Part shown: in pieces, positions 1 through 64,000 of the stretch
Layout of the letters: each line of letters opens with the position of its first letter
Numbering within the stretch: position 1 is the first letter of the stretch
Assembly (NCBI GenBank): GCA_963971425.1
Contig: OZ020525.1
Location: 16,188,187 to 16,252,186 of the forward strand
Source of the DNA: Bryoerythrophyllum caledonicum
Taxonomy: Eukaryota > Streptophyta > Bryopsida > Pottiales > Pottiaceae
Direction of reading: 5' to 3'
Length of the DNA stretch: 64,000 nucleotides
Position numbers and translations under genes: made by a program
Notes under the pieces: generated by a model
What the model saw: the letters and a program-made list of their open reading frames with translations, nothing else
Told to the model about the DNA's origin: nothing
The model's database searches: none

Positions 1-1151
1 ATGCCTCGCGCGGCGTCGATGATGGGGTTGTCGTTCACGGAGTTGATCTCGCGCTCGATGGCGTGGGTGGCAGCGCGCACCACTTCGACCTGCGGCCCGA
101 GCCACTGCGGGGACGTGCGCAGCGCGTACCGGTCCTGCTTCGGCTTCTTCAAAGGATCGGTCTCGTTCACCTTGGCGGCGGCCTTCATGAAATCGCTCCC
201 ATCCAAGAGCCACTCCATCACGGCCGCGGCCTCCATCTGCCCGGGGTGATGCTTCAGCTTGTGCGTCAACGGATCAGCGAACTCCGGCTTCCCCTGCATC
301 ACCTCGCAGAAGAGCGCGGACAGAACCTCGGCGAGGAGCGCGAGCAGATTCGCGTCGAAGCAGACGGTGGACGCCAGCGCAGACCCCACCGCGGTGCCGT
401 TCACGAGCGCCAGCCCTTCCTTGGGCTGCAGCTCGAACGGCTTCTCGACGCCGGCGATGCGCAAGCCCTCCAGGGCGGACACCTCACGTCCGTCCTCCGT
501 GATGGCGACGGAGTTCGGGCGCGCGGTGAGCAGCCCGGCGATGTACGACAAGGGCACCAAGTCGCCGGACGCCGTCACGGTCCCGCGCAGCGGCAGCTTG
601 GGCGTGACGTGCGCGTTCAGGAGCTTCTCCATGGCCGCGAGAATCTCCCACCGGATGCCCGAGTAGCCCTGCATCAGCGTGTTGGTGCGCACCAGCATTG
701 CGGCGCGGGCGGTCTCGGCCGGCAGCGAGTGGCCCTTCACGAGCACGCCCGCGTTCAGGAAGCGGATGAGCTCGCGCTGGAGCTCCACGCCCTGCTGCGT
801 GCGGCGGTGCGAGGTGGCGCCGAACCCCGTGGTGACGCCGTAGATGTCCCCGCCGCTCATGATCTTGCTGAGCACCCAGTTGGACGACTCGTCCACCCTC
901 GCCTTCGCATTGGCCGCGTCCAGCACGACCTGGACCTCCGGCCTGCGCGCTATGGCGGTCACTTGGCCCACGGTCAGGTTCACGCCCTCGATCGCGACCT
1001 CGTCGGAGTCGAAGTATGTCGCCACCATGCGCTTGATCTCGTCCAAATGGTTGCCTTCCATGGCCGCCGCTGTCTTGGCCCAGTTGAGGGGATCCGCGCC
1101 GACTGATCCATTGCAGAAAGCCGCCTCATCGAGCTTCATCTGTGGAGCCAT
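1..1151 (-). CDS. PAL: Phenylalanine ammonia-lyase, copy A (5' part only)
   Basis: Encodes the first ~383 residues of a PAL, which deaminates L-phenylalanine to trans-cinnamate at the start of phenylpropanoid synthesis. The start codon is at 1149-1151 and the rest lies beyond the window edge. Visible landmarks are the catalytic-loop Tyr in IYGVTTGFG (~104), the Phe-Leu pair in RFLNAG (~131-132) typical of Phe- rather than Tyr-preferring enzymes, the Ala-Ser-Gly triad (194-196) that forms the MIO cofactor, and the NDNP motif (~373-376). There is no intron. Over this stretch I see no residue difference from copy B (33888-36020). The truncation is by the window, not by a lesion I can see. Confidence 0.95.
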
Positions 1152-1420
1152 AGAGCTCAGTGTGCTGCACGTTGTCCAATTAGAAACCTCTCAGCCTGTG
1201 ATGTCCCAGAATGCTGAATATTTATTTCTGGCTGAAGAGTTGATCTTAGAAATCTCTACAGAAACGAACGATTGAAGCACCTCGACTGAGATCGATGAGG
1301 AGCTGGAATGTGAGACCAAGGACATATATGAGAATGAATGATCGAAGCGCCTCGACTGAGATGAGGAGTTGGAGTGTGAAGCCCAGGATTTACATGAGAA
1401 TGGACACGGAGAGAAACGAC
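1152..1420 (-). promoter_or_regulatory. PAL copy A promoter with duplicated core unit
   Basis: Upstream of PAL A a unit of about 60-70 bp occurs twice (about 1268-1340 and 1340-1410). Each contains a CTCGACTGAGAT-type block followed by a TATA-like stretch read on the minus strand (around 1323-1332 and 1388-1396). PAL C has only one such unit, with a better TATA box. The duplicated units probably give two alternative core promoters. The start sites are inferred. Confidence 0.45.
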
Positions 1421-3690
1421 GTGACTTTGAATTCCACGGCGACTGTGGGGTCAAATGGGGCTTGCATGAGGACGTCCGCGTTTCCTTTCATAATCTCGGG
1501 GCACACTTTTTGACCTCTCACTGAGAAAGTTCAGAAAAAGGGGGGCCGTCAACGTGGTGACGTACGTAAAATTGTAGTAAACAGTTGAGGGCTTGAACCG
1601 CCAGTTCGTTGTTGGATGAGTTATTGACCTGGAGTCGTCTTCGGGTCTTCATTATGGGAGCCCAGTTCAAAATACAGGGTGACCTTTTCCGAGCTCGACT
1701 TTCAGATTCTCTCACTGTTCATGGTATTGGGGTGAAGAATGATTTGTGGTTTCCTTTCCTCGGCGCTGTTCATGGACGCGCTCTGCCGTGACGACAAATC
1801 ACGGAGCTGGCTGAGAGAATATTCGCCTGACCAGGCTACCAATACAGCTCTCACCATCCCTGGAAAAGGAGGAGACTCCACAGTTTCGCACCCTTTTCGT
1901 GGATCATATTCCAAGACACCGATGGTGCGTGAAGTTTTCTGGGGTGATGCACTGATGTACAAGTGTGAAGTATTCCTGGCGTTCGGCATCGCTTTGGTAT
2001 CCCTCATGCTAGGTGGACGTACTGCGAGGCTGGGATGGGTGAGGGTATGCTGGTGAGGATCTGGGAGTCTGGTTGTGAGTTTGATTTGGAGCCTGATGGA
2101 AAGAGTATACAAATCTAGTGAACGTCGGAAGTAGTTTCGGTGGTCCTTCAATAGTAAACTCCATTTAGTATATTTTGCAACTCATTACCAAACTCTCGGT
2201 GTTTACCTCCTGACTCCTACCCTTGAGTGATACCTCTAGTGTTTGTCCTTCGTGGTCAACCATGGCAAGTCAAGTTTTGTCTGCTGGTGTCGTCTGGCCA
2301 CGTCACCAAAACCGGTCCTCCATCCTAGAGTTTGAGTGACTTATCAGCACGTTGAGTGCACTGGAAGCCCTAGGCACAAAAAAGTGATTTTCGTGAACTT
2401 TGTGAATTTCATGAAATTCGTAAAACTACCGCCGTCACGCTGGTGGCCATTGTCATCCAATGCATCTTCTACTTCGCCTGCAAGTCGTATCACCAGGAAA
2501 TCATCGACTTGGCCACGTTGGCGGAAGACCTGGAAGGTTGCCTGAGAGATTACTTGCCCCTCGCTGGACCTGCAGACTCACTTGGCGCTCTAGATGCCCA
2601 GCTTGAAGATGCCGAGCTTGAAGAGATTTGAAGCAAATAAGGAGTAAAGAGTTTAGTCGTAGTAAGGCTTGATCAGTTGTACAACTTTCCTAGTATCCCA
2701 TTCACGGAGTTTCTGACTGAAGAGGACTTACTGTGTCGTCGTTTACTGAGGACGCCGCACAAGTCTACTCATCTCGACGTTTCCTTCCTCATCTTCATAG
2801 ACTGAAACGAGGGCTTGGCGCTCCTACAGCATGATTGGCAATGTTTTGCAAGCAGACGGTCGCTATATATGTTATTTTGTTCATGCATCGATAACTGGGT
2901 CCTGTTCCAAGTTGGCAGGGGTGAGACGAGATTTGCGATGCAGGTTGATATGTTTGGGATGATTGATCGCGGGATAGATGGCATGGAGACTTGACCCAGG
3001 CTCATGGTGTTAGGGCACTGGTTGTTGTTGTTGCAGCATGATAATCTCCCGCGCGTGTTGAAAGGTGATTGTGCCTGCTCTGATTAGAAACCTCTTCCAC
3101 GTGCCTTCTCCACCATTGTCGCGAACCCAGAGATCCTGCAAGAGGCACTGAACTACTGCAACTTTTGGCAGAGGGAAAGTGATACAGAGGTCGTACGCAC
3201 GTCGACAGTGGTAAAGGAGCCTGCATAATTCTTCAACATGTCTTGGGAGCCATCCACCAAAGATCTGAAATGACAAATCTGTGAAACTGCATGTCATATT
3301 AGCTCAAGCAATGTTTTGAAGGACAACCACCTCATGCGCAACGACATTGAACTAACCTGGCATAGAATGCAACAAATCCAGATGCCACAACAACTGGTAA
3401 AGAGAAGGCACACTGCTCCTGTTCTCTCTTCAACATAGTATGTGGCATGGTATTCATTGTATTTTTGTGTATTTTATGTACTTTGCATTGTATTCCTAGC
3501 TTTTCCATGAGTTCTATACCTCCAAATCATGATCTAGATTTAGTAGAGTGTTCTTGTAATGTGTGCGCAACTATGAACTTCAAATTTCACAACCTAGCTA
3601 ATTCCTTATGGATTCCATGCAAATTGAGATTTAACACATCTAGAGTCCACATTTGCGTCTTGTGGGCTCCAAAGGGTTAAAAACGCAATA
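1420..3690. repeat. PAL upstream segment shared with copy B
   Basis: This stretch is nearly identical to 36290-38549 upstream of PAL B, apart from small indels and substitutions (for example around 2030, 2560 and 2880). Similarity stops abruptly after the word AACGCAATAT at about 3690, which marks the end of a duplicated segment. I see no convincing gene in it. The short open frames are not conserved in length between the copies. Confidence 0.8.
3430..3683. repeat. Dispersed repeat, three copies in window
   Basis: A block beginning TATGTGGCATGG and containing TTTTCCA(T/A)GAGTTC and TAATGTGTGCGCAA occurs here, at about 38290-38540 (nearly identical) and in diverged form at about 23172-23390. 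Two copies belong to the PAL segmental duplication. The third stands alone, so the block is a dispersed repeat of unknown type. Confidence 0.7.
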
Positions 3691-3737
3691 TTTGGAAAAA
3701 CGTCACATGGCACATGAAAATGACGTTTTTCCAAATA
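3689..3737. repeat. 17-bp perfect inverted repeat at duplication breakpoint
   Basis: Bases 3689-3705 (TATTTGGAAAAACGTCA) and 3721-3737 are exact reverse complements around a 15-base loop. The hairpin starts where similarity between PAL segments A and B ends. Confidence 0.8.
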
Positions 3738-5735
3738 CTAATGACACCAACCACAAAGACCTACAAGGTAAAGTTCATGAAGAATTTGTAAACTCTATTT
3801 GCAGGCCTTGAGTTCAGTTATGAAAATTGCATAAATTCATAAATCCGTGGAATCTGCATTTATTTTTGAAAAGCAGTGATCCTTGAAATCAGGTTTTGGA
3901 TTTGAAACCCATTTTCAAGGGTCACTGTTTTTTAATAGAAAAAGCAAAGCCATTTCGTGCGGTTTAGAATTATTGTCATGCCCACGAACTTTTTTGTCAT
4001 GTCCTGGTGGTTGCTTGGGGTGCATGGGGTTGGTGGGGAGTATATTGGGGTGGAGACAAAGAGTAAGGGGAGAGCTTGAGCGTTGGGGAGGGGTCGCAAC
4101 TAGGGAGCTGGGGGTGGTGTGAGCGCTGGAGATGGATTTTAATTCTGCAAGGGATGGAGGGTTGGGTAATGGTTGATGAAACAAGTGGAATGGATTGATG
4201 AAACTGAAGGAATGGGTTGATGAAATTGGGGAGGGGGTTATCACCATATTCATTAAATTGGAAGATTTCTTTGACTTTGAAAGGTGTGAATGGTTTTCCC
4301 AATAGTAATTGTTTGGCCACTTTGAGGTCGACTCAAGTTGAATATGTACCCCAATATGTACTCCAATTGTAAATACTTGACAAATTGCATTGAACAAATT
4401 CATTAAACATTTGCATGTTTAGGTCAATTGAAGCTTCAAATATTATTTCGACAGGCTCTAAATCCCCCAATTTGATGAATATGGTGTTGCTAATGAAATT
4501 CAAGTAGTCAATGAAACTTGGAGAAGGGGTTCAATTTGATTCCCACGAATTCAGCTATTGTGATGTTCTTTTAAAATAATAACCCCTGAAAATGGGTTTC
4601 CGATCCAAAATCTATTTTTGAAGGTCATTGTATCTCAAAAATTAGCAAAGCCACTCCTTGTAGTTTAAGATTCGTGTCATGCCCGAGAATTTCTTGATCA
4701 TGCCGTGGTAATTGCTTGGGGTGCATATGGTTGCATTTAAGATTACGTCTGAGAAGGAAGTGTGAGTTGTGATTGTTTTCCTCATGAGAGGTGCTTGGAG
4801 GAGGTAGTGGGAAGATAAATGCCATTAGATGCTCTGTTCATGGTTGTTGGAGGTTTAATTGCACTTCTAATAATTTGTTCTCATTTTACAGATTATGAGC
4901 ATAGAACAAAAGTCAACTCTGATAGTGGAAGACTTGGATATCACGACAGAGAGGATGGACCAAAAAGTCATTGATCTTGTGGTTGCGCTATGACATCAAC
5001 ACAGTATGTGAGCTTCACTCACATGCAACAAAATCACTTCAACGGAAGAGAACTTAATATGTTTAAGATCAGGTTATAGCTAACAATGAGTATATGTGTG
5101 AACATGAGATTTGTCCAAAGGGCAATACTATGTGTAATTGCAGTTTCAACAATGGTTATATGAGCTTAGTTTAGAGACGGTCGATGAATAAATAAACAAC
5201 AAGAAATGGTTTATGAAACAAGCTGATAACTACTAGTAACTATACTAACAAGTATTGCCTATGAAAGTATGGATTTTGCTGGGACTAACAGAAGGAAAAA
5301 GGGTTATGACAGACACACTTCCTAAGAGTCTGAAAATGAACACCCTCCTCACTTCAATGTCATTCTAAATCTGAAAATGCCACATAGAAGAACAACAATA
5401 AGCAATAGCCATTCATACATTATATTTGGCAAGTTGTGGAGAAAAGAAGAGAGCAATGAAAGTACGTAACAATAAAAGTAATTTACTTCATTTCATTTGC
5501 GTCTTGGAAATTGTGGAGGTTGAAGATTATGCTGAGGCATAACATGAATGTCGAGAGGTGATGATACAAAACCTAGATGGTTGTCCAAGACATTATGGAG
5601 GAAGTGTAACTGCATTTTGAAACAAAGCTTTAAATCTTGAAAAAATTCGAGGGGGGGTAACCATTGGATCTTGTATCATCCAAAGTAGGTTTTCTTGTGT
5701 GTTGGCAGACAAGTCAAAACCGGCGTGTCCAATAG
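3738..5735. repeat. Repeat-derived region, no gene seen
   Basis: Two diverged tandem units of about 0.7 kb are visible. The block 3890-4040 (with TGCTTGGGGTGCAT) recurs at 4565-4740. In inverse orientation, 4270-4440 resembles the H repeat at 20900-20940 plus 21783-21935, and it gives an uninterrupted version of the site where the 20940-21771 insert landed. 4900-5735 is AT-rich with no convincing coding sequence. Confidence 0.55.
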
Positions 5736-5933
5736 GGCCTGTACCTTAGGTCGCAAATTCTCACCCTTAGATGTCTATTGACATATGGCTAAATAGAAGA
5801 TGTGAGCATCCACATTTATGTCTTGCTTCAAAACAGTTATATATTCGATCATTTCTTTCCAAATATTGAAGGCGTGCGTGGTTTCATCAACCAAATCCGA
5901 AACATAACCCTTGGACTTTAGGTCTTCAATGTA
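5736..5933. repeat. H repeat, copy 1, left part
   Basis: Matches 50853-51046 of the second H copy closely (AGGTCGCAAATTCT, TATTGACATATGGCT, GGACTTTAGGTCTTCAATGTA). Similarity breaks at the TA at 5932-5933 and resumes at 20085 on the far side of the Tc1/MULE nest. Confidence 0.85.
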
Positions 5934-6524
5934 TAGTCCCCTCCACAAAGTAAGGCAACCTCCTATGGGTCAGCTCACATGTGTTACATAGTTGATTTGA
6001 TTGAACATCCAAATTAGGAAGTTGATTCAGCCAAGATAAATTGCAAATATATAATTATAGTATTTGAGAATGCATTTATGAGCCGTCAGTGGCTTCTAGA
6101 CTAGTAATTCCATGTGTTACATCAATTTGAGTACCATGTGGTATTGTAGCTTTTTGAAGCAATGCGGATATTTTGGAGAATAGGGAGCTCTATGAGTACC
6201 TAAGTCACTCAATTTTGCTTGCATTGTCATGAAGTTGAGTAGTTGTGATGATCTGTGAGTTGAGAAGGTCACTCTTACCTAGAAGGTTTTGCTACAAAAT
6301 TTGATTTCTTGTGATGTTGTAGTTAATGTTGGTTTAATAGCTCATAGAATTGTTGTCTTTGTCATTTAGCAAGTTCATTTTCACTCTCCCTCACTAGTAC
6401 CATGACAAGTTACTTCTTATCAATAGAAGAGCAGAGTTTTATTGTAGGAATGAACACAGCTGGAGCATCTTTGAGTGAAATTGCAAATGTAGTTGGAAAA
6501 TCAAAAAGGAACATTTCATTAGTC

Positions 6525-6534
6525 CTCAAGAGAT
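6525..6534. repeat. MULE target-site duplication, left
   Basis: CTCAAGAGAT here and at 18972-18981 directly flank the MULE termini. Length (10 bp) fits the 9-11 bp known for Mutator-like elements. Joining the flanks at one copy restores the Tc1 helix-turn-helix frame. Confidence 0.9.
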
Positions 6535-6584
6535 CAGGATTGCTATCTTGTGAGCCGTGAGCGGCGAGCGGCGAGCGGTGAGCA
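6535..6584. repeat. MULE left terminal inverted repeat
   Basis: After CAG(N4)GCTATCTTGTGAGC the repeat continues as tandem GAGCGGC/GTGAGCG-type heptads. The reverse complement of 18922-18971 gives the same layout with scattered differences. Confidence 0.85.
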
Positions 6585-6921
6585 CTGAATTTTATTGTTT
6601 TTTTTTCCACAATTTTTTTACAAAATTTGAAAGCAAGGCCTATGGCCGTAGGTTATATTTAGTCTATCTTGACAGATGTAAAAAATCATGTAAAACTCTA
6701 CAATATTTGGACATATTGAAGTATGAATTGTTGACAACTTGATGGTCCTAGAGCAACAATTTTTCTTCAAAATGAAAGGGGCACTTATGGGTTTGGTATT
6801 TAGGTTAGGATAACAAAACAGGTTTGAATTACTCATTGGTCGTATTTGTATTTATTTCATTGAGAATAAAACTCTCCCAATAATTGAAAAATTAAAAGGA
6901 TTAATGGAAGGCCATACCCTT

Positions 6922-7053
6922 ACAATACATAGATGATACCCATATAATACCAAGGCGATATCCATATAATACCTAGGTGATATCCATATCATACCTAGGT
7001 GATATCCATATCATACCTAGGTGATATCCATATCATATCTAGGTGATATCTGT
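6922..7053. repeat. Six 22-bp subterminal direct repeats
   Basis: Six head-to-tail units of exactly 22 bp begin at 6922, 6944, 6966, 6988, 7010 and 7032, with a unit close to ATACCTAGGTGATATCCAT plus 3 bases. Units 3-5 are almost identical. Each contains CCTAGG and GATATC palindromes. Such arrays near transposon ends often bind transposase, but that role is inferred here. Confidence 0.85.
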
Positions 7054-7423
7054 GGTGTGGGAACCACCTGTAATTGAGAATTTGACATACTTCAATAAAA
7101 AGTGGTTGATACCAACGATTGCGTATGGTACGAAGCACGGAAACACGTTCATGTTGTTTAGCGTACTATAAAAGACGTGGTAAATTCTCTACATTACTAC
7201 AATTTCTTATGAATTTTATAAAGTACTCAGTTTTGTCTACATGTAATACACAACAATACCTTGGTTTATGGATGGATTGAATAATGGAATAGAGTTGTTT
7301 GATAATGTGTTAAATCATTCCATGTGTTTCAATTAATATAAGATGGGACATCGACAATTTCAAAGATAATATAAAACAAAAGTAGGCCCCATATAAAATT
7401 AAAAAACAATCCAAATAGAGGAA
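7054..7423. other. MULE left internal spacer
   Basis: AT-rich and without an open frame of interest. It contains the presumed 3' end of the accessory gene. Confidence 0.5.
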
Positions 7424-10400
7424 TCACAAATCCTCCGCTGAAAAGTCATCAAAGTCATCCTCGTCCAAACAAGGGGCACTGCTTTCCGACCCACTACCAT
7501 CAGCCTCATCGTCTACGAATTGCCTTGCGATGGACCTATGACGGGGTGCTCGAGGAACACCTGGAGGGGATGATCGTGCTGCCATCGCATTTGCAACACC
7601 ACCATCCCAAGGAGCCAAATCATATGTCCGTGGCGGACTATTAACCAGCTTTGACAACCTTAACAACATCCCCTCCCGCGTTGTTGATGGTGAAGCCATC
7701 AACGACCTCGACCAAGTGCAAAAATCAAAGCAATTGTGTTGTTAAAGTCAGAAATAAAATTACAAACTCTCTAAATCACATGGATGCAAAATTCACCAAA
7801 GAAGTAGAGAACTTACTTACAAGTTCTCTTACGAGCCGTCTTCACCTCTGGCTCATCGTCATCGAGCTCCAAGGGGCGCTTACGAGACTCCTCCTCCACC
7901 GCTGGTGCCATTGCTGACTCCACCTCCACCGATCTCGGAATCAAGGGTTGGAGGACCCCCTTAACCAAATCCAGGTCAGACTCCAATGCCAAGATGTGGC
8001 GCTTTAGAGCCTTGCAAGCCTTGATTGATGCCCCTGTACAAGATAAACAAAATAATTAGTACTAGAGTTGTAATACAAAGAAGGATAATATAATTTGACG
8101 TAGTAAGAATACTTACCAGTAGATGCTGTCAAATCAAAAACTACGTCGTCCTCCTAGGTGCAAAGGTCAATCAAAGCCTCCATGAGGTTCGTAGACTTCT
8201 CCCGCGCTCCCCGCCATGGCTCCATGGTGGTCCCTCTCATCGTCAGCGTGTCCTGTGTAATAAGATTGGTCAAGTGACCATCCGAGGACAGCTGAATCCC
8301 TTCGCGAATCAGCTCCACCTTATCATAGAAAGAAAAAGGGGCTGCTGACTCAGACTTCCTCACAGAGCACTTCACCATGAAGCACTTGTGAGTGCGCCCG
8401 GGTTGCCCATCGCGCGAGAGTGGCAAGCCATTAATGGCAAACCACTTTGTCTCCTCGACGAACTCTGCCCAGTCTGCCCAACCAAGAAGTTCATTGGAAA
8501 TGAACTTCGAGTCTGGATAAAACACGATGAGTGGCGCTCCGTCACGAAGCAGCTCTCCAACCATCTCAAAACAACGGTGAATGAAAGGAGATTCCATCTT
8601 GCCTCTCTCGTTCAGCTGAGTTGGATGCTCGTTCCAACTGGGCACTTTAGTGCCACAATGAATCCCTGGGACTGGCAACCCCTCCGGCACGTCTATGATC
8701 ACCATGTCCACCAAACCAAGATCACAAGGATCTCCACGCAAGGTTCGGAGCCTAGAGCCAGCATGTGCCTTCGCAAATTGGCGCAACTCGGTCCAAACTG
8801 GGGGGTAGTCAGCATCTTCGGAGATATCGTCAAAGAGAGGCATGATGGAGAAGGCACTCTCACACATCACCAACACTCCAACAGAAGAATCAATCTGCTC
8901 GATCACTGGGATTGTGTACACAGTCTGCGAAGGCTTCGTAATGAATGCTGAGGGCCGGCTGCTGGCTGATGGCGAAATTCCGTGCAACGGTGCAACCGCA
9001 GCAGGAATGGCAATCGATGCACCCACCCCAAATTGAGCAATGAGCTTCTCGGGTCCCTCCCTCAACACCAACGCGGCCAACTCTTTGTTCCTCTCCTTGA
9101 CTTCCTTCTTCAGTGTCTTGGCAGTCTCCTTCTCCACCCTGAGGGCTTCTTTCTCCGCCGCCTTAGCTGCCACCTTCGCTGCCTTTGTAGCTGCTGCCTC
9201 TCTCTCTTTTGCAGTCAACTCTACATCCACTAGCGCAACCATTGAGGGGACCGATGGAGGAAGCATCCCGTCATCACCACCTGAGACGGGTAAGGAGTCA
9301 CAGCGAGACCTTAGCTGCATCTCCTCGCCCGGGGTAGGATCAGAATCCTTCAGCTCCAAGAACCAAGGGCACTGCTCCAAGTGGTGACGAGAGAAGCGTC
9401 GCAACTGCACCTCCGTGAAGATGCACTGGACATCAGTGGGATCCGTCCACATATTCAAGCGAATCGGAAGCTGTTCAGGCTGCATGGCTCCCTTGGCAAG
9501 AAGCTCTCTCCAAAAGTAGCGAAGCACAGCCCTCTTCATCGATCTCTCACACTCGGGCTGCGTTAGAAACTCCTCGGTCTTCGTGAACCCAATCTTCTTC
9601 CCCACATGGGCAGAAAACGCTTTGTCCCACAGCCTGATGCACCACGATTCGATCCATGCTCCAATCCCTTTCACGGGATTGGGAAGCCCTTCCGTCTGGA
9701 TGACAAGATTGTCCTCCTGGACAATCTCCGCAAATTTCTTCTCACATTCGTCTTCCAGCTGAAACCAACCAAACAACAAGTTAGACATAGAAAATATTAG
9801 CAATGAAAATCTACATTAACTAAAATGCCATGATATGGAAAACTTACCCCAGCCCAGAAGGCAGCTCTATCGATCCACCCTCGAAGACTTGTGTCTGAAG
9901 CTGGAGATTTTGGGAAGTGATACTCCTCCCTGCTCAACTTGCTCATGTTCCACCACTTACACCAGCGTGCCTTGAACTTTGATGGCACCTTCATGGTACA
10001 AAACAGTTGTAACTTCTCCGATGTCATCTCCGGCTTGAACTGGTAAATGTCAAAATGACGCAACACCTAAACAAAAGACACACAAAATTTGTGTCAATTT
10101 GGTATACATTCAAACTAATTTGGAAATAAAAAATTTGAGAAACAATGAATAGGACTGTGGACAGTAAGAAAACTTAAAAGATCAAACCTCTTTGAAGAAG
10201 TCTTCGCCATTAACCGGATTGGCAACTGCCAATAGTCGATTGAAACTGGTTTGACACGAGACCTTCTTCTTCTGCACCGCGTCTGTGCACTTACTCACCA
10301 ACTCAGTAGAACTCCCTTCGCGGTCCTCACCATTGCCAGTAACGAGAGTGTCCCTATACTGTCGAATGCATTCCTCCTGAACGGCAATTAAATCACGCTG

Positions 10401-13400
10401 CAATTACCAACTCATGAAGTATTAGATTTAAAGTATGAAAGTACAAGAAACTACATGGAGCAATAGGCATGAATCAAGAGCATGAGTTAGTTGTTGAACC
10501 TCGAACATGAGCCGCAGAAATGCATCGTGCGTCATGTGATACCATTTTTTCTTCGTTGCCTTCCCCCATTCTGCAAGGCTGGCCTCGTAGTCAGACTCGC
10601 TTATCAGACCTTTGAGCTGCTCAAAGTCCAATAATCCAAAATGCTGGATCCTCTTCAACTCATGGGTAAGCTGCTGACCGATATGATCTGTCTCCTTTTG
10701 CCTGAAGGACATGATATAGAATTCAGGTGAAATAGAAGCATGTATTTAATAATGAAATTAAATTAGAGATGGAATTAAGGAAAAGTGCTTACTTGTTCCA
10801 ATCGGTCATCGCATTAAGGAGAATGTGTCTGTTCTCCACAGTCGGCTCAATGACAACCGCCCTCACCGGCACATGGAACTCGGAATGAGTGGCATGAAGA
10901 CTGGATATCACCTCCATCCATGCAGTGTGGCGGTGATTCCCATCCCAGACAAAAAAGAACTTGTTGCGAAATGGCGCATACTCCGGTTGACTCGCGAGAA
11001 GAGCCTCAAACTTCCGTTCCTCCTCTTGCCACAATTCGGACCACAAAGCTCGAACATCTGGTGACACATCCTTCTCCACCAACGAGAAGCTCTTCACTGC
11101 GACGTAAAAGCAAGCGGAGCCAGGCCGATATCCCTTTACAAACTCCCCCTTAAGCTTTTCGACATCGCTCCGTAGCGGGACTCTCACATCGGGCATTGGG
11201 AGCATGCGGCAGAGTGGGATGTGGAGTTCTTGAGCGTATGCACAAGTGGACTTCTGCAATACGTCGTAAGAAGTCCCACGCAGGGACCTCCGTAATGCCA
11301 GCTCGGTCGTCTTCAACCCTGGATCTTCCCCAAATTCTAAAACTTTAAGAGCCATATTGTTTCCATCACCCCGTGATGAGGAGCCCATATGCACGTCTCT
11401 AGTCTGCATTGAGTAAACAAACTATCAGAAACTCTTCCTCTCAAAAATATAAACATCCGGGTCATAATCAATGGAGCTATCAAAACACAAGAATTCAAAA
11501 CATGCATAACACCACGCATTCAAAGAATATGAAATATGCATGAAAAGCCCAAGAATTAGTGAGGATGAAGTTATGAACTAGGTGCTTCTTAGAAGAGCTA
11601 AGTTACAAGAAAGAAAATTGCATTTGCAACCAAATTTATACAAGGAATGGGTATTTCATTGTTTTAAAAAATTTCAGTGACCTTTAGAAACCACCTTCGG
11701 ATCCGAAGGTGGTTTTCAAGGAGCACTGAAATTTTTGAAAACATGGCAATCCTCGGCAGCCCACATTCGAGCTCCACGGAGTTCTATGTTTTCAAAAATT
11801 TCAGCAACCTTAGAAACCACCTTCGGATCCGAAGGTGGTTTTCAAGGAGCACAAATTTTTTTGAAAACATGGCAGTCCACGGCAGCCCACATTCGAGCTC
11901 CACGGAGTTCCATGTTTTCAAAAATTTCAGCGACCTTGGAAACCACCTTCGGATCCGAAGGTGGTTTTCAAGGAGCACAAAAATTTTGGAAAACATGGCA
12001 ATCCACGGCAGCCCACATTCGAGCTCCACGGAGTTCCATGTTTTCAAAAATTTCAGCAACCTTAGAAACCACCTTCGGATCCGAAGGTGGTTTTCAAGGA
12101 GCACTGAAATTTTGGAAAACATGGCAATCTATGGCAGCCCACATTCGAGCTCCACGGAGTTCTATGTTTTCAAAAATTTCAGCAACCTTAGAAACCACCT
12201 TCGGATCCGAAGGTGGTTTTCAAGGAGCACTGAAATTTTTGAAAACATGGAAATCCACGACAGCCCACATTCGAGCTCCACGGAGTTCCATGTTTTCAAA
12301 AATTTCAGCGACCTGTAGGAACCACCTTCGGATCCGAAGGTGGTTTTCAAGGGTCATAGAATTTTTTGAAAACATGGAAATCCACGGCTGTGTACATTCG
12401 AGCTCCGCGGATTTCCATGTTTGTGAAAAATTTGGTGACCAATGAAAACCACCTTCGGATCCGAAGGTGGTTTTCATGGGTCACCAAATTTTTCTCAAAC
12501 ATGGAAATCCACGGCTGTGTACATTCGAGCTCCGCGGATTTCCATGTTTGTAAAAAATTTAGTGACCAATGATAACCACCTTCGGATCCGAAGGTGGTTT
12601 TCAAGGGTCACAGAAATTTTTGAAAACATGGAAATCTGCGGCTGTCTACATTCGAGCTCCGCGAAATAAAAATCAAAAGAAGTGTTCACAGGAAAGTGGA
12701 GTATGACATACATGATTGTCGTCACCCTCTCCGCTAGTCGCCATCCCAACTCTGGAGTCTCCTCGAATTGACCTCGTCTCCACGACCTACATGATTCNNN
12801 NNNNNNNNNNNNNNNNNNNNNNNNNNNNNNNNNNNNNNNNNNNNNNNNNNNNNNNNNNNNNNNNNNNNNNNNNNNNNNNNNNNNNNNNNNNNNNNNNNNN
12901 NNNNNNNNNNNNNNNNNNNNNNNNNNNNNNNNNNNNNNNNNNNNNNNNNNNNNNNNNNNNNNNNNNNNNNNNNNNNNNNNNNNNNNNNNNNNNNNNNCGG
13001 GCCATCGGCCCGGCGTTTAGGGCGGCGGCCAGGCGGTCGTTGGGGGCGAGCGCACCTAGTGGGCGTCAACCAGAGGAGTAGCCAAGTGACCACGCGCCAA
13101 CCGAGCGACGACCGGACCCCGATCGCAGGTAAATTTGGCCACCGCCTATTTACCTGTGCTTGCCCGAATTATGTACAAATTATTGATTTATGTTGAAATG
13201 AATTCTACATTATAGAAAAGAATTTGTTTAACATCTTCAAAGCTAAGAAAATCTTCATATGAAAGATCAAAATGAATGTTAATGGAAGGTTTAGCATAAG
13301 ATTGTTGCTCCCCATATTTCTTAGTTCTAACTTATAGCCGTACTACTTTCAAATCATAAATCTAAATATAATAATTAAAATACCTACACCATGCTCTTAG

Positions 13401-14105
13401 CAGTGCAACTTGTAAACATATTCATTTATTTTGAAAATAATTGTATAAAAAAGTACCTGAATCGAACGAACTTGCCCCGACTCCTGCAATACCATCGTGA
13501 TGTTGTCCGCGCTTCCATGACGACACTGACCTGTAGACAGCATTGTCCTTGAGGAGGAACCATTTCTAATCCTTGAAGACCGTAACCGATTCTCAACGTT
13601 GACGGGAGCTTCAACCGTGCCCCCGCTTTGAACTTCAAAGTCTTCAACTTCATCATTATCATCCCTATATCCTCGATGCGAGCTCTCCGATGCCATTGAT
13701 CTCTCTGTTCCGCTCATCAGATTTGTTTGCAAAGAGTCTATTTCTTCTTGATTCTCAAGAGAGTGCACAAAACTAGGTGTCACCTACAAAACATTTAAAG
13801 CAGCAAAACCAAATATCAAAAGATGATTGACACAAACCCTACGCTTTCCACACTATATAAGTAGATCACAACTAGTCAATCAAATAGAGACATACCTGAA
13901 CCCTTGATGATACTCCAGGGTCTCCTTCGTGGATACTATTCAACTCTCTGAATCGCTCAGCCCAATCAGGTTTGTCTACTTCTCTATTTTGAGATTCCAA
14001 TAAGGCCTTCTGTACTCTACGTTTTTTCAGTGCAGCGGTTTGCTTGGAATTTGAATAATGTGTTGTTCGTCTCCGCCCTCTAACGTTCCTAGTCATCCTC
14101 AGCAC
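7424..14105 (-). CDS. MULE accessory gene: ParB-like motif plus methyltransferase-like segment (in-frame TAG)
   Basis: I join ten exons on the minus strand: 14105-13896, 13783-13457, 12786-12712, 11403-10793, 10701-10455, 10397-10188, 10066-9848, 9758-8117, 8033-7817 and 7706-7424. All junctions are GT-AG and phases agree (4041 nt, ~1346 residues). Around residue 357, WDGNHRHTAW followed by a hydrophobic strand resembles the ParB/sulfiredoxin nuclease-fold motif. Around 814-865 there is an Ala/Lys/Glu-rich coiled-coil stretch. Around 984-1095, DMVIIDVPEG, then GELLRDGAPLIVFYP and a later tryptophan-rich block, resemble the strand-4 region of a DNA methyltransferase, but the usual DPPY is not kept. 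The C-terminus is acidic. An in-frame TAG at 8154-8156 (codon ~1168) breaks an otherwise open exon. The N gap lies in intron 2 and might hide an exon. The exon 5 donor is the least certain. Function is unknown. Confidence 0.62.
11658..12665. repeat. Array of alternating inverted 63-bp monomers (palindrome chain)
   Basis: Eight 26-bp perfect palindromes centred on GGATCC start at 11689, 11815, 11941, 12067, 12193, 12320, 12447 and 12574, so the period is 126 and later 127 bp. Between them lies a second symmetry axis near GAGCTC, with arms such as TGAAATTTTTGAAAACATGG and its complement. The array is therefore about 16 half-units in alternating orientation. Around 12425-12500 the symmetry is almost complete over more than 70 bp. 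It lies inside the 1.3-kb intron 12711-11404 of the accessory gene. Because 126 is a multiple of three, it produces repetitive open frames on both strands that I do not consider genes. Confidence 0.92.
12798..12997. other. Assembly gap (200 N)
   Basis: Exactly 200 undetermined bases, probably a placeholder of unknown true size. It falls in an intron of the accessory gene and next to the palindromic array, which may explain failed assembly. The 130 bases after it are GC-rich and unlike their surroundings. Confidence 0.98.
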
Positions 14106-14673
14106 AAAATCTCAAACTATCGAGTCCACTCTACAAAAACATCCCCACCATGTTAACACAACCCTAAATTTATTGACGCTTCTCCTTCGACAGATTGTCT
14201 GGTTTTATGAATCCTTATCGCAGCCTTCACATGTGCGAGCGCAAGTGCTTTGGCTATATTAAACGATGTTGTCAGCCTTTATTTTGAACTCAAACTACAT
14301 CCCACATGGCGTGCCCTTTCTATTTTATGGATCAGCCGTCGTATAAAATTATACTTCACTTTTACCAAAACAATTTTAGAATAGCGCCGCAATACTCCCT
14401 ACACCTTTAAGAGGCATACGCAAAGTTGTTCTATATTTAATTTCATTGCTTTGCTAATCTAAGTTTCTTGTCCTTAGCCTTTTGTCATATTCATTCATGA
14501 CGCTTTTGAAAGACTGCATGACAATAGCCATTTCCATGAATACATGTTTCCACCGTAATCACACTTTATGAACTTCTTCACTTCAAAGAGGACGCTAAGA
14601 AAGCCTCTTAGTGTTTGTGCATTCCTGAGTCATCGTCCATAGCTGAGGAATCAATCATTGAGAGTCGGAGTCT
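14106..14673. promoter_or_regulatory. Divergent intergenic region of the MULE
   Basis: The 568 bp between the start of the accessory gene (minus) and the transposase gene (plus) must hold both promoters. I see AT-rich stretches but no element I can name with confidence. Confidence 0.4.
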
Positions 14674-17600
14674 ATGGCTTCACTAACTTCTCATCAAGGG
14701 GGCGTTCCGTTTATTATGTCCGTTTCTCAAGATGGCAGTGTCATTGTCCGCGAGTCATTGCTATGTCTTCGATTTGGATATAGGATTGGAACAGTTGAAA
14801 TTGAAGAAGAGGTGTTTGATAGTAATCTCAATCTCGTCCAGTCCATTTACCAAGTGAAGGACCATGATGCCGAAGGATTCGTGTGGAATTTATGTCGTGG
14901 TTCATTCAGAGTATACGGAGTCTCAGATGCTCAAATGTCCGGTCACGCATCCACAGCCATTATGACTCCTCCGGTCGAATCCGGTGATACTTTAGTTGGG
15001 CCTGGTTCGGGCACAATGTCCAACCCAAGCGTCCACATTCTGAGCGATACTGAGGATGACGATGTCTCTGGCTTGAACTTAGGTCAGTCAAGCAACCCGT
15101 TCCATTCCCAAAGATCAACTCCTCTCGATGTGTCTACTCTACTTCCTTCCATATCCGAAATGTCTCCATCTGTATCCTTAGGTAAGCCTCCTGTCCATCC
15201 TACGTCTAGAAACGTACGAAGTATCCTTCTGCATGTCCGTACAACTAGTCTTAGAAAGGGGTCCAGGTCTGAATTATCACGTCTTGATTTAGATAGCTTG
15301 GATTTACAGCGAGTGAAGTATCTGCCTCCAAAATATAATGGAGACGTGATATTTGAATTGCCACCTCTTCCAGAGGGTATTCCTCTGCAATTCGGAGGAG
15401 GCCTCGATGGAATGAGTAAACAGTACGACGGTCACACATGGTGTAGGACTATGACGACAAATATCAAGAACGATTTCGGCCTCACGTATCGGAAGTCAAC
15501 ATGTACCGGACATCTTCAATGCCCCAATTTTCATTGTGGTTACAAGTGCAGGAATGATGGTCGCACGAATCAAACCGAGTGGAGCGGGTTTGCCTTCACC
15601 CCATTTCCATTGAACGGAGCACCATCCGACAAATCAACGTTGGCATGTAAGCTGTGTCAAACCCCTCCAATTTGTCTCGCCTTTTGTGATGCTCGAATTT
15701 ATTACCTTACGTCTAGCAATCCAGAACGCACGCGTGTCGCCATCCATCTTGGGCATCATCATCATCCCATTTCAAAAGACGTTGATCAAACGACAATGGA
15801 CGTCATGCACGATTGCATTGCAAAGGAAGTCTAGCGTACACCAAAGGGTACTAATTCCGCTATCATCATGGCTGCGAGTAAGACGTTCCTCTCCGACTAC
15901 TTGATCCGTCCGGGCTCCGGATCGTCGGGCCTAGCTGGAGCATCTATGGATGCTGTCCTCGATCAATTTGAGACTCTTTCTTCTCCAAACATCAGAAACC
16001 TTGTGTCAACATGCAAGAGGTTCTATAGCGGAGGAAAAGGTGTGATGGACAACATCATGGACCTGAAGGAATCGTCCAAGTTCGAGTTTATTCATGAAAA
16101 CAAGTTTCCGGGTCAATCTAAAGGTAAAGTTTTTGTTTTTAAGATGTCTGTTGATCGTCCAGGTAGTGGTGTTGACCTTGTAAAGCGTATGCAAGCCGGA
16201 GGGGATCTCCAAGATTGTTGGTTGATGTTTGATCATGTAAAGCGAGTGAAGGATTGGACTACCATGGCATGCCATGTCTATGATAGTAAGTATTGTAGAG
16301 TCATGACAATCGCCATGTGCGACATGGAATCGGAGGACGCTGAAGCCCAGCAACTGTTTTGGGAGAATTTGAATGGCACAATGAAGAACCACGGGCTAGA
16401 GGAGACAAATTTCAAAGGCTTTATGGCAGATAGTGCTGGAGCGAATTGGCACGCCGTCCGGCGAGTTTATGGCTCCGGCGACAAGGAGAAGCCTATGGAT
16501 AACAAAGAACGGACTTGCTTATTTCATTGGACCAAATGTCTTCAGCGAGCCACCAACAAAAACATTCTACCCAGCTTCAGAGAGCAACACATCGCCCTTT
16601 GCAAAGTCTGGAAGAACGCAAAGACTCAAGAGGAGGCTGAAGCGCAGTACAACATAATTCGTGCATGGTGGGTGTCTTCTGGTGCCACAACCGAAACTGG
16701 TCGTCGTGCCCTAGAGGATTGGATGGCGTTCTGGCACTTTCGATATCGACAATGGGGCGGTGCTATGCAACTTGTAAGCCCTCTTTACCCATTACTTTTA
16801 AAAACTCCCATGTTCAATATAAGTGAGACTTTTGATCATTTTTGTGACATTTATTGTACTTTCTCAGGATCTCACGCTTGACGAGAGAGCCGACATGCCT
16901 TCCTGCAACCTTGCGGAAACAGTCCACAACCGGTGGCTGCAACAATCTGGAAATACAATGACATGTTTGTACGCGGCAACCGTGGACGACCTCATTCGTG
17001 CTTTCATGCAGATCACTATATATCGGACATGGTTGAAGGGTGGCACGTCTGGTAAAGGCCCGGACAAAGGTACGCTTCGTTTGCGGTCTGCGCAACGTTC
17101 AGGTGATCCTAAACTCATTGCTGAGGCTGTTAGGAACTTTCATGGGGCTGAGGATCTACTAACCAGGACGGACGGCTTAGAAGGAGCAGAAATTTTTGGG
17201 TCCACCAAGCGCAAGCTTGACATGCCACCTGGGTCTGCCCATGATTCCCACAGATCTGATACGGTAAATTACTCTATCCCCCGTGATGGCCGAAGGGTGG
17301 CTCGAGCGCGTATTGAAGAAGCCTTCACCAGACAAGACTTTGGAGTCCAACATACAACATCCATTTTGGAATCGGATTGTGATCCATCGAAGTGGCACAT
17401 TGCCCGCCTCTCAAAAAAGTCTGCTCGAAAATGCCAAGCCTTGCAAGCTCACACTGGTGAGCAGTGCAATACTAAGGTTGGGCGTGGCAGTCATGGGACT
17501 CCAGCCCCCACATATGCTGGTATGAAGAAAGATTACAGATCACCATGGAATGTCTCAGCTGAATTCTGGTTTTGTCCCGATGACATTAATCGTTGTGTGA

Positions 17601-18247
17601 AGGGGTCGAAAAAACCATTTGTGGTTGATTGGCCAGCAATTCCAATGACTTGGCCTGTGAAGCTTGGCACTAATTTAACAGTGCAGGAGGTACAAGCGTT
17701 GGAAGAAGCAGGTTTCCAGTTGCAGCAGCGTGGAGATCTTTCACCACGAAGACAATTCCAAGTGTCTATGGACATGCCCCTTCCGCGATCGCACTTTCCT
17801 ATTCCAGTGAACCCGAATTCTTACCACACCTTTCGAAACGGCTATGCGATTCGTAGAACAACAGATGTTCCAACAACTGAGCAACGCAACAAGTGGTCAA
17901 GCGCCGCTCTTATGAATAATTGTTACGTCTCTAACCTCTATGCCATACCGTATCCCGGATGGGGATGCGTTATCACTCTTCATTCAGAAAAGGACAAGTC
18001 CTATTGCATCACCTTCACAGACCTTCCGGGGTGTTCATGCCCTGATTTTTTGAAGATGCAATCGGAGGCATTGGGAAAGAAGGGACAATGGAAGTATTGC
18101 AAGCATGTCTATTACATCTTACGTTACCTTTGTAAAATGGATTACAAAGAGGACTTATTCATACATGCTCCAAGCTACAGCTTCAACGAAGTCATGCGGA
18201 TTCTAGAGCTTGCAAACATTGCCGAACAAGAGCGAGAAATGAAATGA
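14674..18247 (+). pseudogene. MULE-type transposase with SWIM zinc finger (one in-frame TAG)
   Basis: Exon 1 is 14674-16773 and exon 2 is 16868-18247, with a 94-bp intron bounded by GTAAGC and TTTCTCAG. Total ~1159 codons. Residues ~245-375 form a Cys/His-rich region ending in LGHHHHP, like the FLYWCH/WRKY-GCM1 fingers found near the N-terminus of such transposases. The DDE-like core has Asp ~520 (MFDHVK), Asp ~586 (FMADSAGAN) and a CxxH signature (CLFH, 615-618) shared by MULE, hAT, P and Kolobok enzymes. I could not fix the catalytic Glu. The SWIM finger is CSC at ~1089-1091 and CKH at ~1111-1113. A TAG at 15832-15834 (codon ~387) interrupts the frame, which otherwise continues without shift. 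CAG to TAG is the simplest origin. The enzyme would cut and join element ends in the nucleus. Confidence 0.8.
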
Positions 18248-18479
18248 TGTCGTATTTCTCGAAAAAATCTACAATCTTAGATAGCTCAGACGTAGTTGCA
18301 GATTCGTAGACGTGCACGTGAATTTAGTTCATGTACTTATTGAGTTTGTTATGATTTGTTAATTGGCGTACTTCACATATACTACCATACGCAATGGAGA
18401 GTTTTGTACTAGTTGAATTCAAAGTGGAGACTATGAACCTTTTCTAAAAATCCCTTTGGATTTATGTAAGTGATCCCAT

Positions 18480-18589
18480 TTACTGCCCATGTGATGATCT
18501 TGTCATACGTGGATGATATCCAAGTAATGCCTATGTGATACCCGTTATAAACCTAGGCAATACTCTTTTGATACCTATGTAATACCCTG
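18480..18589. repeat. Degenerate 22-bp subterminal repeats, right side
   Basis: Five 22-bp units starting at 18480, 18502, 18524, 18546 and 18568 follow the left-end pattern (for example TGCCTATGTGATACCCGT, AAACCTAGGCAATACTC). They lie in the same orientation on the plus strand as the left array, not inverted. They are more diverged than the left units. Confidence 0.65.
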
Positions 18590-18921
18590 CAGTATACCTT
18601 GTGTCCAAATTAGTGGATATTTATACATAATAAATTTTGTCATGCCTAAACCAACATTTTAAACCTGATGTACAAGATTTAAATGTGATCATTCTAAATT
18701 TAAAAATAGTAGACGTAGATTGTAACAAAAGCACAAGAAGAGAAGAAGGCCCAATAGTCCAAAAAAATTGTTCCACAAGTGACCACGGTTATAGGGTATT
18801 TACTTAATTTAGCAATTAGAAAAGAAAAGTGCTCCAAAATTCATAGTTTTGCCCAAATTGCCGAAAATTTCACACTTAAAAATAAAAACTGTGATTTTTT
18901 TCCAGTTTTCAGAGTTTTGTA

Positions 18922-18971
18922 CGCTCGCCGCTCGTCGCTCACCGCTCATCGCTCACAAGATAGCGTCGCTG
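18922..18971. repeat. MULE right terminal inverted repeat
   Basis: Reads as GCTCGCCGCTCGTCGCTCAC-type heptads followed by GCTCACAAGATAGC and the terminal CTG. It is the inverse of 6535-6584. Confidence 0.85.
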
Positions 18972-18981
18972 CTCAAGAGAT
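18972..18981. repeat. MULE target-site duplication, right
   Basis: CTCAAGAGAT, identical to 6525-6534 and directly abutting the right terminus. Confidence 0.9.
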
Positions 18982-20939
18982 ATCGAGAGCGAGGTTCAAT
19001 ACAAATAGCAAAAGATCTGGACGTCCGAAAAAGCTGCAAGAGATTGATCGACGAGTTCTCAAATATGAGATTGTCAAGAATTGTAGAATACCTCTTGCTG
19101 AACTTGCCAGTAGCTTGCCCATTTCTGTGAGTATGAATACCATACGAAAAGAAGTGCATAACCTTGGATTTGGCAACCGAATTGCCAAGAAGAAACCTTT
19201 CTTGAGTGAGAGATACAAGAAATTGAGGTTAGCCTTTGCGAAAGAGCATAAACATTGGACGGTGGAACAATGGAAGTTGGTTACTTGGAGTGTTGAGTCG
19301 TCATTTGAGATCGGTGCTTATTCACGTCAAACTCGAGTATGGCGGACTACTTCACAAAAATTTCATTCACAATGTTTAGCACCAACATTCAAGTCTAGAA
19401 GGATGTCAATCATGGTTTGGGGTGCTTTTACTACAACTAGTGAGTGTTTTTTAATTTTAATTCCTTTTATACAACTCATTGCTATGGACTCTGTAGAGAT
19501 TGTATGTGAGCAAGGATTATTGCCCTACTACTACCACCATGCTAACCATTGAGAATTAGTATTTATGTTGGATGGTGCACCAACACATATAGCCAGAGTG
19601 ACAAAAAATTGCATCAAAGATATTGGTTTAAAGATGCTCAATTGGCCTCCAAATTCTCTTGACTTAAACCCTCTAGAAAACATGTGGATGATTTGTAAAG
19701 ATAGGGTCCAGAAGATGAAAAGACCAAAAAACGAAGAGCAAATGTGGAATGCAATGCAAGCAGCTTGGGAGAGCATACCAATGGAGATGTTAGACAACTT
19801 AGTTGCAAGCATGCCAAAACGGATACAAGCTGTTATTGATGCCAGAGGAGGTAGCATACAGTGGTAGTAGTAGTTGTTGATCAATCCAATTTTCAGGTTA
19901 GAAATGATTACAAAAGATTTGTATTTTTTTAGCAAGAAGCTTCTATATGTATAAATCTAAGTATTTATGGAAAAAAATTCTATATTTGATGTGTACATGA
20001 GGTAGCATTAGTCAAGTTTTCTTGTTGGTCTCTTCTTGTGTGTGAGAAACAACAAGCCGTTACCTTACTTTGTGGAGGGGACTGTACCCTATTTTTGAGT
20101 TGTACAAACTAAACTCGACCCAATTGCACTTCTGAGCATCCACCATCCAACTCTTATTTTTCTCCCAAAAATGATGCCTAATTAACATGGCATATGACAC
20201 TTGGCCAACACCATGCTCAAATGGGGGCCACTTCACGGTCACTTGGAAAGACTCCTTATGCAAAAAGTAAGTCAGCCGCAACTGCATGCTTTCTAAAACG
20301 TTGCTGGCAACAAGAATTTTGAAATGAAATTGTTGATAAATTGTCCAATCTTCGTAAGAATCCCTCCTAAAAGCCTTCACCTGCAAATTTGATGATGATG
20401 GTATCCCCTCACCATTCTTCGCCTACATAATCTCCAATTACACACAAAACTTCTCAATATACACATACCACTTTCTAACCAAAATATAAATCACAACCCC
20501 ATGTAGATTAACATATGATTTTACCAAAAAAGACCTTGTCAAAAATGACTTTATCAAAAATACTCTTCGTGTTTTTGCCCAATCTTTAAGCCTTTTGTTC
20601 CATGCCTAGTTTTCTTCATACAAACAATCATACTCTCACTATCATTGGCAATAGCAAGGTCTGCTAACTCCAATGCAGATTTCTATAATATGAACATGAC
20701 GTTGTCTATGCCAATTCCCTTCGCAAAAAGCTCATAATTCAACTTTTCAAGACACTCATCAAACTTAGAATAATGTCTATCATCCGAGAGGATAGATCCT
20801 TGACTCCCAACCGATTCCAAGGCAACACATGCTCTCCAACAACCCTAAATCTAACAAATCATATTCAGTATATTGGGAGATTGGGAGCCTTTGAAAATAA
20901 TACTTGAAGCTTGAGTTGACCTAAACATGCAAATGTTTA

Positions 20940-21524
20940 AGACATAACAAAGCGGTATGGGAAGTCCGAAAACTAATCACCTCCTACAATAAATCGAGAT
21001 GTTTCATACTTATGAACGCCGGCACTTTTAATAGCAATCCACAAGAAAACACGGCCCCCCCATGGCTACTTCCATGCTCATGTATGACCCAAAGATGTCA
21101 TTGCAACGCTAGGCTCAAACCGGACATTCTTTGTGTCAAAGGTTTACCATACAACGACCCACCACCCGAGAACATCAACCAAGACTATACCATTCAATTC
21201 ATCGAATTTACATATTGCAACAATAGATTCTCCCCGGAAACAATACAAAACAAAATAGGTAAATACCAACCCCTCATAGACGACATCATTGCCCTCGGCT
21301 GGAATGTGGACCCCCTTATTGTTATCACATCCGGCGCTCGTGCCACCACCTTTATCCCATCTATGAAAACTCTCGAAGATACCTTCAAGATACCCATTGA
21401 TACAATTAAAACTACCTTTAAAAATATCAACACCATCGCTATTCAACATGCCATGTCTATTTTACTGCATAAACGCAAAATCGAAAACAACCAAGTCCTC
21501 CCTGATAGGCAAGACCCCCCTTAA
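20940..21524 (+). CDS. Endonuclease-like C-terminus of a non-LTR retrotransposon (fragment)
   Basis: The frame is open from the insertion edge to TAA near 21522. It reads RHNKAVWEVRKLI, a Cys-His cluster (CSCMTQRCHCNARL), then KPDIL, IQFIEFTY and NKIGKYQPLIDDIIALGW. The PD, E and K positions follow the PD-(D/E)XK restriction-like endonuclease seen downstream of reverse transcriptase in R2-type elements. No reverse transcriptase remains. The family name is uncertain. Confidence 0.5.
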   Translation, partial: RHNKAVWEVRKLITSYNKSRCFILMNAGTFNSNPQENTAPPWLLPCSCMTQRCHCNARLKPDILCVKGLPYNDPPPENINQDYTIQFIEFTYCNNRFSPETIQNKIGKYQPLIDDIIALGWNVDPLIVITSGARATTFIPSMKTLEDTFKIPIDTIKTTFKNINTIAIQHAMSILLHKRKIENNQVLPDRQDPP

Positions 21525-21771
21525 AAAGTTCGCCACTCTGTCTCTTCCTGATTGGCTACCTGTTTGGTTTTGCTTTTTGTTGTTTAGTTAGTTTGATCGT
21601 GGTTGGTCGTCGTTGGTTGGTTTCTGGCTACTCGTTACATAGTGTCTACCCTCGAAAGGGGGAAGTAGTTCCAGTTCGCTAATTCCTTGTCCGGTGGGCA
21701 TGGTCTTAGCAATGGAACGAACAGACACTTTATTCACGCCGGTTCCCTTCGGGAACCGGTGTTCTTCTTCT
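20940..21771 (+). mobile_element. 5'-truncated retroelement fragment with 11-bp target duplication
   Basis: GCAAATGTTTA occurs at 20929-20939 and 21772-21782, flanking an 832-bp segment missing from the H copy at 50853-52803 and from the inverse relative at about 4390-4430. The segment is open from its first base, as in a 5'-truncated non-LTR element. It ends with a GGTTCCC/GGGAACC hairpin (about 21740-21760) and a short TTCTTCTTC tail rather than poly-A. Confidence 0.72.
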
Positions 21772-22640
21772 GCAAATGTTTAGCGACTTTGCACAATGCA
21801 ATTTGTCCAATATCTACATTATGGGTACATATTCAGTTGAGTCGACCTTAAAGTGCACAAACACTCTACCATTGGAAAAACCATTCATACCTTTCAAAGT
21901 TTCGGAAACCTCCCTATATAATGAATATGATGTTCTAAGTCTCTACAGAAGAAATAAAATTTTAATGACCTTTATAAGAGAAAAGTGCATAAATAAAAAG
22001 TCCATGAAAGAAAAATGCGGAGTAAAAAAGTGCATAAAGAAAAAGGAAAAGAATAGCAGAGGAGTTTTCCAAACACATCACCCTCACACAAAGTCTAAAC
22101 GAGAAGCCCGAACTAAAATATCAATTGCTGAGTAGGCAGGATTCAAACTCAGTTTAAACCTGCACATGCCAAGTTACTGTAACAACATTAACAGAAATTA
22201 ATAACAAGTTAATGAAAACTAACTCACACAATTCTAAACTGTAACAATACAGAATTGAAACCACAAAATTTACATAAACATTCAAGCATACAGATGCTGA
22301 AACAGTCTAGAGGCAGGAACAACAAACAAAATGGAGTTGAACAAGATGACCCTCAACTACACCACTAGAATTGAGACCAAAAAACTTAAACACCCTAAAT
22401 CAAACTAGAAAGAAAAGACAATAAGGTAGAGGCACCCAATTCCGATCAATAGAATATGCATGGAATGGTGCATGAAAATGGTAAATGCATGAAATGGTAT
22501 CTATATCAATTCCAAATCTTTGAGATTATATTTGAAAAAACATTTGTTGAGTTTCATTCCTAATTCCACATCATTCTACATAAATGTTTTTGACATGCAA
22601 TGTCACTTGAGTCCCCAACTGACTAAACCCTTTACCGCCT

Positions 22641-23653
22641 TGGGATGTTTCTGGAAAAGCCAAGATTTCTGGTGATTTTTTTCTTTGAACCGGATTCGAT
22701 GGAAATACAATGCCTAACATTGTTATCTAACCTTACAAAATTGAATTTAACCCATGACTTGAACTTTGGGGAAGTTTTGCGCAACATCCAACGGTTGATG
22801 GAATAGATTGTAGTGTTTTAAGTTACTGTATATTGGTAGTGAAAACGCTGGAATTTGGAGGGTGTACTACTTTAACCATCAATAGATTCTTGCAAGAATT
22901 TTTTTACATTGGATTAGAGCGGTTTACATGTGCACTAGGTTGATAGCTTCGCATTGACATATCATATGTGAAGAAAATATTTATACTCATTTATTGGTGA
23001 TTTTTTTATTTTTTTCTACTTGACTGTATACAAAAATGTTCCAACCTTATACAAATAAAAACGGAAATTTCCTATGTGAGGAGAGAGATCAACAATCACA
23101 GACGAATGAAGAATGTGTTAAAGATGAAGTTCAATCAAAATTTAAGATCAAAATCAATGTTTATGTGTGTGATACATTATAGTATGTGGCATGGTTTTCA
23201 TTGTATTCATTGTATTTGTTTTTGATGTATTTTGTGTTGTATTCCTTGCTTTTCCAAGAGTTCAATAAATCCAAATCGTGATCTGATTGTTGGAGAGTGT
23301 TCATGTAATGTGTGCGCAAATCTGAACCTCGTATCTCGAAGCCTCATTCCTAATGGATTTCATGCAAACTGAGCTTTAGCACATGATGATCCACCAATCT
23401 CTTTCCGGTTGCAGGCACCCATTGAGCATGCTTTTATCCAATAGACTCTTCATTCACGATGATAAAAAGGGAATTCGTTCTACTTTCTAAGAAATTGTAA
23501 AAAAAAAAGAATCAAAATTCCTCAAGAAACACAGGAGCTAACGTATGACGTGTGAACTTGCATCACAGTCTATAATCAATCAAGATCTCGTCTTGAGGCC
23601 AAAACAGCAAGACGGTGAAATCAGAGAGCCGAATCAATACCAATGCCTGAAAA
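22641..23653. other. Intergenic, AT-rich, one repeat copy
   Basis: I see no gene. 23172-23390 is the diverged third copy of the 3430-3683 repeat. 23410-23650 should hold the 3' UTR of the GT34 gene. Confidence 0.55.
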
Positions 23654-25910
23654 TCATGAATGATCAGGGAAAATCCAGGGTATTAGCCGCTTCCTTTGGT
23701 GTGTCAAATCCAGCTTAGAAGTGCGTGCTTCCTTGTCAAGCTTCGAAGCTGAGGAGTTGGAGCTGGCAACAGTCGTTGCAGGCTGTTTTTTCGATGCATC
23801 GGAGTCAACTTGCAGCTTCAATCCGAGCGGGTTGGCGGTGTCTTTGCGGATCTTGTTCGTGCGGGACGACCCGAGGGCGGAGTGCATGTAGCCGTACCGC
23901 TCCAGCACCTGGTTGTCCGCGAAGTTGAAGGCGCGCTCCATCTGCTTGAAGCACTCGTCGTTCTCCGGCGTGGCGCCCATTGGCTTGCAAGGCTTGCAGC
24001 CCACGAAATGCGTCACGAAGGGCCAGCGCTCGTCGCCGAACCCCGGGTGCTGCTTCGCCATCAGCTCCTCGTAATTGTACACCACGTACTTCCAGTAGCC
24101 GTGTAGCAGAAACTCCCACTCCAGGTGCGTCTTCGCCTTCCACGCCGGGTCGCCGTACAGAATCAGGTACACCAGCGCCGACTGGTCGTCCGCCTCGAAC
24201 GCGGGCCGCTCCACAAGCTTCTCAGTCAGCAATTTGCCTGGTACGCGAGATGCACGCGGAAAATACATTGGTCAGACAGTGGGCAACAATGACAAGAAAT
24301 TTGCCTGCACACACATATCAGGTTAGAATCATCGAGGATGTTAGAAGAGAACGTCCTGGCTCTAAGATACTCTACTCTGAGCTTTGGTAGTTCGGGGACT
24401 CGGCGTCTCTGAACATGAATATGCAGTGGGTTATTTGAACCTCACACTCTAATTCTGGCAGAGTACGAGGATAAGATTGAAACAGCTCCTTGGTATTTGA
24501 TCACTCTGACAAATAAACAAGAGATCTATCTAGTGACACTCTGCGCATTTATGGATGCCGCGTCGTCCAAAACCGAGACTTGATTCACTGCAACAATTTC
24601 CTCGAGAAGCAGTTACAGGACACACACAGTAAAGAACTGAACTACTTTCTGGTAATAACTGTGCAACAGCCCTTGAAGCAAGCAAGAATTCCAAATCAGA
24701 AGACAGCATGCAGAGATCATATCCGAAGGAGTTACTTAGGTCAACAAGTCTGTCCCTGAGAAAGACCAGCGAGTGCCAAACAATATTTCCTAGACAGAGA
24801 ACCAGGAGACCTCTACATCGTGAAAGCTTCGCAACAGATATCCGAAGGACAACGTGCAGAGACCATATCCGAAAGAGTTCGTTAATTCACTGCAAGAATT
24901 AGGTCGAGAAGGAGTCAGAAAACACACAAAGGACGAACGAGCGAATGCCGAACAAACAGAACCAGGCTCAGGTACTGACAAGTCATGAACTAAAACATGC
25001 AGATCTAGAGCTGCGGTTCCTCGAGATGAAGTGCGATGATGCGAGTACCTGCTTCGACGCGGGTGATGCCTTCGGGGCCGAACGGCGCCAAGGCGTCGAG
25101 CAAATCCAGCGACCACTGGCAGTTGCGAAGAAGGAAGCTGCCGGTGTTGAGCCCGATCCAGCGGTGCTGCTCGTACAGCAGGTTGTGGAAGCCGTGCACC
25201 ACCAGGTTGCTGTTGGCGTACTTGTGCATGGGCATGTCGAACGTCATGTCCGTGAAGATGGCGTCGCTGTCCATCCACCACACCCACTCCACGTCCGGGT
25301 GGTTGAGCATCACCTTGTGCAGCAGCGGTAGCTTCGCCCAGAACGAGGTCATCTCCTTGTCCAACGTCGCCATGTTGTAGAAGAGCTCGAGCCCGTGCAG
25401 GCGCGCGTAGTCGATGCGGTTCTTGAGGAACTTGAGATGGTAGAAGTCGCCGAGCGGGTTAAGGCATGGCGCCGGCTGCGAGCCGGAGACCAGGATCGTT
25501 TTGGCGGTGCTGTTGCGCCCCGGGTTGCGCGTGTTCCACTCCTCGCGCTGCGCGTCCCAGTTGGTGATATTGGGCCCCAACGTATACGGATTCTTCTGGT
25601 CCCTGTCCTCATCCTCCACGAACTTGCGAACTCCACTTTCATCCGGTTCGAGCTGCGACAGCACGCGCGCGCGCTGCTGCTCCGATCCGGGCGACGTGGT
25701 CGAGGTAATCGCGGCGAACATGGCACCCAGGCCCATGGTGCCGCGAAGTATGAGCAGCGTGATGAAGCCGCACAGGATGGTAAACTTGGAAGTATTCATC
25801 ACCTTCATCAACTTCCGGCCCTTGGGCGTCGAGAGGAACCGGCTCGGGTGGTACGAGTGCAGCGCCGCCTTCATCTCGTCCGCCTGCATCGTCGGGATCT
25901 GCCGCAACAT
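23654..25910 (-). CDS. GT34 family xyloglucan xylosyltransferase-like protein
   Basis: A Golgi type II membrane glycosyltransferase of the GT34 family, which in plants includes the xylosyltransferases (XXT) that add xylose from UDP-xylose to the glucan backbone of xyloglucan. Exon 1 is 25910-25049 and exon 2 is 24237-23654, joined within a Gly codon (donor GCAG/GTACTC, acceptor TACCAG/GC), giving 481 residues, a normal family length. A short cytosolic tail is followed by a membrane segment (~43-68) and a stem. The catalytic domain has WWMDSDAIF with the DSD metal/nucleotide-sugar motif at 214-216, preceded by KNRIDYARLHG and followed by ADDQSALVYL and HGYWKYVV. No lesion is visible. The distinction between xylosyl- and galactosyltransferases of this family cannot be settled from sequence alone. 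Confidence 0.88.
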
Positions 25911-28289
25911 GGTGCCGCTGCTGTTCTCCTACAACAACTGCTTCAAACTCAACTCTGTTCCGAAAACCAAATTCTATCTGCATTACTATAAAAATTCACG
26001 TCTCAAGCTCATCTCTCGACCTTCCCGCACCCAAACCCTCGACATGCAAACCGACACCGTCTAGATCTGTGACAAAATGTGGGGACCCGCTCGACCTGTC
26101 TAAAATTCATAAGCTGGGCTATGGCGCCGCAAGCTCCTGCTGATGTGTGCATGCGAAGGAGCAGTGGCAGTTAAGTTCTAGTCTGATCTAGATGGATCCG
26201 TGGAATACCGTTTTGTGTGTGCATGGGTCACTGTGTGTGTGGGCTGTGTATCTGGAATGGGAACTGTGTGAATTGACCCCACCCGTCCTAAGTAAGTGAA
26301 TCTGCAGCTGCTGCAGTCGGAGCGATGAATCTAACTCGCAAATGATCTGTTGCTGCAGTTTGTGAATCAAATATCTAAATACTGCTTCAAAGTTAGAATT
26401 ATCAATTTTGTTGGAATAGTTCAAATCAAGTATCTAAATATAGTTAAAACTTGAACATTATGACCTTAATAATCATTACACTGCTAGCTCGTTTTTGGAA
26501 AATATCTATAGTATTTATAATAAGTAGGGATTTCCCAACACATGTAATCACTAGAAAGCAAAGTTTCAACTTACTTCACTATTGTCCTCTACAATTTTTA
26601 GTAGTGATGATGCAACATGATGCATATTAGTAGTTGTAGAGAAACGATGCATTCAGTTTTCAGAGGTGTGTGTTGCTACTTAGGTTGCAGAGAAACGATA
26701 AATTTGGCTTTTTAGATTGTGGAGTTTGAGTTTATACCAGGTGAAGCGAAGATTCTTGAGGTTGACTCAAAATCAGAGCCAAGGGAAAAGGGCCATGACT
26801 GGGGCTGCACCATGCGCCATGCTTCAAGCTTAAGCACAGCTTTCTCTGAATCCACTTTCCTAGTATGTACTCTACACTCCATCAATGTTCTGCTTAATTT
26901 TTCAAAATCACTCGTAAACATCATAAATGTTTTCTGTAACCTAGTAGTATCTTGAAACAATGCTTTTACCTTTTCAACAATGAAACTCAATATGTAATTG
27001 AGATAAAAAAAAAAACAACAGAGTTCCGTGACGAAAGAGATAGAGTGAAGCTTGCGTGAAATTTTCTCCACTTACACTACACTAAAATTTATGTTTAGTG
27101 TAGTGGTACGAATAGTCTACTTACCCTAGTACACTATTTGTAAAAAAGTTGACAATTGGTGTTAGTTACCAATGTCATTAACCCCTATGAGCTTAAGTGT
27201 ACTTGAGGCGTACGTTTTGGATTTTGGGCATGTACCTTTGAGTGGAAAAAATACTCCGATTCTCATGTAAATTTTACACTGCATTGTCCTTGATGAAATC
27301 TATGTGGGGAATCTTTCAAATATGATTTTGGACTTTTGGTTCAAAAGTTATTAACCTTCAAAAGTTCAAATGGGAAGTCTGGACTATAGGGGCAACCATG
27401 TCAATCAATGCAATTTGAAGAGAAAAATGGGGCAGAATTTTGGAACAAAAAAGGCGACGAAAGGAGTCCAGACTTCTATGCACTAAGTCCAAGTAGAAAA
27501 AGCTTTGAAAATTATCGAAAGAGTTGTTAAAATAATTTAAAAAAACAACAAACAACCAGCCGTCACATGGCTTGCCAACGTCCCATGCTAGAAGCGAGTC
27601 CGCCAAAAAAAATTTTTTTTTTTTTTTTTTTTTCCGTCTAGCTCCGAGGGTGGTCAACAACGGGACAAACAGGCCATCCAATTTCAAGCACTGCCCTTTC
27701 CCATAATGCTATATTAATTCCATGTATTCATGAAAATTATGGATTTTACTAATTTCAGTCGTTTCTTTTTCTAAAATTAGTAAAAAAAAAATTTGAAAGT
27801 TTCCACCATTGGGATTCTCAAATGCAACAACTTTTATGAAACAAACAATTTCATATCACTTATGTAGTAATTGTCATCATTTTGTACCCCCTTTCACTAA
27901 AGTGTATATTTCTACATCTATTACCCCTCGAATTGACCTCAAATTTTGCACACAAATAGCTAACAACATATAAGTCATATTGGTAAAAGATTTGATTGCA
28001 TTTCAATGTAAAAACTAGAAGATATACCTAGTCAAAGTAGGTTGACCTTGCAGGGCAAGGAGGGAAAAATACTTTTCTTTGCACTTCAAACGCTATAATC
28101 TTCACATCAGTGTGGTGGATTGCAACCAAATTTGTATTGTAAGTTCATGTACGTGTCTATTTTTAGATTGAATGGTTAAAAGTCTAAAATTAGACTTAAA
28201 TGTTAGATTTCGTTGCCACTTGTTGATGATGGCACTTTTGGTGTGTTTCATGAGGGAAAATGCCTTGGACTTTTAGGGGTGAAGTGATC
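25911..28289. other. GT34 upstream region and AT-rich spacer
   Basis: 25911-26170 presumably includes the GT34 5' UTR and promoter. The rest is gene-free. Notable items are a palindrome of CACTA type at about 27070-27105 (CACTACACTAAAA opposite TTTAGTGTAGTG) and an A8-T27 homopolymer run around 27606-27640. Confidence 0.5.
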
Positions 28290-29330
28290 ATAATTGGGTG
28301 CCTCCACCTTAGATGAAGTGAAACTGCATCAACTGAATCCGAGAGAGCAATACCAATCACTTCCAAGAACAGACTTACTTGATCGCACCAGCACAATGCA
28401 AATCGTTGCAAACGCGTACGAGAACCAGGTCAATGAAGTCTGCAAACTAGGATGGAGAGAACAACCTTCACCGCAACCACCAACTTTAGAATCGTAAACC
28501 TCGGAGTCCACAGCTACGCAAGCACCAACCAAAGCTCTCGCTCGCCGTCAACCTCCGCACGGCACAAAACAAAGAAGCATATCCCGGACCAATTGCACAC
28601 CCAATCAAAGAAAGAAACGTCGAATCCAGATCGCATGAAACCCCAAGTATCGCAAGAACTCAAACTCCATCACTTTCCCTCATTCCGCACAACAAAGTGA
28701 AAATTTCTTGAGCTACTGCGCATGAAATCGACGAATCCAGACGATCCCCAGAGCGCATGAATACCTAATTATTGCAATAACTCAAACTCCATCACTTTCC
28801 CTCACTCCAGACCATAAATCACCACACAGCACTACAATGTGAAGCATTTTGGAGCTAATGCACATGCAATCGACGAATCCAGACCATCTCTAGAGCGCAT
28901 GAAATCCTAATCATCGCTAAAAAATATTACACCGGCGTCTCCTGGTTCGATCGAGTTTACAGAAAATGAAGCGCTCCGGTTCCTGCCTGCGTAGCTGTTT
29001 TTCACGTTAACTTACCTCTTTGCAGACGGGGATCACGTCAATCACTGTATTGCAATGTACGTAAACCACGACCACAAGAAGAAGCAGCGCCGCAAGAAAA
29101 ACCAAGACGCCGCATCGAGAGCACTCCGCAAACTCATCCGGATGGCGTGAACGAACAAATGTAAAAAACCCACGGAGAGAGCGGACCAAACCTCGATTAC
29201 CACTTAAGAACCTCCCGAACAAGTAATTAGCAATTAACCTCTGTTGTTTCAAAGAACGAAACAAATCCGAGCAGAGTGCAGAACAGATCTCTCGAATGTG
29301 CTTCCGTTGTTTCCGAATCTGCCTTTGTTG
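28290..29330. repeat. PAL 3'-side flank, copy B, distal part
   Basis: Nearly identical to 52806-53912 beside PAL C (starting GGGTGCCTCCACCTTAGA). Open frames such as 28294-28497 are kept in both copies, but only because the copies are young. I see no known domain. 53530-53640 of copy C carries about 80 extra bases. Confidence 0.75.
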
Positions 29331-32211
29331 TCCCGGCAACGGAACTGACCAAATGTCGAGTAGCGAGAGTTTTTCATTGGGAAATCGCGGAGATCCTAGC
29401 TGTTGCTAGAAATGGTTTGAGAACAAAGATTGTCTTCAAATAATCTTTAGTCTTGACCACCAAATCCTCTTGTCTTCAAGTCTTCAATCTTCATTCTTCA
29501 GCCTTCAATCTTCAAACTCTTCCCCGTTGGCCTATCCTGTGGTGGCTCTAAAGGGTTAAAGGTAAGGATAGGTGATAAGAAACCACGGCCTCGGACGGGT
29601 AAAACGGGACGGCCAAACCATGAGCTGACCGTCCGAAAGATTGGTTCCTAAACTTCAAACCCACGGTGACCAGCAATCGTGCCTCACCAGTGGGAACAAC
29701 ATAAACACGACCGTGCGGATGATCAATCCCACTTCGTCGCGACAATATTTACGAAACAAAATTGAAAAACAACTAGCCTCCAAATCCGGCTGGGAATCAC
29801 AAATTCAAGAGAACGAGCCTCTAAAGCCGGCTAGGAATAACAGCCACAAGCCACAACATACGAGTCTCCATGTCTTCTTATCTTCAGGTCTTCGAATCTT
29901 CAAATCTTCACCTTCTTCTTCTTCCTTGAATCAAATTGATTGTCGTGCAGTCAGATAGCTGCCAAATCCACCTCAATGCCTCAAAAGAGGCAAACAATTG
30001 CTTTGAATAAAAGCTAAGCCAGTATGCTCCAACTACACAAAATCTCACTCCTAATAAAGATATTAACTAAAACTTATACTAAATCAAGTTTGTGCCTCTT
30101 TATGTCAAAGACAGCGCACCCTCTTCCCACTTAGACGGCTATAACTTTTGCATAACAAGTCTAAATGAGTCGAGTGATAGCTTCTTGAAAAGCTAACATA
30201 ATAAGCTAAAACTTGTCCAAATTTTACTAAAATTGAATTTACTGACCGAAAGTTGTGTAGGCGAAAAGTATATGCCTCTCAACTTCCAAGGTAGCAATAC
30301 CCTCCTCTACTTAGACAGCTATAACTTTTGCGTAGCAATTCTAAATGAGCCGAGTGATAACTTCTTAAAAAGTTAACATAACAAGCTAAAACTTGTGCAA
30401 ATTCCACAAAAAACTAACTTACTGACCGAAAGTTGTGTAGGCGTAAAGTATATGCCTCTCAACTTCCAAGGCAGCAATACCCTCTTCTACTTCGACGGCT
30501 ATAACTTTTTTATAGTAAGTCCAAATCAGTCGAGTGATGGCTTCATGGAAAGCTTACACAACAAGTTATTTCTCCACCAAATTTCACGTTCAAACACAAA
30601 GTACTCAAATTGTGGTGAAGACCCGAAGTTGCTGCTCCTCTAATTGGGTAGCGGCCAACTACTTCTCACTCAATCTCTCATAACTTTTGCGTATGAACTC
30701 CCAATTAGGCGAGTCAACTACCAAAAGAAGCGGAATTTCACAAGGAACAAATCGTCTAATTTTCATAACATTCCTATAAAAAACACAGTACACAACGCCC
30801 GATTATCTCCTCGGATTTTCTACACACAACTCTAAAAAAACACAAAACAAAAATGAAAGGAAAAGAGACAAGGTCGCCTCTTATCCTTCCACATCAGCCC
30901 ATACCTAAGCCACATGAGCATCTAAAATTCTATTAGAGAACCACTAAAATACTCTAAAAACTCTATCAAGAGAAGATAAGAAAGAAACTCAATCATTGGA
31001 CTTTTAAAGGTAAGGTCCCGAAGTAATTCTAGGACGGTCAAACCTTATCAAAGTTTTAATTTCATTTTTCTTTCTTAAAACTTAATCTAAATATCCACTA
31101 TTGACATAAACATATAATAAACTTCAATATTCACAACTAAATGGATTCTACATCTGACCTAGACGTACAAAAATTCTAAAATTTGTTGAATCACTATAGA
31201 ACCGTAACTTGCTCTTCGCTCGCTATAAGTGAGTGGCCCTCGAAGCCAAAGACGGTGGCCCAATTCATTGGAGAAGCGATTCACCATCTGGCCTTCATTG
31301 GTATTTTCGAAACATCCTTCGAACACCATCTGATGGCCCCCAGTTAAAGTAGCTTCAACCTCCAACACAATCACTAGAGCTTTTGCGTCCGGTTGTAAAT
31401 TTAAAAATGAGAGTTGTTGAGGATTTGAATCTGAACGTTGTTGAACACAACGCTCAAAACGCTCCGCTTCATCTCGCACACGCCGTCTGGAAATCGATGG
31501 CTGAGAACATTGAAACGGATCCTCTGCTAATTGGGATAACGACAACTCCCAATCATCAGGGATATGAGAATCCATACTATCAACTCTAAGCTATCCAAGC
31601 TATTGGCTTGAAGCAAATCATGTCAGGCAAAGAAACTATCTTCCTTTTTATATCTCTCAGTAACTTCTTTAAGAAGCTTGCCTTCACTAAATTACTCTAA
31701 TAGACATAAATAATTCTATTTTAACTAAAAGTTGCCCGCATCAAAAGATCTAGCTAAAGAACAAGGTCGCGACATTGCACAGTCCTTCAACAGTTGTATA
31801 AAGCCGCCTTGAGTCCACTAATGGTCGCGAAGTTGTGGACTCGGTTGGCTGTCAAGGTCCGTTGATTGTTGCCAGCCGGTTCCGGGTTCGAGCTTTATCG
31901 AACTCGTTGAACGGCCTAGATAGTTACAACTTAGTACTTGCTAGTGAAAGCAGGAAATAAGCAGCCAACCGGCCACCTACGCTTCCCTGAGCTACAGTGA
32001 CAAGATCCAGGCTTCCAAGTTACGCTATCAAGCTCCGGTTATTCCCGTATTGAACCAAACCGTGGATTTCTCCATGACCCAAACCATTTGTATCATTCTC
32101 CTCATATTCTATTCGATGTCTAAGGCAACATCTTTAATATTTTCACACAATATATTAATTTACAACGCGACAACCTGTAATTTGGTTCCGTTGTCGCGTT
32201 GTTAACACACA
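29331..32211. mobile_element. 2.9-kb insertion in the PAL B flank, LTR-like
   Basis: Absent from the equivalent place at PAL C (about 53912). It contains three or four imperfect tandem units of ~180 bp. Their cores, at 30176-30195, 30356-30375 and 30536-30555, are reverse complements of the AGCTTTCCAACAAGCTATC-type cores in the gypsy LTR at 60133-61342. So this is at least partly an inverted, related LTR or solo LTR. The edges show CAACGGAAC(TGA)CCAAAT near 29336-29353 and its inverse near 32173-32190, which may be insertion ends. Confidence 0.5.
31159..31575 (-). CDS. Hypothetical open frame within the insertion
   Basis: 138 residues starting MDSHIPDDWELSLSQLAEDP, with a fairly natural composition but no motif I recognise. 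It lies in the LTR-like insertion and could be an exon of a captured or retroelement gene. It may also be chance. Confidence 0.25.
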   Translation of the reverse strand: MDSHIPDDWELSLSQLAEDPFQCSQPSISRRRVRDEAERFERCVQQRSDSNPQQLSFLNLQPDAKALVIVLEVEATLTGGHQMVFEGCFENTNEGQMVNRFSNELGHRLWLRGPLTYSERRASYGSIVIQQILEFLYV

Positions 32212-33887
32212 AACCCTAAGGCCTTGTAACTTAGTCCGCACATGCTGTGAATTGTATTTATTCCAGAGATCTGAATTAAGCGACAATCAAGCTTTCCCTA
32301 CCAAAATTGAGAATCTCTGAAAGGTATTTCAACGGCAACGTAGCTATTGAGAATTTCGACAACGTGACGGAGCTGATATTCATGTAGATTACAGTCGAGA
32401 TGACTTAGGGCTGAGTGCATTTGACGGAGGTTGATGAAGGGACCTCTCGTCTAACTATTTCACTGAACTGCTACCGCACGAACGATATGTGATGCGTCCA
32501 TCAAAACCGTCATCAAACGAATATTGTCCATCTGTTCAACGAAATGCGTTGCGGACACCGAGACCGTCGTTGGACGAATACCGTCCATATTTGAAACGAA
32601 CTTCGTTGGTTTTGCGCCTCCTTACCCAAGAAAACTCCGACGAGAGAGAGACAACAGAGGTTTTTGTGAGGTTTTGGGAGGATACGATATTGCGTGCCTG
32701 GAAATCGTTGTTTTCTCGAGTTTTCAAGGAGATTCTGAACTTTCAGCTGCAGCCGATCGCAACAATGCTGAGCTCGACTTCGAAGGTCCAAATTCTGGGG
32801 AGTGATGACGACGTTGTTGCAGTGTTCGTGGCCATGGATCGCCGCTCCCTAAGACGGCGACACAGCGACTCCTGCGTCGCGCCCGCGCCGGCAGCGGCCT
32901 CCTCGCGTCGACCTTCGTAGACTTCTGGACCGCGCATGCATTCGCCAATTCCGACTCTTCCTCTTCTGCAGGTAGTGTGCTTGTTGTCAGGGTTTAAGGG
33001 TAGAAGCTGTTGTGGAAATGTAATCGTTAAACGAGGCAAGGACTCCATGAGTTTTGACATCTTTTCGCACTTCTAAATATTAGTAATCAGCCCCCTCAAT
33101 AATTCACAAATCATCTACAATTGAAGGTCCTGCTTGTTGCTAGGGTTAAAGAGATGGAGATGTTTGGAGCTGGTTCTGAAAATGCAGTTGACTTGGGGTT
33201 ATTTGTAAAGTGTGGTTGTGATTGCTTCATGCACCACCTGAAGATCAGGCAGGGGCCTCTCCCCCGAGGGAGGGAGCCTGCATAGCATCAGAAATATACA
33301 ATACCACCAAACGGAGCGATTATGCCCGCGCCACGAGTGCAATCAAGCTCATGCGAGACAACGTCAGTCCCTGAACCACTGCGTCCCCGAATCACGAGAC
33401 AATACGTGAGCATTGAAAAGGAGCATCGGGATTCATGCACCACTATCGGTGACATGAATAATATCTAAGGATTCAGCCGACAACTTAGTGCGTGACCACC
33501 TCATTGGTCTACAGATTCTTTCATCTACTTTGGCACGTGAACTAGCGGGCTGAACCTACATGGCATAACCACTAGTAAGTTCTGATCTTCAATAGCCACC
33601 TTCATTTACACCACGGGCATCTAGACACATTTCATCAAACAACATGGTACTCAAGAGGCTGTTGTGAAGCAAATCTGTGAACAAGTTTCGTCGTGTTCAA
33701 AAAATAATATACAATGCAGAATGAGCTTGCCCAATGCGGGAAGAATCCGTCATCTCGCAACCAGAAGTAGATCTCCGAGATGTACCATGCTAAGATGAGA
33801 TCAGCTGAGATGGATTATTTACAGGACTGCCTGCCTCAAAGAATAGTTTCTACTTGTACTGTGATCAAAATTGGGGGAGTGAAATTT
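32212..33887. repeat. PAL 3'-side flank, copy B, proximal part
   Basis: Nearly identical to 53913-55584 beside PAL C. It contains the presumed 3' UTR and terminator of PAL B. A plus-strand open frame at 32489-32920 is broken by TGA in copy C (about 54288-54296), so I do not treat it as a gene. Confidence 0.75.
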
Positions 33888-36020
33888 TCACTGTCGTTGA
33901 GCTGGGAAAGGTCCGGGGGCGCCGTTCCATCCCTGCACGCATCGGAGAAGAGGGCGGATGAGCTTGCCCTCGGACATGGCCTCGAACACCTTCTGGATCT
34001 CGGTTCCGGGCGACACGGTCCGCAGCCCAGACAGGAGCTGCGTCCCGAGCTCGCCCCGCACGAATTCATACAATGGATACGTTCTGCAGCTGTGGATCCT
34101 GTTGGCGACGGAAGACAATCCCTTGTTGTCGTACGCTTCCCGGACGATCGGCACCACGATGCGCAGCCGCTCCTGCACCTCAGCTTCGAAGGCGGGGATC
34201 TGGGCGAACACAGAGCTGGAGGCGTCCTTGTTGACTAGCTTGAGCGCGTGGGAGATGAGCGCCGCGCGCAGCTTCTCCATCAAGGGGTAGGATTCGCTGG
34301 CGGCGTCGTCGATGTAGGAGAAGACGGGCTGGCGCTCGACGACGAGCAGGAGGTCCTTCTCGCAGAAGCGCGACGGGAGGAGCGTGCCGTCCTTGCTCAT
34401 GAACAGCGTCTTCTTGGCTGCTTGCGAGACGACCTGCTTCACGGCCGCCTGCATGGTTTCCTCCACATGGCGGAGGTCGATGGCCTGGCAGAGCGCCACC
34501 AGGAACGACGAGCTCATGAGCTTGAGAATCTCCACGGCCTCCTCGGTTTTGCGCGCGGACACGAGCCCCAGGGAGTTCACGTCCTGGTTGTGCTGCTCGG
34601 CGCTCTGGACGTGCGTGGTGACCGGGTTGGCGAGGTAGTTGAGCTCGGAGAGATACGACGCCATCGCGATCTCGGCGCCCTTCATGCCGTAGTCGAGGCT
34701 GGGGTTGGGGCCCCCGGAGAGGTTGGAGGGCAAGCCGTTGTTGTAGTAGTCGTTCACGAGCTCGCTGAACTGCGCAAACATGAGCTTGCCGATGGCCGCC
34801 ACGGCGAGCCGCAGGTTGTCCATGGAGACCCCGATGGATGTCCCTTGGAAGTTGCCGCCGTGGAGCGCAATGCCTCGCGCGGCGTCGATGATGGGGTTGT
34901 CGTTCACGGAGTTGATCTCGCGCTCGATGGCGTGGGTGGCAGCGCGCACCACTTCGACCTGCGGCCCGAGCCACTGCGGGGACGTGCGCAGCGCGTACCG
35001 GTCCTGCTTCGGCTTCTTCAAAGGATCGGTCTCGTTCACCTTGGCGGCGGCCTTCATGAAATCGCTCCCATCCAAGAGCCACTCCATCACGGCCGCGGCC
35101 TCCATCTGCCCGGGGTGATGCTTCAGCTTGTGCGTCAACGGATCAGCGAACTCCGGCTTCCCCTGCATCACCTCGCAGAAGAGCGCGGACAGAACCTCGG
35201 CGAGGAGCGCGAGCAGATTCGCGTCGAAGCAGACGGTGGACGCCAGCGCAGACCCCACCGCGGTGCCGTTCACGAGCGCCAGCCCTTCCTTGGGCTGCAG
35301 CTCGAACGGCTTCTCGACGCCGGCGATGCGCAAGCCCTCCAGGGCGGACACCTCACGTCCGTCCTCCGTGATGGCGACGGAGTTCGGGCGCGCGGTGAGC
35401 AGCCCGGCGATGTACGACAAGGGCACCAAGTCGCCGGACGCCGTCACGGTCCCGCGCAGCGGCAGCTTGGGCGTGACGTGCGCGTTCAGGAGCTTCTCCA
35501 TGGCCGCGAGAATCTCCCACCGGATGCCCGAGTAGCCCTGCATCAGCGTGTTGGTGCGCACCAGCATTGCGGCGCGGGCGGTCTCGGCCGGCAGCGAGTG
35601 GCCCTTCACGAGCACGCCCGCGTTCAGGAAGCGGATGAGCTCGCGCTGGAGCTCCACGCCCTGCTGCGTGCGGCGGTGCGAGGTGGCGCCGAACCCCGTG
35701 GTGACGCCGTAGATGTCCCCGCCGCTCATGATCTTGCTGAGCACCCAGTTGGACGACTCGTCCACCCTCGCCTTCGCATTGGCCGCGTCCAGCACGACCT
35801 GGACCTCCGGCCTGCGCGCTATGGCGGTCACTTGGCCCACGGTCAGGTTCACGCCCTCGATCGCGACCTCGTCGGAGTCGAAGTATGTCGCCACCATGCG
35901 CTTGATCTCGTCCAAATGGTTGCCTTCCATGGCCGCCGCTGTCTTGGCCCAGTTGAGGGGATCCGCGCCGACTGATCCATTGCAGAAAGCCGCCTCATCG
36001 AGCTTCATCTGTGGAGCCAT
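33888..36020 (-). CDS. PAL: Phenylalanine ammonia-lyase, copy B
   Basis: A complete, intronless 710-residue PAL. It releases ammonia from L-Phe to give trans-cinnamate for lignin-like polymers, flavonoids and other phenolics, and acts as a cytosolic homotetramer. The MIO triad Ala-Ser-Gly is at 194-196 (GTVTASGDL), the loop Tyr at ~104, the substrate-selecting Phe-Leu at 131-132, NDNP at 373-376, and the C-terminal helical domain is complete. Length fits the plant family. Residues differing from copy C are few: Gln4 for Ser, Ala68 for Gly, Ser395 for Pro, and Ile for Val near 496 (AIDLRHVEE). A 575-codon open frame on the opposite strand is a by-product of high GC. Confidence 0.97.
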
Positions 36021-36300
36021 AGAGCTCAGTGTGCTGCACGTTGTCCAATTAGAAACCTCTCAGCCTGTGATGTCCCAGAATGCTGAATATTTATTTCTGG
36101 CTGAAGAGTTGATCTTAGAAATCTCTACAGAAACGAACGATTGAAGCACCTCGACTGAGATCGATGAGGAGCTGGAATGTGAGACCAAGGACATATATGA
36201 GAATGAATGATCGAAGCGCCTCGACTGAGATGAGGAGTTGGAGTGTGAAGCCCAGGATTTACATGAGAATGGACTCGGAGAGAAACGACGTGACTTTGAA
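36021..36300 (-). promoter_or_regulatory. PAL copy B promoter with duplicated core unit
   Basis: Same layout as at PAL A. Two copies of the ~65-bp CTCGACTGAGAT unit occur at about 36137-36210 and 36210-36275, each followed by a TATA-like motif on the minus strand (36192-36201 and about 36258-36266). Confidence 0.45.
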
Positions 36301-38549
36301 TTCCACGGCGACTGTGGGGTCAATGGGGCTTGCATGAGGACGTCCGCGTTTCCTTTCATAATCTCGGGGCACACTTTTTGACCTCTCACTGAGAAAGTTC
36401 AGAAAAAGGGGGGCCGTCAACGTGGTGACGTTCGTAAAATTGTAGTAAACAGTTGAGGGCTTGAACCGCCAGTTCGTTGTTGGATGAGTTATTGACCTGG
36501 AGTCGTCTTCGGGTCTTCATTATGGGAGCCCAGTTCAAAATACAGGGTGACCTTTTCCGAGCTCGACTTTCAGATTCTCTCACTGTTCATGGTATTGGGG
36601 TGAAGAATGATTTGTGGTTTCCTTTCCTCGGCGCTGTTCATGGACGCGCTCTGCCGCGACGACAAATCACGGAGCTGGCTGAGAGAATATTCGCCTGACC
36701 AGGCTACCAATACAGCTCTCACCATCTCTGGAAAAGGATGAGACTCCACAGTTTCGCACCCTTTTCGTGGATCATATTCCAAGACACCGATGGTGCGTGA
36801 AGTTTTCTGGGGTGATGCACTGATGTACAAGTGTGAAGTATTCCTGGCGTTCGGCATCGCTTTGGTTTCCCTCAATGTGCTAGGTGGACGTACTGCGAGG
36901 CTGGGATGGGTGAGGGTATGCTCCAGGTGAGGATCTGGGAGTCTGGTTGTGAGTTTGATTTGGAGTCTGATGGAAAGAGTATACAATTCTAGTGAACATC
37001 GGAAGTAGTTTCGGTGGTCCTTCAATAGTAAACTCCATTTAGTATATTTTGCAACTCAATACCAAACTCTCGGTGTTTACCGCCTAACTCCTACCCTTGA
37101 GTGATACCTCTAGTGTTTGTCCTTCGTGGTCAACCATGGCAAGTCAAGTTTTGTCTGCTGGTGTCGTCTGGCCACGTCACCAAAACCGGTCCTCCATCCT
37201 AGAGTTTGAGTGACTTATCAGCACGTTGAGTGCACCGGAAGCCCTAGGCACAAAAACGTGATTTTCGTGAACTTTGTGAATTTCATGAAATTCGTAAAAC
37301 TACCGCCGTCACGCTGGTGGCCATTGTCATCCAATGCATCTTCTACCTCGTCTGCAAGTCGTACTAACCTCACTAGGAAATCATCGACCGGGCCGCGTTG
37401 GCGGGAAAGCTGGATGGGTACTTGGGAGATTACTTGCTGGCCCTTTAGAGTCACTCTAGATGCCGAGCTGGAAGAGGTTTGAAGCAAATAAGGAGTAGGT
37501 AAAATGGTAGTAAGGCTTGATCAGTTGTACAACTTTCCTAGTCTCCCATTCACGGAGTTTCTGACTGAAGAGGACTTACTGTGTCGTCGTTTACTGAGGA
37601 CGCCGCACAAGTCTACTCACCTCGACGTTTCCTTCCTCATCTTCATAGACTGAAACGAGGGCTTGGCGCTCCTACAGCATGATTGGCAATGTTTGGCAAG
37701 CAGACGTCGGTCGCTATGTTATTTTGTTCATGCATCGATAACTGGGTGTGTTCCAAGTTGGTAGGGGTGAGACGAGATTTGCGATCCAGGTTGATCTGTA
37801 ATGGTTTGATTGATCGCGGGATACCTGACAAGGAGACTTGACCCAGGCTCATGGTGTTAGGGCACTAGTTGTTGTTGTTGCAGCATGATAAGCTCCCGCG
37901 CGTGCTGAAAGGATGTTGTGCCTGCTCTGAATAGAAACCTCTTCCACGTGCCTTCTCCACCATTGTCGCGAACCTGGACAGATCCTCCAAGAGGCACTCA
38001 ACTACTGCAACTTTTGACAACTTTTGACAGAGGGAAAGTGATAGAGAGTTCGAATGCACGTCGATAGTGGTAAAGGAGCCTGCATAATTCTTCAACATGT
38101 CTTGGAAGCCATCCACCAAAGATCTGAAATGACAAATCTATGAAAATACATGTCATATTAGCTCAAGTGATGTTTCGAAGGACAACCATTTCAAGCGCAA
38201 CAGCGTTGAACTAACCTCCCTAAAATGCAACAAATCCAGATGCCACAACAACTGGTAAAGAGAAGGCACACTGCTCCTGTTCTCTCTTCAACATAGTATG
38301 TGGCATGGTATTCATTGCATTTTTGTGTATTTTATGTGCTTTGCATTGTATTCCTAGCTTTTCCATGAGTTCTATACCTCCAAATCATGATCTAGATTTA
38401 GTAGAGCGTTCTTGTAATGTGTGCGCAACTATGAACTTCAAATTTCACAACCTAGCTAGTTCCTTATGGATTCCATGCAAATTGAGATTTAACACATCTA
38501 GAGTCCACATTTGCGTCTTGTGGGCTCCAAAGGGTTAAAAACGCAATAT
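36301..38549. repeat. PAL upstream segment, copy B
   Basis: Duplicate of 1430-3690. It ends at AACGCAATAT, after which sequence differs from copy A. A copy-specific difference near 37370-37460 suggests local rearrangement. No gene recognised. Confidence 0.8.
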
Positions 38550-39195
38550 CCCAACACTAATTAACCATAAAACGCCAGAACCATACCATAATAAGAATTC
38601 CGGAGCGTGCACCTATTCACTCGTCGTATGAAAAAAGCAAAGTAGTCAACTCAAAGACGGTGCCAACCCTAAAATGATTAGACTTGATCAGAGAAATCGA
38701 ACCCGCAGGCAGCAATGGTGAGAAGCACCTGCAAGTGGGGATGAGATGCGGTTCCATTGCGCCAGGAATGCGAGAATCAAGTGCGATGGCAAGGATGGGA
38801 ACAAGGAGAGTGAGGATGATCGCGAACTGCCGGAGAAAGCGGAGGCCGGGTCTGGTGCGGGTGACGACGACGAGGAGCGCGGGTGAACGCCGGAAACAGT
38901 CGCAGCTCTGCAACCGGAGATGGCCATGTGTCGGGAATCGGTAAGATATGGTGTCTGACTGTTTCAAAGGCACGTTACAGTGCGACTTCTCCGTCAGGTA
39001 TGCAGCGACTTCAAGAAATGAGTCTATGAGGGTATTTGATTTAGAAAAGTAACAATGTAGAGAGTATGAAGAATCAAAGCAATAAATTTTGAACATGAAA
39101 CTTTGAGAGCATGAAGTAACCGACAACCTCAAGAAAATTGAAAAAAATTTGCCACTAGATAAAAAAAATACATTTAAAAAAATAAAAATAAAATT
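38550..39195. other. Unassigned region with possible membrane-protein exon
   Basis: The minus strand around 38690-38930 is open in two frames. One reads a hydrophobic stretch (FAIILTLLVPILAIALDS) after an Arg-rich segment. This could be an exon of an unrecognised gene, but start, end and splice sites are not clear. Confidence 0.25.
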
Positions 39196-39230
39196 TAGAC
39201 TCATTTATTGAGGCGTTATATACAGAGTGG

Positions 39231-40255
39231 TCAAAATCTTGTCCACTTTCCACGAGCAGCCAAAACAGCTGCAATTCGATCTGGCATGCTAGCATACAAT
39301 CTCTCACATTGCTCTGTAGTGATCGTCTTATAATTCTCCTCTACACGCTCCCATAATTGCAAAAGACCTTCAGGAGGAGTTGGATAGGAATTCAAACGAT
39401 GTTTGAGGATTGCCCAAACATGTTCTATGGGATTTAGGTATGGGGATTGAGCTGGCCACTCTAAAATAGAGAATGGTTGCTCTAATAACCATTTCTGAAG
39501 AATCTTTGCTTTATATATGGGAGCATTATCATGCTGGAAAATGACGTTATCGAGGTTCAAGTATCCTAATCTCTCTAAACTCAAGTACAAATCTCCATGC
39601 AAGATTGAAATATAGTCCTTTGCATTTAAACGCCATACACCTTTTGTAAATCACCTAGACCTCTTGCTGTCATACAACTCCATAGCATCAAAGACCCTCC
39701 ACCATGCTTCACCGTTTGCTTCACCGCACAATCAGGCAAGCTTTTTTTGTCATTAATCCAACACCAAGTCCTCCTATCTGAATTGAAACGATTTATCTTC
39801 GTTTCATCACTAAATACAACTCTCTTCCAATCCTCTATTATCCACTCTTTATGAATTCTTGCAAATTGTAGCCTCTCTCGTACATTTTTCTGTGACAAAC
39901 AAGGCTTAGGAATCTTCTCACAAGCACTCAATCCAGCATCTCTCAAAGCAGACCGCAAAGTGTTATCACAAAAACCCACTTCTCTACCCTCTCTCAACAC
40001 TTTTGCTGCTTGTACTGCCATTTCTAACCCTCCAATTGTGACCAAACACACTGCACGTCGTCTCTCTGAAGTGGTAAGAATCTTTGGAGCACCTCGTTTT
40101 GGCAATTCTAAGTTACTACAATGTTTCTTCCTCACTCTATTCACCGTACTTTGTGAGAAACCCAAAGACTTTGCAACCACTCTTGTACTCTAACCTTTCA
40201 TCAAAAGAGCAACAATATCTCTCACTTTGTCTCCTGAAATTGGCTTCATCATACC
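39231..40255 (-). pseudogene. Second Tc1-type transposase pseudogene
   Basis: Reading leftward: a helix-turn-helix region (SLGFSQSTVNRVRKKH), FSDETKINRFNSD with the first catalytic Asp, QHDNAPIY with the second, and SPYLNPIEHVW with the third. The catalytic residues are present, but there is a stop near 40193 (K-G-stop-S-T) and a frameshift near 39605-39640. The sequence is only distantly like the 6402-19867 pseudogene, so it is a separate Tc1 lineage. A CAGAGTGGTCAAAA motif at about 39221-39236 may be one end. The other end was not found. Confidence 0.8.
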
Positions 40256-41271
40256 AATCTTAATTCCTATTCTCCACAATATGTTCTACAAGAAGGAAGA
40301 GAAGAGAAATCACAAAAAATTTCATCAAAAAACACAAGTTTCTATCTGTTCTACACTCATCTGAAGTTGTTCCAGAAGCCACCTCAAAAAATGAGTCTAT
40401 GAGGGTACATGCACATTTGTGATCATAACTCACGATGTAGATATTATTTAGGCAAAGCGCCATGTGGTATGTGTTAAGAGTGCATTAGGCAACAGTAGAA
40501 TTATTTTTAAGGCTTCAGCCGCCTTAAGGTTTATGAGCAGGCCCTCATTAATGCTCCCTGACAGGGGCATTGACTCATTTGTTGAGGTCGCTGTAGGTGT
40601 GCGCGCTTGCGGTCTCTGAGAGCTCACTCGCTGGAGAGGGTTTGTGGTGTCGTAGTTGAGAGCTTGAGTGTTTGGAGCGAGGGGTGAGGTTGGGTGTTTT
40701 GTGCGGAGTGAGACGAGGATTCTTGTGACGGGTTTCGGTGGAGCTCTCTTTCGTGCTCTCTTTTTGTCGCTCGGGTTTCTCCATTGCTGTGTGTGGGCGA
40801 GGCGCTGTCTTGATTTGTAGATTCGTAGCCATCGTGTGTCTCCAGCTTGTTGTGGAAGGGACACTGTTCTTGCACCTACCTTTCGTACTTATCCATCTTG
40901 TCGCGGTCATCTTGCTTCCCAGTTGTGGACTTTGGCTGGCTGGCTGTGGGTAGAAGTATATTTGCCACCGGATAGTGAGTTTTGAGGAGGAGTTGATGTG
41001 TGCTGCGCCTTCTGATAGCGAGATCTGGGACTTACGGTGGCCTTGGTGAGGAGAGTGTTTTTGAGATCTCGGCGATGGGGCAGTGTTGGCACAAGGCTCG
41101 GGCGGAGGGGAGCTTGGAAGCTTGGAGGGTACAACGTCTCTCGAGAGCTTGACTTTGTCCGCCATAGCAGAAGGACCTCAACGTTGTGGTGGTGAGGGTG
41201 CACCTCGTTTTGCGGCGTGGTCTTCCAACCCTGCACAGTCTTCGGAGTACTTCTCGGCTCGCATCTAAGAG
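40256..41271. other. Region upstream of the kinase pseudogene
   Basis: No feature is certain. The motif AATGAGTCTATGAGGGTA occurs at 40388-40405 and 39015-39032, on either side of the Tc1 wreck. 40980-41268 is more GC-rich and could contain 5' exon sequence of the kinase. Confidence 0.3.
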
Positions 41272-42128
41272 ATGATTGAGAGGAGGGGTGAGTATGTGAC
41301 GGCTGTGGATTCGGAGATCAAAGCGTCGGAGGTGCATTGGAGTGAGCTGCAGGAGATGGCAGAGAGCGACAAACAGCGTTCTGCGGAGGCAAACGAGGCC
41401 TTTTTTGAGAGCCTTCGACAACAATATGATCAGGGTACTAGAAGGAATTTCTATGATTACTTGTCAAAGGATGCGTGGGAATTGGGAGAGAAGATTGTAG
41501 AGGGAGCACAAGGTGCAATCTATGGAGTGAAGGGTGATGATGTTTTGGTTGTGAAAGTGTTTGAAGCAGAGGCAGGGATTTTGAAAGCTCTGCATAAGCA
41601 ATGGCCCCCGGGGATGCTCAAGGCTATACATAATCATGAATACTTGCAAATGTTTTCTTCGTATGGGTCGTGTGCATTATTCGTTGGGGTGATGTCGGAA
41701 GATGGGAGGTTTGGATTTTTGATGGGGAAGTATTGAGGTGATTTGCGGAAGATGATTGATGGGCGAATGATGCACAATGGCAACCAAGCATTGCCCTTTG
41801 ATAAGACCATGTTTATAATCATATATGATATTGCTGTGGGAATGAAGGGGTTGCATAGGAATGGTATCATCCATCGGGACCTTAAGGCCTCCAATGTGCT
41901 CATTGAACCTAGAAGACAACATAACCAAACCAGTTCATAGGATTCATTTGATCCATTGAACGATATGTTTGATAGTTATGTTGCGGATTTTGAGTCTTCA
42001 GCTATGACTGGAACTACATTTTGGCGAGCCCCAGAGATATTGAATGCATTGAAGAATTCCTCTTTTGAGCCAGACGTGTATACTGAAAAGTCAGACGTGT
42101 ATAGTTTTGGTATGACATGCTATGAAAT

Positions 42129-42368
42129 TGTTAAGATACATTGGGTAATACGCCCATTAGTTAACTCCAGGGTTTTACTATTATGTAAGCTACCGTATCA
42201 ACCGTATCTATATTGGTTGATACTGACATTAACACTAACCTAATCTCCAGTTATGGGTTAGTGGCGGCTCCACCCCGGAGTACGGACTCCCGCCTTTACC
42301 GGCACGTGTATTCCTCTAACTATGTCTGAACCCCTCTTGGCAGGGGCCCTAGTTCATCTCCCTCAACA
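42129..42368 (+). repeat. copia 5' LTR
   Basis: 240 bp, begins TG and ends ACA. Very similar to the 3' LTR. Confidence 0.93.
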
Positions 42369-42630
42369 CGTTATCAGCACGAGCCCTCTTGCAGCTATAT
42401 ATTTTTGAACCTACTTGATATCTAACCTTCGGTAGTTAGATATGCATTTTTTTTCAATCTACGTAGTGTATGATTCACAACCACACGGTGTTGTTCAGTT
42501 ATTGCACACGCTCATTGTTCACGTCAACAGAAGTCGACAGTAGGGCACTGTTCCAGCAGAGTACTTTGTCAACACACTGTTCTCACGTAGATAGAGATGC
42601 ACATGTACACCGACAGACACGTAGAAGAGA

Positions 42631-45600
42631 ATGGACACACACGGAGAGTCTGAGAGAGTTGTCATGGCAACGCATGGGCGCGCACGAGAGTCGCGCAGAC
42701 AACCACTACTCTTTGACCCACTCGAACTCGATGGTTCGAATTTTCTTGAATGGCACAACGATGTCAAAGCCTATATGTCTGCGGAGGAGTTAGATGGAGC
42801 TCTCGATCTTGTTACCGCGATCAACATCCTTGCACCCTACCGTTGGCAGACAATACTAATTCTCCGAAGACACCTTGATCTTTCACTCAGACAGCAGTAC
42901 ATCCAGATAGATGAGCCGGCGGAGCTGTGGGGACAACTTAAGGCACGCTTCCACCATGAGGCCACGATCTTTCTCCCACAGGCTGGGAGCGATTGGATAA
43001 ATCTGTGAGTGCTAGATCATCCAGACTTTGTCCCCTTCAACGCCGAGCTCCACCGGATAACTACGCGCTTTAAGCTATGCGGCGACACGATCACCGACGC
43101 CGAACTAATTGATAAGACACTCTGAACCTTCCCTCCTGCTTGCGCTATTCTTGCACATCAATATAAGAACATGCGTTTTGAGACACACTTACAGCTAATG
43201 TCATACCTACTCCTAGGTGAGAAGCAGTAGCAGCTGCTACCAAAAAACGTTGAATCAAGACCACCATGGGAGACACACGCAACTGAAGCACGCGGATCGG
43301 GCAAGTACGAGGGCGCCGATTCACCAGGCCCGACCTCGGACAAAGCAAAGCCACGTGAAGCACACAACATTGAGGCATCTAAACGACGCCAGAAAGGGGA
43401 CAGAGGTAAGTCCTCTCCTCGTCTCCAGAAACATAATAAAAAACCTAAGTCTGATAAGTCCAGCTCATCGAACAAGAAGAGTGAAAAGGGGTCATGTCAT
43501 AAATGTGGACGTAAGGGCCACTACGCAAAGGAATGTAGGACCCCTACATATTTTGTGGAATTGTATAAAGAACTTCAAAAGTTGAAAGGCGAGAAGAGGG
43601 AAGCGCACACCCTCCATGCTCCGTCTTTCACAGAACTAGATCCGGAGAATTACATAACTGTGAATGAGCGGCAGATAACCAAGGTAAAAATCGCCTTGCT
43701 TGATAGCGCCTCAACTCACACGATTCTCTAGGACCCAAATTTCTTTGAGTTTAGAACTTAATATCAACCCTGGCAATCATGTGACATAGTCACTATTGCT
43801 GGAAGTCGAAACTTTCGGTTTCGAGAGGGCCGGGCAACGATAATATTGCCCGGAGGATTCCCCCTCAAGTGTGAACTGGCCATGTATGCCCCTAGTGCCC
43901 CCGCAGCCTGATCAGCTACAGGGATATACAGACAAATGACATCCACATCTCCACCGCGGTGGGGAAAGATGAAGAGATGTTAGAACTCAGGCAAGGGTTG
44001 AAGATCCTTGCCACCGCTCACGCGGGAGTCAACGGTCTATATGAACTCCAGATTGGGAGTAGCCACGTTTCAAAGAGAGATGATGATGAACCTGGCGGCC
44101 CCGCCCCTGCACACCAACTCACGGCAAGGGACCGCAGCCGTAGAGCCGGAGGGACGTCGTTCCTCACGGTATCACTCAAGGCAGTCCTATGGCATAGACG
44201 CCTAGGCCATCTAGGAACCACGATGTTCAGACGGATGCTGCCAACGCTCACGGGACACAACATGTGCACGAGCGAGGCGGAGAAAGTTGCCGAATGCGAT
44301 GCCTGTATTCAAGGGAAGCTGATAAGATGCCCTTCCCGATGGAAGCTGCCTTCAGAGCTCCCAGCAGCGCTCCACCGACTCCAAGGAGACGTGTGCGGCC
44401 CAATCAACCTACCATCAGGTCCGTTCCGGTACTTTCTAGTCTTGGTTGATGCCTCGGGTAGGCACGCGGAAGTATCCCTACTAACCACGAGGAACATGGT
44501 ATTCCCAAAACTGTTAGCAATGATCCTCAGATTTAGGAATCATTTTCCCGATTTCCCCATTCGTTTCTTAAGAATGGACAATGCGCAAGAGTTTAGATCT
44601 CATGCATTTGAAGACTACTGCGTAGCATCAGGGATCGAACTAACATATTCAGTTCCTTACGAGCACTCCCAGAATGGGTTAGCCAAGGCCTTTATAAAGA
44701 AAATTCAATTAGTAACAAGACCTCTACTCCTACAATCTAAACTACCTCCCACGATGTGGGGACCGGCTGTACTTCACGCAACCATGCTCCTGAGACTATG
44801 CCCTACGCTATTGAATAGCCAATCACCACTACAGCTGATGTCGGGTAGAACCCCGAATGTAGCGCACCTCCGAGCATTCGGTTGTCAAGTGTGGATCCCT
44901 GTTCCAGAACCACAACAGAAAACCATATCAGCTCATAGAAAACAGGCAATCTACCTAGGCTACGACTCCCCTAGCATCATCAGATATATATTCCAAGACT
45001 CGGATGAGATTCATAAGGCTAGATTCGAGAATTGCAGGTTTATAGAAACCAATTTTTCCTATGTAGTCAAGCTTGACCAGCCCATCGAACTAATTTTTAG
45101 AGCTCCAGAAACTCCAACCATGAACCCTGATCCAAGAACAGCTCTAGCTGAGACTGAAGTCAAGAAAATTCTAGAAATCCAAGCCCTAGCGGCCAAAATC
45201 CCAGATGGATTAAGTACAGGCCCACGGATAATTAGAAATCCCCTACCCGGGACTGGAAACCAGTTGGTTCCAACCCCAACGAAAAAGAGGAAGCCGCAGG
45301 CTCCTCCCACAACTCCAAAACCAAGTCGCACTAGACCAGCATCCCTACACACTGATTGTATGGATAGAGAGTTCACATCAGGGATCCTACCCGATGAACC
45401 AGAAACTCTAGGAGGAGCTTTGGTGGCCACATTCATCTCACAACTAGCAAGCTTGGAGCATGAACCAACCACCCTGGAGCAGGCAAAGTCCAGCCCAGAA
45501 TGGCCTCAATGGAAGGCAGCCCTCCACGCCGAATACGCGTCGCTGAGAAAGCGCGGAGTATTTGGACCCTTGATTACGAACCTCCCCATGAAACCCATCG

Positions 45601-47080
45601 GTCGCAAACTAATTTTCACTCGTAAGAGAAACGAGCACGAGGAGGTCGTTAGATTCAAAGTAAGGTTAGTCGCCCAAGGTTTCACGCAAAGACTCGGGAT
45701 TGACTTCGAACAAACCTTCTCTCCAGTAATCGACAACACCTCATTCAGGTACATTCTAAGCCTAGATGTCCACAGTCCATATGACATTGGAGACACAGCT
45801 ACTAGACGTAGTTACGGCGTACCTTTACGGGAACCTGGACGCCGATACTCATATCCGGCCGCCACCGGACTTTCTCACCGAGAGCGCACTCGCCGAACCA
45901 GGCAAGCACTCGGGATTGAAGCTACATAAGGCCTTATACGGTCTCAAGCAAGTCGGGCGTATGTGGTACCACCATCTTCGCACCTTTTTGCTTTCTCATG
46001 GCTTCACAAATCATCCAGCCCTCCCATGCGTATTTGTGCTACGCGATAGTTCGGGTTTTATCATATTAGCAGTATATGTGGATGATTTAAACCTAGTTGG
46101 AACTAAAAAGTTATGCTCTCATGTGGAGGCTATACTAACATCTACTTTTGAGATGAAACTACTCGGGAGAACTACTTTTTGTATTGGCCTACAGATTCGC
46201 CACCTCCCAGATGGAAGCATTTTGCTCCATCAAGAAGCATACGTGAAGAAGCTCCTACGCAACTTCAACATGGACCAGGCTCACCTGCTTGCGGCACCAA
46301 TGATGGGTCGCAGCAAGACAAGCAAAGATCCCTACAGGCCATGCGAGGAGAACAAAGAAGAAGTCGACCCATCACGCTACCTAACGGCTGTCGGCGCTCT
46401 GTTCTACCTTGCAACTCACACCAGGACGGACATCTCCTTCGCCACCAGCGTCTTCGCGCGCCACAGCCAGAAACCGGCCGCCAGGCACTGGAATGGAGTC
46501 AAGCATCTCCTACGCTACCTTCGAGGCACCGAAGACTTGGGCCTCCACTTCAGAAGAGAAGAACGAGCCGAAATCATTGGATACGCGGACTCTGGGTTCA
46601 AGACAAACGAACTCACGGGGGAAGTCACAAACCGGCTACATTTTCATGAAGAACGGAGCACCCATTTTGTGGAAATCCGTGAAACAAACAGTGACGGCGA
46701 CGTCAACAAACCACGCGGAGCGTTTAGCATTTCACGAGGCCACACGCGAGGTTGTATGGTTACGTACCATGCATCAAACCATCGCGGACCAATGCGGCCT
46801 GACCTTAGAGAAGAAACCAACAGTGATTTACGAAGATAATGTCGCGTGCATTGATCAAGTCACCTCCGGTTTTATCAAAGCCGACCGAATCAAACACATT
46901 AGTCCTCACATCTTTGGCTTCACACAGGATCTCACGGAGTCAGGGCAGATCGAAGTGCGAAAGATAGAATCTGCTCGAAACATAGCGGACATGCTCACCA
47001 AGGCTCTACCTACGTACAAACACCGCAAGCTAATACGCGACGCAAGCATGAGGACCATCCAGGAACTACTAGGTTCCTAG
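42631..47080 (+). pseudogene. copia gag-pol polyprotein, broken
   Basis: Gag starts near 42631 (MDTHGESERVVM) and is cut by stops near 43006, 43123 and 43230. The CCHC knuckle CHKCGRKGHYAKEC is at ~43497-43538. The protease motif LLDSASTH is at ~43698, followed by a stop near 43730. The integrase (43959 on) has the HHCC zinc region and two Asp (GDVCGP, RMDNAQ), but the expected Glu is Lys (NGLAKAF, ~44678). RT (45480-46570) shifts frame near 45765-45900, keeps YVDD at ~46075, and shifts again near 46600 into RNase H (ATSTNHAE, YEDNVACI). Several independent lesions make it non-functional. Confidence 0.9.
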
Positions 47081-47177
47081 TAGGGTTACACTCTTTTCTT
47101 TTACTCGTTTTTTTTCCTTGTCAGGGTTTTTCCTTGTAAAATTTTTTAATGAGATAACCTAAATGGTCGAGGAGGAG

Positions 47178-47416
47178 TGTTAAGATACATTGGGTAATAC
47201 GCCCATTAGTTAACTCCAGGGTTTTACTGTTAGGTAAACTACCGTATCAACCGTATCTGTACTGGTTGATACTTACATTAACACTAACCTAATCTCCAGT
47301 TATGGGTTAGTGGCGGCTCCACCTCGAAATACGGACTCCCGCCTTTACCGGCACGTGTACTCCTCTAACTATATCTGAACCCCTCTGGGCAGGGGCCCTA
47401 GTTCATTCCCTCAATA
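47178..47416 (+). repeat. copia 3' LTR
   Basis: 239 bp. Ends ATA rather than the usual CA, a point change relative to the 5' LTR (ACA). Confidence 0.93.
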
Positions 47417-47668
47417 GAAATATTGACGGGCAAGATACCTTTGGAGGGGGTGCTCTCAAGTAACTATGACATAGTACTTGGGGGTAAAAGACCAGAGCTG
47501 CCAAGTGATACACATCCATGGATTTGAGGCATGATAAATAGATGTTGGCATCATGTGCCATCCAAGAGGCCTTCGTTTCATGAAATAGTGGAGGAATTTC
47601 ATGCCCTTGGGAATCAGTGGTCAGGTTGTGGTGGAATTTTAGAACAGTTAAAGTGGAGAAAGTTTTAG

Positions 47669-50600
47669 GTTTAAATGAAGAAGTTGAGTAAAAGTAGGTG
47701 CATGATAAAAATGCGTGAGAGTATGTTGATCACAAGATACTCTATAGTAACTCCTATTTCCACCATTTAGAGCTCTAAACGATGTTTTAATGTAGCCTAT
47801 GATTTAGAATTCAAATATGATCAAATTTCTTAGGCAAAATATGAATGACAATGGTGAAAGTGATGGTAGTTATAGTGAGAGTGTAAGAGATGGTAACCTA
47901 TTTGAACATGTTCTAATGCGGAATGATAAAGTGTACTATATGGTCTCATATGTAATATAGAATATCTTATTGTGACATTCTATTATGTAATAAACAAAGT
48001 ATCATTAACATGATATGAATTATTCAAATCTATTGTATATTATTTTTTATATGTAAAAAGTAACTAGCGTTTTGAACTGAGCATTTATTTCTTTATGGAA
48101 ATGTTGTTAACATTTACCTACTTAAGATCTACAATTTTCACTATCACATGTGTCCATTATGAAGATGAATTGAAGAACTAATTTTGGAAAAGTATAATGT
48201 GTAGAAACTATCTTATTATGACTATAGAAACATGATTGTATCTAGGATTGCAATGCAATATTGTAAAAGGTGATATAAAAGATGCTAATGTGTACTTGGA
48301 ATATTAAATTTTCATCAATGAAGAGAAGTTTAGATTAAAAAACCCTTGTATTCAATATCATAGATTTATTGCAAATCCATAATTCAGTGATATTTTGAAG
48401 TGAAAATTGTCTTCGAGAGGGATGATGTTCAAAAGACAAACATGGTTATATACATATGAGTAATAAGATAATAGAATTATGTATGAATAACAAAGATTGT
48501 TGCTAAGAAGTTAAAAGCTTACTAGTTGATTTGGAAAGCAACAATTTTTGTCATACAATTTACATATAATTGTGAACATGCACATAATTCATTGATTCAA
48601 AAATATGTTAATGGTCAATAAAATAGTTGATTTTTTAATCTCTAGATTTCTCAAATTATGTCTCACAAATATCATGCTAAAGATGTTCTTTACAACAAAG
48701 TTTAAGAGCATCTCTGCTTTGAACTACACAACTTGAAATCAAACCACTCGTTGAATAAATTGTATTGAATATCATTATTGTATATAAATTTAAAATGATA
48801 TTATAAAAATAATTCAGATGACACTTGTAACATTTGTATATTTAGAATTACTTCTATAGTGTACTTGTAGCACTTAATACAAGTTAAAGAACTTGTAATG
48901 CATCTGAATTACTTTTAAAATGTACTCGTAGCACTTGATACAAGCATCAAAATTTAGAACTACTAAGAATATGTGGAATTTTCAAAAGTAAAGGGTCCAA
49001 TTCCAAAGTCTAAAACATTCTTGAGACATATTCCTTCGTTTTGTAATTTATTTTTTGTGTAAATTATAGTTTGAAAAGATGACATTCTAGACAATCTAAC
49101 ATTTTGAATAATGATCTTTCTAGAAGTTGATATATAAGATAGAAGAATACTCTTCATTCACGATTTGACAAATAAAATATGTTGACGTAGTGTCATCTAG
49201 GTTCAAAATTGTTGGCTTTTTTTAATCAAAAGTCTTATAAAGAAAGATTTGTAAAGCCATTTTAAGTTTCAAAACACAACTCCTCCATTCTTTATAGTGA
49301 TATTTGTTCACTGTAAATAGATGCTAGAATAATGAATTAACTTCTTTAGCCTTGTGATCATAATCTTTTTCAAGTTTATAAAACCTTTGTAATATTGAAA
49401 CTCAAATAAGAGTAGAATTGGCTTGTTTTGAGATATTGAAATGAAAAGTTAGGATTAGAGACTATGAATATTAGTCACCTTTCTCTTCTTTGAGTTGATT
49501 TTTTGATATTGATAGATGTTTAACATTCATTCTTATATTCATCATACAAGTACATTAATGTATTACTCGAAATTTCACAAACATTTCAAATAATTTTAGT
49601 AGTAAGTGGTCTTTTGAAAATTCAAATCTACTATCAAGTCCTAAATTGAGGTGTTCTTCTAGAATTTTTATAGGCCCTTTACATAGTGTCTCTACTATGG
49701 AACACCACAATGCTTTTTTAAAGTACTTTCTTGTCAAATTAGAATTTGATGTTATATTATTTAAGAACCTAAGGTTCAAATTATGAGTAGTAAGCATTTT
49801 CACTAAATTTTGTGATGTCAATTTCTTTTTTATTATGAATAATTATCAATTCCTCATGGCATTCACAACTTCAATTGTCACTTAATTGATTTGAAACATC
49901 TTTACAAGAAAACAAGGAAGTAAGAGCTAACAATCATCATAAATCATGTGTATATTATGTTGATTTCACATAGTTGTACATGTCAATGTGAAGCTATCAA
50001 CACAATGTCATGTAGAAGTTCCATCTAGTTATAAGATTTCTTGCAAGATTCTAATGATTGGTGTAATATTAGTCTCTCCATATCTGGCAACTCTTACAAC
50101 CAATATACATTGATGACTCTTACCTCTAAACGATCCACATTTAATTGAATTTCAATTGAAATCTTCCATGTTTATTTTCATGCATTATTTTCATCCATCC
50201 ACTTTTTAAAGATAATGTTTTCTTTTCCAACTTGAATGTGGGGATACTTTTCTGTAGGATCTTAATTACTTGTTAAATAACACGCTCAAATTTCTATTTT
50301 GCCGTGCATGGGGTGCTATGTTGGCAACATGCAGCAGTTCTGTCAAGTAAGACAACATATCGTAGCCAAGATTTGAACGCAGAACCGCTCCATTTGGAGA
50401 ATCTAGTTATCTCCTACCATTACCCAATAGTTTAGAATCATCTCGGACAAGAAATATCTTGTCATACTGTTTGAAAAATAAAATATATTGCTCCACATCT
50501 GCCACTTTGACACTTTGTTTGCATTCTAAGTTTTGACATTTTGATTTTGTATATATGAGACCCCTATAATGTTATCTTTCAGGAGAAATAAATTTAAAAA

Positions 50601-50699
50601 ATTCATGATTACAATTTGAGTCCAAGAGTAACAATTTTTTTGGTCAATGGTTAAATTAATGTATCCACGGCTATATAATATTTTCTTAATTTAGAAAAA
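47669..50699. other. AT-rich gene-free region
   Basis: About 3 kb of AT-rich sequence with no open frame of note on either strand and no recognised repeat ends. It may include the interior of the MULE whose right end lies at 50852, but no matching left terminus (CTATCTTGTGAG) is visible. Confidence 0.5.
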
Positions 50700-50852
50700 A
50701 TTCCAACTTTTTTTGTCAAAATTTATAGTTACACCATTAATTTCCTTCAAAAATCCATTTATTTTTTTTAAATGCATTTTTTTCCCATTTTCAAAAAATT
50801 TCTACTCACCGCTCGCAGCTCAGCGTTCACCGCTCACAAGATAGTGTCGCTC
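50700..50852. mobile_element. Right end of a second MULE of the same family
   Basis: At 50812-50852, heptads of CTCACCGCTCGCAGC type are followed by CGCTCACAAGATAGTGTCGCTC, matching the terminus at 18922-18971. The next base begins H repeat sequence (GGCCCGTATCTTAGG), which in copy 1 (5736 on) is not preceded by MULE DNA. So the junction is an insertion or deletion endpoint. No left end found in the window. Confidence 0.65.
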
Positions 50853-52803
50853 GGCCCGTATCTTAGGTCGCAAATTCTAACCCTTAGATGCCTATTGACA
50901 TATGGCTGAATAGAAGATGCGAGCAGCCACAGACATGTCTTGCTTCAAAACAATTATATATTGAATCATTTCTTTCCAAATATTGAAGGCGTGCGTGGTT
51001 TCATCAACCAAGTCCAAAACACAACCCTTGGACTTTAGGTCTTCAATGTACCCTACTACTGAGTTGTACAAACAAAATTTTATTCAATCCTTCTCTTGAG
51101 CATCCACCATCCATCTGTTATTCTTACCTTTTTAAAAATAATGCCAAATTAACATGGCATATGATACTTAGCCAACATCATGCTCAAATGGGGCCACTTC
51201 ACGGTCACGTGGTTAGACTCCTTGGGCAAAAAGTAAGTCAGTTGCAACTGTATGCTCTCCAAAACGTTGCTGGCAGCAAGAAGGTTAGGACATGATCGCT
51301 GATAAATTGTCCAATCCCCCTAAGAATCCCTTTAAAAAGCCTTCACCTGCAAATTTGACAATGATGCTAGCCCCTAACCATTCTTGGCCTGCATAATCTC
51401 CAATTGTACATAATTATTTTATCAATGTACACATACCACTTCCAAACCAAGATATAAATCACAATCCAATGTAGATTAGCACATGATTTTACCAAAAAGA
51501 CCTTGTCAAGAAAGACCTTATTAAAAAAGCTCTAGGTGTTTTTGCTCAATCTTTAATGACTTTTGTCCCGTGCCCAGGTTTCTTCATGTAGACAATTGTA
51601 CTCTCACTATCCTTGGCGATAGCAAAGTCTTTTAAGTCCAACGGAGATTTCTGTAACATGATCATGGCATTGTCCAAGCAAATTTTCTCCGCAAAAAGCT
51701 TATAATTCAACTTCTTAGGACACTCATCAAACTTAAAATAATGTCCATCATCCAAGAGGATAGATCCTTGACTCCCAACCCATTCCAAGGCAACATCTGC
51801 TCCCCAACAATCCTAAATCTAGGTCTCGGTCTTTACAACAAGGAATAAAATTGTGAGGACCTTTACAAGAGAAAAGTGCATAAAGGAACAGTATGTAAAG
51901 GAAAGTACATAAAAAAAAAGTGCATCAAGAAAAAAGAAAAAAATAGCAGAGGAATTTTCCAAACACATCACCCTTACGGAAAGTCTAAACTAGAAGCCTG
52001 AACTAAAATATCAATAGCTAAATAGGCAAGATTCAAACTCAATTCAAACATGCAAATGCCAAGTTACTGTAGCAACATTAATAGGAATTTAAATACAAGT
52101 TAAAGAAAACTAACTCCTACAACTCTAAACTACAACGCAGAATTGAGACCACAATTTTACAAAAACATTCAAGCATACACATGCTCAAACAGTCTAGAAG
52201 CAAGAACAACAAATGAAATGAAGTTGAACAAGATGACCCTCAATTACAGCACTAGAATTGAGACAAAAAAAGAGAACACCTTAAATCAAACTAGAAAGAA
52301 AAGACAATAAGGTAGAGGCACCCAATTCCAATTGGCCTCCCAATTCCAATTAGTAGAGTATGTATGAAATGGTGCATGAAGTGACCCTAAAACCAATAAG
52401 TCAAACTCCGAAAACCCCAGCCATTATCGGCATTGGATCATGAAGTGTGCAATTTTCGGTTGCTACACCTCAGTGGAACTTTCATTGGTGGCCTTGCCTC
52501 GAAAATCAAACAAGGCCAATCGGCATTGGGTACCTCCATGAGTTGGTTATCCATGGCATGTCTTCTCTCTTCTTACTCACTCACTTATTGGCATTGGACA
52601 AAGGAGGACACCAAATCTCACCTACTATATGGTTTGATTATGGGCTCCGGTGGTTTTTGGGCTTCTAAATTCTATATCAATTCCAAATCTTTGAGATTAA
52701 ATCTGATTTTTTTTTTTTTCTGTTGAGTTTCATTCCTAATTCCGTATCTTTCTACATAAATGTTTTTGACATACAAGGTCATTTGAGTCCCCAACTGGCT
52801 TAA
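50853..52803. repeat. H repeat, copy 2 (empty Tc1 site)
   Basis: Equivalent to 5736-5933 plus 20085-22640 without the Tc1/MULE nest or the 20940-21771 insert. It has its own extra segment at about 52385-52670. On the minus strand 51788-51546 is an open exon-like stretch (MEWVGSQGSILLDDGHYF...). I do not recognise the protein, and neighbouring exon-like parts contain stops. Confidence 0.75.
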
Positions 52804-52805
52804 GT

Positions 52806-55584
52806 GATTGGAATTGGGTGCCTCCACCTTAGAAGAAGTGAAACTGCCTCAACTGAATCCGAGAGAGCAATACCAATCACTTCCAAGAACAGAGTTACTT
52901 GATCGCACCAGCACAATGCAAATCGTTGCAAACGCGTACGAGAACCAGGTCAATGAAGTCTGCAAACTAGGATGGAGAGAACAACCTTCACCGCAACCAC
53001 CAACTCTAGAATCGTAAACCTCGGAGTCCACAGCTACGCAAGCACGAACCAAAGCTCTCGCTCGCCGTCAACCTCCGCACGGCACAAAACAAAGAAGCAT
53101 ATCCCGGACCAACTGCACACCCAATCAAAGAAAGAAACGTCGAATCCAGATCGCATGAAACCCTAAGTATCGCAAGAACTCAAACTCCATCACTTTCCCT
53201 CATTCCGCACGGCACAACAAAGTGAAGATTTCTTGAGCTATTGCGCATGAAATCGACGAATCCAGACGATCCCCAGAGCGCATGAAACCCTAATTATTGC
53301 AATAACTCAAACTCCATCACTTTCCCTCACTCCAGACCATAAATCACCACACCGCACTACAATGTGAAGCATTTTGGAGCTAATGCACACGCAATCGACG
53401 AATCCAGACCATCCCTAGAGGACATGAAACCCTAATCATGGCAAAAAAATATTACACCGGCGTCTCCTGGTTTCGATCGAGTTTACAGAAAATGAAGCGC
53501 TCCGGTTCCAGCCTGCGTGGCTGTTTTTCACGTTGACTTACCTCCTTGGATATACGCCATAGCTGCGGCTGGTCGATCGATCGGCACTCCTCCGCAATGG
53601 ATCACAATGCTCGAAGATCAGACGAGGATCACGTCAATCACTGTATTGCAATGTACGTAAACCACGACCACAAGAAGAAGCAGCGCCGCAAGAAAAACCA
53701 AGACGCCGCATCGAGAGCACTCCGCAAACTCATCCGGATGGCGCGAACGAACAAATGTAAAAAGAACCACGGAGAGAGCTGATCAAACCTCGATTTCAAC
53801 TTCAGAACCTCCCGAACAGGTAATTAGCAATTAGCCTCTGTTGTTTCAAAGAGCGAAACAAATCCGAGCAGAGTGCAGAACAGATCTCTCGAATCTGCCT
53901 CCGTTGTTTCCTGAAACCCTGAGACCTTGTAACTTAGTCCTCACACGCTGTGAATTGTATCTTTTCCAGAGATCTGAGCGACAATCAAGCTTTCCCTACC
54001 AAAATTGAGAATCTCTGAGGTATTTCAACGGCAACGTAGCTATTGAGAATTTCGACAACGTGACGGAGCTGATATTCATGTAGATTACAGTCGAGATGAC
54101 TTAGGGCTGAGTGCATTTGACGGAGGTTGATGAAGGGACCTCTCGTCTAACTATTTCAATGAACTGCTACCGCACGAACGATATGTGATGCGTCCATCAA
54201 ACCCGTCATCAAACGAATATTGTCCATCTGTTCAACGAAATGCGTTGCGGACACCGAGACCGTCGTTGGACGAATACCGTCCATATATGAAATGAACTTC
54301 GTTGGTTTTGCGCCTTCTTACCCAAGAAAACTCCGACGAGAGAGAGACAACAGAGGTTTTCGCGAGGTTTTGGGAGGATACGATATTGCGTGCCTGGAAA
54401 TCGTTGTTTTCTCGAGTTTTCAAGGAGATTCTGAACTTTCAGCTGCAGCCGATCGCAACAATGCTGAGCTCGACTTCGAAGGTCCAAATTCTGGGGAGTG
54501 ATGGCGACGTTGTTGCAGTGTTCGTGGCCATGGATCGCCGCTCCCTAAGACGGCGACACAGCGACTCCTGCGTCGCGCCCGCGCCGGCAGCGGCCTCCTC
54601 GCGTCGACCTTCGTAGACTTCTGGACCGCGCATGCATTCGCCAATTCCGACTCTTCCTCTTCTGCAGGTAGTGTGCTTGTTGTCAGGGTTTAAGGGTAGA
54701 AGCTGTTGTGGAAATGTAATCGTTAAACGAGGCAAGGACTCCATGAGTTTTGACATCTTTTCGCACTTCTAAGTATTAGAATTCAGCCCCCTCAATAATT
54801 CACAAATCATCTACAATTGAAGGTCCTGGCTTGTTGTTAGGGTTTAAGAGATGGAGATGTTTGGAGCTGGTTCTGAAATTGTAATTGACTTGGGGTTATT
54901 TGTAAAGTGTGGTTGTGATTGCTTCATGCACCACCTGAAGATCAGGCAGGGGCCTCTCCCCCGAGGGAGGGAGCCTGGATAGCATCAGAAATATACAATA
55001 CCACCAAACGGAGCGATTATGCCCGCGCCACGAGTGCAATCAAGCTCATGCGAGACAACGTCAGTCCCTGAACCACTGCGTCCCCGAATCACGAGACAAT
55101 ACGTGAGCATTGAAAAGGAGCATCGGGATTCATGCACCACTATCGGTGACATGAATAATATCTAAGGATTCAGCCGACAACTTAGTGCGTGACCACCTCA
55201 TTGGTCTACAGATTCTTTCATCTACTTTGGCACGTGAACTAGCGGGCTGAACCTACATGGCATAACCACTAGTAAGTTCTGATCTTCAATAGCCACCTTC
55301 ATTTACACCACGGGCATCTAGACACATTTCATCAAACAACATGGTACTCAAGAGGCTGTTGTGAAGCAAATCTGTGAACAAGTTTCGTCGTGTTCAAAAA
55401 ATAATATACAATGCAGAATGAGCTTGCCCAATGCGGGAAGAATCCGTCATCTCGCAACCAGAAGTAGATCTCCGAGATGTACCATGCTAAGATGAGATCA
55501 GCTGAGATGGATTATTTACAGGACTGCCTGCCTCAAAGAATAGTTTCTACTTGTACTGTGATCAAAATTGGGGGAGTGAAATTT
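52806..55584. repeat. PAL 3'-side flank, copy C
   Basis: Continuous counterpart of 28290-29330 plus 32212-33887. It shows the state without the 2.9-kb insertion and contains the presumed PAL C 3' UTR. No gene recognised. Confidence 0.75.
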
Positions 55585-57717
55585 TCACTGTCGTTGAGCT
55601 GGGAAAGGTCCGGGGGCGCCGTTCCATCCCTGCACGCATCGGAGAAGAGGGCGGATGAGCTTGCCCTCGGACATGGCCTCGAACACCTTCTGGATCTCGG
55701 TTCCGGGCGACACGGTCCGCAGCCCAGACAGGAGCTGCGTCCCGAGCTCGCCCCGCACGAATTCATACAATGGATACGTTCTGCAGCTGTGGATCCTGTT
55801 GGCGACGGAAGACAATCCCTTGTTGTCGTACGCTTCCCGGACGATCGGCACCACGATGCGCAGCCGCTCCTGCACCTCAGCTTCGAAGGCGGGGATCTGG
55901 GCGAACACAGAGCTGGAGGCGTCCTTGTTGACTAGCTTGAGCGCGTGGGAGATGAGCGCCGCGCGCAGCTTCTCCATCAAGGGGTAGGACTCGCTGGCGG
56001 CGTCGTCGATGTAGGAGAAGACGGGCTGGCGCTCGACGACGAGCAGGAGGTCCTTCTCGCAGAAGCGCGACGGGAGGAGCGTGCCGTCCTTGCTCATGAA
56101 CAGCGTCTTCTTGGCTGCTTGCGAGACGACCTGCTTCACGGCCGCCTGCATGGTTTCCTCCACATGGCGGAGGTCGACGGCCTGGCAGAGCGCCACCAGG
56201 AACGACGAGCTCATGAGCTTGAGAATCTCCACGGCCTCCTCGGTTTTGCGCGCGGACACGAGCCCCAGGGAGTTCACGTCCTGGTTGTGCTGCTCGGCGC
56301 TCTGGACGTGCGTGGTGACCGGGTTGGCGAGGTAGTTGAGCTCGGAGAGATACGACGCCATCGCGATCTCGGCGCCCTTCATGCCGTAGTCGAGGCTGGG
56401 GTTGGGGCCCCCGGAGAGGTTGGAGGGCAAGCCGTTGTTGTAGTAGTCGTTCACGAGCTCGCTGAACTGCGCGAACATGAGCTTGCCGATGGCCGCCACC
56501 GCGAGCCGCAGGTTGTCCATGGAGACCCCGATGGGTGTCCCTTGGAAGTTGCCGCCGTGGAGCGCAATGCCTCGCGCGGCGTCGATGATGGGGTTGTCGT
56601 TCACGGAGTTGATCTCGCGCTCGATGGCGTGGGTGGCAGCACGCACCACTTCGACCTGCGGCCCGAGCCACTGCGGGGACGTGCGCAGCGCGTACCGGTC
56701 CTGCTTCGGCTTCTTCAAAGGATCGGTCTCGTTCACCTTGGCGGCGGCCTTCATGAAATCGCTCCCATCCAAGAGCCACTCCATCACGGCCGCGGCCTCC
56801 ATCTGCCCGGGGTGATGCTTCAGCTTGTGCGTCAACGGATCAGCGAACTCCGGCTTCCCCTGCATCACCTCGCAGAAGAGCGCGGACAGAACCTCGGCGA
56901 GGAGCGCGAGCAGATTCGCGTCGAAGCAGACGGTGGACGCCAGCGCAGACCCCACCGCGGTGCCGTTCACGAGCGCCAGCCCTTCCTTGGGCTGCAGCTC
57001 GAACGGCTTCTCGACGCCGGCGATGCGCAAGCCCTCCAGGGCGGACACCTCACGTCCGTCCTCCGTGATGGCGACGGAGTTCGGGCGCGCGGTGAGCAGC
57101 CCGGCGATGTACGACAAGGGCACCAAGTCGCCGGACGCCGTCACGGTCCCGCGCAGCGGCAGCTTGGGCGTGACGTGCGCGTTCAGGAGCTTCTCCATGG
57201 CCGCGAGAATCTCCCACCGGATGCCCGAGTAGCCCTGCATCAGCGTGTTGGTGCGCACCAGCATTGCGGCGCGGGCGGTCTCGGCCGGCAGCGAGTGGCC
57301 CTTCACGAGCACGCCCGCGTTCAGGAAGCGGATGAGCTCGCGCTGGAGCTCCACGCCCTGCTGCGTGCGGCGGTGCGAGGTGGCGCCGAACCCCGTGGTG
57401 ACGCCGTAGATGTCCCCGCCGCTCATGATCTTGCTGAGCACCCAGTTGGACGACTCGTCCACCCTCGCCTTCGCATTGGCCGCGTCCAGCACGACCTGGA
57501 CCTCCGGCCTGCGCCCTATGGCGGTCACTTGGCCCACGGTCAGGTTCACGCCCTCGATCGCGACCTCGTCGGAGTCGAAGTATGTCGCCACCATGCGCTT
57601 GATCTCGTCCAAATGGTTGCCTTCCATGGCCGCCGCTGTCTTGGCCCAGTTGAGGGGATCCGCGCCGACTGATCCATTGCAGAAAGCCGCCTCATCGAGC
57701 TTCATCGATGGAGCCAT
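55585..57717 (-). CDS. PAL: Phenylalanine ammonia-lyase, copy C
   Basis: A second complete intronless 710-residue PAL, with the MIO triad at 194-196, loop Tyr ~104, Phe-Leu 131-132 and a full C-terminal domain. Only four residues differ from copy B (positions 4, 68, 395 and about 496), none at a known catalytic position. The coding and downstream sequences are almost identical to B, while the promoter is clearly diverged beyond the start codon. The two genes may therefore make the same enzyme under different control. Confidence 0.97.
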
Positions 57718-58460
57718 TGAACTTATCAGGCTGCACTTTGTCTAGACAATCAAAAACCTCTCCTGTGATGTGCCTTCTCCAGTGATGTCCCTGGATTATA
57801 ATTTTTCCGGCCAAAAATTTGAGCAATATCTCCTAAAAAACGAATGATAGAAGCTCCTAGACTGAGATGAGGAGCTGGAATGTGAAGCCAACAATTTATA
57901 TGAGAATGGACACGGAGAGACACGTCGTGACTGAATTCCATGGCGACTGTGGGGTCAAATGCGGCTCGCATGAGGACGTCGGCATTTCGTTACATAATCT
58001 CGGGGCACACTTTTTGACCCCTTAATGAGCAAGTTCAGAGAAAGGGGGGCCGTCAACGTTGTGACGCATGTGAAATTGTAGTAAAAAGTTGAGGGCTTGA
58101 ACCGCCAGTTCCTTGTTGAATAGAATATTGACCTGGATTCATTGTCATGTCTTCATTTTGGGAGCCCAGTTGAAAATACCAGGTGACTTCGACCTTCAGA
58201 TTCTCTCCTTATTTAGGTGAGTAGTCATTGTGGTTTCCTTTCTTCAGAACTGTTCACGGACGCGCTCTGCCGTGACGACAAATCCGGGAGCTCGACGAGA
58301 GAAGATTCGCCTGACCAGGCTACCAATACATTTGTCACCATCTCTGGAATAGGATGAGACTCCACAGTTTCGCATCCTTTTCGTGGACCATATTCCAAGG
58401 CACAGATGGTGTGTGTAGCTTTCTGGAGCATCTCCATCCCTGGCGGGGTATTATCCACAC
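57718..58460 (-). promoter_or_regulatory. PAL copy C promoter
   Basis: Diverged relative of 36021-36850. It has one CTAGACTGAGATGAGGAGCTG unit, followed on the minus strand by a good TATA box (complement of ATTTATATG, 57894-57902) about 180 bp before the start codon. That suggests a 5' UTR of roughly 150 bases. A and B carry two such units with weaker TATA motifs. Confidence 0.5.
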
Positions 58461-58599
58461 CAGGGCGGAAAATGCCCGAGTGAAGTGGACACGCCGAAGA
58501 ATAAGAAATAGAACTCCAGTCTCCGAAGGAGACCGGCGTGAATGTAGTGTTAGTTCATTCTCTTCACTAAGCATATGGCCATGGGACATGGGCTATTCT

Positions 58600-59352
58600 A
58601 AAGATCACATTTAGTGTATGAGCGCGAATAGTGTAATCACTTGAGTACACTATTTGTGAACAAGTTCGCAATTAGTGTTAGATGCCAATGTCATTAATGA
58701 CACCACCAAACAACTGCTTAGTGGTCGTCATACTTTCATTCTCCTTGTTGACTTTTCCCCATGTCCAACTCATCAAGATCCATCAAGATTCCTCAAGATT
58801 CTCACAAGTTCCTATGAATCTTCAAAAGAATCTCCAAAACACATCAAGATTCCTCAAATTATTTCAAAATATTTTCCAACATTCTCAACATTCTTCACAA
58901 GATTCTCCAAAAGATTCCTAAAAGATTCCTACAAGATTCCTCAAAGTCTCCATGATTCTCTAGGATTCCTCCAAATTCCACAAAATTCCTCTACATTTGT
59001 CTATATTCCTCACTAATCCATAACATTCCTTAGTATTCCTCATTATTTCTCATTATTTTTATGCAAGTCTTTCTTTTTTTCCTTGTTTTTCTTGCAAGTT
59101 CTGTTTTATTTAATCAACTTTCTTCCTCCAAATGGTTGTTTTTTGTCTTAATGAGCATATTATGTTTTTTTACTTTTCATACACTAAATGCGCACGAGTA
59201 AAATAAAATCCGTTACAATCTTTACTGAAATTCACATATAGTGTAGTCTTTCACATTTATTGTATGGTTATGTCACTACACCAATTGCAAATTTTGCATT
59301 TAGTACATGGCTTTGTATTTAGTGTATGCTACACTAAATGTGATCATTAGTG
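58600..59352. mobile_element. CACTA-like non-autonomous element remnant
   Basis: The left side GATCACATTTAGTGTA (58603 on) is the inverse of TACACTAAATGTGATC (59328-59343). The right side ends TAGTGTAGTG, the inverse of a CACTA terminus. The left terminal ~12 bases are missing. The interior has no gene and includes a low-complexity run of AAGATTCCTCAA-like words (58755-59040). Confidence 0.5.
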
Positions 59353-59479
59353 TAGTGTAATAGAACTACTCCCCCCTCTCGAGGGTAAACACTTTTCTAC
59401 ACTAAGTGCTTCCCTACACTAATTACCTTAGAGCCAACGGACATGTCATCTCCTCCAAGGGCTTTGTGGGTCCCCATAC

Positions 59480-59610
59480 AACAAGGCCTTGAGACCCCCC
59501 ACCATAATTTGGTGGACTATGGTGGTAGGCACCACGCCGACAATAGGACTTGAACTCACAACCACGACACGCCTCAGATTTCAGGGTGCCTATTCTGCAT
59601 CGGTACCGGA
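59480..59610 (-). repeat. Possible tRNA-related SINE fragment
   Basis: On the minus strand a GAGTTCAAGTCCTA segment resembles a pol III B box. The A box is not clear. Confidence 0.3.
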
Positions 59611-59879
59611 AAGAAAGCTGCAAGTGAGAGCCGGGAAGCCAAAATTTGGATTGAGAATGCTGCATTTTGTATCATAATGTCACTTTCCGAATGGGAACTC
59701 AGTGATCTATAGTGATGGGTGTATGACGGTAGGAGCGTGTTGTCGTGATGCAATACAGTTCATGATATAAAAAAATAAGATTGAGAAGAAAAATGGGGAA
59801 TCTTGCTGGTTAAGGTAATTGTGGAGAATAAATGGTTTTTTTCCTCAATTACCCTACCAGGCCAGAAGCTTATCTTAGA

Positions 59880-60060
59880 GGATCTTTACTGCATCTTGCC
59901 ACTAGCTCAGGGCTTAGGAGCGTCCACCAGCTGGATTTGCTGCTGATTCCGGCAGTCCCCTGACCGCGTGAGCGCCAGCCGCTCTGACAAGCCAAGGAAT
60001 CGAACCCGGACCGGCGAGGTGCAACGAAAAGCTTAGCCAACCGAACTAAGCCGCGGTCGA
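59880..60060 (-). repeat. tRNA-derived SINE
   Basis: Read on the minus strand from about 60060, it has an A-box-like TAGTTCGGTTGG (60048-60037) and an exact B box GGTTCGATTCC (60007-59997) about 30 bases apart, as in tRNA. An unrelated body follows. It does not fold as a full tRNA with an anticodon stem I can place, so a SINE is likelier than a gene. The 3' end is uncertain. Confidence 0.6.
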
Positions 60061-60132
60061 TGGCAGTACGTGGGCTCTAGTGATATTTAAGCTATTCTCT
60101 AACTCTTCTGAGATCAAAAAACTTAAACAGAG

Positions 60133-61342
60133 TGTTATGATATTATAGTTTGTAGTAGAAATAAGAAATGTTTAGTTTGGGGTTAGTTTAGGGGGAGAAA
60201 TATAGTGCCAACTTGTAGTAGAGTTATAGGTTAGGAAATAAAAGTCAAGCTAGGCTTATGTGGGAAGATTTGGATAAGATTTGGAGGTAAATAGACTTTG
60301 GTGTCCAAGGGTGAGTCAAAAGGAAGGCTAGAGAAGCATGGGCTGATTTAGGCCCTTGACTTTTCTTCCCTCCTCCCTCGGCCTAAGCCTCCTCCATTTA
60401 GTATAAAAAGACGCTCGGGTTTTCCAGTGTGACAGGTAGAGTTTGGTGAGTTTTGATGTCAGTTTTTAGAGTGTTGTAGAACTTGTTAATAGCTTTCCAA
60501 CAAGCTATCACACACTCCAATCGGAGTTATGTAGAAGCTGTGGTGTGGATTTGAATAAACAAGGGTACTGCTGCCATGAATTTTCGAGAGCAGTAACTTT
60601 GATTCCATGTAGAAACTTGTATACAAAGAGTGAGATAATGAATCTTTGTGTGTATAGTGTTGATTGTATTAGCTTTCCAATGAGCTATCATAAGCTCAAA
60701 TCCGAGTTGTTATGGAGTCGTGGCACTTGATCTATTGAAGGAGTGTTCTCGGAGGAGCGGGTTGTTTTCCACAAGTTTCAAGCAGTGACTTTGAGCAACT
60801 ATAGTTCATTGTATATAGAGTCAGTAGGATTGAGAATTTTATCACTTGTTGATCTTGTTGTTAGCTTTTCAAAAAGCTATTACGTAAGTAGATTGGAGTT
60901 GGTTTGAGAGAGTTATGCTAGATTGAGTGGAAAGGAGTCAGCTGCCTTGAGCAAATTAGAGCAGTGACTTTGATTCCTCATAGAAGCATTTGTATAGATC
61001 TTTTTATATTTAAATTTTGTACATATGAGCCTTACTGTATTAGCTTTCTAGGAAGCTATTGCATGCTCATATAAAGTTAAGTATGAAGTGGTAGAGCTTG
61101 ATAGAATGAGAGAAGATTCTGCTGCCCCAAGTTCATTCAAACTACTTGTTTAATCACTTGCGAGGGTTTGTCAAGATGAGTCAAGAAGTTTACCTTTATT
61201 GAAGATCTAAGTCTTACTTTGTATTATTTCAAATTTATCACCAATGAAGATCGCCTTTATTACACCTCCCTTCTTCCTTTACTGAAATTGGTAGCAGCCA
61301 AGAACCCTACGTTTTCCCAAGGCAAATTCTCTCTCCACGACA
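60133..61342 (+). repeat. Ty3/gypsy 5' LTR (candidate)
   Basis: Begins TGTTATGATATT and ends CACGACA directly before TTGGTGCTTCCACTGAGAG, which I take as the primer-binding region. A TATA box (TATAAAAAG, 60402-60410) marks the promoter. After the TATA box, four imperfect units of ~180-190 bp carry hairpin-like cores AGCTTTCCAACAAGCTATCA at 60491, 60672, 60863 and 61042. The left edge is the less certain, because the 3' LTR is outside the window. Confidence 0.6.
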
Positions 61343-61393
61343 TTGGTGCTTCCACTGAGAGAGCCTTGGGGCTACTTATTTGGTCAAGACAAG

Positions 61394-62704
61394 ATGGGAG
61401 ATCACGACGGTAGGTCATCCTCTGGGGGTGGTGTTGGAGATATTGGTGGTGGTGTCAATTTCACGGCGGACTTTGTTCGGGCCATGCAATTGTTTATGGG
61501 CCAACATGCTACTAATATGGCAGGACAAGGAGCTACGAAAGCATTGAGGGATGTCATCAGTAAGATTGGAAGATTTGATGGCAAGAATATCTCGGGGTTT
61601 TTGAGGGCATACACTTGTGAGATGGAGATTTATCAGGTGCCTGAGGCACGAATGATAGAGACGTTTGATCTTGCGGTTGTGCCCGAGATTCGAGAAAGAG
61701 TGAGAGAACTCCATGATTCAGTGAATGTAAATACATGGGCAAGGTTTGCTGAGAGGTTGAAGGAAGAGTATTTTGATGAAGATTCTCAGCGAATGTCTAA
61801 GAGGGCATTCTTGGAGTGGGTGAAAATGCAGCCTGGAAAGACCATGGGGCCGAACGAACTCTTGAGGGAGTTTGAGAAGAAGTATGGTCAATTTCCCCTA
61901 TCTGAGAAGCGGCTTCTTGATACGAGGAAGTCCGAGTTATTTCTCCAAGCTGCTGATGATGTCTTGGAAGACAGACTCCTTCTTATTCTTCAAGACGTGA
62001 CAGCCAAGGGAGGTTTTGATCCCAACTGGAGGAGATTGGAGGAGTCAGTGAGCCTTATTGCCAAGCAGCAACGTGTAAAGGCTCGTGGAGTTATATCGAG
62101 GGGTGATGCACCATTGATATCGTTTTCCAAGACTCCAGCATCTTCGGTATCTTCAACGCCATCAAGTTCGTCTAGTGGCAAAGTCCTTGATAATGACACT
62201 CTTGAAGATCTTGTGAAAGGCCTCAAGGAACTGAAGGTGGAGATGAGTGCTCTGAAAAAAGGCCGTATGACGAACGACACCCGCTCTGCTGATGGCTCGA
62301 GAGGATTTGTTGTGCGATGTATTTATTGTGATGACCCGAGTCACAAACGTGGAGACTGTAAGTTTTTTGCAGATGACTTGAAGGCGGGTATCATCATTTT
62401 CAGAGAAGGGATGATCAGAGATGCTACATCAGGTGATCCATTGGCCACGAACTTTGGTAAAGGAGGGATGAAGAAATTGGTGGATGATAAGCTAGGTAGG
62501 ACTAGCTCTATTCATCTCAGAGATGCTGAAATTTACAATATTCAAGCAGTACAGAATGGGGTGGAAGCATTATCAAATCCGAATCGAGAAGTTATGATTA
62601 GGGGGGCTCAAATTATCAGAAGTCTAACGGGTTGGGATGATCCTGTGGACTCTAATACCATCAAAGCCTACTTGGGAAGTGAGAATGGAGAGAAAAAGCC
62701 TTAG
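61394..62704 (+). CDS. gag: Ty3/gypsy gag
   Basis: 436 residues from ATG 61394 (MGDHDGRSSSGG) to TAG 62702-62704. The N-terminal two thirds are helical, as in plant retrotransposon Gag (FDGKNISGFLRAYTCEMEIYQ, then LKEEYFDEDSQRMSKRAFLEW). A Ser-rich linker leads to a CCHC knuckle CIYCDDPSHKRGDC at ~309-322, which would bind RNA. Gag would form the cytoplasmic virus-like particle. The TAG is followed in frame by a long open stretch, so gag and protease are separated by one stop codon only. Confidence 0.85.
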   Translation: MGDHDGRSSSGGGVGDIGGGVNFTADFVRAMQLFMGQHATNMAGQGATKALRDVISKIGRFDGKNISGFLRAYTCEMEIYQVPEARMIETFDLAVVPEIRERVRELHDSVNVNTWARFAERLKEEYFDEDSQRMSKRAFLEWVKMQPGKTMGPNELLREFEKKYGQFPLSEKRLLDTRKSELFLQAADDVLEDRLLLILQDVTAKGGFDPNWRRLEESVSLIAKQQRVKARGVISRGDAPLISFSKTPASSVSSTPSSSSSGKVLDNDTLEDLVKGLKELKVEMSALKKGRMTNDTRSADGSRGFVVRCIYCDDPSHKRGDCKFFADDLKAGIIIFREGMIRDATSGDPLATNFGKGGMKKLVDDKLGRTSSIHLRDAEIYNIQAVQNGVEALSNPNREVMIRGAQIIRSLTGWDDPVDSNTIKAYLGSENGEKKP

Positions 62705-64000
62705 GATGTGATTGTAGAAGTGAAGAGAGGTAGAAATACAGAAGATGAAGCTGAAGAACCTGCTAGCAAGAAGAAGACACCTGTTGGGAAGGAAAATGTT
62801 CAGAATCAAGGCCCAGCAGGTCAAACACGACAGAGGCAAGAAGGACGACCTTCTACCTCTCATCCAGGAGGTGCACCACTTCCGAAGGAAAAGTGGGAGG
62901 AAAGAATGAGTGGTGAGAAGAAAGCGAAGGAAGATGGAGTAAAGGGGAAGGACAAAGCACCGGCTTATAGACTTCAGTCTGATATTGAGACCTCTATCGA
63001 TATGAAAGGTATTCTAGAAGAGAGGATTTTGGATGCCAAGATAGAGTTTACTCTGAGGGAAGCCCTTGGCATAGCCAAAAAGGACTTTCATGAGCTCATC
63101 ATTAATGTCATCAAGAGGAAGAGACAGATCATTGTCGAAATAGTGATGACCAGAGCATTGGACACTCATATGACAGAAGATGAGGAGGAAGAAATTGGTC
63201 AAGTATTTGCATTGATGTATGACCATGTGGATATAGAAGGCCAAGAGAAGAAGATAGAGTGTGTCTTTATAAAGACTGATGAAGATGATGAAGGAATTGA
63301 AGAACTATTGAATGGAGAGATGGAGGATGAGGTTTTGAAGATGTTTGCTTGCAGCTGTAGTGTCAAGAATATGGTTGAAGCAAATTCTAACAAGAACCAA
63401 GAAGAGAGGGTGGTGGAAGAGAAAGACAAAGCACTTGTGGAGGACGATACACTACAGCAAGTCAGTGGAGAAGAGGCTTTTATAGAAGCCAATGTTTCTT
63501 GTTGCTTGCACAACAAGTCTCAAGTGATGCGTGGGAGTGAAGCAATGACAGCTTTTACTCATCCATTTTGGGCAAGAGCCACTACAGAGACACGTGTTAA
63601 ACTTGGAGACTTGGATGAGACTTTTTTAGCCCTTGTGGACCATGGTTCAGAAATTAATATCATATCCAGGAAGTTATATGAGAAAGGAAAATGGCCTATT
63701 GATATTAACCATGGATGGGTGATGCGGGCAACAAACAATGAGAAAGGCAAGTTGTATGGAGCATGTCCAGCGGTCAAGACCAAGATTGGAAATGTTGAGG
63801 TGGAACAAAACTACTTTGTTCAAAACTATCGATCTTATCCTATTATTCTTGGTCAGCCATATATTACAGCAACAAGGATGGAGACCAAGGTTTTGGATGA
63901 TGGCTCACACTATGCAAGAATTCGTAGTTTGGATGGGATGCAAGCTGTACAGTTTCTCACCGTGAAATCAAACAATGAGAGACATAGGGATCAGCTTAGA
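62705..64000 (+). CDS. pol: Ty3/gypsy protease region (continues past window)
   Basis: Open in the gag frame for 432 codons to the window edge, with no stop. It begins with a charged Lys/Glu-rich linker, then an acidic segment, and then a retropepsin-like domain. That domain has ARATTETRVKLG, LVDHGSEINIIS (DHG in place of the usual D-S/T-G, ~63635-63670) and PIILGQPYI (~63840). Reverse transcriptase would follow outside. Whether it is expressed by readthrough of TAG 62702 or the TAG is a mutation cannot be told from one copy. Confidence 0.78.

Follow-up and report, generated by a model that had tools for sequence, protein, structure and literature searches.

A 12,437-bp DNA transposon of the moss Bryoerythrophyllum caledonicum carries, as its second gene, a minus-strand gene that combines a ParB-like motif with a beta-class methyltransferase domain. 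We hold this identification as a transposon accessory gene with high confidence. The borders of the element, the recent mobility of its family, the divergence of its transposase, the methyltransferase fold, the conserved replacement of DPPY and the purifying selection acting on its ParB-like exon are established. For the explanation as a whole, which adds a proposed DNA-binding role, we consider the chances about even. All positions refer to the window, the complete stretch of 64,000 nucleotides analyzed.

A recently mobile transposon and its transposase gene

The element spans positions 6535-18971 and sits within a Tc1-like element; the limits of 7424..14105 given for the transposon in the original prediction were too narrow. 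Alignment of the left end to the reverse complement of the right end revealed inverted repeats of ~50 bp, and the identical 10-mer on both sides marks a 10-bp target duplication (Table 1). A DNA search of the same genome returned nine other copies at 99% identity to the window element, and therefore the family has been mobile recently; at least 57 DNA matches were obtained for the core of the accessory gene. Perfect target duplications of 9-10 bp flank eight other copies. Among the nine copies with both ends located, the duplication measured 10 bp in eight and 9 bp in one (the far end was fetched for 12 copies and not located in four of these). Derivatives from which the ParB-like exon is largely deleted have also multiplied.

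The transposase gene lies on the opposite strand to the accessory gene. Mutator-like elements (MULEs) typically duplicate ~9 bp of target, with a range of 8-11 bp, and the duplications observed here are of that size. A SWIM-like CSCPDF...CKH pattern and the D, D and E residues in MFDH, MADS and NLAE were judged by eye, the two D of this D..D..E layout being near-invariant in the transposase alignment. In Pfam, the sole support for a Mutator type was a below-threshold match to Transposase_mut (E 0.017) in one of 25 transposase members, among which neither a MULE-named family nor the SWIM family was matched. The transposase gene is divergent, and we provisionally class its carrier as a cut-and-paste DNA transposon of Mutator type. 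The earlier Mutator-like assignment fits the duplication size and, by eye, the motif and residue layout, and did not gain Pfam support above threshold.

Table 1 Features of the moss transposon in the window.
Feature	Positions	Strand	Support or remark
Left target-site duplication CTCAAGAGAT	6525..6534	.	Same 10-mer at 18972-18981
Left terminal inverted repeat, begins CAGGATTGCTATCTTGTGAGC	6535..6584	+	~50-bp alignment to right end; ends recur in 8 other copies
Subterminal 22-bp repeats	6908..7039	.	Repeat search; weaker relatives near other end, 18488-18575
Probable last exon, acidic tail	7424..7706	-	Open below acceptor in 9/9 translated sequences
Exon 9, SAM-binding part of methyltransferase, STG/ASI..ALKRHILALESD (slash, junction)	7817..8033	-	Borders and cross-junction matches
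Exon 8, middle region and methyltransferase core	8117..9758	-	In-frame TAG at 8154-8156; DVPE at DPPY position; motif-X-like REKSTNLMEALIDLCT; start of motif I DLTAST
Exon 7	9848..10066	-	GT-AG borders, checked across copies
Exon 6	10188..10397	-	GT-AG borders, checked across copies
Exon 5	10500..10701	-	GT-AG borders, checked across copies
Exon 4, ParB-like domain, WDGNHRHTAW	10793..11403	-	Motif, genome matches, alignment, selection
Intron array, eight 126-127-bp units	11653..12663	.	Each unit centred on 26-bp palindrome AACCACCTTCGGATCCGAAGGTGGTT
Exon 3 (probable)	12712..12786	-	AG/GT borders in 14/14 copies where located, of 20 fetched
Exon 2	13457..13783	-	GT-AG borders, checked across copies
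Exon 1 with start ATG	13896..14096	-	GT-AG borders, checked across copies
Transposase exon 1, DDE-like core	14674..16773	+	In-frame TAG at 15832-15834, window copy
Transposase exon 2, NLAET..., SWIM-like CSCPDF...CKH	16868..18247	+	Joined reading and copy comparison
Right terminal inverted repeat	18922..18971	-	Alignment with left end
Right target-site duplication CTCAAGAGAT	18972..18981	.	Same 10-mer as 6525..6534

Structure, domains and selection of the accessory gene

Both motifs from which the accessory gene had been recognized lie on the minus strand where they had been reported, and GT-AG borders that recur in other copies link the pieces in frame over 14096-7424. The single frame of 4041 nt that had been proposed was not reproduced, the ten-exon join amounting to 3,987 nt, and the frame is not open, being broken by the TAG in exon 8. 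Five of the nine copies at 99% identity are canonical at every listed internal border (exon 3 was not located in two of these five), and the remaining four have one altered border each. The exon 8/9 junction is crossed by matches to PF01555 and PHROG 3008, and the relative P0124 runs on into related sequence. In the last exon, pN was below pS in 12 of 15 pairs, with few sites and with all three exceptions involving copy L027. We grade this exon, down to 7424, as probable only, because the GTAAGT donor of exon 9 runs straight into a TAA and P0124 stops at the matching place.

The matches to the gene are far beyond chance, as is confirmed by the DNA matches to its core, by at least 150 scored protein matches to the ParB-like exon in the 437-Mb genome (~123 of 150 without stops) and by ten relatives of exon 8 in the protein collection. 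The latter show 36-74% identity and conserved positions; being predicted proteins, they are open by construction. PDB sequence profiles yielded no meaningful match, and no relative of the gene was confirmed in viral contigs.

At its C terminus the protein has a beta-class amino-methyltransferase domain with the motif order IV, X, I. All 50 Foldseek matches listed (E≤1e-3) are amino-methyltransferases or their complexes, namely M1.HpyAVI, CcrM, M.BceJIV, MboIIA, TTHA0409, a type III Mod subunit, the MTA1 and AMT1 complexes and METTL3-METTL14. Matches were also found to PHROG 3008 (E 3.9e-6) and, below its cut-off, to PF01555 (E 6.9e-5). A profile comparison against 53 phage methyltransferases reached a probability of 95.3 (E 2.4e-8) and aligned DVPE on DPPY, with two controls at 0.1. 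Foldseek, PHROG 3008 and the phage profile thus bear out the methyltransferase-like domain foreseen by the original prediction. Its remark that DPPY is not kept was equally accurate: in place of the catalytic (D/N/S)PP(Y/F/W), all 11 aligned sequences carry D-V-P-E or a near variant (DIPE, DMPE and DVHE, one sequence each), with D and E in 11 and P in 10 of them. Because this conserved D-V-P-E replaces DPPY, ordinary catalysis is doubtful, and we do not class the domain as a normally active beta-class member.

Exon 4 can be assigned to ParB at the motif level only. A GNHR-type motif is typical of the ParB/sulfiredoxin superfamily, and in eight aligned sequences the moss motif reads DGNH in seven and DRNH in one, followed by HR in seven and HG in one. 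The motif and its neighbouring residues are well kept between families, which stand at 62-71% in the same genome and were identified by their ParB-like exon; roughly 129 of the ParB-like exons in this genome are more distant ones. None of the eight members matched a Pfam ParB family, and PHROG 1033 'ParB-like' reached a best E of 0.46 in two of them. With hhalign, values of 24.2 against 6 phage sequences and 70.9 against 20 fell to 0.2 and 0.1 once the motif was masked. Foldseek, which recovered the methyltransferase fold, returned nothing firm for the ParB-like exon (single-sequence AlphaFold model, pLDDT 32.6), and tblastn of this exon gave one phage and two plasmid records with a best E of 3, taken as chance. 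The ParB-like label is therefore upheld by the kept WDGNHRHTAW motif and not by Pfam, PHROGs, Foldseek or motif-masked profiles.

The window copy is decaying, with one in-frame TAG in each of its two genes. Codon 8154-8156 reads Q, V, R or E in the eight aligned relatives that read it in frame. The TAG is absent from seven other copies, L010-L016, in which the exon 4-9 join has unchanged length; copies outside this count are shifted, or their stops were not fully enumerated. At the transposase site, three other copies read CAG. Since each gene has one in-frame TAG and can end in TGA, we weighed an altered genetic code in which TAG encodes an amino acid; it was rejected on the CAG readings, the exon-8 codons of L010-L016 and the varied residues in relatives. 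None of the 21 copies examined, window included, combines an open exon 4-9 frame with canonical borders throughout; L010 has the open frame but a changed acceptor.

The ParB-like exon has been under purifying selection. Between families, dN/dS was 0.10-0.26 in the six pairs, of seven, that gave an estimate, and pN/pS from transversions only was 0.39-0.55 in the four most diverged copies. Counting all changes between copies gave 0.31-0.60; this count is weak alone because intron divergence is similar to that at nonsynonymous sites, so the case for selection rests on the other two.

The intron palindrome array and a proposed DNA-binding role

The palindrome array is newly described here. Among its units in the window, none of the 26 core columns varies, whereas 48 of the 100 outside the core do. 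The exact 26-mer occurs at 210 sites in the genome, 94 of them within the 21 copies examined, compared with 0 for a reversed control. Unit number per copy ranges from 0 to 10, one older copy having no array and two a single unit.

The 26-bp palindrome is possibly the target of the ParB-like/methyltransferase protein itself. The protein would act as a DNA-binding factor for the transposon's own DNA: the ParB-like part may hold DNA or load onto it, and the methyltransferase part may chiefly bind SAM and read sequence instead of working as a normal enzyme. A nucleoprotein complex built on the element, with the intron array as candidate binding site, could then aid the transposase or shield the element from silencing. 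We propose this mechanism tentatively, at somewhat worse than even odds. Against it weigh the ParB assignment at motif level only, the finding that no copy of the 21 is intact over exons 4-9, the palindrome sites outside those copies, some of them in a separate array, and the loss or reduction of the array in three copies. A more specific version, a plant-nuclear partition-like system in which the protein binds the iterated palindromes as parS-like sites, spreads over or clusters the element and protects it against silencing or coordinates transposition, seems rather unlikely; if true, D-V-P-E would mark a methyltransferase fold converted to a DNA reader.

Chances only slightly short of even attach to an array unrelated to the protein, that is, an intronic minisatellite or a source of hairpins (small-RNA trigger or simple repeat). 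The units are all large inverted repeats, one of which folds at -64.7 kcal/mol (calculated without a shuffled control), and besides the variable unit number a separate array at C2:21.38 Mb holds at least 7 exact sites of the 50 listed, with no adjoining ParB-like match among the matches listed. A pure hairpin, however, would not obviously predict a near-invariant centre amid 46-48 variable columns of 100.

We regard it as unlikely that the protein adds 4mC or 6mA to the transposon that encodes it and thereby blocks or bypasses silencing or times transposition. The recognisable SAM-binding region of the fold speaks for such self-marking, the Ectocarpus authors propose binding and epigenetic modification of the element's own sequence (PMC12477816), and the bdelloid N4C-MTase is reported to place 4mC on transposons and certain tandem repeats (PMC8885841). 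Against it stands the altered motif in 11 of 11 sequences, given that an SPPY to APPA change abolished 4mC addition by the bdelloid enzyme (PMC8885841).

Still less probable is a ParB-like nuclease or nickase, targeted by the methyltransferase part, for excision, end processing or removal of rival DNA. To our knowledge, cut-and-paste elements of Mutator type need no extra nuclease, a nonspecific one would presumably be costly for a plant nucleus, and active-site residues are not placeable without a confirmed fold. The HR of the motif is nevertheless present in seven of eight members, and DNA nicking with no sequence preference is reported for a B. cereus ParB-methylase, as is nuclease or NTPase activity for related ParB domains (PMC5512222). 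Finally, a captured passenger without function, as in Pack-MULEs, is very improbable and was rejected: although almost every copy examined, that of the window included, is broken and the deleted derivatives have multiplied, the low dN/dS between families, the largely stop-free ParB-exon matches across families and the conserved methyltransferase-exon relatives (predicted proteins) argue against it.

Relation to known systems

ParB and methylase domains are found among the proteins of phages and of conjugative elements, and bacterial and phage ParB-methylases, including polyvalent proteins, likewise join a ParB-type domain to an adenine methylase (PMC5512222); the moss gene differs in being intron-rich, with a long middle region and a changed motif IV. 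Fungal transposons with TET/JBP dioxygenase genes are also DNA transposons carrying a gene whose enzyme acts on DNA methylation, although that enzyme is unrelated and removes marks rather than adding them (PMC12730594). Marchantia, also a land plant, has a 4mC methyltransferase of bacterial type in MpDN4MT1a/b, which is however described as a host gene that is active in sperm and carries no extra domain at either terminus (PMC8566409, PMC8885841).

The suggestion that a eukaryotic transposon uses a bacterial-type ParB-methyltransferase module was right, though such genes had already been published for transposons of brown, green and red algae (PMC12477816). The closest description is that of Sola1-1_Ec32 from Ectocarpus, a 21.5-kb element with a 1104-aa ParB-like and N4/N6 DNA methyltransferase gene opposite the transposase (PMC12477816). 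By description, the two share the two-domain design, the gene orientation and a large DNA transposon as carrier. They differ in that Sola1-1_Ec32 belongs to the Sola1 family, whereas the moss element is provisionally of Mutator type with 10-bp duplications, and in that 4mC or 6mA is the predicted product of the Ectocarpus enzyme, whereas the moss gene has DVPE for DPPY. A palindrome array is present in the moss element; the available passages of the Sola1-1_Ec32 account describe none (PMC12477816). The green and red algal genes, credited to Iyer, Abhiman and Aravind 2011 and Petroll et al. 2025, belong to the same accessory-gene class according to the citing account (PMC12477816).

If our reading holds, a bacterial ParB-methyltransferase gene type has been kept by transposons of brown, green and red algae and of a land plant, joined to different transposases and, here, with its ParB-like exon under selection, and would represent a class of helper or anti-silencing factor that recurs among transposons. 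The moss family, which is recent, multi-copy and equipped with a defined candidate DNA target, offers a good test case.

A two-gene transposon and its copies

An element of 12,437 bp lies between two copies of the 10-mer CTCAAGAGAT, and its ends form inverted repeats matching over ~50 bp. The insertion site is inside a gene which we take to encode a Tc1-like transposase. Joining the flanks over one 10-mer appears to restore the helix-turn-helix region, which is followed by a frameshift. The element carries a transposase gene and, facing away from it, a split second gene with GT-AG borders. The coordinates of the original prediction span the latter gene but not the plus-strand one; its splice borders and both motifs were recovered, its open frame was not, as exon 8 contains a TAG.

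Features of the element and of the surrounding window
Feature	Position	Strand	Remarks
10-mer duplication	6525-6534, 18972-18981
22-bp subterminal repeats	6908-7039, 18488-18575		near both element ends
Second gene	14096-7424	minus	split
Exon 4	11403-10793	minus	holds WDGNHRHTAW
Exon 8	9758-8117	minus	holds DMVIIDVPEG and GAPLIVFYP; TAG at 8154-8156
Transposase gene, two exons	14674-16773, 16868-18247	plus	TAG at 15832-15834
Presumed Tc1-like transposase gene (insertion target)	6348-6534, 18982-19862	plus	own frameshift and in-frame TGA
Three similar frames, putative phenylalanine ammonia-lyase type	1-2200, 33888-36059, 55585-57741	minus	first cut by window start
Frame presumably resembling plant xyloglucan xylosyltransferase	25005-25928	minus
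Presumed Tc1-like transposase frame, second in window	39626-40189	minus
Presumed Copia-type polyprotein	43231-47080	plus	in pieces

A window frame matched aromatic amino-acid lyase (E 1.3e-26, 164 residues tested), and the lyase frames suggest phenylalanine ammonia-lyase and, with it, a land-plant host. The 22-bp subterminal repeats are possibly transposase-binding sites.

The host genome (437,360,962 bases, 894 contigs) was searched with the second-gene core as DNA query and yielded at least 57 matches, 40 of 574 candidates being scored. Among the matches listed, nine copies besides the window were 99% identical over nearly the entire query. The far end, fetched for 12 copies, was located in 8 (that of copy L013 by eye from the flank), and target duplications were present in all 8. 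Their length is 10 bp in seven copies and 9 bp in the other, so that, once the window is added, eight of nine copies have a 10-bp duplication. These 99% copies and the duplications in all 8 mark the element as a genuine transposon family that has moved recently. Derivatives of ~92% identity without query 178-1067, a stretch that takes in the larger part of the ParB-like exon, all of exon 5 and the beginning of exon 6, have also multiplied (C9:20420495-20467393, C12:14595150-14668775 and others among the matches listed), with an equal spacing of 22.7 kb on contig C9.

The carrier had been called Mutator-like. Its duplication length fits, as do, by eye, a SWIM-like motif and a D..D..E layout; no MULE-named Pfam model matched among 25 transposase members, and Transposase_mut reached no better than E 0.017, in one of them. 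We provisionally retain the assignment. Since 315 transposase relatives were found at E≤0.001 among 1869 candidates, the transposon type itself is widespread.

The transposase TAG is CAG in three other copies, and in one of these, L043, the gene is stop-free until four codons before the window's frame end. The second-gene side was fetched for 20 copies, and the exon-8 stop of the window is missing from seven with the join length kept (L010-L016). Of the 20, L010 alone reads through exons 4-9 without a stop before the final TAA, and its acceptor before exon 9 is changed; L011, L012 and L013 have one internal stop each. With the window, 21 copies were compared, and none combines an open frame with intact borders throughout, a count that leaves room for an intact source copy. 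Such decay is usual for a silenced family.

Domains of the second-gene protein

The second gene encodes a methyltransferase fold. A Pfam N6_N4_Mtase match spans the exon-8 stop and the exon 8/9 junction (E 6.9e-5, below the family cut-off), and PHROG 3008 (DNA methyltransferase) matched at E 3.9e-6. A search of 5.8 billion proteins turned up ten relatives of exon 8, and 5 of 11 aligned sequences matched N6_N4_Mtase independently (best E 0.00093). The structure model of one relative, P0124, was poor (pLDDT 54.5, with an apparent translated intron inside); in a Foldseek search with it, the 50 matches listed at E≤1e-3, which head a list with 683 weaker matches, were all amino-methyltransferase entries. 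A family profile matched 53 phage methyltransferases, picked by DPPY-type and DPFAGSGTT motifs from the contigs listed, over the whole domain (probability 95.3, E 2.4e-8; two cross controls 0.1). In this alignment DPPY corresponds to DVPE and DPFAGSG to DLTASTG. With D and E conserved in 11/11 and P in 10/11 sequences, the changed motif is retained by the family. We read DVPE as a probable loss or alteration of catalysis, sharing the doubt already voiced in the original prediction.

The exon 4 domain is likely ParB-like, judged by its motif. The surroundings (DVEKLK.EFV, FFVWDGNHRH.AW, FHVPVRAV, NRHILLN.MTD.N) are conserved, with single exceptions, between families 62-70% identical, which agrees with the ParB assignment first proposed; firm database matches did not follow. 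None of eight exon members matched a ParB family in Pfam, PHROGs gave ParB-like only at E 0.46 in two of the eight, and a single-sequence structure model gave no usable fold. When profiles were compared with phage VDGNHR proteins, the probability was 24.2 for a set of 6 sequences and 70.9 for one of 20, but the match disappeared with the motif masked (0.2 and 0.1), a test weak in both directions because the phage set was itself selected by motif.

Palindrome array and selection

In the intron that separates exon 3 from exon 4, a unit of 126-127 bp recurs eight times, and every unit contains the 26-bp palindrome AACCACCTTCGGATCCGAAGGTGGTT. Unit number ranges from 0 to 10 across 20 other copies: of the nine 99% copies, eight have 8-10 units and one has 4, and the remainder have 0-7. 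In the window array 0/26 core columns vary vs 48/100 outside (Fisher 6e-7, p-values being a guide only because the columns of a single array depend on one another), and in four other copies tested 0-3/26 vs 46-48/100. Exact sites number 210 genome-wide (reversed control: 0), 94 of them within the 21 copies examined; of 50 listed, 43 fall in examined copies, whereas the other 7 form an array of their own, ~7.5 kb long (G000:C2:21382249-21389754), at spacings resembling multiples of ~127 bp. This array, which no ParB-like match adjoins among the matches listed, has either expanded from the array of the element or given rise to it.

Palindromes next to a ParB-like gene recall parS-type sites, and the array is a candidate target of the second-gene protein. 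An RNA or satellite role, independent of protein binding, is a full rival, because every unit folds as a strong hairpin. We favour the view that the protein is a self-directed DNA-binding factor rather than a normal methyltransferase. The transposon, its two genes, the methyltransferase fold, the motif change and the selection are established, whereas we infer the ParB fold, the binding, its target and a benefit to the element.

The ParB-like exon gave at least 150 scored matches (1843 candidates), all with E below 1e-77. By our count, 21 belong to the window's family and near kin (78-100% identity), 129 lie at 62-71%, and about 123 of the 150 are stop-free. Between families, dN/dS was 0.10-0.26 in six of seven pairs (the seventh gave none), with dS near-saturated in the deeper pairs, window pairs among them. 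Within the family, transversion-only pN/pS was 0.39-0.55 in the four copies that have diverged furthest, and in three of these pS lay near the divergence of the introns; the three closer copies were noisier (0.24, 0.89, 0.56). Given these low ratios, the ParB-like domain is, as judged from substitutions, maintained as a protein, which speaks against a mere passenger gene.

Relation to known ParB-methyltransferase transposons

The original idea of a eukaryotic transposon with a bacterial-type ParB-methyltransferase module stands, and the concept is not new because cases from Ectocarpus and from green and red algae, the latter cited in the accessible text of the Ectocarpus paper, are published (PMC12477816). 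There, such proteins are proposed to bind and modify their own transposon (PMC12477816). No report among the literature matches listed, which cover few subscription papers, describes a gene of this kind in a transposon of a land plant. As far as seen, the novelty lies in a carrier of provisional Mutator-like type, a host that is probably a land plant, the conservation of D-V-P-E, the abundance, and the array of palindromes. As far as the accessible text describes it, the 21.5-kb Sola1 element of Ectocarpus, whose gene encodes a ParB-like and N4/N6 methyltransferase protein, shares with the window element the placement of this gene on the strand opposite the transposase (PMC12477816).
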